NCBI RefSeq assembly: GCF_041080675.1
Contig: NZ_CP163520.1
Coordinates: 7,221,501 to 7,285,500, forward strand
Direction of reading: 5' to 3'
Source: Streptomyces sp. cg36
GTDB taxonomy: Bacteria; Actinomycetota; Actinomycetes; Streptomycetales; Streptomycetaceae
Length of the DNA: 64,000 bases
Positions 1-64,000 of this stretch are shown piece by piece. Numbering within the stretch: the stretch's first letter is position 1; each line of letters starts with the position of its first letter. Both the position numbers and the translations under genes were made by a program. The notes under the pieces were generated by a model that was not told the origin of the DNA, did not search any database, and saw only the letters and a program-made list of their open reading frames with translations.

Positions 1-3000
1 GGCCTCAAGAGCGCCTTCGCCGCGCTCGCCGAGGAGGCGCCGGACCCGCTGGGCGAGCCCGCCCGGTGCGGCATCGGCTCGGTCAAGAGCAACATCGGGC
101 ACCTCGAACTGGCCGCGGGCGTGGCCGGGGTGGTCAAGACGCTGTTGCAGATGAAGCACGGCGAGCTGGTCGAGAGCCTGCACTGCGCGGAGCTCAACCC
201 CTATCTCGACCTCGCGGAGGGCCCCTTCCACGTGGTGCGCGAGCGGACGCCCTGGCGGCGGCTGCGCGACGCCGACGGCGCCGAGGTGCCGCGCCGCGCC
301 GGTGTCAGCTCGTTCGGGTTCGGCGGGGTGAACGCCCATGTCGTGCTGGAGGAGTACCGGGGCGGCGAGGCCCGGCCCGAGGCGGCCGGGAACCGGGCGG
401 CCCTGGTCGTCCTGTCGGCCCGTACGGACGAGCAGCTCACCGGCCGGGCCCGGGACCTGCTCGGCCATCTGACGCACCACCAGGTGACGGACGCTCAACT
501 TCCCGCTCTGGCACACACGTTGCAGACCGGCCGCGACGCCATGGAGGAGCGCCTCGCCGTGGCCGTCACCTCGGTGGCCGAGCTGCGCGACCGGCTCGCC
601 CGCCTCCTGGCCGGTGACCCGGACGGCTGGCACCGGGGGTCCGCGCCCCGCCGCGCCCCGAAGGCCGCCGGGCGCGACACCGCCCGCCCGGCCGCCGCGC
701 CCGCCCGGCCGAACACCGGGGACGACGCGCGCGTCCTGGCCGAGTGGGTCGCCGGGCACCCGGCCGACTGGCAGCGGCTGTACGCCCCGGGCGCCCGCCC
801 GGAGCGGCTTGGCCTGCCCGCGTACCCGTTCGCCGACGAGCGCTACTGGGCGGGCCGCACCCGCCGCCCGGCCGCACCGGCCCACTCCCACCCGCTGCTG
901 CACCGGGCCGCGTCCGACGCCGCCGACGGGGCGCTCTCGTACGAGTCGCGCTTCGACGGCAGCGAGCCGTTCCTGCGCGACCACCGCGTCCAGGGCGGCC
1001 GGGTGCTGCCCGGCGCCGCGCACCTGGAGATGGCGCGCGCCGCGCTCGCCCGGGTGACCGGCCCGGAGCGCGCCGACCGCCTGCGGCTCTGCGACGTCGT
1101 GTGGCTGCGCCCCGCGCTGTGCGGGCCGGACGGCCTCGACCTGCGCGTCACGGTCCGCGAGCCCGTCGAGGGCGCGGGAACGTACGAGTACGCCATCCAC
1201 AGCGTCGGCCGCGACGGCGAGCGCACCCTGTGCAGCCAGGGCCGGGCGAACGTGACGGACGGCGCCCCGGGCCGCCCGCCGCTCCTGGCCGAACTGCGCG
1301 CCACCTGCTCGCAGGCGTACACGGCCGACGAGCTGTACGGCCTGTACGCGAACGTCGGCATGGAGTACGGCCCGGCCCACCGCTCCCTCGCGGGGCTCGG
1401 CGTGGGCGCCGACGCCGAAGGACGGCCGCAGGTCCTGGCCGAGCTGCGCCTTCCGGCGGCGGCCGAGCCCGTGGACCGCTACCGGCTGCACCCGAGCATC
1501 GTCGACGGCGCCCTCCAGGCCACGATCGGCCTCGGCCTGAGCGCCGCCGCGCGCGCCGGGCAGGCCGGGCGGCCCGCGCTGCCCTTCGCCCTGCAGGGGC
1601 TCCTCGCGGCGGGCCCGACCCCGGCGACGGCGTACGCCTGGATCCGCCACCAGGACGGCAGCCGGCCCGACGCCCCGTCCGCCAAGCTCGACGTGACGGT
1701 CCTCGACGAGCGCGGCCGGGTGTGCGTGGAGCTCACCGGGCTGAGCGCCCGGGTGCTGCCGGGCGGCCCCGGCGAGCGGCCCGTGCCCGTGGCCGCGCCG
1801 CAGCCGGCTCCGGCGCCCCTGCCCGACGGCGACCGCGCCCTGGAGTACATCCGCGAGCAGCTGGCGGGCGCGCTCGAAGTCGCCCCCGAGCGGCTGGACG
1901 TGGACACCCCGCTGGAGCACTACGGCATGGACTCCATGATGGCGATGGAGCTCACCCGCCATCTGGAGGGGCCGTTCGGGCCGCTCTCCAAGACGCTGTT
2001 CTTCGAGGTGCGCACCATCAGGGCGCTGAGCGAGCACTTCCTGGCCGAGTACCCGGAGCAGGTGCGGGCGGCGCTGGGCGCGTCCGGCGCCCAGCCGGTG
2101 ACCGCGCCCGCCGCCGCGGCGGCGGAGCCCGCCGGCGCGTCCGCCGGCACGGCCGTCGCCGAGCGGCGCGGCCCGGGGGCGCACACCGACATCGCCGTCG
2201 TCGGCGTGGGCGGGCGCTACCCCGAGGCCGAGGACCTCGACGCCTTCTGGCGGAACCTGCGCTCCGGCCGCGACTGCGTCCGGGAGGTGCCCGGGGACCG
2301 CTGGGACCACCGGGAGCACCCGGGCGGCAAGTGGGGCGGCTTCCTCGACGGCGTCGACCGGTTCGACCCGCTGTTCTTCCACATCTCGCCGCGCGAGGCC
2401 GAGTACCTCGACCCGCAGGAGCGCCTGTTCCTGGAGTGCGTCCACCACACCCTGGAGGACGCCGGGCACACCGGCGAGAGCCTGGCCGCGGCCGGGAAGG
2501 TCGGTGTGTTCGTCGGGGTGATGTACGAGGAGTACCAGCTGCACGGCGCCCAGGCGCAGGCGCGCGGGCACCAGGTCGCGCTCTCGGGCAGCCCGTCGTC
2601 CATCGCCAACCGCGTCTCGTACTTCTACGACTTCCACGGGCCGAGCATGGCCGTGGACACCATGTGCTCGTCGTCGCTGACCGCGATCCACCTCGCCTGC
2701 GAGGCGATCCGCAGCGGCCAGTGCGCCTCGGCGGTGGCGGGCGGGGTGAACGTCAGCGTCCACCCCAACAAGTATCTGATGCTCAGCCAGGGCAAGTTCA
2801 CGGCGAGCGACGGCCGCTGCCGCAGCTTCGGCGAGGGCGGCGACGGCTATGTGCCCGGCGAGGGCGTCGGCGCGGTCCTGCTGAAGCCGCTGGACCGGGC
2901 GATCGCCGACGGCGACCACATCCACGCCGTCATCAAGGGCACCGCGCTCAACCACGGGGGCCGCACCCACGGCTTCTCCGTGCCGAGCCCGGTGGCGCAG

Positions 3001-6000
3001 GGCGAGGTCATCGCGGCGGCACTGGCCGAGGCCGCGGTCTCCCCGGCCGAGCTGAGCTACCTCGAAGCCCATGGCACCGGCACCGCGCTCGGCGACCCGA
3101 TCGAGATCGCGGGCCTGGTCAAGGCGTTCCGAACGGCCGGTGACGGCACCCAGCCGCAGCGCCTGGCGATCGGCTCGGTCAAGTCCAACATCGGCCACTG
3201 CGAGAGCGCGGCCGGGATCGCCGCGGTCACCAAGGTGCTGCTCCAGCTCAAGCACCGCGAGCTGGTGCCGAGCCTGCACTCGGCCGTGCCCAACCCGCAC
3301 ATCGACTTCGAGCGGACGCCGTTCCGGGTCCAGCAGCACCTGGAGCCGTGGCACCGCCCGACGCTCGTCACCGACGGCGAGGAGCGTGAACTGCCGCGCG
3401 TGGCAGGGGTGTCGAGCTTCGGCGCGGGCGGCTCCAACGCCCATGTGATCCTCGCCGAGTACGAGCCGGAGGCCGCGTACCACCGGGCGCCCGGCGAGGC
3501 GGCCCGGCCGGAGGCCGTGGTGCTGTCCGCCATGAGCGAGCCGCAGCTCGTCCAGCAGGCGCGGCGACTGCTGGCCCGCGCCGAGGAGTTGACCGACGCG
3601 GACCTCGCGGCCGTCGCCTTCACGCTCCAGACCGGCCGCGTCGCGCTCGACGAGCGCCTCGCCCTCACCGCCACCTCGATGGAGTCCCTGAAGCGGCAGC
3701 TGGCCGCCTTCGTCAGCGACCCGACCGCGTCCACCGCCGTGCTGCGCGGCACCGTACGGCCCGACGGCGAAGTGCCGCGCGAGCCGGCCGAGGCGGTCCT
3801 CGACCGGTGGGAGCGGGGCCGGTACGACGAGGTCCTGGCCGACTGGGTGCGCGGCCTCGCGGTGGACTGGGCGCGGCTGCGCGGTGCGGACGCACCCGTG
3901 CGGCGCATCGGCCTGCCGGGCTACCCGTTCGCCCGCGAGCGCCACTGGCTCGACACCGAGGACGCGAGCGGGCCGACGCCCCCGCCGTCCCGCGGCGACC
4001 TGCTGCTCCTGCGGCCGGTGTGGGAGACGGACCCCGGTGCGGCCCCGGCCGCGGCCGAGGAGCACGCCGAGCACCACGTCCTCCTGATCGGCTCGCTGGA
4101 CGCCGCCGGGCGGGACGCGTACGCCTCCGCGCTGGCCGGAGCCGCCTCCTTCGACGTGGTGGACCCGGGCGAGGGGCCGCTGGACGCCCGCTTCCTGGAC
4201 GTGACCCGGCGGGTCTTCGACCGCACCCGGGAACTCCTGGCGGGCGCCCCGCGCCGCCCCGCGCTGCTCCAGGTGGTCCTGGTGGGTGACGGCGGCGACG
4301 CGGAGTGCTTCGGCGGCCTCACCGGGCTGCTGAAGACGGCCCAGCTGGAGAACCCCCGGCTGCGCACCCAGTACCTCGACTGCCTCGACGGGGCCGCTGC
4401 CCCGGCCGTCGCCGCCCGGCTCCTCGCCGACGCGGGCCGTACGGCAGAGCCCGAGGTGCGGTACCGGGACGGGCTGCGCCAGGTGCGACGGCTGGCCGAG
4501 GTGGCGCCCGCGCGCCCGGCGGCGGCGCCGTGGCGCACCGGCGGCGTCTATCTGATCACCGGCGGCGCCGGGGCCCTCGGCCTCGTCGCGGCGCGCGAGA
4601 TCGCCGACGGCGTCGAGCACGCCACGGTCGTCCTCACCGGCCGCTCCCCGCTGGACGCGGAGCGGTCGCGGGCGCTCGACGCCCTGCGGGCGGCCGGGCT
4701 GCGCGTCGACCACCGGCGGGCGGACGTCACCGACCGCGCGGACGTGGAGGCGCTGATCGCGTACGTGGCCGACACCCACGGGCCGCTCACCGGCATCGTG
4801 CACAGCGCCGGTGTGCTGAGCGACGGCTTCCTCGCCAACAAGACGCCCGAGGAGCTGGGCCGCGTGCTCGCCCCCAAGGTGTCCGGCCTGGTCAACCTGG
4901 ACGAGGCGAGCAAGGGGCAGCCGCTGGAGCTCTTCTGCTGCTTCTCCTCCACCAGCGGCGCGTTCGGCAACCCCGGGCAGGCCGACTACGCGGCGGCCAA
5001 CGCCTTCATGGACGCCTACGCGGCCCACCGCGAGCGTCTCGCGGGCGCCGGGCTGCGCCACGGCACGACGCTCTGCGTGAACTGGCCGCTCTGGGCGGAC
5101 GGCGGCATGCGGGTCGACGCCGCGGCCGAGGAACGGCTGCGCCGGATGGACCTCGTGCCGCTGGCCACCGACAGCGCGCTGCACGCGCTGCGCGTCGGCG
5201 CGGCCGGGCGCGACAACGGTCTCGACGAGGGCCGCCTGCTGGTCGTCGCGGGCGACCGGGCGGCGCTGCTGCCGCGACTGACGAACCGTCACAGGACAAT
5301 CGAGGAAGGGGAAGTGGTGCAGGAGGAGCAGTCCGCACGGGTCATCGACCGCGCGCTGACGGACCGGACCGTCCGCCATCTGCGGCAGCTGCTCGCCGGG
5401 GCCCTCAAGCTCGGCGTCGAGCGGCTGGACGCCGACACGGCGCTGGAGCGGTACGGCATGGACTCGGTCGTCGCGACCGATCTGATCGCCCGCCTGGAGG
5501 AGCACTTCGGGCCGCTGTCGAAGACCCTGTTCTTCGAGATCCAGACGGTCCGGGCGCTGGCCGAGCACTTCGTGGCCGAGTACGAGGACGAGCTGCGGAC
5601 GATGTTCGGCCGGCCCGCCCCGGCGCGCCCGGCCCCGGCCCCGGCCCTTGCCCCGGCCCCGGCCCTTGCCCCGGCCCCGGCCTCGGCCCTTGCCCCGGCT
5701 TCGGCTCCGGCCGCTGCCCCGTCCGCCGGGCCGGTGCGTCCGGCGGCCGTCGCCTCCGTGGCCGGGCGCGCCCCGCGCCCCGCGCCCGTCGACCAGGACG
5801 TCGCGATCATCGGGATCGGCGGACGCTACCCGCAGGCCGACGGCCTGGACGCGTTCTGGGGCAACCTGCGCTCCGGCCGGGACAGCGTCACCGAGGTGCC
5901 GGCCGAGCGCTGGGACCACGGCGCGCTGTTCGACGCCGACCGGGACGCGCACGGCCGCACCTACTGCCGCTGGGGCGGCTTCCTCGACGGGATCGACCGC

Positions 6001-8096
6001 TTCGACCCGCTGTTCTTCGGCATCTCGCCCCGCGAGGCCGAGGCGATGGACCCGCAGCAGCGGCTCTTCCTGGAGACGGTGTGGGAGCTCCTGGAGGGCG
6101 CCGGGGTCACCCAGGACGCCATCGAGCGGCGCTACGGCCGCCGGGTCGGCGTGTACGTCGGCTCCATGTACCAGATGTACCGGGCCGACGAGGCCGACGT
6201 GCCCCGCGCGGCGCTGACCTCGGCGACCTCGTACAACATGATCGCCAACCGGGTCTCGTACTTCTTCGGGCTCGAAGGCCCCAGCCTGGCCGTGGACAGC
6301 ATGTGCTCGTCCTCCGCCCAGGCCGTCCACCTCGCCTGCGCGGACCTGCTGCGCGGCGAGAGCGAACTGGCCATCGCGGGCGGGGTCAACCTCACCGTCC
6401 ACCCTGACAAGTACCTCGCGCTCTCCCAGGCGCAGCTCCTGGGCAGCCACCCCGGCAGCCGCAGCTTCCGCGACGGCGACGGATACCTGCCCGCCGAGGC
6501 CGTCGGCGCGGTGCTCCTGAAGCCGCTGGCCGCCGCACTCCGCGACGGCGACACCGTGCACGCGGTCATCAAGGGCAGCGCCTCGCTCCACGGCGGCCGG
6601 GCCAACGGCTTCATGACGCCCAGCCATCGCACCCAAGTCGCCGTGATGCGGAGGGCGTTGGAGCGGTCGGGTGCCTCGCCCGAGTCGATCGGCTACGTGG
6701 AGGCGGCGGCCAACGGGTCGGCGCTGGGCGACGCCGTCGAGTTCGCCGCGCTGCGCGAGGTCTTCGGCGCCGTGTCCGAGCCGGTCGCGCTCGGCTCGGT
6801 GAAGTCCAACCTCGGCCACCCCGAGGCGGCCTCCGGCATCGCCCAGCTGACCAAGGTGGTGCTCCAGCTGCGCCACCGCGAGCTCGCCCCGCTGGTCGAG
6901 GGCGGCGCCGCCAACCCGAACCTCGACTTCGAGGGCGGACCCCTCACCCTGGCCGAGCGGCTCACGCCGTGGCAGCCGCGCACCGCCGAGGGGCGGGGCG
7001 TGCGGCGCGGTCTGATCAACTCGGTGGGCGCGGGCGGCAGTTACGTCAGTCTGGTGGTCGAGGAGGCCCCGGCGGCGGCCGTGGAAGCGGTGGCGGACGA
7101 CGGCGGGCCGCAGCTCGTCGTGGTCTCCGCCAAGGACGCCGGGCGACTGCGTGACGCAGTCCGTCAGCTGCTCGACTTCGTCGAGGACGACACCACCACC
7201 GCCCTCGCGGACCTCGCGTACACCCTGCAGACCGGGCGCGAGGCGCTGCCGGAGCGGTTCGCGGCCGTCGTCGGCTCGCGGGCCGAGCTGCGGGCCGCGC
7301 TCGCCCGCCACCTGGGCGAGGCGGACGGCGCCACCGGCGCGTTCGGGATCGAGGTCCACACGGGCAACACCGAGGACGGCGCCCACCCGCTCACCGCGCT
7401 GCTCTCCGGCGCGCACGGCGAGGCGTTCGTCGCCGCGCTGGTCGCCGACGGCGACCTGGACCGGCTCGCCGGGCTCTGGACCGCGGGCGCCGGCGTGGAC
7501 TGGGCGGCGCTGCACCAGGGCCGCCCCCGCAGGCGGATCGCCCTGCCGACCACGCCGTTCCGGCGCGAGCGGTACTGGATCGGCCGCACCTGGCAGCGGC
7601 CCGAGCCCGCGGCCCGCCCGGCCCAGGGGGGTCCGCGCCGCCCCGGTGCCGCGCAGGCCCCGGACACCCAGCGCCCGGCCCCGGACGCCGGGCACCGGGC
7701 GGCGGACGATCCGACCGCCTACCTCGCGGGCTTCTTCGCCGACGCCCTGGGCCTGGACGCGGGCGAGCTGCCCGCCGACAAGGACCTGCACGGCTTCGGC
7801 GTCGACTCCATCCTCTGGTCGCGGCTCCAGCGCCGGGTCGAGGCCGACCTCGGTCTGCGCCTGTCCACCCGCGACATCCTGGAGGGCGCCACCCTCGCAC
7901 GCATCGCGGCCCGGCTCACCGGGCTCCGAGCCGAGACCGCGCCGCCCGCCACCGACCCGGCCACCGACCCGCTCGTCGGGACGGGGCCGGACACCGAAGA
8001 CCCCCGTGCCGCCAAGGCCCGGGCGCTGGAGCAGTTCCGGCAGGGGCACGTCAGCCTCGAAGATCTGAAGGCACTCATGAAGGAAGCACCGAGCGC

Positions 8097-8100
<4 letters not shown>
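1..8100 (+). CDS. trans-AT modular polyketide synthase, 5'-truncated (KS-DH-ACP-KS-KR-ACP-KS0-ACP)
   Basis: The frame is open from base 1, so the gene starts upstream; 2699 residues are visible. In order: the end of a KS (GHLELAAG, His34); a DH with HRVQGGRVLP (His328) and the second catalytic site at Asp502; ACP1 (GMDS, Ser645); KS2 (from about 730; Cys889, HGTGT His1024, GHCES), which looks able to elongate; a KR (ITGGAGALG about 1518, Tyr1663); ACP2 (Ser1822); an Ala/Pro linker; KS3 (from about 1933; Cys2102, but EAHGTGT reads EAAANGS, Ala2236), a non-elongating KS0; and ACP3 (GVDS, Ser2603). No AT domain or GHSxG motif is present, and each KS is followed by the LPxYPFxxERYW linker, so malonyl units must come from the AT protein at 29911. 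The C-terminus (about 2675-2695) is a short docking-like helix pair. The stop overlaps the next gene's GTG. Trans-AT status is firm; KR stereotype is not resolved. Confidence 0.96.
5645..5698 (+). repeat. 18-base tandem repeat coding an Ala/Pro linker
   Basis: Two exact 18-base copies (unit CCCTTGCCCCGGCCCCGG, 5645-5662 and 5663-5680) are followed by a 12-base partial copy at 5687-5698. They lie in frame between ACP2 and KS3 of the PKS and encode a flexible Leu-Ala-Pro-Ala-Pro linker. Copy number could vary between strains without breaking the frame. Confidence 0.85.
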
Positions 8101-24844
<16,744 letters not shown>

Positions 24845-24966
24845 CGGCCGGCGCGGAGGGGTGACGGCTCCCGTCCCCTCCCGCCCGACCGGCCCCGCCC
24901 GTTTCCTGCTTCCCTTGTCCCCCTGCCCCTTCTGTTCCCCCTGTTCCCCCTAGTGATGGTGTGACT
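24845..24966 (+). other. pyrimidine-rich gap before the beta-branching genes
   Basis: About 120 bases separate NRPS 2 from the donor ACP, the only real gap between cluster genes. From about 24866 to 24951 the plus strand is almost all C and T and includes a tandem CTGTTCCCC. No purine-rich ribosome site precedes the ACP start. The gap may hold a separate promoter for the beta-branching and AT genes; I see no clear -10/-35 pair. Confidence 0.4.
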
Positions 24967-25218
24967 ATGAAGAGCGAAGAAATCCTGCCCCTGATCCACG
25001 AGGCGATCGTCGAGGTCCTGCCGGAGCTCGACGGGCACGACTTCCGGGAGACCGACTCCCTGGACGGCCTCGGCGCCAACTCGATGGACCGCGCCGAGAT
25101 CGTGATGATCGTGCTTGAGGCGATGAACCTGGAGATTCCGCTGGTCGACACGTTCGGCCCGCAGAACCTGGGCGAGCTCGCCCGCCACCTCGCCGACAAG
25201 ACCTCGGCGGCCCGGTAA
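24967..25218 (+). CDS. discrete donor acyl carrier protein of the beta-branching cassette
   Basis: 83 residues from ATG; an in-frame GTG six bases upstream would give 85. The phosphopantetheine site is GANSMDRAEI, where Ser would carry the arm. The GANSxDRAE context is typical of the stand-alone ACPs that work with HMG-CoA-synthase-like enzymes (AcpK in the bacillaene system) rather than of modular ACPs. In the known pathway malonyl-ACP is decarboxylated on this carrier to acetyl-ACP, which the HMGS adds to a beta-keto intermediate. The next gene starts one base after the stop. No convincing Shine-Dalgarno sequence lies upstream, so the start is uncertain by two codons. Confidence 0.93.
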   Translation: MKSEEILPLIHEAIVEVLPELDGHDFRETDSLDGLGANSMDRAEIVMIVLEAMNLEIPLVDTFGPQNLGELARHLADKTSAAR

Positions 25219-25219
25219 C

Positions 25220-26443
25220 GTGCCCGAGATCGCCGTCACCGGGCTGGGGGTGACCACCGCCGTCGGCCAGGGCAAGGCCGCCTTCGCCGAGGCGCTCTTG
25301 GCCGGGGCGCACCGGTTCGCCGTCATGGAGCGGCCCGGCCGCCAGGCCGGCACCCGGTTCGTCGGCGCGGAGATACCCTCCTTCGCGCCGACGGGCCGGC
25401 TGGCCGCGCGCGAGCTGCGGACCGTCTCCCTCACCGGCCAGGTCCTCCTGGCCACCCTGGAGGAGGCGTGGACCGAGGCGCGCCTCGACGAGGTCCCCGC
25501 CGAGCGCGTCGGCCTGGTCGTCGGCGGCAGCAACCTCCAGCAGCGCGAACTCACCCTCGCCCAGGACCGCCACCGCGACCGGCCCCGCTTCCTGCGGCCC
25601 AGTTACGGGATGTCCTTCCTGGACACCGATCTGTGCGGGCTCGCCACGGCGGCGTTCGGCATCCGCGGCCTCGCCCACACCGTGGGCGGGGCCTCGGCCA
25701 GCGGCCAGCTGGCGGTGATCGAGGCGGCCGAGGCGGTGGCGTCCGGCCGGGTCGACGCGTGTGTGGCGGTGGGCGCGCTGATGGACCTCTCGTACTGGGA
25801 GCACCTCGGCCTGCACGCCATGGGCGCGATGGCGCCGGAGAGCGGCGCGGACGCGCCGGAGCTGGCCTGCCGTCCGTTCGACGCGGGCCGGGGCGGCTTC
25901 GTCTTCGGGGAGGCGTGCGGCGCGCTGGTCGTCGAGCGCGTGGGCGCCCGCCCGGCGCCCGTGCGGCCGTACGCGCAGCTGAGCGGCTGGTCGGTCCAGC
26001 TGGACGGCAACCGCAACCCCAACCCGTCGCTGGAGGGCGAGGTGCGGGCCATCGGCCAGGCCCTGGAGCGGGCCGGACTCGCGGCGGACGACATCGACTA
26101 CGTCAACCCGCACGGCACGGCCTCACCGGTCGGCGACCGCACCGAGGCCGACGCCCTGCTGGCCGCCGGGCTCACCCGGGCCCGGGTCAACGCCACCAAG
26201 TCGATCACCGGACACGGACTCACCGCGGCCGGGGCGGTGGAGGCGGTCGCCGTGCTGCTCCAGATGCGGCACGGCAGGCTGCACCCCACCCGCAATCTGG
26301 TGGAGCCGATCGAGGACCGGCTGCGCTGGGTGCGCGGCGAGGCCGTCGAGGCCGAGATCGAGCACTGTCTGAGCCTGAGCATGGGATTCGGCGGCATCAA
26401 CACGGCACTTTGCATGAGCAAGTGCGAATCACGGAGAGCGTAA
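25220..26443 (+). CDS. decarboxylating ketosynthase of the beta-branching cassette (Cys to Ser)
   Basis: 407 residues; GTG start one base after the ACP stop. It has a complete KS fold with NPHGTAS and TGHGLT, so both catalytic His are present, but the nucleophile motif normally written ACASG reads ASASG, with Ser159 in place of Cys. This substitution marks the free-standing KS proteins of beta-branching cassettes (PksF type), which decarboxylate malonyl-ACP to acetyl-ACP and do not condense. It sits between the donor ACP and the HMGS gene, as expected. The initiator KS of a type II system is the main alternative, but the partners argue against it. Confidence 0.93.
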   Translation: MPEIAVTGLGVTTAVGQGKAAFAEALLAGAHRFAVMERPGRQAGTRFVGAEIPSFAPTGRLAARELRTVSLTGQVLLATLEEAWTEARLDEVPAERVGLVVGGSNLQQRELTLAQDRHRDRPRFLRPSYGMSFLDTDLCGLATAAFGIRGLAHTVGGASASGQLAVIEAAEAVASGRVDACVAVGALMDLSYWEHLGLHAMGAMAPESGADAPELACRPFDAGRGGFVFGEACGALVVERVGARPAPVRPYAQLSGWSVQLDGNRNPNPSLEGEVRAIGQALERAGLAADDIDYVNPHGTASPVGDRTEADALLAAGLTRARVNATKSITGHGLTAAGAVEAVAVLLQMRHGRLHPTRNLVEPIEDRLRWVRGEAVEAEIEHCLSLSMGFGGINTALCMSKCESRRA

Positions 26444-26447
26444 GGTC

Positions 26448-27704
26448 ATGTCCCGCGTCGGTATCGAAGCGATGAACGTGTTTGGCGGCTCGGCAGTGCT
26501 GGACGTCAAGGCACTGGCGCAGCACCGGGGGCTCGACCTCCCGCGCCTGGAGAACCTCCTGATGAGGGAGAAGACCGTGGCGCTCCCCTTCGAGGACCCG
26601 GTGACCTTCGGCGCCAACGCCGCCCGGCCGCTCCTCGACCGGCTGAGCGCCGAGGAGAAGGACAGCATCGAGCTGCTGATCACCTGCACCGAGTCGGGCA
26701 TCGACTTCTCCAAGTCGACCAGCACCTACCTCCACGACCAGCTGGGCCTGAGCCGCAACTGCCGGATGTTCGAACTCAAGCAGGCGTGCTACGCCGGTAC
26801 CGCCGGCTTCCAGATGGCCTGCAACTTCATCCTGTCCCGGACGTCACCGGGCGCGAAGGCGCTGGTCATCGCCACCGACATCTCCCGCTATCTGCTGGAG
26901 GACGGCGACGAGGCGGCGGCCCAGGAGTGGGCGTACGCGGAGCCCAGCGGCGGCGCGGGCGCGGTCGCGATGCTGATCAGCGACACCCCGCACGTCTTCC
27001 AGCTCGACGTGGGAGCCAGCGGCTACTACGGCTACGAGGTCATGGACACCTGCCGCCCGGCCCCCGACAGCGAGGCCGGTGACGTCGACCTGTCCCTGAT
27101 GTCGTACCTGGACTGCTGCGAGCAGTCCTACCGGGCGTACGAGAAGAAGGTGACGGGCGCCGACTACCGCGACACCTTCCAGTACCTCGCCTTCCACACC
27201 CCCTTCGGCGGCATGGTCAAGGGCGCCCACCGCACGATGATGCGCAAGGTCGCCGGGGCGAAGGGCGCCGAGATCGCCGAGGACTTCGAGCGCCGGGTGC
27301 TGCCGGGCCTGGAGTACTGCGGCCGGGTCGGCAACATCATGGGCGCGACCGTCTTCCTCTCGCTGGCCAGCACCGTCTGCAACGGCGGCTTCGACGCGCC
27401 CCGGCGCCTGGGCTGCTTCTCCTACGGGTCGGGCTGCTGCTCGGAGTTCTACAGCGGCGTGGTCACCCCGGACGGGGCCGCCCGGCTGAAGGAGATGGGC
27501 ATCGCGGCCCATCTGGACGGCCGCTACCGGCTCTCCCTGGACGAGTACGACCGGCTGCTGAGCGCCCGCGACTTCATCCGCTTCGGCACCCGCGACACGA
27601 CCGTCGGCCAGGACCTCGTCGCGGCCACCGGCAACGGCGGCGCGCCCCGGCTCGTCCTGCGGGAGATCAAGGACTACCACCGGGAGTACGCATGGGTGGG
27701 CTGA
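26448..27704 (+). CDS. HMG-CoA synthase-like enzyme (HMGS) for polyketide beta-branching
   Basis: 418 residues, four bases after the KS gene. Catalytic Cys114 lies in KQACYAGTAG and His250 in AFHTPFGGMV, both diagnostic of the HMG-CoA synthase family; length is normal. In trans-AT clusters this enzyme (PksG type) adds the acetyl group from the donor ACP to the beta-keto carbon of a chain held on an assembly-line ACP, giving a 3-hydroxy-3-carboxymethyl intermediate. The next gene starts inside its last codons (13-base overlap), so the products are probably made in fixed ratio. Which module is branched cannot be told here; none of the three visible ACPs shows the tandem arrangement usual for branching, so the target is probably upstream. 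Confidence 0.95.
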   Translation: MSRVGIEAMNVFGGSAVLDVKALAQHRGLDLPRLENLLMREKTVALPFEDPVTFGANAARPLLDRLSAEEKDSIELLITCTESGIDFSKSTSTYLHDQLGLSRNCRMFELKQACYAGTAGFQMACNFILSRTSPGAKALVIATDISRYLLEDGDEAAAQEWAYAEPSGGAGAVAMLISDTPHVFQLDVGASGYYGYEVMDTCRPAPDSEAGDVDLSLMSYLDCCEQSYRAYEKKVTGADYRDTFQYLAFHTPFGGMVKGAHRTMMRKVAGAKGAEIAEDFERRVLPGLEYCGRVGNIMGATVFLSLASTVCNGGFDAPRRLGCFSYGSGCCSEFYSGVVTPDGAARLKEMGIAAHLDGRYRLSLDEYDRLLSARDFIRFGTRDTTVGQDLVAATGNGGAPRLVLREIKDYHREYAWVG

Positions 27705-29914
27705 CGGACGGACCGGTCCCCACCACGCTCCGGCTGCGCGAACAGGGCACCACCTGGTACGTGCGGATCCACCGGCCCGAGGCGGACAACGCGCTCAACG
27801 AGACCCTGGTGCGCGAGCTCACCGAGGTCCTGACCCGTGCCTCGCGCTCGTCCGCCACCGTCGTGGTGCTCGAAGGGCTGCCCGAAGTGTTCTGCTTCGG
27901 CGCCGACTTCGGGGCGATCGGCGAGGCCGCGCGCGAGGGCGGGCGCACGGCGGCCGACCCCGAGCCGCTCTTCGACCTGTTCCGCCTCCTCGCGTACGGC
28001 GACTTCCTGTCGGTCGCGCACGTGCGCGGCAAGGCCAACGCGGGCGGGGTCGGGCTGGTCGCCGCGAGCGATGTGGTGATCGCCGACGAGAGCGCGGTGT
28101 TCAGCCTCTCGGAGCTGCTCTTCGGGCTGATACCGGCCGTGGTGCTCCCGTTCCTGATCCGCCGCACCGGCTTCCAGCACGCCCACTACCTGGCCGCCAC
28201 CACCCGCACCGCGGACGCGGCGCGGGCCTGCGAGTGGGGGTTGGTCGACGCGTACGGGCCGGACAGCGAGGCGCTGCTGCGCACCCACCTCCAGCGGCTG
28301 GGGCGGCTGTCGAAGAAGGCGGTGCGGCGGTACAAGGCGTATCTGCGCGAGCTGTCGCCGGTGACCGAGCACGCCAAGAGCGCGGCGCTGGCCACCAACC
28401 GGCTGGTCTTCGAGGACCCGGAGAACGTCCGGGCCATCCAGCGGTACGCGCGGGAGGGCGTCTTCCCGTGGGAGGCGTCCCCGGCCGGACCCGACGAAGA
28501 AGCGGCTCCCCGCCCCGAAGCGGCTCCCCGCCCCGCCGGCGCCCCCGCGTCCTTCGCCGTGGGGCCCGAGGCGCTCGGGAGCGCCCGCTTCCGTGCCGCG
28601 CACGGCGTCCGGTACGCCTACGCGGCGGGCTCGATGTACAAGGGCATCGCCTCGGTCGAGCTGGTCACCGCGATGGGCCGGGCCGGGCTGCTCTCCTTCT
28701 TCGGCACCGGCGGCCTCGGCACGGACGCGATCGACGACGCCCTCACCCGGATCCGCCGGGCGCTCGACCAGGGGCAGCCGTTCGGCGTGAACCTGCTGAG
28801 CAGCCCGCAGGAGCCGGAGCAGGAGATGCGCACCGTGGAGCTGTATCTGCGCCACGGCGTCCGTACGGTGGAGGCGTCCGCCTACATCACCCCCACCCCG
28901 GCCCTGGTGCGCTACCGGCTCGCCGGGCTCTCGCGCGACGCGGCCGGAAACGTGACCCAGGCCCACCACGTCCTGGCCAAGGTCTCCCGCACCGAGGTCG
29001 CCGAGCGGTTCCTGCGGCCCGCGCCGCCCGAGGTTGTACGGGAGCTGCTGGCGCGGGGACTGGTCACCGCCGAGCAGGCCGAGCTCGGCGCGCGGCTGCC
29101 GCTCGCCCAGGACCTGTGCGTCGAGGCCGACTCGGCGGGCCACACCGACGGCGGCAACGCCTATGTGCTGATGCCCGCCGTGCGCGCGCTGCGCGACCGC
29201 GTCTGCGCACAGGAGGGGTACGCGGAGCCGGTGCGCCTGGGGGCGGCCGGGGGCATCGGCACCCCGGAGGCGGCGCTCGCCGCCTTCACCCTGGGCGCCG
29301 ACTTCGTGATGACCGGCTCCATCAACCAGTGCACGGTCGAGGCGGGCACCAGCGACGCCGTCAAGGACATCCTTGGGGAACTCGGCGTCCACGACACGGA
29401 GTACGCGCCCGCCGGGGACATGTTCGAGGTCGGCGCGAAGGTCCAGGCGGTGCGCAAGGGGCTGTTCTTCCCGGCGCGCGCCCAGAAGCTGTACGAGCTG
29501 TACCTGCGCCACGACTCCCTCGACGACCTGGACGCGCGCACCCGCGACACGCTGGAGCGGAAGTTCTTCCGGCGCCCGATCGACGAGGTGTGGGCGGAGA
29601 CCCGGGCCCATGTCGCGCGGCGCTTCCCGGAGCGGCTCGCGGAGATCGAGCGCAGCCCCAAGCAGAAGATGGCGCTCGTCTTCCGCTGGTACTTCGTCCA
29701 CTCCACCCGCCTGGCCATGGCGGGCAGCACCGAGCAGCGGGTCGACTACCAGATCCACTGCGGTCCGGCCATGGGCGCCTTCAACGCCTGGGTGCGGGAC
29801 ACCCCGTTGGAGAAGTGGCGCGAGCGCCGGGTGGCCGCCGTCGCGGAGCACCTGCTGCGGGAGACATCGGCCCTGCTGGGCCAACGGCTTGGAACGTATG
29901 GGAGTCACTCATGA
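27692..29914 (+). CDS. fused ECH1 dehydratase and trans-acting FMN enoylreductase
   Basis: 740 residues. Residues 1 to about 262 match the PksH-type enoyl-CoA hydratase that removes water from the HMG-like intermediate (EGLPEVFCFGADF, HVRGKANAGGVG, FSLSELLFGLIP). After an Ala/Pro-rich linker (about 263-292), residues from about 295 to the end are a PfaD/PksE-type NAD(P)H-dependent FMN enoylreductase (YAAGSMYKGIASVE, FFGTGGLGT, AAGGIGTPEAA, MTGSINQCTVEAGTS). In the systems I know, ECH1 is a separate protein and the ER is either separate or fused to an AT, so this pairing is unusual. The ER could serve an assembly-line module or reduce the branch. The gene overlaps HMGS by 13 bases and the AT gene by 4. 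Confidence 0.93.
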   Translation: MGGLTDGPVPTTLRLREQGTTWYVRIHRPEADNALNETLVRELTEVLTRASRSSATVVVLEGLPEVFCFGADFGAIGEAAREGGRTAADPEPLFDLFRLLAYGDFLSVAHVRGKANAGGVGLVAASDVVIADESAVFSLSELLFGLIPAVVLPFLIRRTGFQHAHYLAATTRTADAARACEWGLVDAYGPDSEALLRTHLQRLGRLSKKAVRRYKAYLRELSPVTEHAKSAALATNRLVFEDPENVRAIQRYAREGVFPWEASPAGPDEEAAPRPEAAPRPAGAPASFAVGPEALGSARFRAAHGVRYAYAAGSMYKGIASVELVTAMGRAGLLSFFGTGGLGTDAIDDALTRIRRALDQGQPFGVNLLSSPQEPEQEMRTVELYLRHGVRTVEASAYITPTPALVRYRLAGLSRDAAGNVTQAHHVLAKVSRTEVAERFLRPAPPEVVRELLARGLVTAEQAELGARLPLAQDLCVEADSAGHTDGGNAYVLMPAVRALRDRVCAQEGYAEPVRLGAAGGIGTPEAALAAFTLGADFVMTGSINQCTVEAGTSDAVKDILGELGVHDTEYAPAGDMFEVGAKVQAVRKGLFFPARAQKLYELYLRHDSLDDLDARTRDTLERKFFRRPIDEVWAETRAHVARRFPERLAEIERSPKQKMALVFRWYFVHSTRLAMAGSTEQRVDYQIHCGPAMGAFNAWVRDTPLEKWRERRVAAVAEHLLRETSALLGQRLGTYGSHS
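28499..28534 (+). repeat. exact 18-base tandem duplication in the ECH-ER linker
   Basis: The unit GAAGCGGCTCCCCGCCCC occurs twice head to tail (28499-28516 and 28517-28534) in the stretch coding the Ala/Pro linker between the two enzymes. It keeps the reading frame, adding six residues. Confidence 0.9.
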
Positions 29915-31767
29915 AATCGGTCTACGTCTTCCCCGGCCAGGGCTCGCAGCACAAGGGAATGGGGGCCGGCCTCTTCGAGAAGTTCCCCGACCTGGTGGCC
30001 CAGGCCGATGCCTGCCTCGGCTACTCCATCGAGGAGCTCTGTCTGCGGGACCCGGACAAGGTGCTGGCCAGGACCGAGTACACCCAGCCCGCGCTGTACG
30101 TGGTCAACGCCCTGACGTATCTGGACCGTACGGCGGGCGGCGAACTGCCCGACGTGGTGGCCGGGCACAGCCTGGGGGAGTACTGCGCGCTGTTCGCGGC
30201 GGGCGCCTTCGACTTCCTGACCGGCCTCCAACTGGTGCGCAGACGCGGCGAGTTGATGAGCCGGGCGCCCAAGGGCGCGATGGCGGCCGTCGTCCGCCTC
30301 GACCAGCGGCGGGTCGACGGGATCCTCAAGGGGCTGCCATTTCGCAACCTCGACATCGCCAACATCAACTCCCGTGAGCAGTGCATCGTCTCCGGCGAGT
30401 ACGACGAGGTCTTCGACCCCGCGCTGCGCACCGCCTTCACCGACGCGGGGGCGGCCTTCATCCCGCTGAACGTGAGCGCGGCCTTCCACTCGCGCTGCAT
30501 GACGGAGGTGGAGGAGGAGTTCGCCCGCTATCTGGCCGGTTTCGAGCTGCGGAAGCTGACGATTCCGGTCGTGGCGAACTACACGGCCCGCCCCTATCCG
30601 GAACAGGGGTACGCCGAGTATCTGACGCGCCAGATATCCAGCCCGGTGAAGTGGTACGAGTCGATGTCCTGGCTGATCGGCCAGGGGTACCGCACCTTCC
30701 ACGAGATCGGCCCCGGCCGGGTCCTGGCCAAGCTGAGCGACCAGATCCTCAAGGACCCGCTGCCGCTCGCCGAGGAGCCCCCGGCACCCGCGGTGAGCGC
30801 CCGGCCGCGCACCGAGCTGGTGTTCATGTACGGCGGCCAGGGCACCCAGTACCACCAGATGGGCCGCGAGCTGTACGACACCCACCCGGCGTTCCGCCGC
30901 GCCCTCGACCGGTGCAGCGCGGCCCACCGGGCGGCGGGCGGCGCCTCCCTGGTGGACGCGATCTACGACGACGCGCGCAAGGGCAAGGAGTACGACTCCG
31001 TCCTCACCACGCACGCGGCGCTGTACAGCATCGGCCACAGCCTCACCGAGGTCCTGCGCGAGGAGGGCGTGCGGCCGGACGCGGTCCTGGGCCACAGCCT
31101 GGGGGAGTACGTCGCGGCCACCGTCGCCGGGTCGATGGACTTCGAGGACGGGCTGCGGCTGGTGATGCGCCAGGCCCGGCTGCTGGCCGAGCGGGGTGAC
31201 GGCGGCATGCTGAGCGTGCTCGCGGCACCGGCGCTCTTCGCCGCGAGGCCCGACCTGTTCGGCGCGGTGACCCTGGCCGGGGTCAACTACGACGGCAACT
31301 TCCTGGTCAGCGGCTCGGCCGACCGGCTCGCGGAGCTGCGCGCCGCACTCGACGGGGAGGGCGTGATCGCGGTGCGCCTCCCGGTCCGCCAGGCGTTCCA
31401 CTCCCCGCACCTGGACGTCATCCGCCCCGACGTCATGGACGCGGCCCGCGCGGTGCCGCTGCGCGCCGCACGGCTGCCGCTGTACTCCGCCACGCACGCG
31501 ACGGTCGTGGACCCGGGTGCGCCGGGGTACCTGGAGCGCTATCTGTGGGACGTGATCCGCGAGCCCATCCGCTTCGACGCGCTGATGGCGGCGGCGTTCC
31601 CGGAGCCCGAGCGCCACTTCTTCGTCGACCTGAGCGCAAGCGGTTCCTTCGCCAACTTCCTCAAGCACGGCTACGGCCCGGCCCACCGGGGAGCGCCCGC
31701 GATCAACCAGTTCGGCAACAACGCGGCCTCCCTGCGCAGGCTCCGCGAGGCGCTGCCCCAGGAGTGA
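29911..31767 (+). CDS. tandem trans-acyltransferase (malonyl AT plus AT-like acylhydrolase)
   Basis: 618 residues; ATG overlaps the upstream stop by 4 bases. AT1 (1 to about 300) has GQGSQ, GHSLGEY (Ser87), AFHSR and ANYTARPY, and keeps Arg112, the residue that binds the malonyl carboxylate. AT2 (about 305-610) has GGQGTQ, GHSLGEY (Ser396) and AFHSPH, but the equivalent of Arg112 is Gln421 (VMRQARLL against VRRRGELM). Loss of that Arg is known from the proofreading acylhydrolases of trans-AT systems (PedC type). The simplest reading is that AT1 loads malonyl units onto the AT-less modules and AT2 clears stalled chains. It is the last gene of the cluster on this side, followed by a hairpin. 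Confidence 0.95.
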   Translation: MKSVYVFPGQGSQHKGMGAGLFEKFPDLVAQADACLGYSIEELCLRDPDKVLARTEYTQPALYVVNALTYLDRTAGGELPDVVAGHSLGEYCALFAAGAFDFLTGLQLVRRRGELMSRAPKGAMAAVVRLDQRRVDGILKGLPFRNLDIANINSREQCIVSGEYDEVFDPALRTAFTDAGAAFIPLNVSAAFHSRCMTEVEEEFARYLAGFELRKLTIPVVANYTARPYPEQGYAEYLTRQISSPVKWYESMSWLIGQGYRTFHEIGPGRVLAKLSDQILKDPLPLAEEPPAPAVSARPRTELVFMYGGQGTQYHQMGRELYDTHPAFRRALDRCSAAHRAAGGASLVDAIYDDARKGKEYDSVLTTHAALYSIGHSLTEVLREEGVRPDAVLGHSLGEYVAATVAGSMDFEDGLRLVMRQARLLAERGDGGMLSVLAAPALFAARPDLFGAVTLAGVNYDGNFLVSGSADRLAELRAALDGEGVIAVRLPVRQAFHSPHLDVIRPDVMDAARAVPLRAARLPLYSATHATVVDPGAPGYLERYLWDVIREPIRFDALMAAAFPEPERHFFVDLSASGSFANFLKHGYGPAHRGAPAINQFGNNAASLRRLREALPQE

Positions 31768-31768
31768 G

Positions 31769-31790
31769 CCGGGGGTCCGCCACCCCCCGG
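31769..31790. terminator. inverted repeat at the right edge of the biosynthetic cluster
   Basis: CCGGGGG (31769-31775) pairs with CCCCCGG (31784-31790) directly after the AT stop codon. It lies between two convergent genes and could end transcripts from both sides. Confidence 0.55.
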
Positions 31791-31798
31791 ACCGGCGC

Positions 31799-32317
31799 TC
31801 AGCCGCGCAGGGGGTGCAGCAGGCGGTGCGGGCGGCCGAGGGCGACCGAGACGGGGTCGTCCTCCGCGCCGCCCGCCAGCCCCGGGCCGGGGGTGACGAG
31901 GATGTCCCGCACCTCCACGGCCGCCTCGCAGCGGGTGCAGCGGCCGTCCGGGGCGATCGGCGCGTCGTCCGCCGCGTGCCGGAAGATCCGGCGCGGGCCG
32001 CCCGGCGCGCAGTGCTCGTCGCCCCAGGCGGTGAGGGCCCGCACCACGGGCCACAGGGACACGCCCTTGGGTGTGAGTTCGTACACTTCGCGCCTGCCGG
32101 TGCCGGGCACCCGGGCCAGGACGTCCGCCGCCACGAGGGTGGCGAGCCGGTCGGCGAGGACGGCGCGCGGCGCTCCCAGGTGGGAGGCGAAGTCCCCGAA
32201 GCGGCGCACCCCGTAGAAGGCGTCGCGCACGATCAGCAGGGTCCACCGCTCGCCGACGATCTCCAGGGAGCGGGCGAGGGAGCAGGACTGGCCGGTGTAG
32301 TCGCGCGGCAGTGTCAC
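31799..32317 (-). CDS. HxlR-family transcriptional regulator
   Basis: 172 residues from a GTG start. The N-terminal 110 residues form an HxlR winged helix: an early Cys (SCSLARSLEIVGERWTLLIV), then RRFGDFASHLGAPRAVLADRL and the wing GRREVYELTPKG. HxlR proteins sense electrophiles or small ligands, sometimes through that Cys, and often repress a neighbouring gene. The C-terminal 50 residues hold a CTRC pair that could bind metal. It is convergent with the PKS/NRPS genes and divergent from the rhomboid-like gene. A perfect palindrome lies 21-39 bases upstream of the start, fitting autoregulation. Whether it controls the biosynthetic genes cannot be judged. Confidence 0.92.
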   Translation of the reverse strand: MTLPRDYTGQSCSLARSLEIVGERWTLLIVRDAFYGVRRFGDFASHLGAPRAVLADRLATLVAADVLARVPGTGRREVYELTPKGVSLWPVVRALTAWGDEHCAPGGPRRIFRHAADDAPIAPDGRCTRCEAAVEVRDILVTPGPGLAGGAEDDPVSVALGRPHRLLHPLRG

Positions 32318-32337
32318 GCCGCGACCCTAGCCCAGAA

Positions 32338-32356
32338 CGGTTCGGTGACCGAACCG
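32338..32356. promoter_or_regulatory. perfect 9-1-9 palindrome, candidate HxlR operator
   Basis: CGGTTCGGTGACCGAACCG is a perfect inverted repeat around one central base. It lies 21 bases before the HxlR start codon, where a repressor dimer would block its promoter. It could also act on the divergent gene at 32503. Confidence 0.6.
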
Positions 32357-32502
32357 AATCCTTGAACGCCCGCCGGGCCCCGATTACCGTGGGCGGGACC
32401 CCCATGTGCGGCGCGTGTTCAGCCTGGTGCAATCTGGGGGTGCGTGGGGAGCTTCGCGCCGATTGTCATGACTGCCTGGCGCTGTGAGGGGTTGATCAAG
32501 CA

Positions 32503-33375
32503 GTGTTTCGAGTTGCCGACGACCGTCGCGACGGGGTCCGCGGCGGCGGCGCCGACGGGGCGGCGGGGAACGGCGCGGGCACCGTGCCGCCCGCGGGCGG
32601 CGGCAAGGGCCGTCGGCAGTGGGCGGAGCCGCTGGCCGGGCTCGTCCGGTTCATCACGCGCACCCTGCGCGGCGAGTTCCACGGCATCGTCGTCGACCCG
32701 GTGCGCCAGCTGGTCAACCGGGGAGTGCGGGGGCTCTTCCTCGGGGTGCTCGCCTGTGTCGCGGTCACCGTCTTCCACGCCATCCACGTCACCCAGGCCG
32801 GCGCCGTGGTGGTCCGCCTGACCGGCGAGGTCAAGGCCGACCTGCCGCTGTGGCTGGCGCTGCTGCGCACCCCCATCTCGCTCTTCGTCCCCGCACTCGA
32901 CCTGCCCGTCTGGGCCGGGCTCACCCAGCTCTTCCTGGGCTTCGCGCTGGCCGAGCTCACCCTGGGCCGCACCCGCACGCTGGTCATCGCCTACGCCACC
33001 ACCCTGGCCGGGACGCTCAGCGCCCGGGTGATGATCGCGCTCGGGCCGGGCGCCTGGGGCGGGCTCGGACTGCCGCCGGAGGTCGGGCAGATCCTCGACA
33101 CCGGCCCCTCGGCCGCGGTGGTGGGTCTGTTCACCTACATCTCGGTGGTGCGCCGGGCGCCCATCGTCTTCGCGCTGACCGGTGGCTCGATGCTCTTCGA
33201 GGCGGTGGTGCGGCCCAATCTGGCCGGTCGCGAGCACTTGATAGCGATCGGCATGGCGGTCGTCCTCGGGCTGCTGCACGGCCGGGTCGACCTGCGCCCC
33301 GCGGCGCTGCGGCGCAGATGGCAGCGGCTGCGCAACCGCCGTGCGATGGCCGCGGTGGCGACGACGACGGCGTAG
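32503..33375 (+). CDS. rhomboid-like multi-pass membrane protein
   Basis: 290 residues from GTG, the only in-frame start after the stop at 32485. The first 45 residues are Gly/Ala/Arg-rich and cytosolic in character. Then come several hydrophobic segments: about 78-97, 118-140, 145-165, 195-215, 220-240 and 250-262. The pattern resembles the rhomboid-like membrane proteins common in actinobacteria, but I cannot identify a clear GxSG/His catalytic dyad, so protease activity should not be assumed. It stands alone, with no co-directional partner on either side. No function can be assigned beyond membrane location. Confidence 0.75.
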   Translation: MFRVADDRRDGVRGGGADGAAGNGAGTVPPAGGGKGRRQWAEPLAGLVRFITRTLRGEFHGIVVDPVRQLVNRGVRGLFLGVLACVAVTVFHAIHVTQAGAVVVRLTGEVKADLPLWLALLRTPISLFVPALDLPVWAGLTQLFLGFALAELTLGRTRTLVIAYATTLAGTLSARVMIALGPGAWGGLGLPPEVGQILDTGPSAAVVGLFTYISVVRRAPIVFALTGGSMLFEAVVRPNLAGREHLIAIGMAVVLGLLHGRVDLRPAALRRRWQRLRNRRAMAAVATTTA

Positions 33376-33399
33376 TCCCGGCCCCTTCGTCACACCGCT

Positions 33400-33555
33400 G
33401 GAAAACATCGCCCATCTACACATTCCGGAAATAACTTTTGTAGATATTGGATAACCGTTAAATCTACATATAAAGGAGGGATAAGAGCACACTGGAACCG
33501 CGACCGGAAGTCGCAGGGCCAACCGACTTGCATGGACCAGAAGGAGGCGAGTCAC
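33400..33555 (+). promoter_or_regulatory. AT-rich promoter region with three ATCTACA-type repeats
   Basis: From about 33400 to 33480 the base composition drops sharply below the surroundings. ATCTACA (33414-33420), its complement TGTAGAT (33439-33445) and ATCTACA again (33462-33468) alternate in orientation at similar spacing. The site probably carries the promoter and a regulator-binding array for the SPW-type gene, whose AAGGAGG ribosome site is at 33541-33547. Confidence 0.55.
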
Positions 33556-33999
33556 ATGGCCGACGTCTCTCACCGCCCAGGTGACATATCCGGGCACCCC
33601 GACGTTTCGGAGATGCGCGAGCGGTACGCGGCGATGCTGGAGACCCGAGGGGTCGCGGCCGTCGAAGAGCTCATCATCCTGGGCGGCATCTACGCGGCGA
33701 TCTCGGGCTGGACCGTGCACTTCTCCGGTGCGCTGCCGACGCTGGCCCTGACGAACCTGATCGTCGGCATCGCGCTCGCGGTCGTGGGCCTGTGCATGTC
33801 CATCGCCCCGGAGCGCTCGCAGGACCTCAACTTCGTGGCGCTCCTGATGGGCGCCTGGCTGATCGTCGCTCCCTGGGTGGTCGCCCGCCACCCCGGCACC
33901 GGAGCCGCCCTCAGCAACATCATCACCGGCGCCGTCGTGTGTCTGTGCGCACTCGTCGCGGGCGGCATGCTGATGAGCCGGAACAGGAGGGCGACCTGA
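33556..33999 (+). CDS. SPW-repeat-type small membrane protein
   Basis: 147 residues. I chose the ATG at 33556 because AAGGAGG lies eight bases upstream; an ATG at 33532 is in frame but has no ribosome site. Four hydrophobic segments follow a polar 45-residue head: ELIILGGIYAAISGWTVHF, LALTNLIVGIALAVVGLCM, FVALLMGAWLIVAPWVV and IITGAVVCLCALVAGGML. The paired GW/PW-containing hairpins (SGWTVHF, APWVVARHPG) resemble two degenerate SPW repeats, a family often found as single small membrane proteins in streptomycetes. Its role is unknown. The AT-rich repeat-bearing promoter suggests tight regulation. Confidence 0.85.
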   Translation: MADVSHRPGDISGHPDVSEMRERYAAMLETRGVAAVEELIILGGIYAAISGWTVHFSGALPTLALTNLIVGIALAVVGLCMSIAPERSQDLNFVALLMGAWLIVAPWVVARHPGTGAALSNIITGAVVCLCALVAGGMLMSRNRRAT

Positions 34000-34038
34000 G
34001 CCAGGGCGGCCGGGCCGACCGCTCGGCCGTCCTTCCCA

Positions 34039-34077
34039 GGGCCTCCGCCCGCGCCTCCCCCGCGCGGCCGGAGGCCC
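34039..34077. terminator. hairpin after the SPW-type gene
   Basis: GGGCCTCCG (34039-34047) pairs perfectly with CGGAGGCCC (34069-34077) across a 21-base loop, 40 bases after the stop codon. There is no T tract, as is usual in this GC-rich background. Confidence 0.55.
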
Positions 34078-34181
34078 GCCGTTGGTCGTACGGTATGGGT
34101 GTCAACTCCCGTGCCGCACAAGAACACTGAGGTCACGGGGCGATGTGAGCGGGAATCGGGCGCGCCCCATATCGTGGGGGC

Positions 34182-35117
34182 ATGTCACCGATCGAACTGA
34201 TCCGGATCGTCTCGCGCGACTCGCCCATGGCGCTCGCGCAAGTGGAACGTGTACGTGCGGAACTCGCGGCTCTCCATCCCGGCGTGGCCACCGAGGTCGT
34301 CCCGGTCAAGACGACCGGCGACAAGTGGATGGGAGACCTCTCGCTGGTCGAGGGGAAGGGCGCGTTCACCAAGGAGGTGGACGCCGCGCTGCTCGCGGGC
34401 GAGGCCGATCTGGCAGTGCACTGCGTCAAGGACGTCCCCGCCGACCGGCCGCTGCCCGCCGGTACCGTCTTCGCCGCCTTCCTCAAGCGCGACGACATCC
34501 GCGACGCCCTCGTCCACCCCGGCGGCAGCACCCTCGACCAACTGCCCCCGGGCACCCGCATCGGCACCTCCTCCGTCCGCCGCATCGCCCAACTCGCCGC
34601 CTCCCACCCCGAACTCCGCTGCGTCCCCATGCGCGGCAACGCCAACCGCCGACTGGAGAAGCTGGCCGCGGGCGAGGCCGACGCCCTGCTCCTCGCCGCC
34701 TCCGGCCTGGAACGCATCGGCCGTACGGACGTGATCACCGAGATCCTCTCGCCCGAGGTGATGTGCCCGCCGATCGGCGCCGGGATCCTGGCCCTCCAGT
34801 GCCGCGAGGGCGACCGGGAGCTGATCGACCTGGTGAGCGATCTCGGCGACCCCGACGCCCATCGCGAGGCGACCGCCGAGCGGATGTTCCTGCACGTCCT
34901 GCAGGGCCACTGCAACAGCCCGATCGCCGGATACGCGAGGGCCGCGGTGGGCGGTGACCTGTCGCTGCGGGCCTGTGTGTTCACCCCCGACGGCAAGACC
35001 GTCCTCAACGCCCACGAGTGGGCGGGACCCCTCGACCCGGCCACCCTGGGCACCTCGGTCGCCGTCACCCTGCTGCGCCAGGGCGCCCGGGAGCTGATCG
35101 ACTCCATCGCCCACTGA
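34182..35117 (+). CDS. hemC: hydroxymethylbilane synthase (porphobilinogen deaminase)
   Basis: 311 residues. It polymerises four porphobilinogens into hydroxymethylbilane in tetrapyrrole synthesis. Visible signatures: [11 protein letters not shown] near the N-terminus, KTTGDKW, the catalytic Asp in HCVKDVPAD (most HemC proteins have HSMKDLP), RIGTSSVRR and RGNANRRL for substrate phosphates, and [12 protein letters not shown] with the Cys that anchors the dipyrromethane cofactor. All catalytic residues are present. It stands alone, away from any hemA/hemD/hemB genes in the window, so it may be a second copy beside a main hem operon elsewhere. The start is the ATG preceded by GTGGGGG. Confidence 0.95.
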
Positions 35118-35235
35118 TCCGGGCCGGCCCCGCCCCGGCCGCCCGAGTCCTGAGCCGCCTAAGTCTTAAGTCGGAGGCGAAGCCCGACCGCGGACCGATC
35201 CGCCGGAAAGTGCCAGCCGATTAGCATAGCGCTCG

Positions 35236-35283
35236 CTCGCCGGCTTCGTCGTCGATGCCCAGTCCATCGGCGAAGCCGGCGAG
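35236..35283 (+). promoter_or_regulatory. long imperfect hairpin upstream of the radical SAM gene
   Basis: CTCGCCGGCTTCG (35236-35248) pairs exactly with CGAAGCCGGCGAG (35271-35283), and inside the loop CGATG pairs with CATCG. The structure ends 53 bases before the radical SAM start codon. It could be the hemC terminator, a leader attenuator or a protein-binding site. Confidence 0.5.
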
Positions 35284-35336
35284 AGCGTAGGTTCAGTGGG
35301 GACGGACAAAGCGACTGGACCGGAGGACGTCAGCAC

Positions 35337-36638
35337 ATGCGCACCCGTACCGATGAGGTCGAAGGACTGATGGAGCGGTTCCCGGGAGTGCCCCGGGAAG
35401 CCGTGATCAAGGAGGACCTGCTGCGCGGGGGGATGGCCTTCGACGCGTCGGCCCTCAGTGACAACGAGTCCGGCGAGGTCAAGCCGAAGTCGTACTTCAT
35501 CTTCTCGTTCGACCACGGCACGCTGCCCGAGCTCGGCGAGGCCGCGCTGCGCCGGCCGCCCGAGGAGATCATCCTCACCGGCGGTCCGTACGACCTGCGC
35601 CGGACCGTCGTCTCGGTGCGGGTCAACCCGTCCTCGCCCTACCGGGTGGCCGCCGACGAGGACGGTCTGCTCGGCCTCTACCTCGACGGCAAGCGGATCT
35701 CCGACGTCGGTGTGCCGCCGATGCCCGAGTACTACCGGCACAAGCTCTCCAACGGGAAGTCCGTGATGGAGGTCGCCCCCACCATCCAGTGGGGCTATCT
35801 GATCTACCTCACCGTCTTCCGGGTCTGCCAGTACTTCGGCGCCAAGGAGGAGTGCCAGTACTGCGACATCAACCACAACTGGCGCCAGCACAAGGCGGCG
35901 GGCCGTCCGTACACCGGGGTGAAGGACGTCGACGAGGTCCTCGAAGCGCTGGAGATCATCGACCGGTACGACACCGCGAAGGCGTCCACCGCGTACACGC
36001 TGACCGGTGGCGCGATCACCAAGACGGTCGGCGGGCGCGACGAGGCCGACTTCTACGGCCGCTACGCCAAGGCCATCGAGGAGCACTTCCCCGGGCGGTG
36101 GATCGGCAAGGTCGTGGCCCAGGCGCTGCCGCGCGACGACGTCCAGCGCTTCAAGGACTACGGGGTGCAGATCTACCACCCCAACTACGAGGTGTGGGAC
36201 GAGTACCTCTTCAAGATGTACTGCCCGGGCAAGGAGCGCTACGTCGGCCGCGACGAGTGGCACAAGCGGATCCTCGACTCGGCGGAGATCTTCGGCGCCC
36301 GCAACGTCATCCCCAACTTCGTGGCGGGCGTGGAGATGGCCGAGCCCTTCGGGTTCAAGACGGTCGACGAGGCCATCGCCTCCACCACCGAGGGCCTGCG
36401 CTTCTTCATGTCGCACGGCATCACGCCCCGCTTCACCACCTGGTGCCCGGAGCCCACCACCCCGCTCGGCAAGGCCAACCCGCAGGGCGCGCCGCTGGAG
36501 TACCACATCCGGCTCCTCGAGGCGTACCGGTCGACGATGGAGGAGTACGGGCTGACGTCCCCGCCCGGATACGGCGAGGCGGGCCCGGGCAAGGCGGTCT
36601 TCTCGGTGAGCTCCTTCATGGACAGCCTGACGGTGTGA
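35337..36638 (+). CDS. radical SAM family protein with CX8CX2C cluster motif
   Basis: 433 residues; CGGAGGA lies about nine bases before the ATG. The probable 4Fe-4S site is CQYFGAKEECQYCDIN (Cys164, Cys173, Cys176), spaced CX8CX2C instead of the canonical CX3CX2C. Around it the layout fits a radical SAM barrel: TLTGGAITKTVGG resembles the GGE-type SAM-binding strand, followed by QALPRDDVQRFKDYGVQ and NFVAGVEMAEPFGFKT. The first 150 residues are an extra domain with no motif I recognise. It has no obvious partner; hemC is upstream in the same direction but separated by a hairpin. Substrate unknown. The likely alternatives are a biotin-synthase-like or a heme-related radical SAM enzyme; I cannot choose. 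Confidence 0.88.
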   Translation: MRTRTDEVEGLMERFPGVPREAVIKEDLLRGGMAFDASALSDNESGEVKPKSYFIFSFDHGTLPELGEAALRRPPEEIILTGGPYDLRRTVVSVRVNPSSPYRVAADEDGLLGLYLDGKRISDVGVPPMPEYYRHKLSNGKSVMEVAPTIQWGYLIYLTVFRVCQYFGAKEECQYCDINHNWRQHKAAGRPYTGVKDVDEVLEALEIIDRYDTAKASTAYTLTGGAITKTVGGRDEADFYGRYAKAIEEHFPGRWIGKVVAQALPRDDVQRFKDYGVQIYHPNYEVWDEYLFKMYCPGKERYVGRDEWHKRILDSAEIFGARNVIPNFVAGVEMAEPFGFKTVDEAIASTTEGLRFFMSHGITPRFTTWCPEPTTPLGKANPQGAPLEYHIRLLEAYRSTMEEYGLTSPPGYGEAGPGKAVFSVSSFMDSLTV

Positions 36639-36707
36639 CCGGGGTCATGGGCATCGACGCCGGAATGGCTGGTAATCGCCTAGAAATGATTTACTATTCA
36701 TCTATAA

Positions 36708-36782
36708 GCGGGTAACGCCGAAGGCGTCCCCGCCCCTGAACCGCCCCGGCTGGCCTCCCCCGTCCAGCCGGGGCTTCTCTTT
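36708..36782 (+). ncRNA. candidate small RNA of about 75 bases
   Basis: GCGGG pairs with CCCGC around ACGCC-GAA-GGCGT (36708-36733), and this hairpin is followed by a GC-rich hairpin with a pyrimidine tail. Just upstream the AT-rich TTACTATTCATCTATAA could supply a -10 element. The arrangement looks like promoter, structured RNA, terminator. Expression is not shown; it may equally be the 3' end of the radical SAM transcript. Confidence 0.3.
36744..36782 (+). terminator. rho-independent-type terminator
   Basis: CCCCGGCTGG (36744-36753) pairs with CCAGCCGGGG (36764-36773) and is followed by CTTCTCTTT. This is the most classical intrinsic terminator in the window. It would end the radical SAM or small RNA transcript. 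Confidence 0.75.
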
Positions 36783-36956
36783 GCCCCGGCGAACCCGGCC
36801 GCGCCACCGCTGCCCGCCGTCCGTGTTGCGCGTTCACCCGGACGGGGTCACGCTGGTCGTGTTCCCTTCGTGTTCGATCGACTACTTTCCGCTTGCCCGG
36901 ATCGGTAGCCGTCCAGGGAGGCGGCCCCGTCGGCCGCCCTGATGAGGAGCGCGGTC

Positions 36957-37487
36957 GTGGGTGTCGTCGCAGATGTGAACCGTCAGTACACGCTGGATCT
37001 CGAAGCCGCGCCCGAACGGGTGCCGCAGATTCGCCGGATCGTCGCCGCACATCTGCGCCACTGGCGCCTCGAAGCCGTGATCCAGCCGGTCGGACTCGGC
37101 GTGTGCGAGCTGCTCGCCAACGTCTGCCGCCACGCCGAGGGCGACAAGCGCTGCACCCTCGAACTGCGCTGGACGGGACGGCGCCTGACCGCGGCCGTGC
37201 GCGACCGCGACCCCCGCCTCCCGGTCCTGGGCGGCGACCGGCCGCTGGCGTCCAGCGGCCGGGGTCTGACGATGGTGGCGTCCATCAGTGACACCTGGGG
37301 GACGCACGCCGTGGCGGACGGCAAGGTGGTGTGGTTCACGCTCCGGGTGGAGACGCCCGATCCGCAGGCCCTGGTCCGGGTCCGGCCGCTGCGGGCGCAC
37401 TCCGCGGGGCTGCGCCCGCCCGCCCCGGAGTCCCGGCGGGTGCTGGTTCCGGCGGAGCCGCGGCCGGCGCCCCGCGTCTTCGTGTGA
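36957..37487 (+). CDS. RsbW/anti-sigma-type HATPase regulatory protein
   Basis: 176 residues from the GTG with GAGGAG seven bases upstream; an in-frame ATG at 36942 would add five. It is a single GHKL ATPase domain: N box ELLANVCRHA and G box GRGLTMVASISDTWG. Streptomycetes hold many such small kinases that bind sigma factors or phosphorylate anti-sigma antagonists. The 45-residue C-terminal tail is rich in Pro and Arg and looks disordered. No sigma factor or antagonist gene lies beside it, so its partner is elsewhere. Confidence 0.88.
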   Translation: MGVVADVNRQYTLDLEAAPERVPQIRRIVAAHLRHWRLEAVIQPVGLGVCELLANVCRHAEGDKRCTLELRWTGRRLTAAVRDRDPRLPVLGGDRPLASSGRGLTMVASISDTWGTHAVADGKVVWFTLRVETPDPQALVRVRPLRAHSAGLRPPAPESRRVLVPAEPRPAPRVFV

Positions 37488-37497
37488 CGGTCCGTCC

Positions 37498-37533
37498 GGC
37501 GCCGGTCCCGGGCGCGCGTACGGGACCGGCGCC
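37498..37533. terminator. 13-base-pair terminator between convergent genes
   Basis: GGCGCCGGTCCCG (37498-37510) and CGGGACCGGCGCC (37521-37533) form a perfect stem with a 10-base loop. It lies between the HATPase stop and the stop of the small minus-strand gene, so it can serve both. Confidence 0.75.
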
Positions 37534-37538
37534 TGGTG

Positions 37539-37748
37539 TCACGGCACTTCGCGCAGGAACAGGGCGCCGCAGGTGTGGCAGAACGGCCGGGCCTGTTCGG
37601 TGCCCCAGGCGTCGGCGGGCAGGTTCTTCTCCTTCAGGTCCAGCTCGCGGCCGCACATGGAGACGGCCGCGTCGCCCCGCACCATGTGCCATTCCTTGAG
37701 CGTGCTGCCCCCCGGCTCGATCATCTCGGCGACGATGTGGTGTTCCAT
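37539..37748 (-). CDS. small Cys-containing conserved-type protein
   Basis: 69 residues with AAGGAG nine bases before the ATG, a strong ribosome site for such a short gene. Cys32, Cys57 and Cys60 (CHTC) with His21 could bind a zinc ion, in the manner of small zinc-ribbon proteins. There is no signal peptide or membrane segment. I do not recognise a family and assign no function. Confidence 0.75.
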   Translation of the reverse strand: MEHHIVAEMIEPGGSTLKEWHMVRGDAAVSMCGRELDLKEKNLPADAWGTEQARPFCHTCGALFLREVP

Positions 37749-38111
37749 CGTGGGCTGCTCCTTCGTGTGGCAGGGCCACCCCCACTCTGACGCCGCTCGG
37801 CGGTGTGCGCACGTCCGGAGGCACGGTCGGGGGGACCGATCCTGTCCTCTGGATGAAATCGCGCCTAAACCTCAATATTAAAGATTCAATGTTCTCGTGG
37901 CTTTAGAAACCCAACCAGAGGCACCTTTGCGCCTTCTTCTTCATGAGTGTCCAACTGGTGGACAGCCCTTTGCCCGCGCTTGACCTGCAACTTCGAGCGA
38001 TCGCTCTGTGGCGGAGCGTGACCGGATCCGGCTCCAGTGGCCCCCGGCACCCCTGGGCGTGGACAACACTCATGTTCGTTCTTCGGTCCCTGACTGACAG
38101 GAGTGTTCGAT
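37749..38111. other. 363-base intergenic control region before the SSI gene
   Basis: It holds an AT-rich stretch (about 37866-37910), an inverted repeat TGTCCA/TGGACA with five-base spacer (37948-37964), and a perfect 12-base palindrome GAGCGATCGCTC (37995-38006). These are candidate regulator sites for the divergent small gene and the inhibitor gene. ACAGGAG at 38097-38103 is the inhibitor's ribosome site. Confidence 0.5.
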
Positions 38112-38561
38112 ATGCGTAAGACGCTTGGGCGTACGACTCTGGTGGCCGCGCTGGCCCTCGTCGGCGCAGCGGTCGCCGTTCCGGGTGCGGCCGGCGCCGA
38201 TCAGCACGACACCCGGGGTGCCGCCATGAGCCTGTACGCGCCCTCCGCGCTCGTACTCACCGTCGCACCCGGCACGGGCGACGACGGCCAGTCCGTCCTG
38301 CGCGCGGTGACGCTCAACTGCGCCCCGACCCCCTCCGGCACGCACCCGGCCGCCGTCCAGGCGTGCGCCGAACTCAAGCACAAGGGTGGCGACCTGGCGG
38401 CGATCACCGCCGCCCAGCCGACGGGGGTCTGTACCAAGGAGTGGAGGCCGACGACCGTGACGGCCGACGGGGTCTGGGACGGCAAGCGCGTCTCGTACCG
38501 CTACACCTTCGGCAACCCGTGCATGAAGCTGGCGGGCCAGGGCGTCGTGTTCGACTTCTGA
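38112..38561 (+). CDS. secreted subtilisin inhibitor-like (SSI family) protease inhibitor
   Basis: 149 residues from ATG 38112, eight bases after ACAGGAG. A Sec signal peptide (1 to about 28: MRKTLGRTT then a hydrophobic core and GAAGA) precedes a typical SSI domain with four Cys forming two disulfides (in NCAP, QACAE, VCTKE and NPCMK). VTADGVWDGKRVSY is the conserved segment after the reactive loop. SSI itself has Met at P1 in CPMV; here the loop is CTKE, giving Lys109 (precursor numbering) at P1, which in this family favours trypsin-like over subtilisin-like targets. Such inhibitors are secreted and regulate extracellular proteases during development. Confidence 0.95.
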   Translation: MRKTLGRTTLVAALALVGAAVAVPGAAGADQHDTRGAAMSLYAPSALVLTVAPGTGDDGQSVLRAVTLNCAPTPSGTHPAAVQACAELKHKGGDLAAITAAQPTGVCTKEWRPTTVTADGVWDGKRVSYRYTFGNPCMKLAGQGVVFDF

Positions 38562-38602
38562 CCGACGAGCGGACCCGGCCGCCCGCACACGGCCGTTCGA
38601 CC

Positions 38603-38640
38603 CGGAGGCGGGGCACCCGAGAAGGGGTGCCCCGCCTCCG
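38603..38640 (+). terminator. 16-base-pair terminator after the SSI gene
   Basis: The arms at 38603-38618 and 38625-38640 are exact complements with a six-base loop (GAGAAG). It starts 42 bases after the stop codon, and is one of the longest perfect stems in the window. Confidence 0.8.
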
Positions 38641-38706
38641 TGCCCACGGGCGCGGCATGCGGGCGCGGCGGCGGCGGCGGACAATGGTGGCCGGTCGGAG
38701 GTGGCG

Positions 38707-39741
38707 ATGGATCCCGTGACGGCGCTGCGGCGGATCGCGTTCCTGCTGGAGCGCACCCAGGCACCCACCTATCGCGTCCAGGCGTTCCGCACGGCCGCCG
38801 CGCTGGTGGCGGACATGGCGGACGGCGAGGCCGAGCGGCGGGCCGGCGCCGGGTCGCTGGAGTCGGTGAAGGGGATCGGGCCCAAGACCGCGCAGGTGGT
38901 GCGCGAGGCACTGGCGGGCGAACGGCCCGCGTATCTGCGGCGGCTGGAGGACGAGGGCGCCGACGGACCCCTCGTGGCGGGCGGCGAGAGCCTGCGCGCG
39001 GCCCTGCGCGGGGACTGCCATCTGCACTCCGACTGGTCCGACGGCGGCAGCCCGATCGAGGAGATGGGCCTGACGGCCGCCGGGCTCGGCCACGAGTGGG
39101 CCGTGCTCACCGACCACTCGCCCCGGCTCACCGTCGCCCATGGCCTCTCCCCGGCGCGGCTGCGCGAGCAACTGGCGCTGGTGGCCCGGCTCAACCGGCG
39201 CTGGGCGCCGTTCCGGCTGCTCACCGGCATCGAGTGCGACATCCTCGACGACGGCTCCCTCGACCAGGAGGAGGAGCTCCTCGCCCAGCTGGACGTGGTG
39301 GTCGTCTCCGTCCACTCCAAGCTGCGCATGGACGCCGCCGCGATGACCCGCCGCATGGTGGCCGCCGTCCGCAACCCGCACGCGGACGTGCTCGGGCACT
39401 GCACCGGACGGCTGATCGCGGGCGGCCGGGGCAAGCGGCCCCAGTCCGCGTTCGACGCCGACGCGGTCTTCGCGGCCTGTGCCGAGTCCGGCACCGCCGT
39501 CGAGATCAACAGCCGCCCCGAGCGGCTCGACCCGCCCCGCGACCTGCTGCGCCGCGCGGTGGCCGCGGAGGTGCTGTTCTCCGTCGACACCGACGCGCAC
39601 GCGCCCGGCCAGCTCGACTGGCAGGTCTACGGCTGTGCCAGGGCCGAGGAGTGCGGGGTGCCGGCCGGGCGCGTGGTGACGACCTGGCCGGTGGAGCGGC
39701 TGCTGGCCTGGACGCGGGGGCCGGGTGCGCTTGTCGGGTGA
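38707..39741 (+). CDS. PHP-domain phosphoesterase with Pol X-like N-terminal domain
   Basis: 344 residues from ATG 38707, with GGAGG just upstream (a GTG at 38701 is in frame). The N-terminal 90 residues resemble the 8-kDa and helix-hairpin-helix part of family X polymerases (RIAFLLERTQAPTYRVQAF; ESVKGIGPKTAQ). A PHP domain follows with its metal ligands: CHLHSDWSDG, LTDHS, GIECDIL, SVHSK, GHCTG, and SVDTDAHAP near the end. Bacterial PolX carries the same two domains around a nucleotidyltransferase palm that is absent here, and full PolX is much longer. A DNA-repair phosphatase or nuclease role is the likely guess. Confidence 0.9.
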   Translation: MDPVTALRRIAFLLERTQAPTYRVQAFRTAAALVADMADGEAERRAGAGSLESVKGIGPKTAQVVREALAGERPAYLRRLEDEGADGPLVAGGESLRAALRGDCHLHSDWSDGGSPIEEMGLTAAGLGHEWAVLTDHSPRLTVAHGLSPARLREQLALVARLNRRWAPFRLLTGIECDILDDGSLDQEEELLAQLDVVVVSVHSKLRMDAAAMTRRMVAAVRNPHADVLGHCTGRLIAGGRGKRPQSAFDADAVFAACAESGTAVEINSRPERLDPPRDLLRRAVAAEVLFSVDTDAHAPGQLDWQVYGCARAEECGVPAGRVVTTWPVERLLAWTRGPGALVG

Positions 39742-39790
39742 GGCTCGATGGCGGCCGTGTCCAACGGCGGTGCCGGGCGGTTGTCAGGGC

Positions 39791-40084
39791 GTGATCTCAA
39801 CTCGACGTATCGCCACTGTCCTCGCCCTCGCCGCCGGAGCCTCGGGTCTCGGGGTGTCCGCCGCGAGCGCGGCCGGTCCGGCCGGTATCAAGCCGGTCGA
39901 CCTCTCCCCGATGTCCGTGCTCGACACGGTCGCGACGAGCGCCATCCCGGCCGAGCACCGCGCCGAGATGCCCACGGCCAAGGCGCAGCTCGCCCAGCTC
40001 AACAGGTTGAACGACCTCAACCAGCTCCACCAGCTGACCGACCTCGCGGCGCCCCTCATGGGCGCGGTGCCCGCCGTGGGGTAG
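39791..40084 (+). CDS. small secreted protein with signal peptide
   Basis: 97 residues from GTG 39791. The start is chosen because it gives a clean signal peptide (STRR, then a hydrophobic core, then VSAASA before AGPAG, cleaved near residue 27). The mature part is about 70 residues and ends with a Leu/Asn/Gln-rich amphipathic stretch (QLNRLNDLNQLHQLTDL). It has no Cys and no enzymatic motif. A role at the cell surface is plausible but unproven. A strong hairpin follows 41 bases after the stop. Confidence 0.75.
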   Translation: MISTRRIATVLALAAGASGLGVSAASAAGPAGIKPVDLSPMSVLDTVATSAIPAEHRAEMPTAKAQLAQLNRLNDLNQLHQLTDLAAPLMGAVPAVG

Positions 40085-40125
40085 TCGGCGGCGCTCCGAT
40101 GGGGACATCGGGCGATGGCCGGATC

Positions 40126-40171
40126 CGTTCGCCCCTCCGGACTCAAACGCAACGGTCCGGAGGGGCGAACG
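40126..40171. terminator. 16-base-pair inverted repeat after the small secreted protein
   Basis: CGTTCGCCCCTCCGGA (40126-40141) and its exact complement (40156-40171) flank a 14-base loop. It should terminate the upstream gene and perhaps isolate the short frame that follows. Confidence 0.75.
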
Positions 40172-40193
40172 TGCCGGTAGTCATCGCCACCCG

Positions 40194-40337
40194 GTGGGCA
40201 CCCAGGTCAACGTCTGCGCCTCCACCTGGCCGCCCGCGGGCTGGACCACCACCAGGACGTACTGCAACAGCGCCTGCCGCTACGCGGTCACCCCCAGCTT
40301 CGACCCGGACGCCTGGACGATCGTCGGAACCGGCTGA
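40194..40337 (+). CDS. possible 47-residue Cys-containing peptide or gene remnant
   Basis: An open frame from GTG encodes 47 residues with three Cys (NVCAS, TYCNSACRY) and many Thr and Trp, unlike a random GC-rich frame, which would be rich in Arg, Ala and Pro. There is no good ribosome site and no signal peptide at the GTG. A terminator lies just upstream and another just downstream. It may be the tail of a decayed secreted-protein gene or a small real gene. I do not recognise it. Confidence 0.3.
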   Translation: MGTQVNVCASTWPPAGWTTTRTYCNSACRYAVTPSFDPDAWTIVGTG

Positions 40338-40343
40338 TCCACG

Positions 40344-40383
40344 CGTGGGCAGGGGACCCGCGCACACGGGAATCCTGCCCACG
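40344..40383. terminator. inverted repeat upstream of the response regulator stop
   Basis: CGTGGGCAGG (40344-40353) pairs with CCTGCCCACG (40374-40383). It lies between the short plus-strand frame and the 3' end of the minus-strand two-component operon and can serve either. Confidence 0.55.
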
Positions 40384-40441
40384 TCCTTCGAGGGCGCGTG
40401 CGGGGTGTCCGAGGGCGGACGGGGATCGGACGAGGGCCCTT

Positions 40442-41146
40442 TCAGGCGCCGCCCACCTCGACCAGCCCCGTCTCGTACGCGGCGATGACGGCCTGCGCCC
40501 GGTCCCGGACGCCGAGCTTGTTGAAGACGCTGGTGATGTGGTTCTTCACGGTGGAGACGCTGATCTCCATCTCGTCCGCGATCTCCGCGTTGTCCAGGCC
40601 CGTCGCCATCAGCCGCCACACCTCCCGCTCGCGCGGCGTGAGGTCGTCCACGCGCACCACCGGCGGCTCCGGGCGGCGCGGGGCCCGGACATAGGTGGAG
40701 ATGAGCCGGGTCAGCAGCCGGGGCGCGACCGCCGCCTCCCCGGTGTGCACCACCCGTACCGCCGCGACCAGTTCCTCCGGGGAGATGTCCTTGGGCAGGA
40801 AGCCGTACGCGCCCGCGCGCAGCGCCGCCACCACGTACTCGTCCATGTCGAACGTGCTCAGCGCCAGCACCCGGCACTCCGGCAGCGCCCGCGCGATCCG
40901 CTCGGTCGCGCCGACCCCGTCCAGCACCGGCATCCGGATGTCCATCACCACCACATCGGGCCGCAGCCGGTGCGCCAGGGCCACCGCCTCCTCGCCGTCG
41001 CACGCCTCCCCGACCACCTCGAACGCCGGGTCGGGCATCAGGATCAGGGCGAGGCCGCGCCGCACCAGCGGCTGGTCGTCCGCGATCAGCACCTTGATCA
41101 CCCGCGTCGCCCCCGGCTCCCGCCGCTCCGCCATCGGCCCGCTCAC
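40442..41146 (-). CDS. NarL/LuxR-family response regulator
   Basis: 234 residues from GTG, which overlaps the kinase stop by 4 bases. The receiver domain (about 17-135) has DD (IADDQ), the phospho-acceptor Asp in VVMDIRMP, a Thr/Ser switch (ALSTFD) and the Lys in FLPKDIS. The LuxR-type helix-turn-helix (LTPREREVWRLMATGLDNAEIAD, then ISVSTVKNH) lies at about 168-225. It is co-transcribed with the histidine kinase and probably controls the divergent MMPL exporter gene and/or its own operon. An ATG at 41134 is an alternative start. Confidence 0.95.
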   Translation of the reverse strand: MSGPMAERREPGATRVIKVLIADDQPLVRRGLALILMPDPAFEVVGEACDGEEAVALAHRLRPDVVVMDIRMPVLDGVGATERIARALPECRVLALSTFDMDEYVVAALRAGAYGFLPKDISPEELVAAVRVVHTGEAAVAPRLLTRLISTYVRAPRRPEPPVVRVDDLTPREREVWRLMATGLDNAEIADEMEISVSTVKNHITSVFNKLGVRDRAQAVIAAYETGLVEVGGA

Positions 41147-42378
41147 CGCAGTGCCCCTTCCTCCGCCTTGAGGGGGAGCCGGGCTGCCACCCGGAACCCG
41201 CCGCCGTCGCGCGGGCCCGCCTCCAGCGTCCCGCCGTGCAGCGCCACCCGCTCCCGCATGCCGAGCAGACCGTAACCGGACCCCTGGCCCGGCCCGCCGC
41301 CAGGGCCCGGGGAGGCGCCGGAGCCGTCGTCCGACACCTCGACCGCGAGGCCGTCCACCGCGTAGGTCAGCCGGACCGAGGCCCGCGCCTCACCCGCGTA
41401 CTTGCGCGCGTTGGTCAGCGCCTCCTGGACGAGCCGGAAGACCGTCAGACCCACGCTCGGCGGCAGCGCCCGCTCCTCGCCGCGCACATCGAGCTCGGCC
41501 GGCAGACCGGCCCGGGACGACTCGGCGACGATCCGCTCCAGGTCCCCGATGCCCGGCTGGGGGCTGGTCGGCGCCTCCTCCGTCTCGTCGCCCGCCCGCA
41601 GCACGTCCAGCAGTTGGCGCATCTCGCGCAGCGCCATCCGCCCCGACCCCTCCAGGGTGATCAGCGCCTCCCGGGCCACCTCCGGGTCGCGGGCCAGATT
41701 GGCCCGGGCGCCACCGGCCATCAGCTGCATCGTGGTGATGTGGTGGGCGACGATGTCGTGCAGCTCGCGGGCGATGCGGCGGCGCTCGTCGGCCACCGCG
41801 CGGTCGGCCAGCAGCTTGCGGTTGGCTTCCAGGTTGCGCTGCCAGCGGGTCGTCAGGACCGCGGCGCCGGAGACCAGCGCCACCGCTGCCACACTGCTCG
41901 CCGCGTCCAGGGCGAGCCCCTTCGGCCCCGGCTCCGGCCCCACCAGCGCGGCCACGACTGTCACCAACGAGGCGACCGACCACACCACCGGGCGCACCGA
42001 CCGTACGACGGTGAAGAGCGCGACGGCCGTCGTGGCGCCCATGTGCTGGTTCACCGGCACCGACAGGTTCAGCGCCAGCCCCGCCAGCAGCACGGCCACG
42101 AACACCGTGAGCGGGGCGCGCCGCCGGAACACCAGGGGCAGCGCGCACACCACCACCAGCACGCACCCGACGGCCGGGACGCTCCCGTGGTCGATCCGGC
42201 TGCTCAGGACGAACCCGAGGAGGTCCAGCACGGTCGCCCCGACCGCGACGAGCGCGTCATGGCGCGACCAGGGCAGCGCGTCGGCCGGTTCGGCGCCGCC
42301 GGGGGGGCCGGCCCCGGCGGCGCCGGTGCGGCGTGCGTCCTGGACATCGTGGGGTTCCTCCCGGGGGTCGACGGTCAA
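41143..42378 (-). CDS. NarL-system sensor histidine kinase
   Basis: About 411 residues from the TTG at 42378, the first reasonable in-frame start; the frame stays open further upstream without a good start, so the N-terminus is uncertain. Five or six hydrophobic segments fill about 35-190 without a large outer domain, suggesting sensing within the membrane. The HisKA_3 dimerisation helix carries the phospho-His in RRIARELHDIVAHHITTMQL. The ATPase domain has the N box (LVQEALTNARKYA), VSDDGSG, and GSGYGLLGMRERV. It is translationally coupled to the response regulator. Confidence 0.92.
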   Translation of the reverse strand: MTVDPREEPHDVQDARRTGAAGAGPPGGAEPADALPWSRHDALVAVGATVLDLLGFVLSSRIDHGSVPAVGCVLVVVCALPLVFRRRAPLTVFVAVLLAGLALNLSVPVNQHMGATTAVALFTVVRSVRPVVWSVASLVTVVAALVGPEPGPKGLALDAASSVAAVALVSGAAVLTTRWQRNLEANRKLLADRAVADERRRIARELHDIVAHHITTMQLMAGGARANLARDPEVAREALITLEGSGRMALREMRQLLDVLRAGDETEEAPTSPQPGIGDLERIVAESSRAGLPAELDVRGEERALPPSVGLTVFRLVQEALTNARKYAGEARASVRLTYAVDGLAVEVSDDGSGASPGPGGGPGQGSGYGLLGMRERVALHGGTLEAGPRDGGGFRVAARLPLKAEEGALR

Positions 42379-42587
42379 TCGTGATCCATTCTCACATCGG
42401 GAACGCGCCCCTCCGCCGGGCCCGGAGCCGATCCCCGACCAGGACCAGGGTCCTGGTCGCACCGCTGGACCGGCCCCCGCTCCCAGCCCGCATCTCGTTC
42501 CGCGCTCGGACGAACCGGCCCAGGTCCGCTGATGAGGTGGAGACAGCCGGGAAGACCCCGGTGAACCACCCACTGCCGGAGGACGAA
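42379..42587. promoter_or_regulatory. divergent control region between kinase and exporter genes
   Basis: About 209 bases lie between the kinase start and the MMPL start. CGGAGGA at 42577-42583 is the exporter's ribosome site. No strong palindrome is visible, but the layout suggests that the response regulator acts here. Confidence 0.35.
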
Positions 42588-44807
42588 GTGATCCGCGCCT
42601 TGACCGGGTTCTCCACCCGGAACCCCTGGAAGGTCATCGCCCTGTGGGCGTTGGTCGGGGTCTTCCTGACCATCCTGAGCCAGGCGCTGGTGTTCCGCGT
42701 CACCCAGAGCCAGAGCGGCGACTTCCTGCCCAAGGAGTACGACTCGGCCGCCGCGCTGCGCGTCGCCGAGGACCGGTTCGGGGTGAAGCCCGACGCCAAC
42801 GCCGTGACCGTCCTGGTCGCCCGCACCGACGGCAAGCCGCTCGCCGCCGCCGACCAGCGCCGGGTCGGCGAGCTGGCCGCGAAGCTGGGCAGCAGCCGCG
42901 TGGAGATGCCCGAGGACAAGGACACCCCCTCGTTCCTGGCCGAGGACCACTCGCAGACGCCGAAGGTCAGCCCCGCGATGACCGCGCCCGACAAGAGCTT
43001 CGAGCTGCTCTCCGTCCAGCTGAGCGGCAACTCCACCGACCCCGGTCTCCAGCGGGTCTACCGCGCCTTCCGCGACGGGGCTCAGAAGGACTTCGCCGAC
43101 GCCGGGATGCGGACCGGGTTCACCGGCGGGCTCGCCGACCTCGTCGACAACGCCGACGCCGAGGAGGGCACCCAGAAGCTCGTCGGCATCCTGATGGTCG
43201 GCCTGATCGTGCTCGTCAACGTCCTGGTGTTCCGCAGTGTCCTGGCCGCCTTCGTCCCGCTGCTCGCGGTGGTCGTCGTCAGCGGCGCGGCGGCGGGCGC
43301 GGTCGTCGGCAGCGCCATGCTCACCGGGATCGACCTCGACGCCTCCACCCCGAGCATGATCAGCGTGGTCCTCATCGGCATCGGCGTGGACTACTTCCTC
43401 TTCCTGCTCTTCCGCTTCCGCGAAGCGCTGCGCGCCCACCCCGAGCGGCCCGCACGGGCGGTCGCCGCGGAGGTCAGCGCGCGCGTCGGCACCGCCATCA
43501 CCTCGGCGGCCCTCACCATCGTGGCCGCCTTCGCCACCCTGGCCGTCGCCACCTTCGGGCAGTTCCGGGTGCTCGGCCCGGCCATCGCCGTCGCCGTCCT
43601 GGTCATGCTGCTGGCCAGCCTCACCCTGATGCCCGCGCTGCTCGCGGTCACCGGCCGCAGGATGTTCTGGCCCTCCCGCGCCCTCAAGCGGGAGCCGCGC
43701 GAGGGCGCCGCGGGCCGCATCGGCGCCCTGATCGCCCGCCGCCCCCTGACCCTGGTCCTCGCCTCCGTCGCCCTGCTGGGCAGCCTCGCCGCCGGCCTCG
43801 TCGGCATCAGGATGGACTTCGGCCAGGGCGGCCGGGACGAGGGGACCAAGGCCGCCGCCACCGCCGTCGAGATCTCCCGGGCCCTGCCCGCCGGCGTCTC
43901 CGACCCCACCACCGTGTACGTCACCGCCAAGGACGGCCGCACCCTCACCAGCGACTCGGTGGCCGCGCTGCCCCGGGCGCTCGCCAAGGTCGACGGCGTC
44001 GGCAAGGTCGGCGCGACCACCCTCAACGGGGACCGCACCGCGGCCCGCATCGACCTCTATCTGACCGCCGACCCGCAGACCCAGCGGGCCCGTGACCTGG
44101 TCTCCGGACCCGTCCGCGACACCGTGGTGCGCAGCGTGCCCGCCGGGATGGAGGCGCACGTCGGCGGCACCGCCGCGATCTTCGCCGACATCTCCACCGC
44201 CGTCGACCATGATCTGAAGATCGTGTTCCCGGTCGCCGCCGTACTGATCGCCCTGATCCTGCTCGTCCTGCTGCGCAGCCTGCTCGCCCCGGTCGTCCTC
44301 ATGGTCGCGGTCGGCCTCGGCTTCGCCGCCACCCTCGGCGCCTCCGCGCTGGTCTTCCAGCACCAACTGGACAAGCCCGGCGTCAACTTCGTCCTGCCGC
44401 TGGTGCTGTTCCTCTTCGTCGTCGCCCTCGGCACCGACTACAACATCCTGATCAGCGACCGCATCCGCGAGGAGATGGAGCGCCCCGGACCGGCCCGCGC
44501 GGCCGTCGCCCGCGCGGTGCGGCACACCGCACCCGCGATCGCCACGGCGGGCGTCGTCCTGGCCGCCTCCTTCGGCAGCCTCGCCGTCAACGCCAACCCC
44601 TCCACCCAGCAGATCGGCTTCGCCACGGCGCTCGGCATCCTGCTCTCCGCCTTCGTCCTGTCCATCGTGCTCGTGCCCGCGCTCGCCGCGCTGCTCGGCC
44701 GCGCCACCTGGTGGCCGGTCCGGCCCGGCCGCGCCCAGGGCCGCCACCACAGCCCGGCCCCGGCCCCCCGCCCCTACGAGTACGAGGACCAGTACACCTC
44801 CCACTGA
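42588..44807 (+). CDS. MMPL/RND-family membrane transporter
   Basis: 739 residues from the GTG five bases after CGGAGGA; longer in-frame starts exist but lack a ribosome site. The protein has the two-fold MMPL plan: one membrane helix (NPWKVIALWALVGVFLTIL), an outer loop domain, a block of five or six helices, then the same again. Characteristic motifs are GIGVDYFLFLLFRFRE in the first half and ALGTDYNILISDRIREE in the second, each with the Asp thought to carry protons. The family exports lipids or drugs in actinobacteria. The substrate is unknown; divergent placement from a two-component system suggests inducible efflux. Confidence 0.93.
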   Translation: MIRALTGFSTRNPWKVIALWALVGVFLTILSQALVFRVTQSQSGDFLPKEYDSAAALRVAEDRFGVKPDANAVTVLVARTDGKPLAAADQRRVGELAAKLGSSRVEMPEDKDTPSFLAEDHSQTPKVSPAMTAPDKSFELLSVQLSGNSTDPGLQRVYRAFRDGAQKDFADAGMRTGFTGGLADLVDNADAEEGTQKLVGILMVGLIVLVNVLVFRSVLAAFVPLLAVVVVSGAAAGAVVGSAMLTGIDLDASTPSMISVVLIGIGVDYFLFLLFRFREALRAHPERPARAVAAEVSARVGTAITSAALTIVAAFATLAVATFGQFRVLGPAIAVAVLVMLLASLTLMPALLAVTGRRMFWPSRALKREPREGAAGRIGALIARRPLTLVLASVALLGSLAAGLVGIRMDFGQGGRDEGTKAAATAVEISRALPAGVSDPTTVYVTAKDGRTLTSDSVAALPRALAKVDGVGKVGATTLNGDRTAARIDLYLTADPQTQRARDLVSGPVRDTVVRSVPAGMEAHVGGTAAIFADISTAVDHDLKIVFPVAAVLIALILLVLLRSLLAPVVLMVAVGLGFAATLGASALVFQHQLDKPGVNFVLPLVLFLFVVALGTDYNILISDRIREEMERPGPARAAVARAVRHTAPAIATAGVVLAASFGSLAVNANPSTQQIGFATALGILLSAFVLSIVLVPALAALLGRATWWPVRPGRAQGRHHSPAPAPRPYEYEDQYTSH

Positions 44808-44825
44808 CCGGCCAACAGGCCCTGG

Positions 44826-44861
44826 CGGGAACCGGGTTCGTCGCCGACGGCCCGGTTCCCG
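44826..44861. terminator. 11-base-pair terminator after the MMPL gene
   Basis: CGGGAACCGGG (44826-44836) and CCCGGTTCCCG (44851-44861) form a perfect stem with a 14-base loop, 18 bases after the stop codon. Confidence 0.75.
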
Positions 44862-44921
44862 GCGTCGGGTCGGCTGCGACAATGGCGGGTACCAACGGGG
44901 GCACCCTGACGGGGGGCGCGC

Positions 44922-47630
44922 GTGATGCGGTACTGGCGGCGCGGGATCTGGGTGGGCGCGGTGGCGGCCACCGGAGCGGTGGTCGCCGTCGGGGTGCGGG
45001 GCGACGGACTGGGCGGCACCGGACCGCTGGTGTCCGTCCTCGGCTTCCTGGTCGCCCTGGCCGGTCTGGTCGGCAGCACCGTGCGCGACGCCCCCGGCGA
45101 GCGCCCGCCCGACGGGCAGCTGGAGCACGCCGCCGACGCCCTCGCCGAGGCGGTGCGGCTGCACTGGCAGGCCGAGTGGCGGCTGCGCCGCCTCCAGGAC
45201 CCCCAGCCGCTCCAGGTGCGTTGGACGGCGGCCGACCCGTGGCTCGCGGACGCGGCCGAGAACATCGGCGCGGTGCCCGGCGGTCCGGCCGCGCTCGACG
45301 GCGCGTTCGACGACATCACCGCGGTGTTCGCGCGGATCCCGTCCCGGCGCCTGGTGGTGCTCGGCGCGCCCGGCGCAGGCAAGACCGTCCTCGCGGTCGG
45401 CTTCGTGCTCGACCTCCTGGAGCGCCGGGCCCCGGGCGGCCCGGTGCCGGTCATCCTCCCCCTGTCCACCTGGCAGCCCGACACCACCGGCCTGCGCGAC
45501 TGGCTGGCGGCCCGGCTCGTCGCGGGCCACCCGGCGCTCGGCTCCGTCCAGTCCTCCGGCTCCTCGCTGGCGGCCGAACTGCTGGACTCGGGGCGGGTGC
45601 TGCCCGTACTGGACGGGCTCGACGAACTGCCCGCGCCGCTGCGCGCGACGGCCGTCCAGCTGCTCAACTCGGGTCTGGACGAGGGGAGTCCGGTCCTGCT
45701 GACCTGCCGCAGCCGGGTGTACGCCGAAGTCGTCGCGCAGGCCGACGTGGTCACGGCCGCCGCCGTCGTCGAACTCCAGCCGCTCGCCTTCGAGGAGGCC
45801 GCCGGATTCCTGCGGCGCACCGCACGGCCGGTGCGCGGCCCGGCGGGGGAGCGGGTCACCGCCTGGGACCCGGTGCTGCGGCACTCGCGCCCCGGCGACC
45901 CGGTGCGCCAGGTCCTCGCGTCCCCGCTGATGGTGGCGCTCGCGCGGGCCGTCTACGACGAGCCCGGCAACGACCCCGTGGAGCTGCTGCGGCGGCCCGA
46001 GTTCGCCGACCCGGTGGTCCTCGAGGAGTACCTGCTCGACGCGTTCGTGCCCGCCGCCTTCGCCGGATCCACCCGCTGGGACCCCGAACGGGCCGAGCGC
46101 TGGCTGCGGTTCCTCGCCCGCCACCTGGAGCGCCGCCACACCCACGACCTGGCCTGGTGGGAGCTGCACACCGCACTGCCCCGGCCACTGCCCCGGCTGG
46201 GCCCGCTGCTCCTGCTCGGCCTGCTCGCCGAGGCGGTGTGCCTGCCGCTGTGGGCGCTCGGCCGGGACCCCGCGCTGCCCGCCGGGGCCGCGGCGGCGGT
46301 GGCCGGGGCGTGCGCGGGCCACGCGGCCGGCACCGGACGGCGGCGCCTGCTGCTCCCGCTGCTGTGCGCGGTGCCGCTCAGCCTGGCCGTCGGACTGACC
46401 CGGCCGCTCGGCCAGGACCCGTACCTCGCCGTGCCGTTCGCGGGCCTGCCGCGGGCGCTGGGCTGGCTGGTGGTGGGCGGGCTCTACGGCCTGGTCGTCG
46501 CGACCGGCCTGGCCGCCATCGGCATCCCGACCACCCCGGTGCCCTCGGCCATGCCGCTGGCGAAGCGGCGCGGACGGGGTGCGGCGGCCAAGGGCGGAGG
46601 ACGGCGCGATCCGGCCGGCCGGGCGCGACGGCTGGGCCGGGCGATGACGCACGGGCTGGCCGTCGGGCTGCTCGCGGGCCTCGCGCTGGGGGCCGTGTTC
46701 ACCGCGGCCGAGGGCGGCGCGGCGGCGGTACGGGCGGCACTGCGCGAGGAGTTCCCGGTGCCCGGGCCCGTGCTGCGGGCGCCCGACGGGTCGCGCTACG
46801 CGGTGGGACCGGACGGCGCCACGTACGGACTGGGCCCGCACGGCGCGACCTATCTCGTCCCGCGCGACCCGGTCCGCGCCAGCGTGGTGGCCGACCGCTC
46901 CGGCACGCGGACCTTCGCGCTCCCCGCCGACGTGCGCGACCTGGACCTGTGCGCGCCGCCCGCGCACTGCACCGCCGTGGACGAACGGCCGGCGATCTCC
47001 GCGCACGCGTACCGCACCGGCGGCGACGTCTTCACCGTCCGGCTCGGCGACGGGCGGTGGATCGACGCGTACGACCTGTCGCCGCTGCTGGACCGGCGGC
47101 AGACGGAATGGGTCACCCGGCAGGGCCCCGGCGCGCTGCTGCGCACCTCGGTCGTCTTCGGCCTCGCGGGCGGGCTCGGCGTCGGCCTGGTCGGCGGGGT
47201 CGCCGCCGGGCTGCACCGCCGGCCCGCGGCGCCGCTCGACGTCGCCCGCGCCACCAGCCCCTCGGCGAGCCTGGCCACCGACCGGCGCACCGCGCTCGCC
47301 CGCGCCCTGGTGATCTGCCTGGCCGCCGTACCGGCGGGCGCCGCGCTTCCCGGGCTGCTCGGTCTGCCGGACGCCGTCGGCATCGGCGCGTACGCCCTGA
47401 TCCCGACCGGTGCGGTCACGGTGGCGCTGTCCGCGTGGGGGCGGCTCGGGGTGGCCCGGCTGTGGCTCTGTCCGCGGGGCGCGCTGCCCTGGCGGCTGAT
47501 GGCGTTCCTGGCCGAGGCGCACCGCCGGGGCGTGCTGAGGCAGGCGGGCGCGGTCCACCAGTTCCGCCACGCCCGTCTCCAGGAACGGCTGGCGCTGCCG
47601 CCCGGGGCGGACCGGGGCGCCCCGGGGTGA
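44922..47630 (+). CDS. membrane-anchored NACHT-type NTPase
   Basis: 902 residues from GTG (ATG follows at once). The N-terminus has two hydrophobic helices (about 8-25 and 35-52). A NACHT-like STAND NTPase follows: Walker A GAPGAGKT (148-155), Walker B VLDGLDEL (229-236), and a sensor-like LLTCRSR. From about 420 to the end the protein is largely membrane-embedded (several Leu/Ala/Gly-rich segments), interrupted by a soluble part (about 605-745) with the tandem AVGPDGATYGLGPHGATYLV. It lacks TPR or LRR sensor repeats. NACHT proteins act in signalling and some in phage defence; a defence role here is only a possibility. No partner gene is adjacent. Confidence 0.88.
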   Translation: MMRYWRRGIWVGAVAATGAVVAVGVRGDGLGGTGPLVSVLGFLVALAGLVGSTVRDAPGERPPDGQLEHAADALAEAVRLHWQAEWRLRRLQDPQPLQVRWTAADPWLADAAENIGAVPGGPAALDGAFDDITAVFARIPSRRLVVLGAPGAGKTVLAVGFVLDLLERRAPGGPVPVILPLSTWQPDTTGLRDWLAARLVAGHPALGSVQSSGSSLAAELLDSGRVLPVLDGLDELPAPLRATAVQLLNSGLDEGSPVLLTCRSRVYAEVVAQADVVTAAAVVELQPLAFEEAAGFLRRTARPVRGPAGERVTAWDPVLRHSRPGDPVRQVLASPLMVALARAVYDEPGNDPVELLRRPEFADPVVLEEYLLDAFVPAAFAGSTRWDPERAERWLRFLARHLERRHTHDLAWWELHTALPRPLPRLGPLLLLGLLAEAVCLPLWALGRDPALPAGAAAAVAGACAGHAAGTGRRRLLLPLLCAVPLSLAVGLTRPLGQDPYLAVPFAGLPRALGWLVVGGLYGLVVATGLAAIGIPTTPVPSAMPLAKRRGRGAAAKGGGRRDPAGRARRLGRAMTHGLAVGLLAGLALGAVFTAAEGGAAAVRAALREEFPVPGPVLRAPDGSRYAVGPDGATYGLGPHGATYLVPRDPVRASVVADRSGTRTFALPADVRDLDLCAPPAHCTAVDERPAISAHAYRTGGDVFTVRLGDGRWIDAYDLSPLLDRRQTEWVTRQGPGALLRTSVVFGLAGGLGVGLVGGVAAGLHRRPAAPLDVARATSPSASLATDRRTALARALVICLAAVPAGAALPGLLGLPDAVGIGAYALIPTGAVTVALSAWGRLGVARLWLCPRGALPWRLMAFLAEAHRRGVLRQAGAVHQFRHARLQERLALPPGADRGAPG

Positions 47631-47651
47631 GCGCCCGTCGGCTCCTCGGCG

Positions 47652-48017
47652 CTACTCGTCCCAAGCCTGCACGACGGTGTGTTCGACGATCTTGCCGTCC
47701 TTGAGCGAGACCATCGAGCTGGCCAGGACGCGTACGCCGTCGGGGTACTCGCAGGACTCGGTGAAGGCGACGTGGTCGCCCTGGACCACGCAGTGCTCCA
47801 GCTTGTGGGTCATGTCGCGGCCGTAGACGTCCTCCAGCATCCTGGAGATCTCGCCCTGGCCGTGCATGACCATCGGATGGCTGGGCTGGGTGTTGCGGTC
47901 GACGACCTTGAGCTCCGCGTCGTCGGCGTAGAGCGCGAGCAGCGTCTTCGGGTTCTTTCCCTCGATGCCCCTGCGCAGCGACTCGGTGTCGAAGGCGGGG
48001 TCTGCGGCGATGCCCAT
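47652..48017 (-). CDS. SnoaL-like/NTF2-fold protein
   Basis: 121 residues from the ATG with CAGGAGG eight bases upstream. The sequence has the cone-shaped SnoaL/NTF2 pattern: an N-terminal helix (SLRRGIEGKNPKTLLALYADDAELKV), then strands with HPMVMHGQGEI, VAFTESCEYPDG and SSMVSLKDGKIVEHTVVQAWDE. Family members are small cyclases, isomerases or ligand-binding proteins; catalytic identity cannot be read from the sequence. The gene is convergent with the NACHT gene, 21 bases apart. Confidence 0.85.
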   Translation of the reverse strand: MGIAADPAFDTESLRRGIEGKNPKTLLALYADDAELKVVDRNTQPSHPMVMHGQGEISRMLEDVYGRDMTHKLEHCVVQGDHVAFTESCEYPDGVRVLASSMVSLKDGKIVEHTVVQAWDE

Positions 48018-48232
48018 GGTGACCTCCTGGGGAAGGTCGCGGCCCGCGCCTGGTGGGCCGCGAAGGGCCTGTGCTTCGAGCCTGCTCCCCCTGGACGTCC
48101 ACGGCAAACCGGGCGGCGGACTTCCGGCGCCCGCGCGCGAGCGGGGCGGCCCGCGACGGGTGTCGTGCCGTCCCCGGGCACCCCCGGCGGGGGATCGTGG
48201 AGACAGGGCACGGCGAGCGGTGGAGGCGGCAG

Positions 48233-49786
48233 ATGCGGAGCGACGGCACCCCGGGGCTCGTCCTCGTGACCGGAGCGACCGGCTACATCGGCGGCCGGCT
48301 GGTCCCCGAACTCCTGGCCGCGGGCCACCGGGTGCGCTGTCTGGCCCGTACGCCCGGCAAACTGCGCGACCTGCCGTGGGCGGGCGACGTGGAGGTGGCC
48401 GCGGGGGACGCCACCGACGCGGACGCGGTGGGCGCGGCGCTGCGGGGCGTGGACGTGGCGTACTACCTGGTGCACTCGCTCGGCTCCGGCCCGGGCTTCG
48501 AGCGGACCGACCGCACCGCCGCCCGCGTCTTCGCCGAGCGGGCCGCCGCGGCCGGGGTCCGCCGGATCGTCTACCTCGGCGGTCTGACCCCCGCCGGGGT
48601 GCCCGAGCGGGCGCTGTCGCCGCATCTGCGCTCCCGCGCCGAGGTCGGCCGGATCCTGCTCGACTCGCCGGTCCCGACGACCGTACTGCGCGCCGCAGTG
48701 ATCATCGGCTCCGGCTCGGCGTCGTTCGAGATGCTGCGCCACCTCACCGAGCGGCTGCCGGTGATGGCGACCCCGAGCTGGCTCGGCAACCGGATCCAGC
48801 CCATCGCCGTCCGGGACGTGCTGCGCTATCTCGTCGGCAGCGCCCGGATGCCCGCCGAGGTGAACCGGACCTTCGACATCGGCGGGCCCGAGGTCTTCAC
48901 CTACGAGCAGATGATGCACCGGTACGCGGCCGTCGCGGGCCTGCCGCACCGGCTGATCCTGCGCCTGCCGATGCTGCCGCCGGGGCTCTCCAGCCACTGG
49001 ATCGGGCTGATCACCCCGGTGCCCAGGTCGCTGGCGCGCCCGCTCGCCGAGTCGCTGCGCCACGAGGTGGTCTGCCACGAGCACGACATCGCGGAGTACG
49101 TGCCGGACCCGCCCGGCACCCCGATCGGCTTCGACGCGGCCATCGAGCTCGCACTGCGCCGGATCAAGGAGGCCAACGTCACCACCCGCTGGTCCTCGGC
49201 CGCCCTGCCCGGCGCCCCCAGCGACCCGCTGCCCACGGACCCCGGCTGGGCGGGCGGCAGCCTCTACACCGATCGCCGCGAACGGCTCACGGACAGCTCA
49301 CGGGCCGCGCTGTGGCAGGTCATCGAGGGGATCGGCGGCGAGAACGGCTGGTACTCGTTCCCGCTGGCCTGGGCCGTGCGCGGCTGGCTCGACCGGATCG
49401 TGGGCGGGGTGGGCCTGGGCCGGGGGCGCCGCGACGCCGCCCGGCTGAGGGCCGGCGACTCGCTGGACTTCTGGCGGGTGGAGGAGCTGGACCCGCCGCA
49501 CCTGCTGCGGCTGCGCGCCGAGATGCGGCTGCCCGGCCTCGCCTGGCTGGAGATGTACGCGGAGGAGACGCCCGACGGCCGGACCCGCTACCGCCAGCGC
49601 GCGCTGTTCCATCCCCGCGGGTTCCTCGGGCACGTCTACTGGTGGAGCGTCTCGCCGTTCCACGCGGTGGTCTTCGGCGGCATGGCCCGCAACATCACGC
49701 GGGCGGCGGAGCGGGCGGACCGGGCCGCGGGGGCGCTCAGCCCTCGCGGCGTTCGACACCGGGAAGGTGGACCACCAGCAGGGTGA
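48233..49786 (+). CDS. NAD(P)-binding SDR/epimerase with C-terminal DUF2867 domain
   Basis: 517 residues from the ATG with TGGAGG six bases upstream. The N-terminal half is an atypical (a5-like) SDR: GATGYIGGRL binds the dinucleotide, and YYLVHSLGSG, RIVYLGGLTP and RAAVIIGSGSASFEM follow as in NmrA/epimerase-like proteins. From about 340 the sequence matches the DUF2867 domain (GENGWYSFPLAWAVRGWLD, WRVEELDPPHLLRLRAEM). The combination is common in actinobacteria; substrate unknown. The 3' end overlaps the convergent DUF2165 gene by 50 bases. Confidence 0.92.
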   Translation: MRSDGTPGLVLVTGATGYIGGRLVPELLAAGHRVRCLARTPGKLRDLPWAGDVEVAAGDATDADAVGAALRGVDVAYYLVHSLGSGPGFERTDRTAARVFAERAAAAGVRRIVYLGGLTPAGVPERALSPHLRSRAEVGRILLDSPVPTTVLRAAVIIGSGSASFEMLRHLTERLPVMATPSWLGNRIQPIAVRDVLRYLVGSARMPAEVNRTFDIGGPEVFTYEQMMHRYAAVAGLPHRLILRLPMLPPGLSSHWIGLITPVPRSLARPLAESLRHEVVCHEHDIAEYVPDPPGTPIGFDAAIELALRRIKEANVTTRWSSAALPGAPSDPLPTDPGWAGGSLYTDRRERLTDSSRAALWQVIEGIGGENGWYSFPLAWAVRGWLDRIVGGVGLGRGRRDAARLRAGDSLDFWRVEELDPPHLLRLRAEMRLPGLAWLEMYAEETPDGRTRYRQRALFHPRGFLGHVYWWSVSPFHAVVFGGMARNITRAAERADRAAGALSPRGVRHREGGPPAG

Positions 49787-50288
49787 AGGCCGCCAGCATG
49801 AAGTCCCGCGTCGCGGCGTCCAGCCCGTTCCAGGACTTGGACTGCCACATGGCGAACCACTCGCCGCCGACGGCGATGAACCCGGCGCCGAACAGCAGCA
49901 GCACCATCAGCAGCCCGGCCGTGCTCAGCCGCCGGGCCGGTGCGAGGCCCTCGCGGCGGCGCAGCGCCCGCGCCCAGGCCACGCAGGCCGCGACGAGCAC
50001 CAGCGCGGCGACCGTTTCCCAGGCGATGACCAGTACGTACGCGGTGTCCTGGAGCGCGGTCGAGTCGATCGCCCGCCACATCAGGTCCGGGTCCTTGAAC
50101 GTGGTGTCCATGGCCAGCACGTGCCGCACGAAGGCGCGGTTGGTGGAGAAGTCGGTGATGTTCCCGAACGCGACCAGCGCCATGTAGAGCGCGACGGTCG
50201 CGGTGAGCAGGGCGGCGGCGAGCGGCAGCACGGGCAGTGTGGCCGTCCACCGGGGGAGCCGGGACCCGGACCGGGGCCTTGAGGTCAT
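49737..50288 (-). CDS. DUF2165-family small membrane protein
   Basis: 183 residues with four hydrophobic segments (about 18-40, 82-103, 124-143 and 163-177). The family hallmarks are the early helix with GNITDFSTN, RHVLAMDTTF, and the late AVGGEWFAMWQSKSWNG. DUF2165 proteins have no known function. The 3' end overlaps the convergent SDR gene by 50 bases, so transcripts of the two genes would be antisense there. Confidence 0.88.
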   Translation of the reverse strand: MTSRPRSGSRLPRWTATLPVLPLAAALLTATVALYMALVAFGNITDFSTNRAFVRHVLAMDTTFKDPDLMWRAIDSTALQDTAYVLVIAWETVAALVLVAACVAWARALRRREGLAPARRLSTAGLLMVLLLFGAGFIAVGGEWFAMWQSKSWNGLDAATRDFMLAAFTLLVVHLPGVERREG

Positions 50289-50406
50289 GCCGGACTCTCC
50301 CCGCCGGGGCGGGCGGTGAAACCCCGTGCCCCGGCGCGCCGCCGGGTGGCGCCGAGGGGCGCGCGTCGAACGCGGCGCCCCCCGGCGTACCGGCGAGGGG
50401 GAACGG

Positions 50407-50904
50407 TCAGAGCTGACCGGAGGCGGAGATGGTGATCTTCGCCTTGGTGGCGCCGCTGGAGGAGCCGAGGCCCTCGATCTTCTTGACGAGCGCCATGCTC
50501 GTCTCGTCGGCGACCTCGCCGAACACGACGTGCTTGCCGTCCAGCCAGTCCGTCACGATGGTCGTGACGAAGAACTGCGAGCCGTTGGTGTTCGGGCCGG
50601 CGTTGGCCATGGAGAGCAGGCCCGGCTTGTCGTGCTTCAGCTTGAAGTTCTCGTCGGCGAACTTCTCGCCGTAGATGCTCTTGCCGCCGGTGCCGTTGCC
50701 CCGGGTGAAGTCACCGCCCTGGAGCATGAAGGCGGGGATGACACGGTGGAACGAGGACCCGGCGTAGCCGAAGCCCTTCTCGCCCGTGGCCAGCGCGCGG
50801 AAGTTCTCCGCCGTCTTGGGAACCACGTCGTCGAACAGGTTGAACGTGATCCGCCCGGCGGGCTCGTCATTGATGGTGATGTCGAAGTAGACCTTGGTCG
50901 TCAT
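50407..50904 (-). CDS. cyclophilin-type peptidyl-prolyl cis-trans isomerase
   Basis: 165 residues from the ATG (a longer in-frame start at 50949 adds a non-conserved Arg-rich tail). It has a complete cyclophilin fold: [18 protein letters not shown], the catalytic Arg in [28 protein letters not shown] and [12 protein letters not shown]. There is no signal peptide, so it is cytosolic, and it catalyses proline isomerisation during protein folding. The insert [10 protein letters not shown] makes it closer to eukaryote-like cyclophilins, as in other streptomycetes. Confidence 0.96.
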
Positions 50905-50961
50905 GCCCCCATCCTGACACCCCGCCCGTCGAACCCGCTCCCCGGGCACCCCGTGTCCGGC

Positions 50962-53238
50962 TCAGGGGGCCGGCGGGGCGGTGCCTCCGGCCACCGCGGC
51001 CAGCCTGCGGAACGCCTCGTTGGCCGCCGTCGCGTCGCCCACCGCCAGATTGACGCGGGCGAAGTCGCTCAGCACGTTCCGGTACGCCTCCGCGTGCGCG
51101 CCCGGGTCCTGGCCGTACAGCCGTTCGTACGCCTCGACCGCCAGGGCGCAGGCGGCGACCGCCTCGGAGTTGTCGGGCAGGACCGGGTCGTACAGCCCGC
51201 CCGCCAGGGAGTGGAGCGCCTGGGCGGCGGTGGCCAGCCGGTCCGCCGGGGTCCGCTCGCTGGCGACGGCCACCCGCAGCCAGCGCAGGCATCCGGCGAC
51301 GTCGTCGTGGTCGTTCATGGCGATCTGGGCGACCCGCAGCACCGCCTCGACGTGTCCGGCCGAGGCCGCCGCCGTCCACCAGCGCTCGGCCTCGGCCCGC
51401 TCACCGCGCTCGTACAGCAGCTCCGCCAGCCGGTCCGCGCAGAGCGCCTCGCCCGAGTCGGCGGCCGGTCGCAGGGAGTGGACGAACCCGGAGCCGCGGG
51501 GGGTGCGCGAGCCGGTGAAGCCGTCCGGCTCGCCGAGCCGTTCGGCGGCCGTCCGCCACCAGCGCTCGGCCTCCTCCGCCCGGCCGTCGCGGGCGAGGAG
51601 CGCGCCCAGATAGAACGCGGCGCGGCTGTTGCCGCGCTCGGCCGACCCGCGCCACCAGCGCTCGGCGCCCGCCGGGTCGCCCGCCTCGTGCCGCAGGAAC
51701 CCCAGGTGCACCGCCGACTCGGTGTCGCCGTCCCCGGCCGCGCGGGTCCACAGCTCCTCGGCCTCGGCGGTGCGGCCCTGCCCGTTGAGGAGCACGGCGA
51801 GGTTCTGTGCCGCGTTCGGATACCCGTTGGCGGCGGCGAGCCGCCACAGCGTCTCGGCCTGGGCGTGGTCGCCCCGCCGGGCCACCAGGGCGCCGAGCCC
51901 GACCGCGCCCGCCCAGTCGCCCTGGTCCATCGCGCGCCGGTACCAGCGCTCGGCCGCCGCCGTGTCCTCGCGCTGGAGCGCCACCATGCCGAGGTTGTTG
52001 AAGGCGGCGGCCACCCGGCGCTCGCCCGCGAGGGCGTACCAGCGCTCGGCGCCCGCCAGATCGCGCTGGTCGTGCAGCAGCTTGCCCAGGGCGAAGGCGG
52101 CTGGTCCGCTGCCCGCGTCGGCGGCGGCCCGGTAGGCCGCCGCGGCCTCCCGGTGACGGCCCGCCGCCAGCTCCCGGTCGCCCCGCTCGCGGTGGCGCGC
52201 CGCATCCGGGGGCTCCGGGTCGGGGCCGGAGCGTGCCGGGCCCCGCAGCACGGCCGTGCCGTCCGCCGAGGTGTGCGCGGCGCTCCCGAAGGTGCGCTCC
52301 CCGTCGTCCGTACCCGGCACCCGGTCGGGCCTGGCCGGGTCGAAGTGGTCCGGGAACAGCTCGTGCACCGGGGCCGGGGTGCGCCCGCCGCCGGGGTGGT
52401 AGGTGGTGGTGCCGGTCTGCCCGGTCAGGTCGAGCCGCCAGTGCGGCCTCTCGGTGCGCCCGGCGCAGACGACCTCGGCCTCCAGCCGCCAGCGCAGCCA
52501 CTGCGGGGCGGCGGTCACCGGGGCGAGCACCAGGGTGGCGCTCTCGCCCGCGCGCACGGTCAGCGGCAGCGCGGGCGCGGCGGGCGACAGCGGACGGGGC
52601 GCCACCGGGCCCTCGTCGAGCGGCACCACGAAGTCGGGCCGGGCGAGCGGCCGGTACGCGGCCACCGAGCGCTGCAGGGACTCCAGCAGGTCGGGGCTGA
52701 GCACCATCTCGGGCACCTTCCGGTGCGCCAAGCTGATGCCGTCCACGACGAGCGGTACCTGCTCGGTGGCGCGCGCGTCCAGCCGTACGAGGGTGACGTC
52801 GTCGGGGCCCTCGGCGGTCAGGGTGAGCACCAGGTTGTGGCCGGTCAGCGGAATGTGCACGGCTTCCGAGCCCGCCCCGCTGCCGGGCGGCCCGAGCAGC
52901 GCGACATGGGTGAGCGTCGTGACCCGCAGGGTGTACGGCACGTCCTCGGGCAGCCCGGACGCCGCCACCTCGCGCACGGGCCGCTGCATCGCGTACATCA
53001 GTCCGCCGCCGCTGTCGGGCTCGGGCTCGGGCGCGGGCCTCGGCGCCGGGGCCGGGCGGGGCGCGGGGGACGCGGCGCGGCGCAGGGCCACGGCCGCGGA
53101 CACCGCGCCGACCACGACGACGGCCGCCCATGGCTGCCAGGCCGTCACCGAGGCAGCGAGCAGCACCGCCGCGCCCACCACCAGCGGAACCGTCGCGGTC
53201 AGGGCCGCGGCGCGCAGGGCGCGTGCCGACGCCATCAC
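50962..53238 (-). CDS. membrane-anchored Sel1/TPR-repeat protein
   Basis: 758 residues starting at GTG-ATG; the upstream gene's TGA lies within that GTGATG, so translation is coupled. Two N-terminal membrane helices (about 8-45) are followed by a Pro-rich segment, a beta-rich region similar in style to the preceding gene's product (RVTTLTHVAL, VHIPLTGHNLVLTLT), and from about 385 a series of some ten 36-residue Sel1/TPR repeats with the core AERWYRRAMDQGDWAGAVGLG. Sel1 proteins are scaffolds for protein complexes. It forms an operon with the gene at 53235. Confidence 0.85.
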   Translation of the reverse strand: MMASARALRAAALTATVPLVVGAAVLLAASVTAWQPWAAVVVVGAVSAAVALRRAASPAPRPAPAPRPAPEPEPDSGGGLMYAMQRPVREVAASGLPEDVPYTLRVTTLTHVALLGPPGSGAGSEAVHIPLTGHNLVLTLTAEGPDDVTLVRLDARATEQVPLVVDGISLAHRKVPEMVLSPDLLESLQRSVAAYRPLARPDFVVPLDEGPVAPRPLSPAAPALPLTVRAGESATLVLAPVTAAPQWLRWRLEAEVVCAGRTERPHWRLDLTGQTGTTTYHPGGGRTPAPVHELFPDHFDPARPDRVPGTDDGERTFGSAAHTSADGTAVLRGPARSGPDPEPPDAARHRERGDRELAAGRHREAAAAYRAAADAGSGPAAFALGKLLHDQRDLAGAERWYALAGERRVAAAFNNLGMVALQREDTAAAERWYRRAMDQGDWAGAVGLGALVARRGDHAQAETLWRLAAANGYPNAAQNLAVLLNGQGRTAEAEELWTRAAGDGDTESAVHLGFLRHEAGDPAGAERWWRGSAERGNSRAAFYLGALLARDGRAEEAERWWRTAAERLGEPDGFTGSRTPRGSGFVHSLRPAADSGEALCADRLAELLYERGERAEAERWWTAAASAGHVEAVLRVAQIAMNDHDDVAGCLRWLRVAVASERTPADRLATAAQALHSLAGGLYDPVLPDNSEAVAACALAVEAYERLYGQDPGAHAEAYRNVLSDFARVNLAVGDATAANEAFRRLAAVAGGTAPPAP

Positions 53239-53912
53239 GGCGCCGGTCGCGCGTGGCGGGCGGCGGTCCGCAGCGGGCGTCCGCCGAGGTCGACCCGGAG
53301 GCTGCCGCCCCGGCCCGCGCAGGACCAGTCCAGCCACAGCACCCACCGCACGTCACCGGAGTCCGTGGTCACCTCCAGGTCCAGCACCTCCACCTCGTCG
53401 CGCGCCACCTGGTACGGGAAGTCGCTCGACCCGAGGGCCCGCACCCGGGGCGGGTCCGTGTCGAGCAGCACCTCGAAGCGCCGTACCGGAACCTCGGCCG
53501 CGTGCCGTGAGAGGTCCCCGGAGCGGTCCGCGCGGGAGATCACCTCGGCGCGCAGATCGGTGAGCACCACGGGCAGCTCTCCCGTCCCGGTGACGACCAG
53601 GCGGACGGTGTGCCCGCTGGCGGGGACCTCCACCACCCGGTCGCCGTCGGCGAGCACCACGTAGTCCTGGTTGCGGATCCGCAGCGAGACCAGGGGCGGG
53701 GTCACGGCGGCGGACGCGCCGCGGCGCCGCGCCAGCCGGTCGCTGACCCGGCGGGGGAGGTCCTGGCTCAGATAGGCGGCGGCAGCCGCGGCGGCCACCC
53801 CGCCGGACCAGGACAGCGCCCCGCCCGGCGCCCACACCAGGGCCGCGCCGGCCGCCGCCGCTGCCGCGCCGCCGATCAGCCAGGCCCGTGCGCCCACCCT
53901 TGAATCCGTCAT
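53235..53912 (-). CDS. conserved-type membrane protein, partner of the Sel1/TPR protein
   Basis: 225 residues. Two hydrophobic segments (about 9-27 and 33-48) lead to a soluble beta-rich domain with repeated VxLRIRNQDYVVLADGDR-like strands. Its TGA is embedded in the start GTGATG of the downstream TPR gene. The soluble domain resembles the middle region of that neighbour, so the two may form a heteromeric complex at the membrane. I do not recognise a named family. Confidence 0.75.
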   Translation of the reverse strand: MTDSRVGARAWLIGGAAAAAAGAALVWAPGGALSWSGGVAAAAAAAYLSQDLPRRVSDRLARRRGASAAVTPPLVSLRIRNQDYVVLADGDRVVEVPASGHTVRLVVTGTGELPVVLTDLRAEVISRADRSGDLSRHAAEVPVRRFEVLLDTDPPRVRALGSSDFPYQVARDEVEVLDLEVTTDSGDVRWVLWLDWSCAGRGGSLRVDLGGRPLRTAARHARPAP

Positions 53913-53986
53913 CGCGCCCCGCCCCCCGTACGCCGTGCCGCCCCGTCGGCAACACCGTATCCGGGCGGCGGGAGCATGTCAGACGG

Positions 53987-54643
53987 TCAGTGATTCAACT
54001 CGGCTTTCACGTCCGCCACTTGGGGGCCGGTGTCCTTGGCCGGGAGCGACCAGCGGTCGGCGGAGTCAGTGCCGTCCGTGTAGCTGATCCTGCCGCCCGC
54101 CGCCTGTGCGGGCGTGAGGTCGAAGACCTTGGCGCGCACCTCGTGGGCGCCCGGCTGGATGGGGCCGTAGTGGCCGTACTTGCCGAGCGCGACCCGGGCG
54201 GCGTTGCCCGCGTCCGCGGCGACGAGCCGTCCGTCGGGGGCGATCCAGTGCCAGCCGCCGCCCTTGGCGAGGGTGGTCTCGGCGGCCGGGTTGGCGCTCA
54301 GGGACTTCTCGTCCATCGTCACCACGGCGAACGTGCCGTACTTCGACGTCCGGCCGCCGCCCTCCTTGACGTAGACGACGGTCATCGGGGTGATCTCCAG
54401 GATGCCCACGGTGTTGGCTCCCACCGTCCGCGACGGCTCGCCCAGGGCCTGGGCGACGGTGCCGGGCGAGGGGTCGGTGCCGGAGCCGCCGCCGGGGTCG
54501 GCCGCGGGCGGGGCGGTGGGCGACGGGGCGGTGGTCGTGGGCGTGGTGGCGGACGGCGACTTGGCGCCCGTGTCGTTCTGGCACGCGGCCAGGGCGAGGC
54601 AGGCGGTGGCGGTCAGGGCGGCGGCGAGCAGGCTCTTGCGCAT
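53987..54643 (-). CDS. secreted lipoprotein of unknown function
   Basis: 218 residues from the ATG after GGGGGGACACC. It has a lipoprotein signal peptide with lipobox LAAC (Cys21), then a 35-residue Ser/Thr/Pro linker and a globular domain of about 150 residues with no Cys. Segments such as ILEITPMTVVYVKEGGG and GPIQPGAHEVRAKVFDLTPAQ suggest an immunoglobulin-like beta fold, as in several streptomycete lipoproteins. No enzymatic motif. It stands alone. Confidence 0.85.
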   Translation of the reverse strand: MRKSLLAAALTATACLALAACQNDTGAKSPSATTPTTTAPSPTAPPAADPGGGSGTDPSPGTVAQALGEPSRTVGANTVGILEITPMTVVYVKEGGGRTSKYGTFAVVTMDEKSLSANPAAETTLAKGGGWHWIAPDGRLVAADAGNAARVALGKYGHYGPIQPGAHEVRAKVFDLTPAQAAGGRISYTDGTDSADRWSLPAKDTGPQVADVKAELNH

Positions 54644-54753
54644 GGTGTCCCCCCGGAGGTCTGGTACGCACGGTGACCGTACCGCCACACAGCGGGAGCG
54701 TGGGGCGCGGTCACCGAACCGGGACGAACAGCGGACCGGAGCGGTGAAATGCG

Positions 54754-54855
54754 CACCGGCCGACGGCAATCGACGTCGGCCGGTGGTGTCCGGGGGGCTG
54801 AGGGGGGGGATTGCGGCGGCGGTCGGCCGGCCCCGTGATCCGGCCGACCGCCGCC
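54754..54855 (-). terminator. tandem terminator hairpins after the SH3-like secreted protein
   Basis: Two perfect stems lie in series: a 12-bp stem at 54754-54765/54774-54785 and a 16-bp stem at 54815-54830/54840-54855. The larger begins eight bases beyond the stop of the minus-strand gene at 54863. They separate it from the lipoprotein gene. Confidence 0.75.
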
Positions 54856-54862
54856 CGTCCGC

Positions 54863-55237
54863 TCAGCAGTGCGGCAGCCCCTGCGGCGGGTCGTGCGGGG
54901 TGTTGACGTTGCCGCCCCACACGTACACGTCGTCGAGGTAGCGGCTGCCGGTCCACACCGCCCCGCTGTACCAGACGTTGGTGTGGTGTCCGCCGGAGTT
55001 GACGTCGTCGCCGCGCGTCCAGCAGTCCACGTCCATCGGGCGGCTGCGCGTCGTGGTGTACACGACGGTGCCCTTGCGCACGTGCGGCGTGGTGCGCACA
55101 TTGCTGTTGGCGTCGACGCCGTACGTGCCCCGCACCGCGGGCCGTTCGGCCGCGGTCGCCTGCACGACACCGGTTCCCGTCACCGCGCACACCGCCACCA
55201 GCAGGCCCGCGAGCGTGCCCCTGCGCAGGTCGAACAT
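54863..55237 (-). CDS. small secreted SH3-like protein
   Basis: 124 residues from the ATG after GAAGGGGGA. A signal peptide (1 to about 32, ending QATAAE) precedes a domain typical of bacterial SH3-like proteins: DANSNVRTTPHVRKGTVVYTT, then CWTRGDDVNSGG and DDVYVWGGNVNTP. Two Cys in the mature part may form a disulfide. Such domains bind cell-wall or surface ligands. Upstream starts in the same frame would place a charged tail before the signal peptide and were rejected. Confidence 0.88.
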   Translation of the reverse strand: MFDLRRGTLAGLLVAVCAVTGTGVVQATAAERPAVRGTYGVDANSNVRTTPHVRKGTVVYTTTRSRPMDVDCWTRGDDVNSGGHHTNVWYSGAVWTGSRYLDDVYVWGGNVNTPHDPPQGLPHC

Positions 55238-55425
55238 GTCGTTCCCCCTTCTTCGGCCGTGGCAGGTCGTCGCCACGCGCACCCATGGTGGGTCCGGCAC
55301 CCCGCCCGGGGCGTCAAACCACCGTGGTGAAAGGGGGTAAACCTTTGCGGTATGCATATACCTCGGTCACCGGGAAGTGCCCTGATTCATGGGCGATATG
55401 ACGGCACGGTAGATGTGACGGTTCG

Positions 55426-56094
55426 TCAGAACGCGGCGATCGTCCCGGGGGCGCGCTCCGCGCGGCTGAGCGCGCGCAGCACCGCCGTCGGACCGTGGCG
55501 GCGCGCCGCGAGCCGGGCGAGCAGATCGATCACGGTGTCCGTGGCGGACGGCGGCAGGACCGGGGCGGCGATGCCCGTGCTGACCGCCAGGTCGTCGCTG
55601 TGCACGGCGATCTCCATCATGCGGGTGGTGAGGAAGTCGTCGAGCCGCAGCGACCACGGGCCCCACAGCCCGATGCGCACCGGACGGTTCCCGGCCGCCG
55701 CCAGGGCGACCGCCGACTCGGCCACCGCCGAGTCGACCCGGTCCGCCAGGGCGTGCGGGCCGACGGCGGCGTCCTGCTCGCCACCGCTCCTGATCCGTAC
55801 GCTGATCTCGTCGTCGAGCCCCGCCCCGATCCACTCCACCCGCTCGTAGTGCCCCAGCAGCGACACCACCGGCTCCTCGGGCACGGGCGCGGCCAGCGCC
55901 TCGGGGACGGACAGGATCTGGTACGCCAGATGGCCCGCCAGCGCGCCGACGCCGAACTCCGCCAGCGCGCTCGGCCCGGCCCAGGCCGCCTCGACCGCCG
56001 GGTCGCGCAGCAGCGCCGGGACCGAGCGGGCCAGGACCAGGAAGTCGTGCCGGACGGACGGGGACAGCGGAGGGCCGAACTCGGAAGAGGTCAT
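55426..56094 (-). CDS. mycothiol-dependent maleylpyruvate isomerase-like (DinB-fold) protein
   Basis: 222 residues. The pattern fits the MDMPI/DinB four-helix fold: GALAGHLAYQ holds one His ligand and MMEIAVHSDDLAVSTG another with the following Asp pair; these usually bind a divalent metal and mycothiol. The gene starts 24 bases after the P450 gene in the same direction and is probably the last gene of the rppA operon, where it could detoxify or modify a quinone or aromatic product. That link is inferred from position only. Confidence 0.85.
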   Translation of the reverse strand: MTSSEFGPPLSPSVRHDFLVLARSVPALLRDPAVEAAWAGPSALAEFGVGALAGHLAYQILSVPEALAAPVPEEPVVSLLGHYERVEWIGAGLDDEISVRIRSGGEQDAAVGPHALADRVDSAVAESAVALAAAGNRPVRIGLWGPWSLRLDDFLTTRMMEIAVHSDDLAVSTGIAAPVLPPSATDTVIDLLARLAARRHGPTAVLRALSRAERAPGTIAAF

Positions 56095-56118
56095 CGGGCC
56101 ACCCTCGCGCCCCCGCCC

Positions 56119-57351
56119 TCACCAGGCAAGGGGCAGCGTCTCCGGGCCCCGGTTGATCGAGCCGCGCCGCCAGCGCACCTCCTCCGGCGCCACCGCGAGA
56201 CGCAGTCCGGGCGCCCGGCGCAGCAGCGTGGCGAGGATGACCTCGCACTGCATCCGGGTCAGCGACGCCCCCAGGCAGTAGTGGGCGCCGTGGCCGAAGG
56301 CGAGGTTGGGGGACTCGTCGCGGGCGAGGTCGAGCCGGTCCGGCGCGCTGTACACCTGCGGGTCGCGGTTGGCGGCCAGGTACGACACGTACACCGCGTC
56401 GCCCGCCCGGACCACGACGTCGCCCACCGGCACGTCCTCGGTGGCGATCCGGGGCAGTCCCACGCCGTTGCGCTGCGGGATGAACCGCAGCAACTCCTCG
56501 ATGGCGGTGGGCAGCAGCTCCGGTTCCTCCCGCAGCCGGGCCAGCTGCTCGGGGTGGGTCAGCAGGGCGTACACCATGGTGGAGCACTGGTTGCGGACCT
56601 GGTCCAGGGCGTTGAGGACGATCATCACGGCGAGCGAGATCAGCTCGGGGCCGCTGAGGGCGCCCTCGGCGCGGGCCGCGACCAGCTCGCTGAACAGGTC
56701 GTCGCCCGGATGCTCCAGGCGGTGTCCGGCCAACTGCCGGAAGTACCCGGCGATCTCGCCCTTGACCGCGTTGCCCTCCTCCAGGGTGTGGTCGCTGGAG
56801 AGGATCACGGCCCGCCACTCCTGGAGCCGCCCGAGGTCGGCGGCGGGCACCCCGAGGAGCGCGCCGATCACCCGCTCCGGCATCGGGCCGGTCACCCGGC
56901 CCGCGAGATCGGCCGGCGGCCCCTGCGCCAGCATCCCGCCGACCAGCTCCTCGGCGATCGCCTCGGCCGCCACCCGCAGGGTCGCCACCCGCTTGCGGTT
57001 GAAGGTCCGGGCGAGCAGCCGCCGCAGCCGGGTGTGGTCGGGCGGATCGGTGCGGCCGATGCCGCCGGCCGGTGCCACCGTGTGCGGGGTCATGCCGGTC
57101 ACCGGCCGGTCGACGGTCAGCGCCCGGCTGAACCGGGCGTCCGAGGTGACCTCCTTGACGTCCTGGTAGCGGGTCACCAGCCAGGCGGTCCCCTCGCCGA
57201 AGCGCATCCGCACCCGGGCCACCGGCTCCTCGCGCAGCAGCCGGTGCAGCAGCGGGTCGAACTCCAGCGCGTCCAGGTGCTCCACCGGCCAGAAGTGCGC
57301 CCCGGCCGCGTCGGCGCCCGGCGCGGGACCGGTGCGTACGTCCTCGCTCAT
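56119..57351 (-). CDS. cytochrome P450, second in the rppA locus (CYP158-like)
   Basis: 410 residues; ATG overlaps the cupin stop by 4 bases. Heme ligand motif FGHGAHYCLGASL (Cys near 360), EELLRFIP for the ExxR helix with R in LPRIA, and NLAFGHG are clear. The I-helix reads VLNALDQVRNQCSTM: the usual acid-Thr pair for oxygen activation is missing, as known for CYP158 enzymes that couple flaviolin. It shares many segments with the P450 domain at 58022. Likely role: oxidative coupling or tailoring of naphthoquinones. Confidence 0.93.
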   Translation of the reverse strand: MSEDVRTGPAPGADAAGAHFWPVEHLDALEFDPLLHRLLREEPVARVRMRFGEGTAWLVTRYQDVKEVTSDARFSRALTVDRPVTGMTPHTVAPAGGIGRTDPPDHTRLRRLLARTFNRKRVATLRVAAEAIAEELVGGMLAQGPPADLAGRVTGPMPERVIGALLGVPAADLGRLQEWRAVILSSDHTLEEGNAVKGEIAGYFRQLAGHRLEHPGDDLFSELVAARAEGALSGPELISLAVMIVLNALDQVRNQCSTMVYALLTHPEQLARLREEPELLPTAIEELLRFIPQRNGVGLPRIATEDVPVGDVVVRAGDAVYVSYLAANRDPQVYSAPDRLDLARDESPNLAFGHGAHYCLGASLTRMQCEVILATLLRRAPGLRLAVAPEEVRWRRGSINRGPETLPLAW

Positions 57352-57932
57352 GACGTCACCCGCGCCCCCGTCAGCGGCGCCTCGGCGGGCGGTGCGTGGC
57401 GCAGGGGGGTGAGCTGCTCGATGTCGTACCGGACGCGCAGCTCGGCGATGGCGGCCGGGTCGATCGCGCCGCCGCTGTTGAGGATGTCGAGGAGCTCCTC
57501 GAAGTAGCGCTCGTGGTCCGGGGGAGGGGCGGCCTGGAACAGCATGCGGGCGGGGCTGCCGGTCGGGTTGGCGAACGCGTGCGGGCAGCCGGGCGGGACC
57601 AGGATCATCGTCCCGGCCGTCGCCCGGATGTGGCGCTGCCCGGACGGCGACTCCCACTCCCGCCAGTCGTCGAGGGTGCGGACCTTCGGCTCGAAGGCCA
57701 TCACGTCGAGTTCGCCCTCCAGGAGGTAGAAGAGCTCCTCGCTGCGGCTGTGGGCGTGGGCGCCCACGTCGAAGCCGGGCGGCACCACCACCTCGAAGGT
57801 GGAGGCCACGGTCGAGTGCGCGCCGGTGACCTTGAACGTCACCTGCTGGGCGGCGGTCCGGATGGTCCGCCCGCCGCCCGGCGGGATCACCAGACCGTCG
57901 GCCGGGCGGGGGCGGGGGTCGAGATCGTCCAC
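57348..57932 (-). CDS. MomA-like cupin monooxygenase (flaviolin formation)
   Basis: 194 residues from the GTG with GAGGAG seven bases upstream. One cupin fold: HAHSRSEELFYLLEGELDV carries the HxH and Glu metal ligands, and VPPGCPHAFANPTG holds the second-motif His. In streptomycetes a cupin quinone-forming monooxygenase (MomA) next to rppA converts 1,3,6,8-tetrahydroxynaphthalene to flaviolin; position and fold agree with that role. It is coupled to the P450 gene downstream, and 89 bases separate it from the RppA-P450 frame. Confidence 0.9.
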   Translation of the reverse strand: MDDLDPRPRPADGLVIPPGGGRTIRTAAQQVTFKVTGAHSTVASTFEVVVPPGFDVGAHAHSRSEELFYLLEGELDVMAFEPKVRTLDDWREWESPSGQRHIRATAGTMILVPPGCPHAFANPTGSPARMLFQAAPPPDHERYFEELLDILNSGGAIDPAAIAELRVRYDIEQLTPLRHAPPAEAPLTGARVTS

Positions 57933-58021
57933 GGCTGTCTCCTCTCGGTACGGGGGTGGGGGGTCGGTACGAGTGGCCAGGGACGGCCGGGGCGCCGTGC
58001 CGCCCGGCCGCCCGCCGCCCG

Positions 58022-60373
58022 TCACCAGGTGACCGGCAGTTCCTTGGGGCCGCGGATCAGCGCCCCGCGCTCCCACACCAGCTCCCGCTCGGGCACGGCG
58101 AGCCGCAGGTCCGGGAAGCGGTCCCACAGCGAGCGCAGCAGGATCTCCGACTCCATCCGGGCCAGGGTGGCGCCGGGGCAGTAGTGCGGTCCGTGGCCGA
58201 AGGCGACGTGCGGGTTGTGGCCGCGGTCGAAGTCGAGCTGCTCCGGGTCGGCGAAGACCCGCGGGTCGCGGTTGGCGGTCAGGTACGAGACGTACACCGG
58301 GTCGCCGCGCGGGATCAGCACCCCGCCCACCTCGACGTCCTCCAGGGCGATCCGTGACAGGCCCACCGCGTTGCGGTGCGGGATGTAGCGCAGCAGCTCC
58401 TCGACGGCCTGCGGCACCAGCCCCGGCTCGGCGCGCAGCCGGGCCAGGTGGCCGGGCTTGGTGAGCAGCGCGTACACCATGTTCGCGCTGTTGTTGCGGA
58501 CCGCGTGCGCGCCGCCGATCTGGATCAGCACGGCGAGCCCGACGGCCTCGTCCAGCTCCAGGACGCCGCCGTCCACCGCCTCGGCCAGCACACCCGCGAG
58601 GTCCTCGCGCGGCTCGGTGCGCCGCAGGTCGAGCAGCTCGTGGAAGTACGCGGCCATCTCGGCCTTGGCCCGCTCGCTCGCCTCCCGGCCGCGCGCGGCC
58701 GAGATGATGGTGTCCGACCAGTGCGCCATCCGGGACTGGTCCTCGTCGGGCACCCCCATCAGCGCGCACACCATGGCCAGCGGGAACGGCCGGTTGAGGT
58801 GGGCCATCAGGTCGAGCGGACCGCCTTGGCGCTCCATGCGGTCCAGCAGGTCGTCCATCACGTGCTGGGCGCGCTCGCGCAGCCGGCGCATCGAGCGGGC
58901 GGTGAAGGCGCTGGCGACCACCCGGCGCATCCGGGTGTGGTCCGGCGGGTCGGCGAAGCCGACGGCCCCGTCCATCGGGATGAAGTGCGGGGCGAGCCTG
59001 GTGACCTGGCGTCCGACCACGGCCTGGCGGCTGAAGCGCGGGTCGACGGAGACGAACCGCACGTCGTCGTAGCGGGTGGCGAGCCAGGCGTGGCCCTCCC
59101 CGTTGGGGAGTCTGACCTTGGCGACCGGCTCCTCGTGCAGCAGCTTGGCGAGCATCGGGTCGAATTCCAGGCCGGGCAGGTCCGGCGGGGACCAGAAGTG
59201 GGTCTTCGGCTCTGCCATGTCGATCCTTTCGCTTCCGGTCCCGCCGGCGGGGGGACGGTTCTCGGTCGTACGCGGACGGGCCCCGGCCGCGTCGGCGAGG
59301 ACCGCCGTCCGCGGTGCCGGGGCCGGGGCGGCGGTCCAGTGTCCGAGCGCCACTTCGGCGGTGATGCCCGGGCCGAACCCGGCGATGAGGCCCTTGGCCC
59401 GGTGCTCGGCGCCGCCCTCGTCGAAGAGCCGCCCGAGCGCGTCGAGGACGACGGCGCTGGCGATGTTCCCGTACTCGGTGAGGGTGGCCCGGCTGAAGCG
59501 GAACGCCTCCTGGGGGACCTTCAGATAGCGGCACAGGTCGTCGAGGATGCGGGGGCCGCCGGCGTGCACGATGTAGAAGTCCAGGTCCGAGGCGTTCCAG
59601 CCGTGCTGGTCGGCGAGCCGTCCGAGCACCGGCGCCAGCGCCTCCATGGTGCCGGGCACCCGCTTGTCCAGCAGGAAGTGGAAACCCGTCTCCCGTACCG
59701 CGTAGGCGATCCAGTCCTCGGTGTCGGGGACCAGATAGGAGCCGTTGCGCTCCAGCCGGATGCCGTGGCCGCCCGAGCCGCGCACCACGGCGGCGGCCAC
59801 CGCGTCGCCGAAGAGCCCGTTGGAGAGCAGGGTGCCGACGCCCAGGTCGGCGGGCTGGTAGCTGAGCGAGCAGAACTCGCAGGCCACGATGAGGACATGG
59901 GAGCCGGGGTAGGCGGTGCAGAAGTCATGGGCGCGGTTGATCGCGCTGCCGCCCGCGGCGCAGCCGAGCTGGGCGATCGGGACCTGGCGCGTCTCTGGCC
60001 GGAAACCCATGGTGTTGATCAGCCAGGCCGTCAGGGAGGGCATCATGAACCCCGTGCACGACACATAGACGATCAGATCGATGTCCCGCGCCGTCAGTTC
60101 CGCGCTCTCCAGCGCCTGCCGCACCACCTGGGGCACGCGGGCCTTGGCCTCCGCCTCGTACACCTTGTTGCGCGCCTCGAAGCCGGGGTGCTTGAGGGTG
60201 TCCTCCAGGGGCTGTACGAGGTGGCGCTTGGCCACTCCGGTGTTCTCGATCAGGCGTAGTGCCAGGGCGAGCTGGGGATGGTCGGCGTGGACGGTGCGGA
60301 CCAGGTCCAGCGTCTGCTCGGAGGTGATCACATGCTCGGGCACGGCGACGGCGGGTCGGCACAAGACGGCCAT
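58022..60373 (-). CDS. rppA: type III PKS (RppA) fused in frame to a CYP158-like P450
   Basis: One uninterrupted frame of 783 residues. Residues 1 to about 350 are RppA: Cys138, His270 and Asn303 form the chalcone-synthase triad, and Cys106 and Tyr224 match positions known in the S. coelicolor tetrahydroxynaphthalene synthase, which condenses five malonyl-CoA. A 35-residue Ala/Pro/Arg linker follows, and from Met386 (AEPKTHFWSPPDLPG) there is a complete P450 with FGHGPHYCPGATL and an I-helix IGGAHAVRNNSANM lacking the usual Thr, as in CYP158A2. In related species the two are separate genes. A ribosome-site-like AAAGGA before ATG 59218 could also give a free P450. One bifunctional protein or two proteins: both remain possible. 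Confidence 0.88.
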   Translation of the reverse strand: MAVLCRPAVAVPEHVITSEQTLDLVRTVHADHPQLALALRLIENTGVAKRHLVQPLEDTLKHPGFEARNKVYEAEAKARVPQVVRQALESAELTARDIDLIVYVSCTGFMMPSLTAWLINTMGFRPETRQVPIAQLGCAAGGSAINRAHDFCTAYPGSHVLIVACEFCSLSYQPADLGVGTLLSNGLFGDAVAAAVVRGSGGHGIRLERNGSYLVPDTEDWIAYAVRETGFHFLLDKRVPGTMEALAPVLGRLADQHGWNASDLDFYIVHAGGPRILDDLCRYLKVPQEAFRFSRATLTEYGNIASAVVLDALGRLFDEGGAEHRAKGLIAGFGPGITAEVALGHWTAAPAPAPRTAVLADAAGARPRTTENRPPAGGTGSERIDMAEPKTHFWSPPDLPGLEFDPMLAKLLHEEPVAKVRLPNGEGHAWLATRYDDVRFVSVDPRFSRQAVVGRQVTRLAPHFIPMDGAVGFADPPDHTRMRRVVASAFTARSMRRLRERAQHVMDDLLDRMERQGGPLDLMAHLNRPFPLAMVCALMGVPDEDQSRMAHWSDTIISAARGREASERAKAEMAAYFHELLDLRRTEPREDLAGVLAEAVDGGVLELDEAVGLAVLIQIGGAHAVRNNSANMVYALLTKPGHLARLRAEPGLVPQAVEELLRYIPHRNAVGLSRIALEDVEVGGVLIPRGDPVYVSYLTANRDPRVFADPEQLDFDRGHNPHVAFGHGPHYCPGATLARMESEILLRSLWDRFPDLRLAVPERELVWERGALIRGPKELPVTW
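59216..59230 (-). promoter_or_regulatory. possible internal ribosome site and start for the P450 part
   Basis: On the minus strand GAAAGGATCGACATG places AAAGGA six bases before an ATG that begins a normal-length P450 (398 residues). No stop codon separates it from the RppA frame, so it may give a second, shorter product. Confidence 0.45.
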
Positions 60374-60614
60374 GGGCGGAACATCCCGGTGAGGTAGACG
60401 GAGCCCGGCCGGCCGGGTGGGAGGGGACGGGCGGACTGTCGGACAGGCCGGAGGAGATCATTCCAGCTCTATAACGAAATACCGCCCAGATATATCCGAA
60501 AGTACACAAAAGTGTCATCCGGCTGGCGCAGCTGACGCCGCCGGGCAGGCGGGGACGGCCGGGTGGTGCCCGGAGCGGGAGCGCGACCGCCGTGCGGACG
60601 AAGAGGAGATGGGG
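60374..60614. promoter_or_regulatory. divergent promoter region between rppA and the SDR gene
   Basis: It holds a perfect 14-base palindrome CCCGGCCGGCCGGG (60404-60417), then an AT-rich stretch (about 60460-60520) with ACAC-AAAA-GTGT (60504-60515). AGAGGAG at 60602-60608 is the SDR ribosome site. Promoters for both directions are likely here; exact -10/-35 elements are not clear. Confidence 0.5.
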
Positions 60615-61412
60615 ATGTCGTCGTCATTACTGGCGGGCCGGGTCGCTCTGGTGACCGGCGCGAGCCGCGGCATAGGCGCCGCCGTCGCCCGCGCGCTGGG
60701 CGCGCACGGCGCCTCGGTCGCGGTGAACTACCTCCGCAGCGCCGGGGCGGCGGCGGAGGTGGTCGCCCGCATCGACAAGAGCGGCGGCCGTGCGGTGGCG
60801 GTCCAGGCCGACGTGAGCGACCCGGCGCAGGTCCTGGCCATGGTGGAGCGCACCACGGCCGAACTCGGCGCGCCCGACGTGCTGGTCTGCAACGTCATGA
60901 TCGGCAGCGAACGCGTCGGCGCGCGGGCGGGCGCCGACACGTCCGGCTCGTTCGTCGACACGCTGGAGCGGGTCGCCTCGGTGCGGGACGCGGTCGCCGC
61001 CCAGCTGGACGCCACCCTCCTGTGCTGCCACGCCGTCGTCCCCGGGATGCGGCGCGGCGCGGGCGGCTCGATCGTCCTCATCGGCGCCTCGACCACCCAC
61101 AACCCCTATCCGGTGCCGGTCGAGATCTCGGTGGCGAAGGCCGCCCAGGACGCCGTGGGCCGGGCGCTGGCACGGGAGTTGGCCCCGGACAACATCCGGG
61201 TGAACACCGTCGCGCCGGGCTTCGTCCCCACCGACGCCAACGCGGGCCCGCACCAGGCGGCCCTGATCCAGCACGTCGCCGCGGGCACTCCGCTGCCGGT
61301 GCCGATCCTGGCCGAGGACGTGGCCGACGCCGTCGTGGTGCTGGTCAGCGACCTCTCGCGCAAGGTCACGGGGACGTTTCTGCCCCTGGACGGCGGCCGG
61401 ACACCGATCTGA
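60615..61412 (+). CDS. SDR-family protein lacking the catalytic Tyr
   Basis: 265 residues from ATG 60615, six bases after GAGGAG (ATG 60609 sits too close to it). The classical SDR plan is clear: TGASRGIGAAVARAL binds NAD(P), VQADVSDPAQV, LIGAS with the catalytic Ser, and the late PGFVPTD and LPLDGG. The YxxxK motif reads ISVAK: Ile171 replaces Tyr and Lys175 is kept. NNAG is also altered (CNVM). Ordinary reductase chemistry therefore looks impaired; a binding or regulatory role or an altered mechanism is possible. Its end overlaps the convergent MerR gene by 47 bases. Confidence 0.88.
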   Translation: MSSSLLAGRVALVTGASRGIGAAVARALGAHGASVAVNYLRSAGAAAEVVARIDKSGGRAVAVQADVSDPAQVLAMVERTTAELGAPDVLVCNVMIGSERVGARAGADTSGSFVDTLERVASVRDAVAAQLDATLLCCHAVVPGMRRGAGGSIVLIGASTTHNPYPVPVEISVAKAAQDAVGRALARELAPDNIRVNTVAPGFVPTDANAGPHQAALIQHVAAGTPLPVPILAEDVADAVVVLVSDLSRKVTGTFLPLDGGRTPI

Positions 61413-61776
61413 GCCCGCGCACCTCGTCGAGGTAGCGGGCCACCGCGTCCCGGTTGCGGGCCAGGCAGTCGATGCGGGCCGTCATCCGGTCGCGCTGGAG
61501 CTCCAGCGCGGCGATCATCTCCGGGGTGGCGTCCTGGACGTGGATCGCCCGGGGGCCGTCCAGACACGGCAGGATCTGCTGGATGATCCGGGTGGGCAGC
61601 CCCGCGTCCAGCAGCCCCCGGATCTGGGTCACCCGGTCCACATAGGACTCGTCGTAGTCGCGGTAGCCGTTCGGCGTGCGGGCCGCTGAGATCAGGCCCT
61701 GCTCCTCGTAGTAGCGCAGCAGCCGACGGGGGATGCCGGTGCGCTCTGACAGCTCTCCGATGCGCAAGGCGCTCAC
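61366..61776 (-). CDS. MerR-family transcriptional regulator
   Basis: 136 residues from GTG. The N-terminal winged helix is standard (RIGELSERTGIPRRLLRYYEEQGLISAARTPNGYRDY), followed by a dimerisation coiled coil (about 75-120). There is one Cys in the coil and one just before it (LPCLDGP, IDCLARN), but not the paired C-terminal Cys of metal sensors, so an organic ligand or redox signal is more likely. It lies 3' to 3' with the SDR gene and overlaps it. The target is probably an adjacent gene, but no MerR-type 19-base spacer promoter is obvious. Confidence 0.92.
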   Translation of the reverse strand: MSALRIGELSERTGIPRRLLRYYEEQGLISAARTPNGYRDYDESYVDRVTQIRGLLDAGLPTRIIQQILPCLDGPRAIHVQDATPEMIAALELQRDRMTARIDCLARNRDAVARYLDEVRGLRSVSGRRPGAETSP

Positions 61777-61888
61777 CCCCCATCCGCCGTCCGACCTTCA
61801 CACGCATGGCACGGTTCCAGTCTAGTCACCGCCCTGACCAGGCAAAAGAACCCTCGGGCGCCGACGTTCGGCGGACGTGTGCCGCTGC

Positions 61889-62692
61889 CTACGCGCGCGT
61901 GTCGATGGTGAAGATGGCGCCGTCGGGGTCGCGGATGGTGGCCCAGGGGCCGCCCTCGGCGGCGCCCTGGGCGACGACCAGGCCGCCGTGGGCGCGGGCG
62001 GTCGCGGTCTTGGCGGGGACGTCCGTGGTGCGGAAGTGGACCTCCCAGTGCGGGCGCAGGGTCGGGTCCGGGGCGGCCTCCAGGGCGCCCGAGCTGAGCC
62101 GGGCCACGATGTGGCCGCCGTGCCGCAGGACGACCTCCTCGGCCTCGTACCGGACGTCGCAGCAGCCCTCGCGCTCGTTGGCCCAGTCCAGGACCTCGCC
62201 GTAGAAGATCGCCGACTCGAAGGCGCTGCGCGTGCGCAGGCGCAGCCAGGCCGGTTCGCGGTCGCGCCAGGACTCCCAGTCCTCGACGAGCTCGCCCTGC
62301 CAGACGCCGAAGACGGCGCCGTCGCGGTCGGCGGCCAGCGCGCCGCGCCCGGTCTGGAACGCGACGGGCCCCACCGCCACGGTGGCGCTGCGCTCGCGTA
62401 TCCGCGCGGCGGTCACGTCGGCGTCCTCGACCGCGAAGTACGGCGTCCAGGCCACCGCCACCTGGAGCTCCGGCGCGAGGGCCCCGATCCCGGCCACCGG
62501 CTCGCCGTGGTCGAGGGCGGCCCGGAACTGCTCGCCGAGCCGTCCGTGCCGGAAGGTCCAGCCGAAGACCGCGCCGTAGAAGTCGAGCGCGGGTGCCAGG
62601 TCCCGGGCCATCAGGCTCACCCAGCACGGTGCCCCGAACACCGAGGCACTGGAGGAGGCCCTGGAGGCCGGGACCGTGGTTGTCCTGTCCAT
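61889..62692 (-). CDS. two-domain VOC (glyoxalase/dioxygenase superfamily) protein
   Basis: 267 residues. Two tandem VOC modules of about 115 residues each: the first begins GAPCWVSLMARDLAPALDFYGAVFGWTF and the second WLRLRTRSAFESAIFYGEVLDWA. The ending ATIRDPDGAIFTIDTRA is a typical VOC terminus. The duplicated arrangement is common in actinobacterial proteins annotated as glyoxalase or bleomycin-resistance-like; actual substrates are rarely known. Metal-site His are not well conserved, so enzymatic activity is uncertain. Confidence 0.9.
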   Translation of the reverse strand: MDRTTTVPASRASSSASVFGAPCWVSLMARDLAPALDFYGAVFGWTFRHGRLGEQFRAALDHGEPVAGIGALAPELQVAVAWTPYFAVEDADVTAARIRERSATVAVGPVAFQTGRGALAADRDGAVFGVWQGELVEDWESWRDREPAWLRLRTRSAFESAIFYGEVLDWANEREGCCDVRYEAEEVVLRHGGHIVARLSSGALEAAPDPTLRPHWEVHFRTTDVPAKTATARAHGGLVVAQGAAEGGPWATIRDPDGAIFTIDTRA

Positions 62693-63112
62693 CGCTGATG
62701 CCGATCACTAGCGCTTGGCGGCTGCCTGCATCACCATTTTCCCGGAATGCCGGGTACCCCGCATCCATCCCGGCAAGCGCGGCATGGCTGTGCGTGCCCT
62801 CGTGGCTACACTGAGTATATCGGCTCGCCGGGTCGGGCGCCGTGGCGATCACTTCCCGCCGAGCGCCCGCTGGAGCCCGGCCTTGTCGAGGTGGCGGGAG
62901 CGGCCCCGGGGCATGCGTGCCCGGCGCCCGCTCGCTCCTCCACCCTCCGCCCGCGCACCGGTGGTCGCAACTGGCGCCGCGAACGCGCCGGTCGGCGCAC
63001 CGGCGCCAGACCCGGGGTGGACGCGCGCACCACCCTGGGGTGGACGCGGCGGCCGGCGAATGACGACCGGCGGCGGACGCGCCGACCGGCGTGCCCGCTC
63101 TACAGTCACCTC
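62693..63112. other. 420-base gap without a convincing gene
   Basis: It contains a short hairpin (CCCGG/CCGGG near 62750), a TATATC at about 62815 that could serve as a -10 element, and GC-rich sequence up to the hydrolase gene. Frames through it are Arg/Pro-rich and look non-coding. Confidence 0.5.
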
Positions 63113-64000
63113 ATGATCACCGTCACCAGGGCGGCCACGGCCGTCACGCTCTCGCTCGCCCTCGCGCTGCCGCTCGCAGCCGCGAGCGGCGCGTCGGCGG
63201 CGCCGGGCGCGACCGCCTCGTCCGGACAGCCGGCCGCGCCCGCGCCGTCACCCGCCCCCGTCGCCGCACCGATGACCCTGCCGCGCCCCACCGGGGAGTA
63301 CGGGGTGGGCAGTTCCGTCTTCCACCTCGTCGACCACTCCCGCAAGGACCCCTGGAACCCGGCGGCGAAGTCCCGCGAGCTGATGCTCACCCTGCACTAC
63401 CCGGCGGCCCGCTCCGGCGGCCCCGGCCCCGTCGCGCCGTACGCCACCACCGCCGAGACCGCGCTCCTGGTCAAGGGGATGGGCATGGAGAAGGCCGTCC
63501 CGGCGGAGGTGTTGAGCGCCACCCGCACCAACAGCCGCCCCGACGCCCGCCCGGCGGGCGGCAGCCATCCGCTGATCGTGCTCTCGCCCGGCTTCGGCGG
63601 ATCCCGCTACACGATGACCGCCCTCGCCGAGGACCTCGCCTCCCGGGGCTATGTGGTCGCCTCCGTGGACCACGCGTACGAGTCGTACGGGATCTCCGTC
63701 CCCGGCGGCCGGACGCTGACCTGTCTGGCCTGCACGGCGGTCGGTGAAGGAGGGGTGTCGGGCAGCGTCGTGACGGCGACCCGCGCCGGGGACGTCTCCT
63801 TCGTCCTGGACCGGCTCACCGGCCGCCACTCGTTCTGGCGGTACGCGAGCATGATCGACCAGCGCCGCATCGGCATGGCCGGCCACTCCATAGGCGGCGC
63901 CAGTGCGGCGTCGACGATGGCGGGCGACTCCCGTGTGCGGGCGGGCGTCAACATGGACGGCGCGTTCTGGGACGAGCTGCCCCGCGGGCTCGGCGGGCGC
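63113..64000 (+). CDS. secreted alpha/beta hydrolase (PAF acetylhydrolase/lipase-like), 3'-truncated by window
   Basis: 296 residues visible; the frame is still open at the right edge. A signal peptide (1 to about 28, ending SGASAAP) is followed by an Ala/Pro linker. The catalytic core shows LIVLSPGFGGSRYTM (oxyanion region), VVASVDHAYES, and the nucleophile elbow AGHSIGGAS (Ser259). This layout matches the secreted platelet-activating-factor-acetylhydrolase-like or chlorophyllase-like hydrolases of streptomycetes. The remaining catalytic Asp and His would lie beyond the window or near its end (GVNMDGAFWD holds a candidate Asp). Confidence 0.9.
   Translation, partial: MITVTRAATAVTLSLALALPLAAASGASAAPGATASSGQPAAPAPSPAPVAAPMTLPRPTGEYGVGSSVFHLVDHSRKDPWNPAAKSRELMLTLHYPAARSGGPGPVAPYATTAETALLVKGMGMEKAVPAEVLSATRTNSRPDARPAGGSHPLIVLSPGFGGSRYTMTALAEDLASRGYVVASVDHAYESYGISVPGGRTLTCLACTAVGEGGVSGSVVTATRAGDVSFVLDRLTGRHSFWRYASMIDQRRIGMAGHSIGGASAASTMAGDSRVRAGVNMDGAFWDELPRGLGGR

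Follow-up and report, generated by a model that had tools for sequence, protein, structure and literature searches.

The window analysed here, a 64,000-nucleotide stretch of the Streptomyces sp. cg36 genome (contig NZ_CP163520.1, positions 7,221,501 to 7,285,500), carries a cluster that the type of its assembly line assigns, with good support, to the hangtaimycin clusters and not to a new class of lipopeptides. Judged from sequence, its product is predicted to be deoxyhangtaimycin-like, probably with dehydroalanine (Dha) or serine replacing dehydrobutyrine (Dhb), and we infer an exact product that is probably an undescribed relative of hangtaimycin.

Architecture of the assembly line

Domains were called with Pfam and NCBIfam scans, and A-domain pockets were read off an alignment. 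With the sequence to the left of base 1 included, the line comprises five megasynthase genes that abut one another, with 12 KS domains and 18 modules; the 12 KS domains lie across three colinear genes, and one more is found in the beta-branching cassette. The scans confirmed the trans-AT PKS/NRPS hybrid originally predicted for bases 1 to 31,767, which hold the end of the trans-AT PKS followed by two bimodular NRPS proteins and amount to the second half of the line. The approximately 42 kb of assembly line to the left of base 1 were an addition to that account and contain two more A domains, one Ala-like and one Gly-like. The polyketide end inside the window is as follows (domain scans).

1..8100 (gene start at -5816), + strand: C-terminal part of A3 (HtmA3-like), end of the trans-AT PKS
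889..1770, + strand: DH at the end of module 12, within A3
1843..2037, + strand: ACP at the end of module 12, within A3
up to 8100, + strand: modules 13 (KS-KR-ACP) and 14 (KS-ACP), in A3

Five megasynthases, 18 modules, GNAT loading, an internal dehydrating bimodule whose KS3 has Cys-Asn-His, a methyltransferase in each of modules 6, 16, and 18, and a discrete duplicate AT are common to this line and the hangtaimycin cluster of Streptomyces spectabilis CCTCC M2017417 (PMC8456789, PMC10624959). In the present line, the first PKS has the GNAT loading domain and the bimodule (KS-KR-ACP-KS0-DH-ACP), and its KS3 shows the motifs DTACSSS, VNGSGS, and NIGH and has no post-KS linker domains (flanking subdomain), in agreement with the published KS3. 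The methyltransferases of modules 6 (C-MT), 16 (FkbM-type O-MT), and 18 (N-MT) also agree, and a fourth methyltransferase-like domain was found in module 10. Hangtaimycin was rightly named originally as a natural comparator, its published architecture being matched in the features tested. The five megasynthases are also colinear with those of genome G351, taken via an identical protein to be Streptomyces sp. YIM 121038. B1 of G351 is 92.7% identical to the S. spectabilis protein P0113, which by organism name or similarity would be HtmB1, whereas B1 of the window reaches 75% identity to P0113 over the part searched (residues 1500-2520).

Bases 1 to 31,767 alone would suit a new lipopeptide of the form acyl-Ser-Thr(OMe)-Ser-(N-Me-Xaa), unrelated to hangtaimycin, but this reading is contradicted by the upstream 42 kb, with hangtaimycin-type loading, bimodule, and Ala-like and Gly modules; it was rejected and is scarcely credible. 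The pockets and methylation pattern of the acyl-Ser-Thr(OMe)-Ser-(N-Me-Xaa) scaffold originally proposed did hold, but they describe only the C-terminal part of a longer polyketide-peptide with Ala-like and Gly modules. The original prediction named a close, colinear characterized cluster with another product as its refutation, and this holds by half: such a cluster does exist, but its module-17 A domain differs.

The hangtaimycin-type line would start with acetate loaded via GNAT, and modules 1-4, including the internal dehydrating bimodule, would give a (2Z,4E)-dienoyl starter, to which module 5 would add an Ala-like unit and module 6 an alpha-methyl enoyl unit. Module 7 would hand the chain onward, module 8 would add Gly, and modules 9-14 would build a long polyketide with a beta-branch at the triple ACP of module 10. 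Hangtaimycin itself has a sorboyl-Ala end, a lactone, and the N-Me-Trp/Dhb diketopiperazine.

Beta-branching cassette and module 10

The predicted beta-branching cassette was recovered by the scans as a donor ACP, a KS, an HMG synthase, and an ECH-PfaD fusion (model matches), and a tandem AT was found by domain scan.

24961..25218, + strand: donor ACP (PRK07117)
25220..26443, + strand: KS of the cassette (PRK07103), presumably decarboxylating
26448..27704, + strand: HMG-CoA synthase homologue
27692..29914, + strand: ECH1-type hydratase (PRK07112, 338 bits) fused to a PfaD-family enoyl reductase
29905..31767, + strand: discrete tandem acyltransferase AT-AT (HtmA7-like)

Of 23 carriers, precisely the three with which A3 opens have a Trp six residues past the active Ser, which we take to flag beta-branch acceptors, so that donor ACP, KS, HMGS, and ECH1 are accompanied by Trp-flagged acceptor ACPs, as in HMGS-type beta-branching. 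The cassette and tandem AT stand in the same order in G351 (84% identity for HMGS, 66% for the tandem AT). The cassette has a single ECH, a further addition to the original account, and a genome-wide search with PRK07110, which we assume to be the ECH2 model, gave no place over the cut-off. An ECH2 decarboxylase accompanies only those cassettes whose branch loses its carboxylate. In the tentative lactone reading given below, HMGS would place an acetate branch on the triple ACP and, without ECH2, the branch carboxylate would be kept. In the carboxymethyl beta-branch of bongkrekic acid, as described in PMC12560621, an HMGS cassette and a retained branch carboxylate are likewise found, but ECH2 is present and avoided there, whereas the window genome has none over the cut-off.

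An in-line alpha/beta-hydrolase, in which GHSLGG is present, is adjacent to the extra methyltransferase of module 10. Tentatively, and with considerable doubt, this pair is proposed to form the ring lactone in line: the methyltransferase would turn the branch carboxylate into a methyl ester, and the hydrolase would move the branch ester onto the delta-hydroxyl from KR9 to give a six-membered unsaturated lactone.

Modules 15 to 18

B1 and B2 occupy open frames of 2523 and 3059 amino acids and give domain E-values as low as 2.8e-241; their domain calls are therefore not due to chance. Domains and motifs were read from the scans (for B1, with similarity), and pockets from the alignment.

8097..15668, + strand: B1 (HtmB1-like), modules 15 and 16, C-A-PCP-C-A-FkbM MT-PCP
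9594..11060, + strand: A15, pocket DVWHFSLID, serine
12867..14231, + strand: A16, pocket DFWNVGMVH, threonine
14424..15002, + strand: FkbM-type O-methyltransferase inside module 16, DVGANIG (DxGxNxG)
15665..24844, + strand: B2 (HtmB2-like), modules 17 and 18 and terminal C, C-A-PCP-C-A-NMT-PCP-C
17645..18364, + strand: A17 core, serine pocket DVWHFSLVD
19022..20344, + strand: C18, condensation domain after module 17, HHLIEDATS
20462..21844, + strand: A18, pocket DVQAGGAIA, putatively Trp by homology
22073..22420, + strand: N-methyltransferase inside module 18, EIGCGTG
23462..24814, + strand: terminal C domain, homologue of PDB 8Z0Q, RPWGIFDG instead of the HHxxxDG stretch

The alignment returned the pockets originally predicted (Ser, Thr, Ser, and one unassigned), the residue named for each being the one we presume for that pocket, and the two different embedded methyltransferases were likewise found, FkbM in B1 and N-MT in B2. 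The DxGxNxG motif is named for FkbM-type O-methyltransferases in PMC10624959. By analogy, residue 18 (Xaa) is most likely Trp, because the S. spectabilis-like relative has the identical A18 pocket and because hangtaimycin gives an N-methyl-Trp/dehydrobutyrine diketopiperazine (PMC8456789, PMC10624959). Modules 15-18 would add Ser, Thr(OMe), Ser, and N-Me-Trp in turn.

The terminal C domain after the last PCP, also absent from the original account, matched PDB 8Z0Q ("Special condensation domain in NRPS") with 716 bits over 492 residues. The entries 8Z0Q, 8Z0R, and 8Z0S share a terminal C with RPWGIFDG and are closer to G351 (972 bits) than to the window; 8Z0Q may be HtmB2, going by organism name or similarity. 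This unusual domain would free the chain, with a diketopiperazine as the probable release form.

The adenylation domain of module 17

The Dhb of the published product, together with the Thr-type A17 of G351, points to Thr at module 17 of S. spectabilis, whereas the pocket of A17 in the window is that of serine. Taken whole, A17 shares 50% identity with its G351 counterpart, compared with 75-76% for the flanking domains and 70-82% for the other five A domains. This is the lowest value among 60 domain rows against G351, although the next, DH1 at 52%, is only 2 points higher, so that A17 stands out against A domains and its own flanks and not against every domain. Among the PDB relatives that gave the best single stretches is EntF, which we take to be a serine enzyme. 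A-domain pockets can be relaxed.

A serine code at the first A domain was seen in 3 of 21 other B2-like proteins, picked from 120 listed matches. Named strains of the serine clade include Streptomyces melanogenes JCM 4398 and S. cinerochromogenes JCM 3385. In the sister clade, A17 has a threonine core that is 97-100% identical to A16 of the same genome in all three genomes read, and that of G351 is identical to its own A16; gene conversion therefore maintains it. The two neighbouring A-cores of this clade are near-identical inside each genome read, yet differ between genomes; for H27-C3, collapse in the assembly could conceivably account for the A16-A17 identity of 99.9%.

That A17 is a simple copy of A15 of the same line was not upheld by the outgroup tree and control A-cores. 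A first tree of hangtaimycin-type sequences only (51 rows) nested the serine A17 in A15, but monophyly of A15 was not rejected by an AU test (p 0.448). Among 1223 control A-cores from other proteins (316 Ser-like), two serine A domains were equally close (P0148, 80%; P0218, 76%), each in the corresponding place of a B2-like bimodule. When outgroups were included (20 of the 51 rows plus 21 others, hand-chosen), A15 formed one clade (100/99) and the serine A17 was unplaced outside it, and in a rooted flank tree made by a quick method the serine and threonine clades were sisters. In a third protein search, giant multi-serine proteins ranked top and the best 120 matches listed included no hangtaimycin-type orthologue; its proteins were used only for the 1223-core control and as outgroups. 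These results would suit a change in either direction and more than one donor. The wollamide/desotamide A-domain switch, which arose by intragenomic recombination (PMC9205934), shares an A-core exchange within conserved flanks but has another NRPS locus as donor, whereas related A-cores (A15 or A16) are present in the same line here.

Residue 17 and the predicted product

Thr at module 17 is the expected source of the published Dhb, and the serine of the window would be expected to give Dha. Read over the whole line, the product is fairly likely to be a deoxyhangtaimycin congener in which Dha replaces Dhb, one CH2 lighter than deoxyhangtaimycin. Dehydration of residue 17 is expected, but the [K/R]SVLLAAH (CmodAA) motif of dehydrating C domains was sought before C5 and not found in C18 of either the window or G351; C18 was accordingly rejected as a textbook dehydrating C domain. 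The same absence would suit a product in which the dehydrating step refuses Ser and the chain ends as cyclo-(Ser-N-Me-Trp) or an open peptide. This is unlikely, as identity to G351, a relative of the Dhb maker, is 73% for C18 and 69% for the terminal C, and as the P0148 and P0218 bimodules of the wider family, whatever their products, likewise combine a Ser-type first A domain with the same type of terminal C.

In hangtaimycin, C-42 is hydroxylated by a P450 whose substrate is deoxyhangtaimycin (PMC8456789, PMC10624959). The published cluster contains the P450, whereas within the window cluster there is no counterpart of the sister clusters' gene, whose best match in the genome is 45%. G351 shares colinear megasynthases, cassette, and tandem AT with the window but differs in its Thr-type A17 and in a P450 that adjoins its cluster beside the tandem AT, approximately 7 kb past B2. 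This P450 also occurs in genome G396 at 85% identity, with the other 8 of 10 rows at most 50%, and by position the G351/G396 gene is the candidate C-42 enzyme. Two P450s at 56-60 kb of the window were rejected for this role, at 33-37% identity to that of G351. Deoxyhangtaimycin (MIBiG BGC0002657) is the nearest product expected without the P450 gene, but by relation it holds Dhb, whereas Dha is predicted for the window.

Hydroxylation of C-42 by a P450 elsewhere is conceivable, with 23 P450 match rows in the genome and the 45% match as the best. Together with the colinearity of the other domains with the hangtaimycin-type line, this would fit a cluster making hangtaimycin or deoxyhangtaimycin itself, with A17 loading Thr despite its pocket. 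Such an outcome is distinctly improbable, given the serine pocket, the presumed serine enzyme EntF among its PDB relatives, and the threonine core that the sister clade keeps as a copy of A16.

Implications

The Dha congener amounts to a specific and quickly testable prediction, namely a hangtaimycin relative without the labile hemiaminal behind hangtaimycin breakdown. The methyltransferase and hydrolase of module 10 provide a concrete hypothesis for lactone formation and, if it is true, would represent an activation pair resembling BioC/BioH inside a PKS module, common to hangtaimycin and the window congener. The serine and threonine sister clades form a natural experiment in A-core exchange, in which the flanks are kept and the core differs, and their comparison shows natural cut-and-join sites that are useful for NRPS engineering.

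Extent and architecture of the assembly line

The cluster spans from about window position -44353 (minus signs denote sequence left of base 1) to the tandem AT ending at 31767 in a host genome of 9.02 Mb, in which the window occupies G000:C1:7221501-7285500. Positions 1 to 31767, which the original prediction took as the assembly line, are thus its right-hand part. Five large abutting genes encode the megasynthases A1, A2, A3, B1, and B2, which hold 12 KS domains (the beta-branching cassette adds a 13th) and 23 carrier domains. Modules were derived from Pfam scans, with A1-A3 cut at KS starts, plus B1 and B2; adenylation (A) domains are numbered by module and their pockets were read from one alignment of all six.

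Features of the cluster
About -44353, minus strand, left edge: amidase and type II thioesterase
A1 (4718 aa), loading: GNAT-ACP
A1, module 1: KS-DH-KR-ACP
A1, module 2: KS-KR-ACP
A1, module 3: KS-DH-ACP
A1, module 4: KS-ACP
A2 (7303 aa), module 5: C-A-PCP; A5 pocket DMVQFGLVY
A2, module 6: KS-DH-KR-MT-ACP-ACP
A2, module 7: KS-ACP
A2, module 8: C-A-PCP; A8 pocket DILQLGLIW
A2, module 9: KS-KR-ACP
A2, module 10 (start): KS-MT-alpha/beta-hydrolase
L007:9328-10905 (G000:C1:7214104-7215681), A2 end, before the triple ACP: module 10 MT (LDLGCAYG) and hydrolase (GHSLGG)
A3 (4638 aa, entering the window from the left), opening carriers: ACP-ACP-ACP
A3, module 11: KS-KR-ACP-ACP
A3, module 12: KS-DH-ACP
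A3, module 13: KS-KR-ACP
A3, module 14: KS-ACP
B1 (2523 aa), module 15: C-A-PCP; A15 pocket DVWHFSLID
B1, module 16: C-A-FkbM MT-PCP; A16 pocket DFWNVGMVH
B2 (3059 aa), module 17: C-A-PCP; A17 pocket DVWHFSLVD
B2, module 18: C-A-NMT-PCP; A18 pocket DVQAGGAIA
B2, end: terminal C

The two different embedded methyltransferases predicted originally are the FkbM MT of module 16 and the NMT of module 18. The 14-residue active-site stretches of the module 11 ACP pair (A3 residues 1428-1536, window about -1533 to -1209) are identical, which suggests a recent tandem duplication. Just beyond the cluster, a hemC-type hydroxymethylbilane synthase adjoins a radical SAM protein (34182-36638). A gene for a subtilisin-inhibitor-like protein lies at 38103-38561.

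Relationship to hangtaimycin

As described in two papers (PMC8456789, PMC10624959), the hangtaimycin line has five multidomain enzymes, a GNAT load, a discrete duplicate AT, an internal dehydrating bimodule (modules 2-3), a KS3 with Cys-Asn-His and without a flanking subdomain after it, and MTs in three modules: 6 (C-MT), 16 (FkbM-type O-MT with DxGxNxG), and 18 (N-MT). Every one of these features recurs in the whole line, including the part left of base 1, so that hangtaimycin (HANGTAIMYCIN) was aptly named as comparator; KS3 here carries DTACSSS, VNGSGS, and NIGH. The papers count three MTs, whereas this line has an additional one in module 10.

Among 120 proteins listed, P0113, annotated "non-ribosomal peptide synthase [Streptomyces spectabilis]", shares 75% identity with B1 residues 1500-2520 and is very likely HtmB1. 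The B1 of G351, a relative with a threonine-type module 17, is 92.7% identical to P0113, and its B2 has the same sequence as P0126 from Streptomyces sp. YIM 121038. All five megasynthases of G351 are colinear with those here (61-72% identity), as are the donor ACP, KS, HMGS, ECH-ER, and tandem AT (66-84%); counterparts of the amidase and type II thioesterase exist in G351 and in G300, a serine-type genome. The terminal C domain matches PDB 8Z0Q with 716 bits (972 in G351). The cluster is almost certainly a hangtaimycin-type line. One other genome has been called hangtaimycin-like through cluster prediction (PMC13119414). In the open-access literature searched, hangtaimycin is mentioned in 6 papers and deoxyhangtaimycin in 7; no paper was found that joins hangtaimycin with dehydroalanine or describes a serine-type line.

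Beta-branching and module 10

The predicted beta-branching cassette was recovered in the order ACP, KS, HMGS, ECH-PfaD, AT-AT. Its ECH scores 338 bits with PRK07112 and 42 bits with PRK07110, which we take to represent PksH (ECH1) and PksI (ECH2), respectively. Because no ECH2 match in the host genome passes the PRK07110 cut-off (215; passed in 1 of 14 control genomes), the branch should retain its carboxylate. A Trp six residues past the active serine flags beta-branch acceptor ACPs; it occurs on three of the 23 carriers, the three that open A3, which makes module 10 the branching module. The same three carriers bear it in G351, among those listed by a cruder scan. The module 10 MT and hydrolase are kept in all six other genomes searched. 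Since their matches to the BioC and BioH models are weak (25 and 41 bits, far below cut-off) and other families score higher, a role in lactone formation is offered as a hypothesis.

Substrate of module 17

We read the pockets as Gly for A8, Ser for A15 and A17, and Thr for A16, in agreement with the Ser, Thr, Ser order of the original prediction. A5 and A18 were provisionally taken as Ala and Trp from hangtaimycin chemistry (PMC8456789, PMC9475180). G351 has the same two pockets and a single difference in A8. Against PDB, the A17 core ranks LgrA chains top with 347 bits, a sum of two stretches of which the better scores 204, and also matches Txo1 and Txo2 (306 bits), 8XJZ (295), the serine enzyme EntF (282), and a fuscachelin A domain (281); the chain ranked next scores 184. 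Module 17 very probably loads serine.

Over 60 domain rows compared with G351, A17 is lowest at 50%, followed by DH1 (52%); the five remaining A domains reach 70-82%, C17 75%, and PCP17 76%. In 100-residue windows, B2 identity to eight threonine-type proteins falls from about 80% to 32-43% at residues ~500-900 and then recovers. Of 21 other B2-like proteins read for A codes, picked from 120 listed, the first A domain carries a Ser code in 3 (P0121, P0122, P0123); Thr occurs alongside the same A18 signature in 8 and alongside a different one in 3; a further 3 are Thr-like at both A domains, and 4 show a single A domain.

Three hangtaimycin-type B2 relatives (P0132, P0136, P0164) run ~280-450 aa longer; their first A domain is displaced by about as much, their A18 signature differs, and they possibly represent a third product type. 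P0145-P0239 (2950-3160 aa) belong to a wider bimodular NRPS family from many actinobacteria and Arhodomonas (P0218), with an RPWG-type terminal C motif in most rows read and a first A domain that is mostly Thr-like, at times Ser-like. At loci L017 (CB01201) and L051 (G247), the FkbM stretch of module 16 has remoter relatives, with 64% and 53% identity across a portion of B1; neither locus showed a complete B2 counterpart.

Dehydration and hydroxylation

A dehydrobutyrine diketopiperazine has been obtained from hangtaimycin, and a P450 hydroxylates C-42 of deoxyhangtaimycin (PMC10624959, PMC9475180). Dehydrating C domains carry [K/R]SVLLAAH (PMC11342130); C18, the expected dehydrating domain, instead reads SPAALCHAAW here and SPAALFHAAW in G351. 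A dehydroalanine in the product is reasonably probable.

In G351, a P450 (749637-750932, strand opposite B2) lies ~7 kb past B2 and adjoins the tandem AT (ending ~751039). Queried against 10 genome entries, G351 included, it has an 85% identical counterpart in G396, likewise ~7 kb past B2, and matches of at most 50% identity in the other eight. Of these, G168 and G393 have the same coordinates and are apparently a single genome, and G397 (L017) has a different architecture. Within this set the cluster P450 is present in both threonine-type genomes and absent from the six serine-type ones (the host G000, G300, and G392-G395). Because the serine and threonine clades are two lineages, this distribution reflects one or two events, not many. 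Two minus-strand P450 genes at 56119-60373 are 33-37% identical to the G351 enzyme and look unrelated to the cluster. Judged separately from dehydroalanine, a product without the C-42 hydroxyl is mildly favored.

Evolution of A16 and A17

Among threonine-clade genomes, all three with both domains have an A17 core that matches their own A16 at 97-100% (L014 and G351, 100%; strain P1-3, 97%); against A16 of L014 and strain P1-3, the G351 core reaches only 82%. Single clades of all A17 (p = 1.3e-74) and of all A16 (p = 7.8e-53) were rejected. Together, these results argue that A16 and A17 of this clade evolve in concert through gene conversion. The shared DNA covers 1454 bases at 96.2% in G351, an assembly of two contigs, and 1295 bases at 99.9% in L014 (repeat 8697-9991 and 13034-14328). 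The L014 repeat arose either through a very recent conversion event or through collapse during assembly, the latter conceivable because L014 is a draft genome.

The A17 core of the window shares 79% identity with its own A15, its sole other match in the host genome at E 1e-60. In a rooted flank tree (quick method), the serine clade (7 rows) is sister to the threonine clade (10 rows). Two B2-like bimodules, P0148 and P0218 (the latter from Arhodomonas), have serine A domains just as close to the A17 core in the corresponding place, and these form one clade with A15 and serine A17 (100/97), separate from the remaining serine-type A domains of the tree; A15 alone is a clade (100/99), beside which serine A17 sits without a resolved position. 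From these domains and placements, serine may be the older state and the threonine form the overwritten one.
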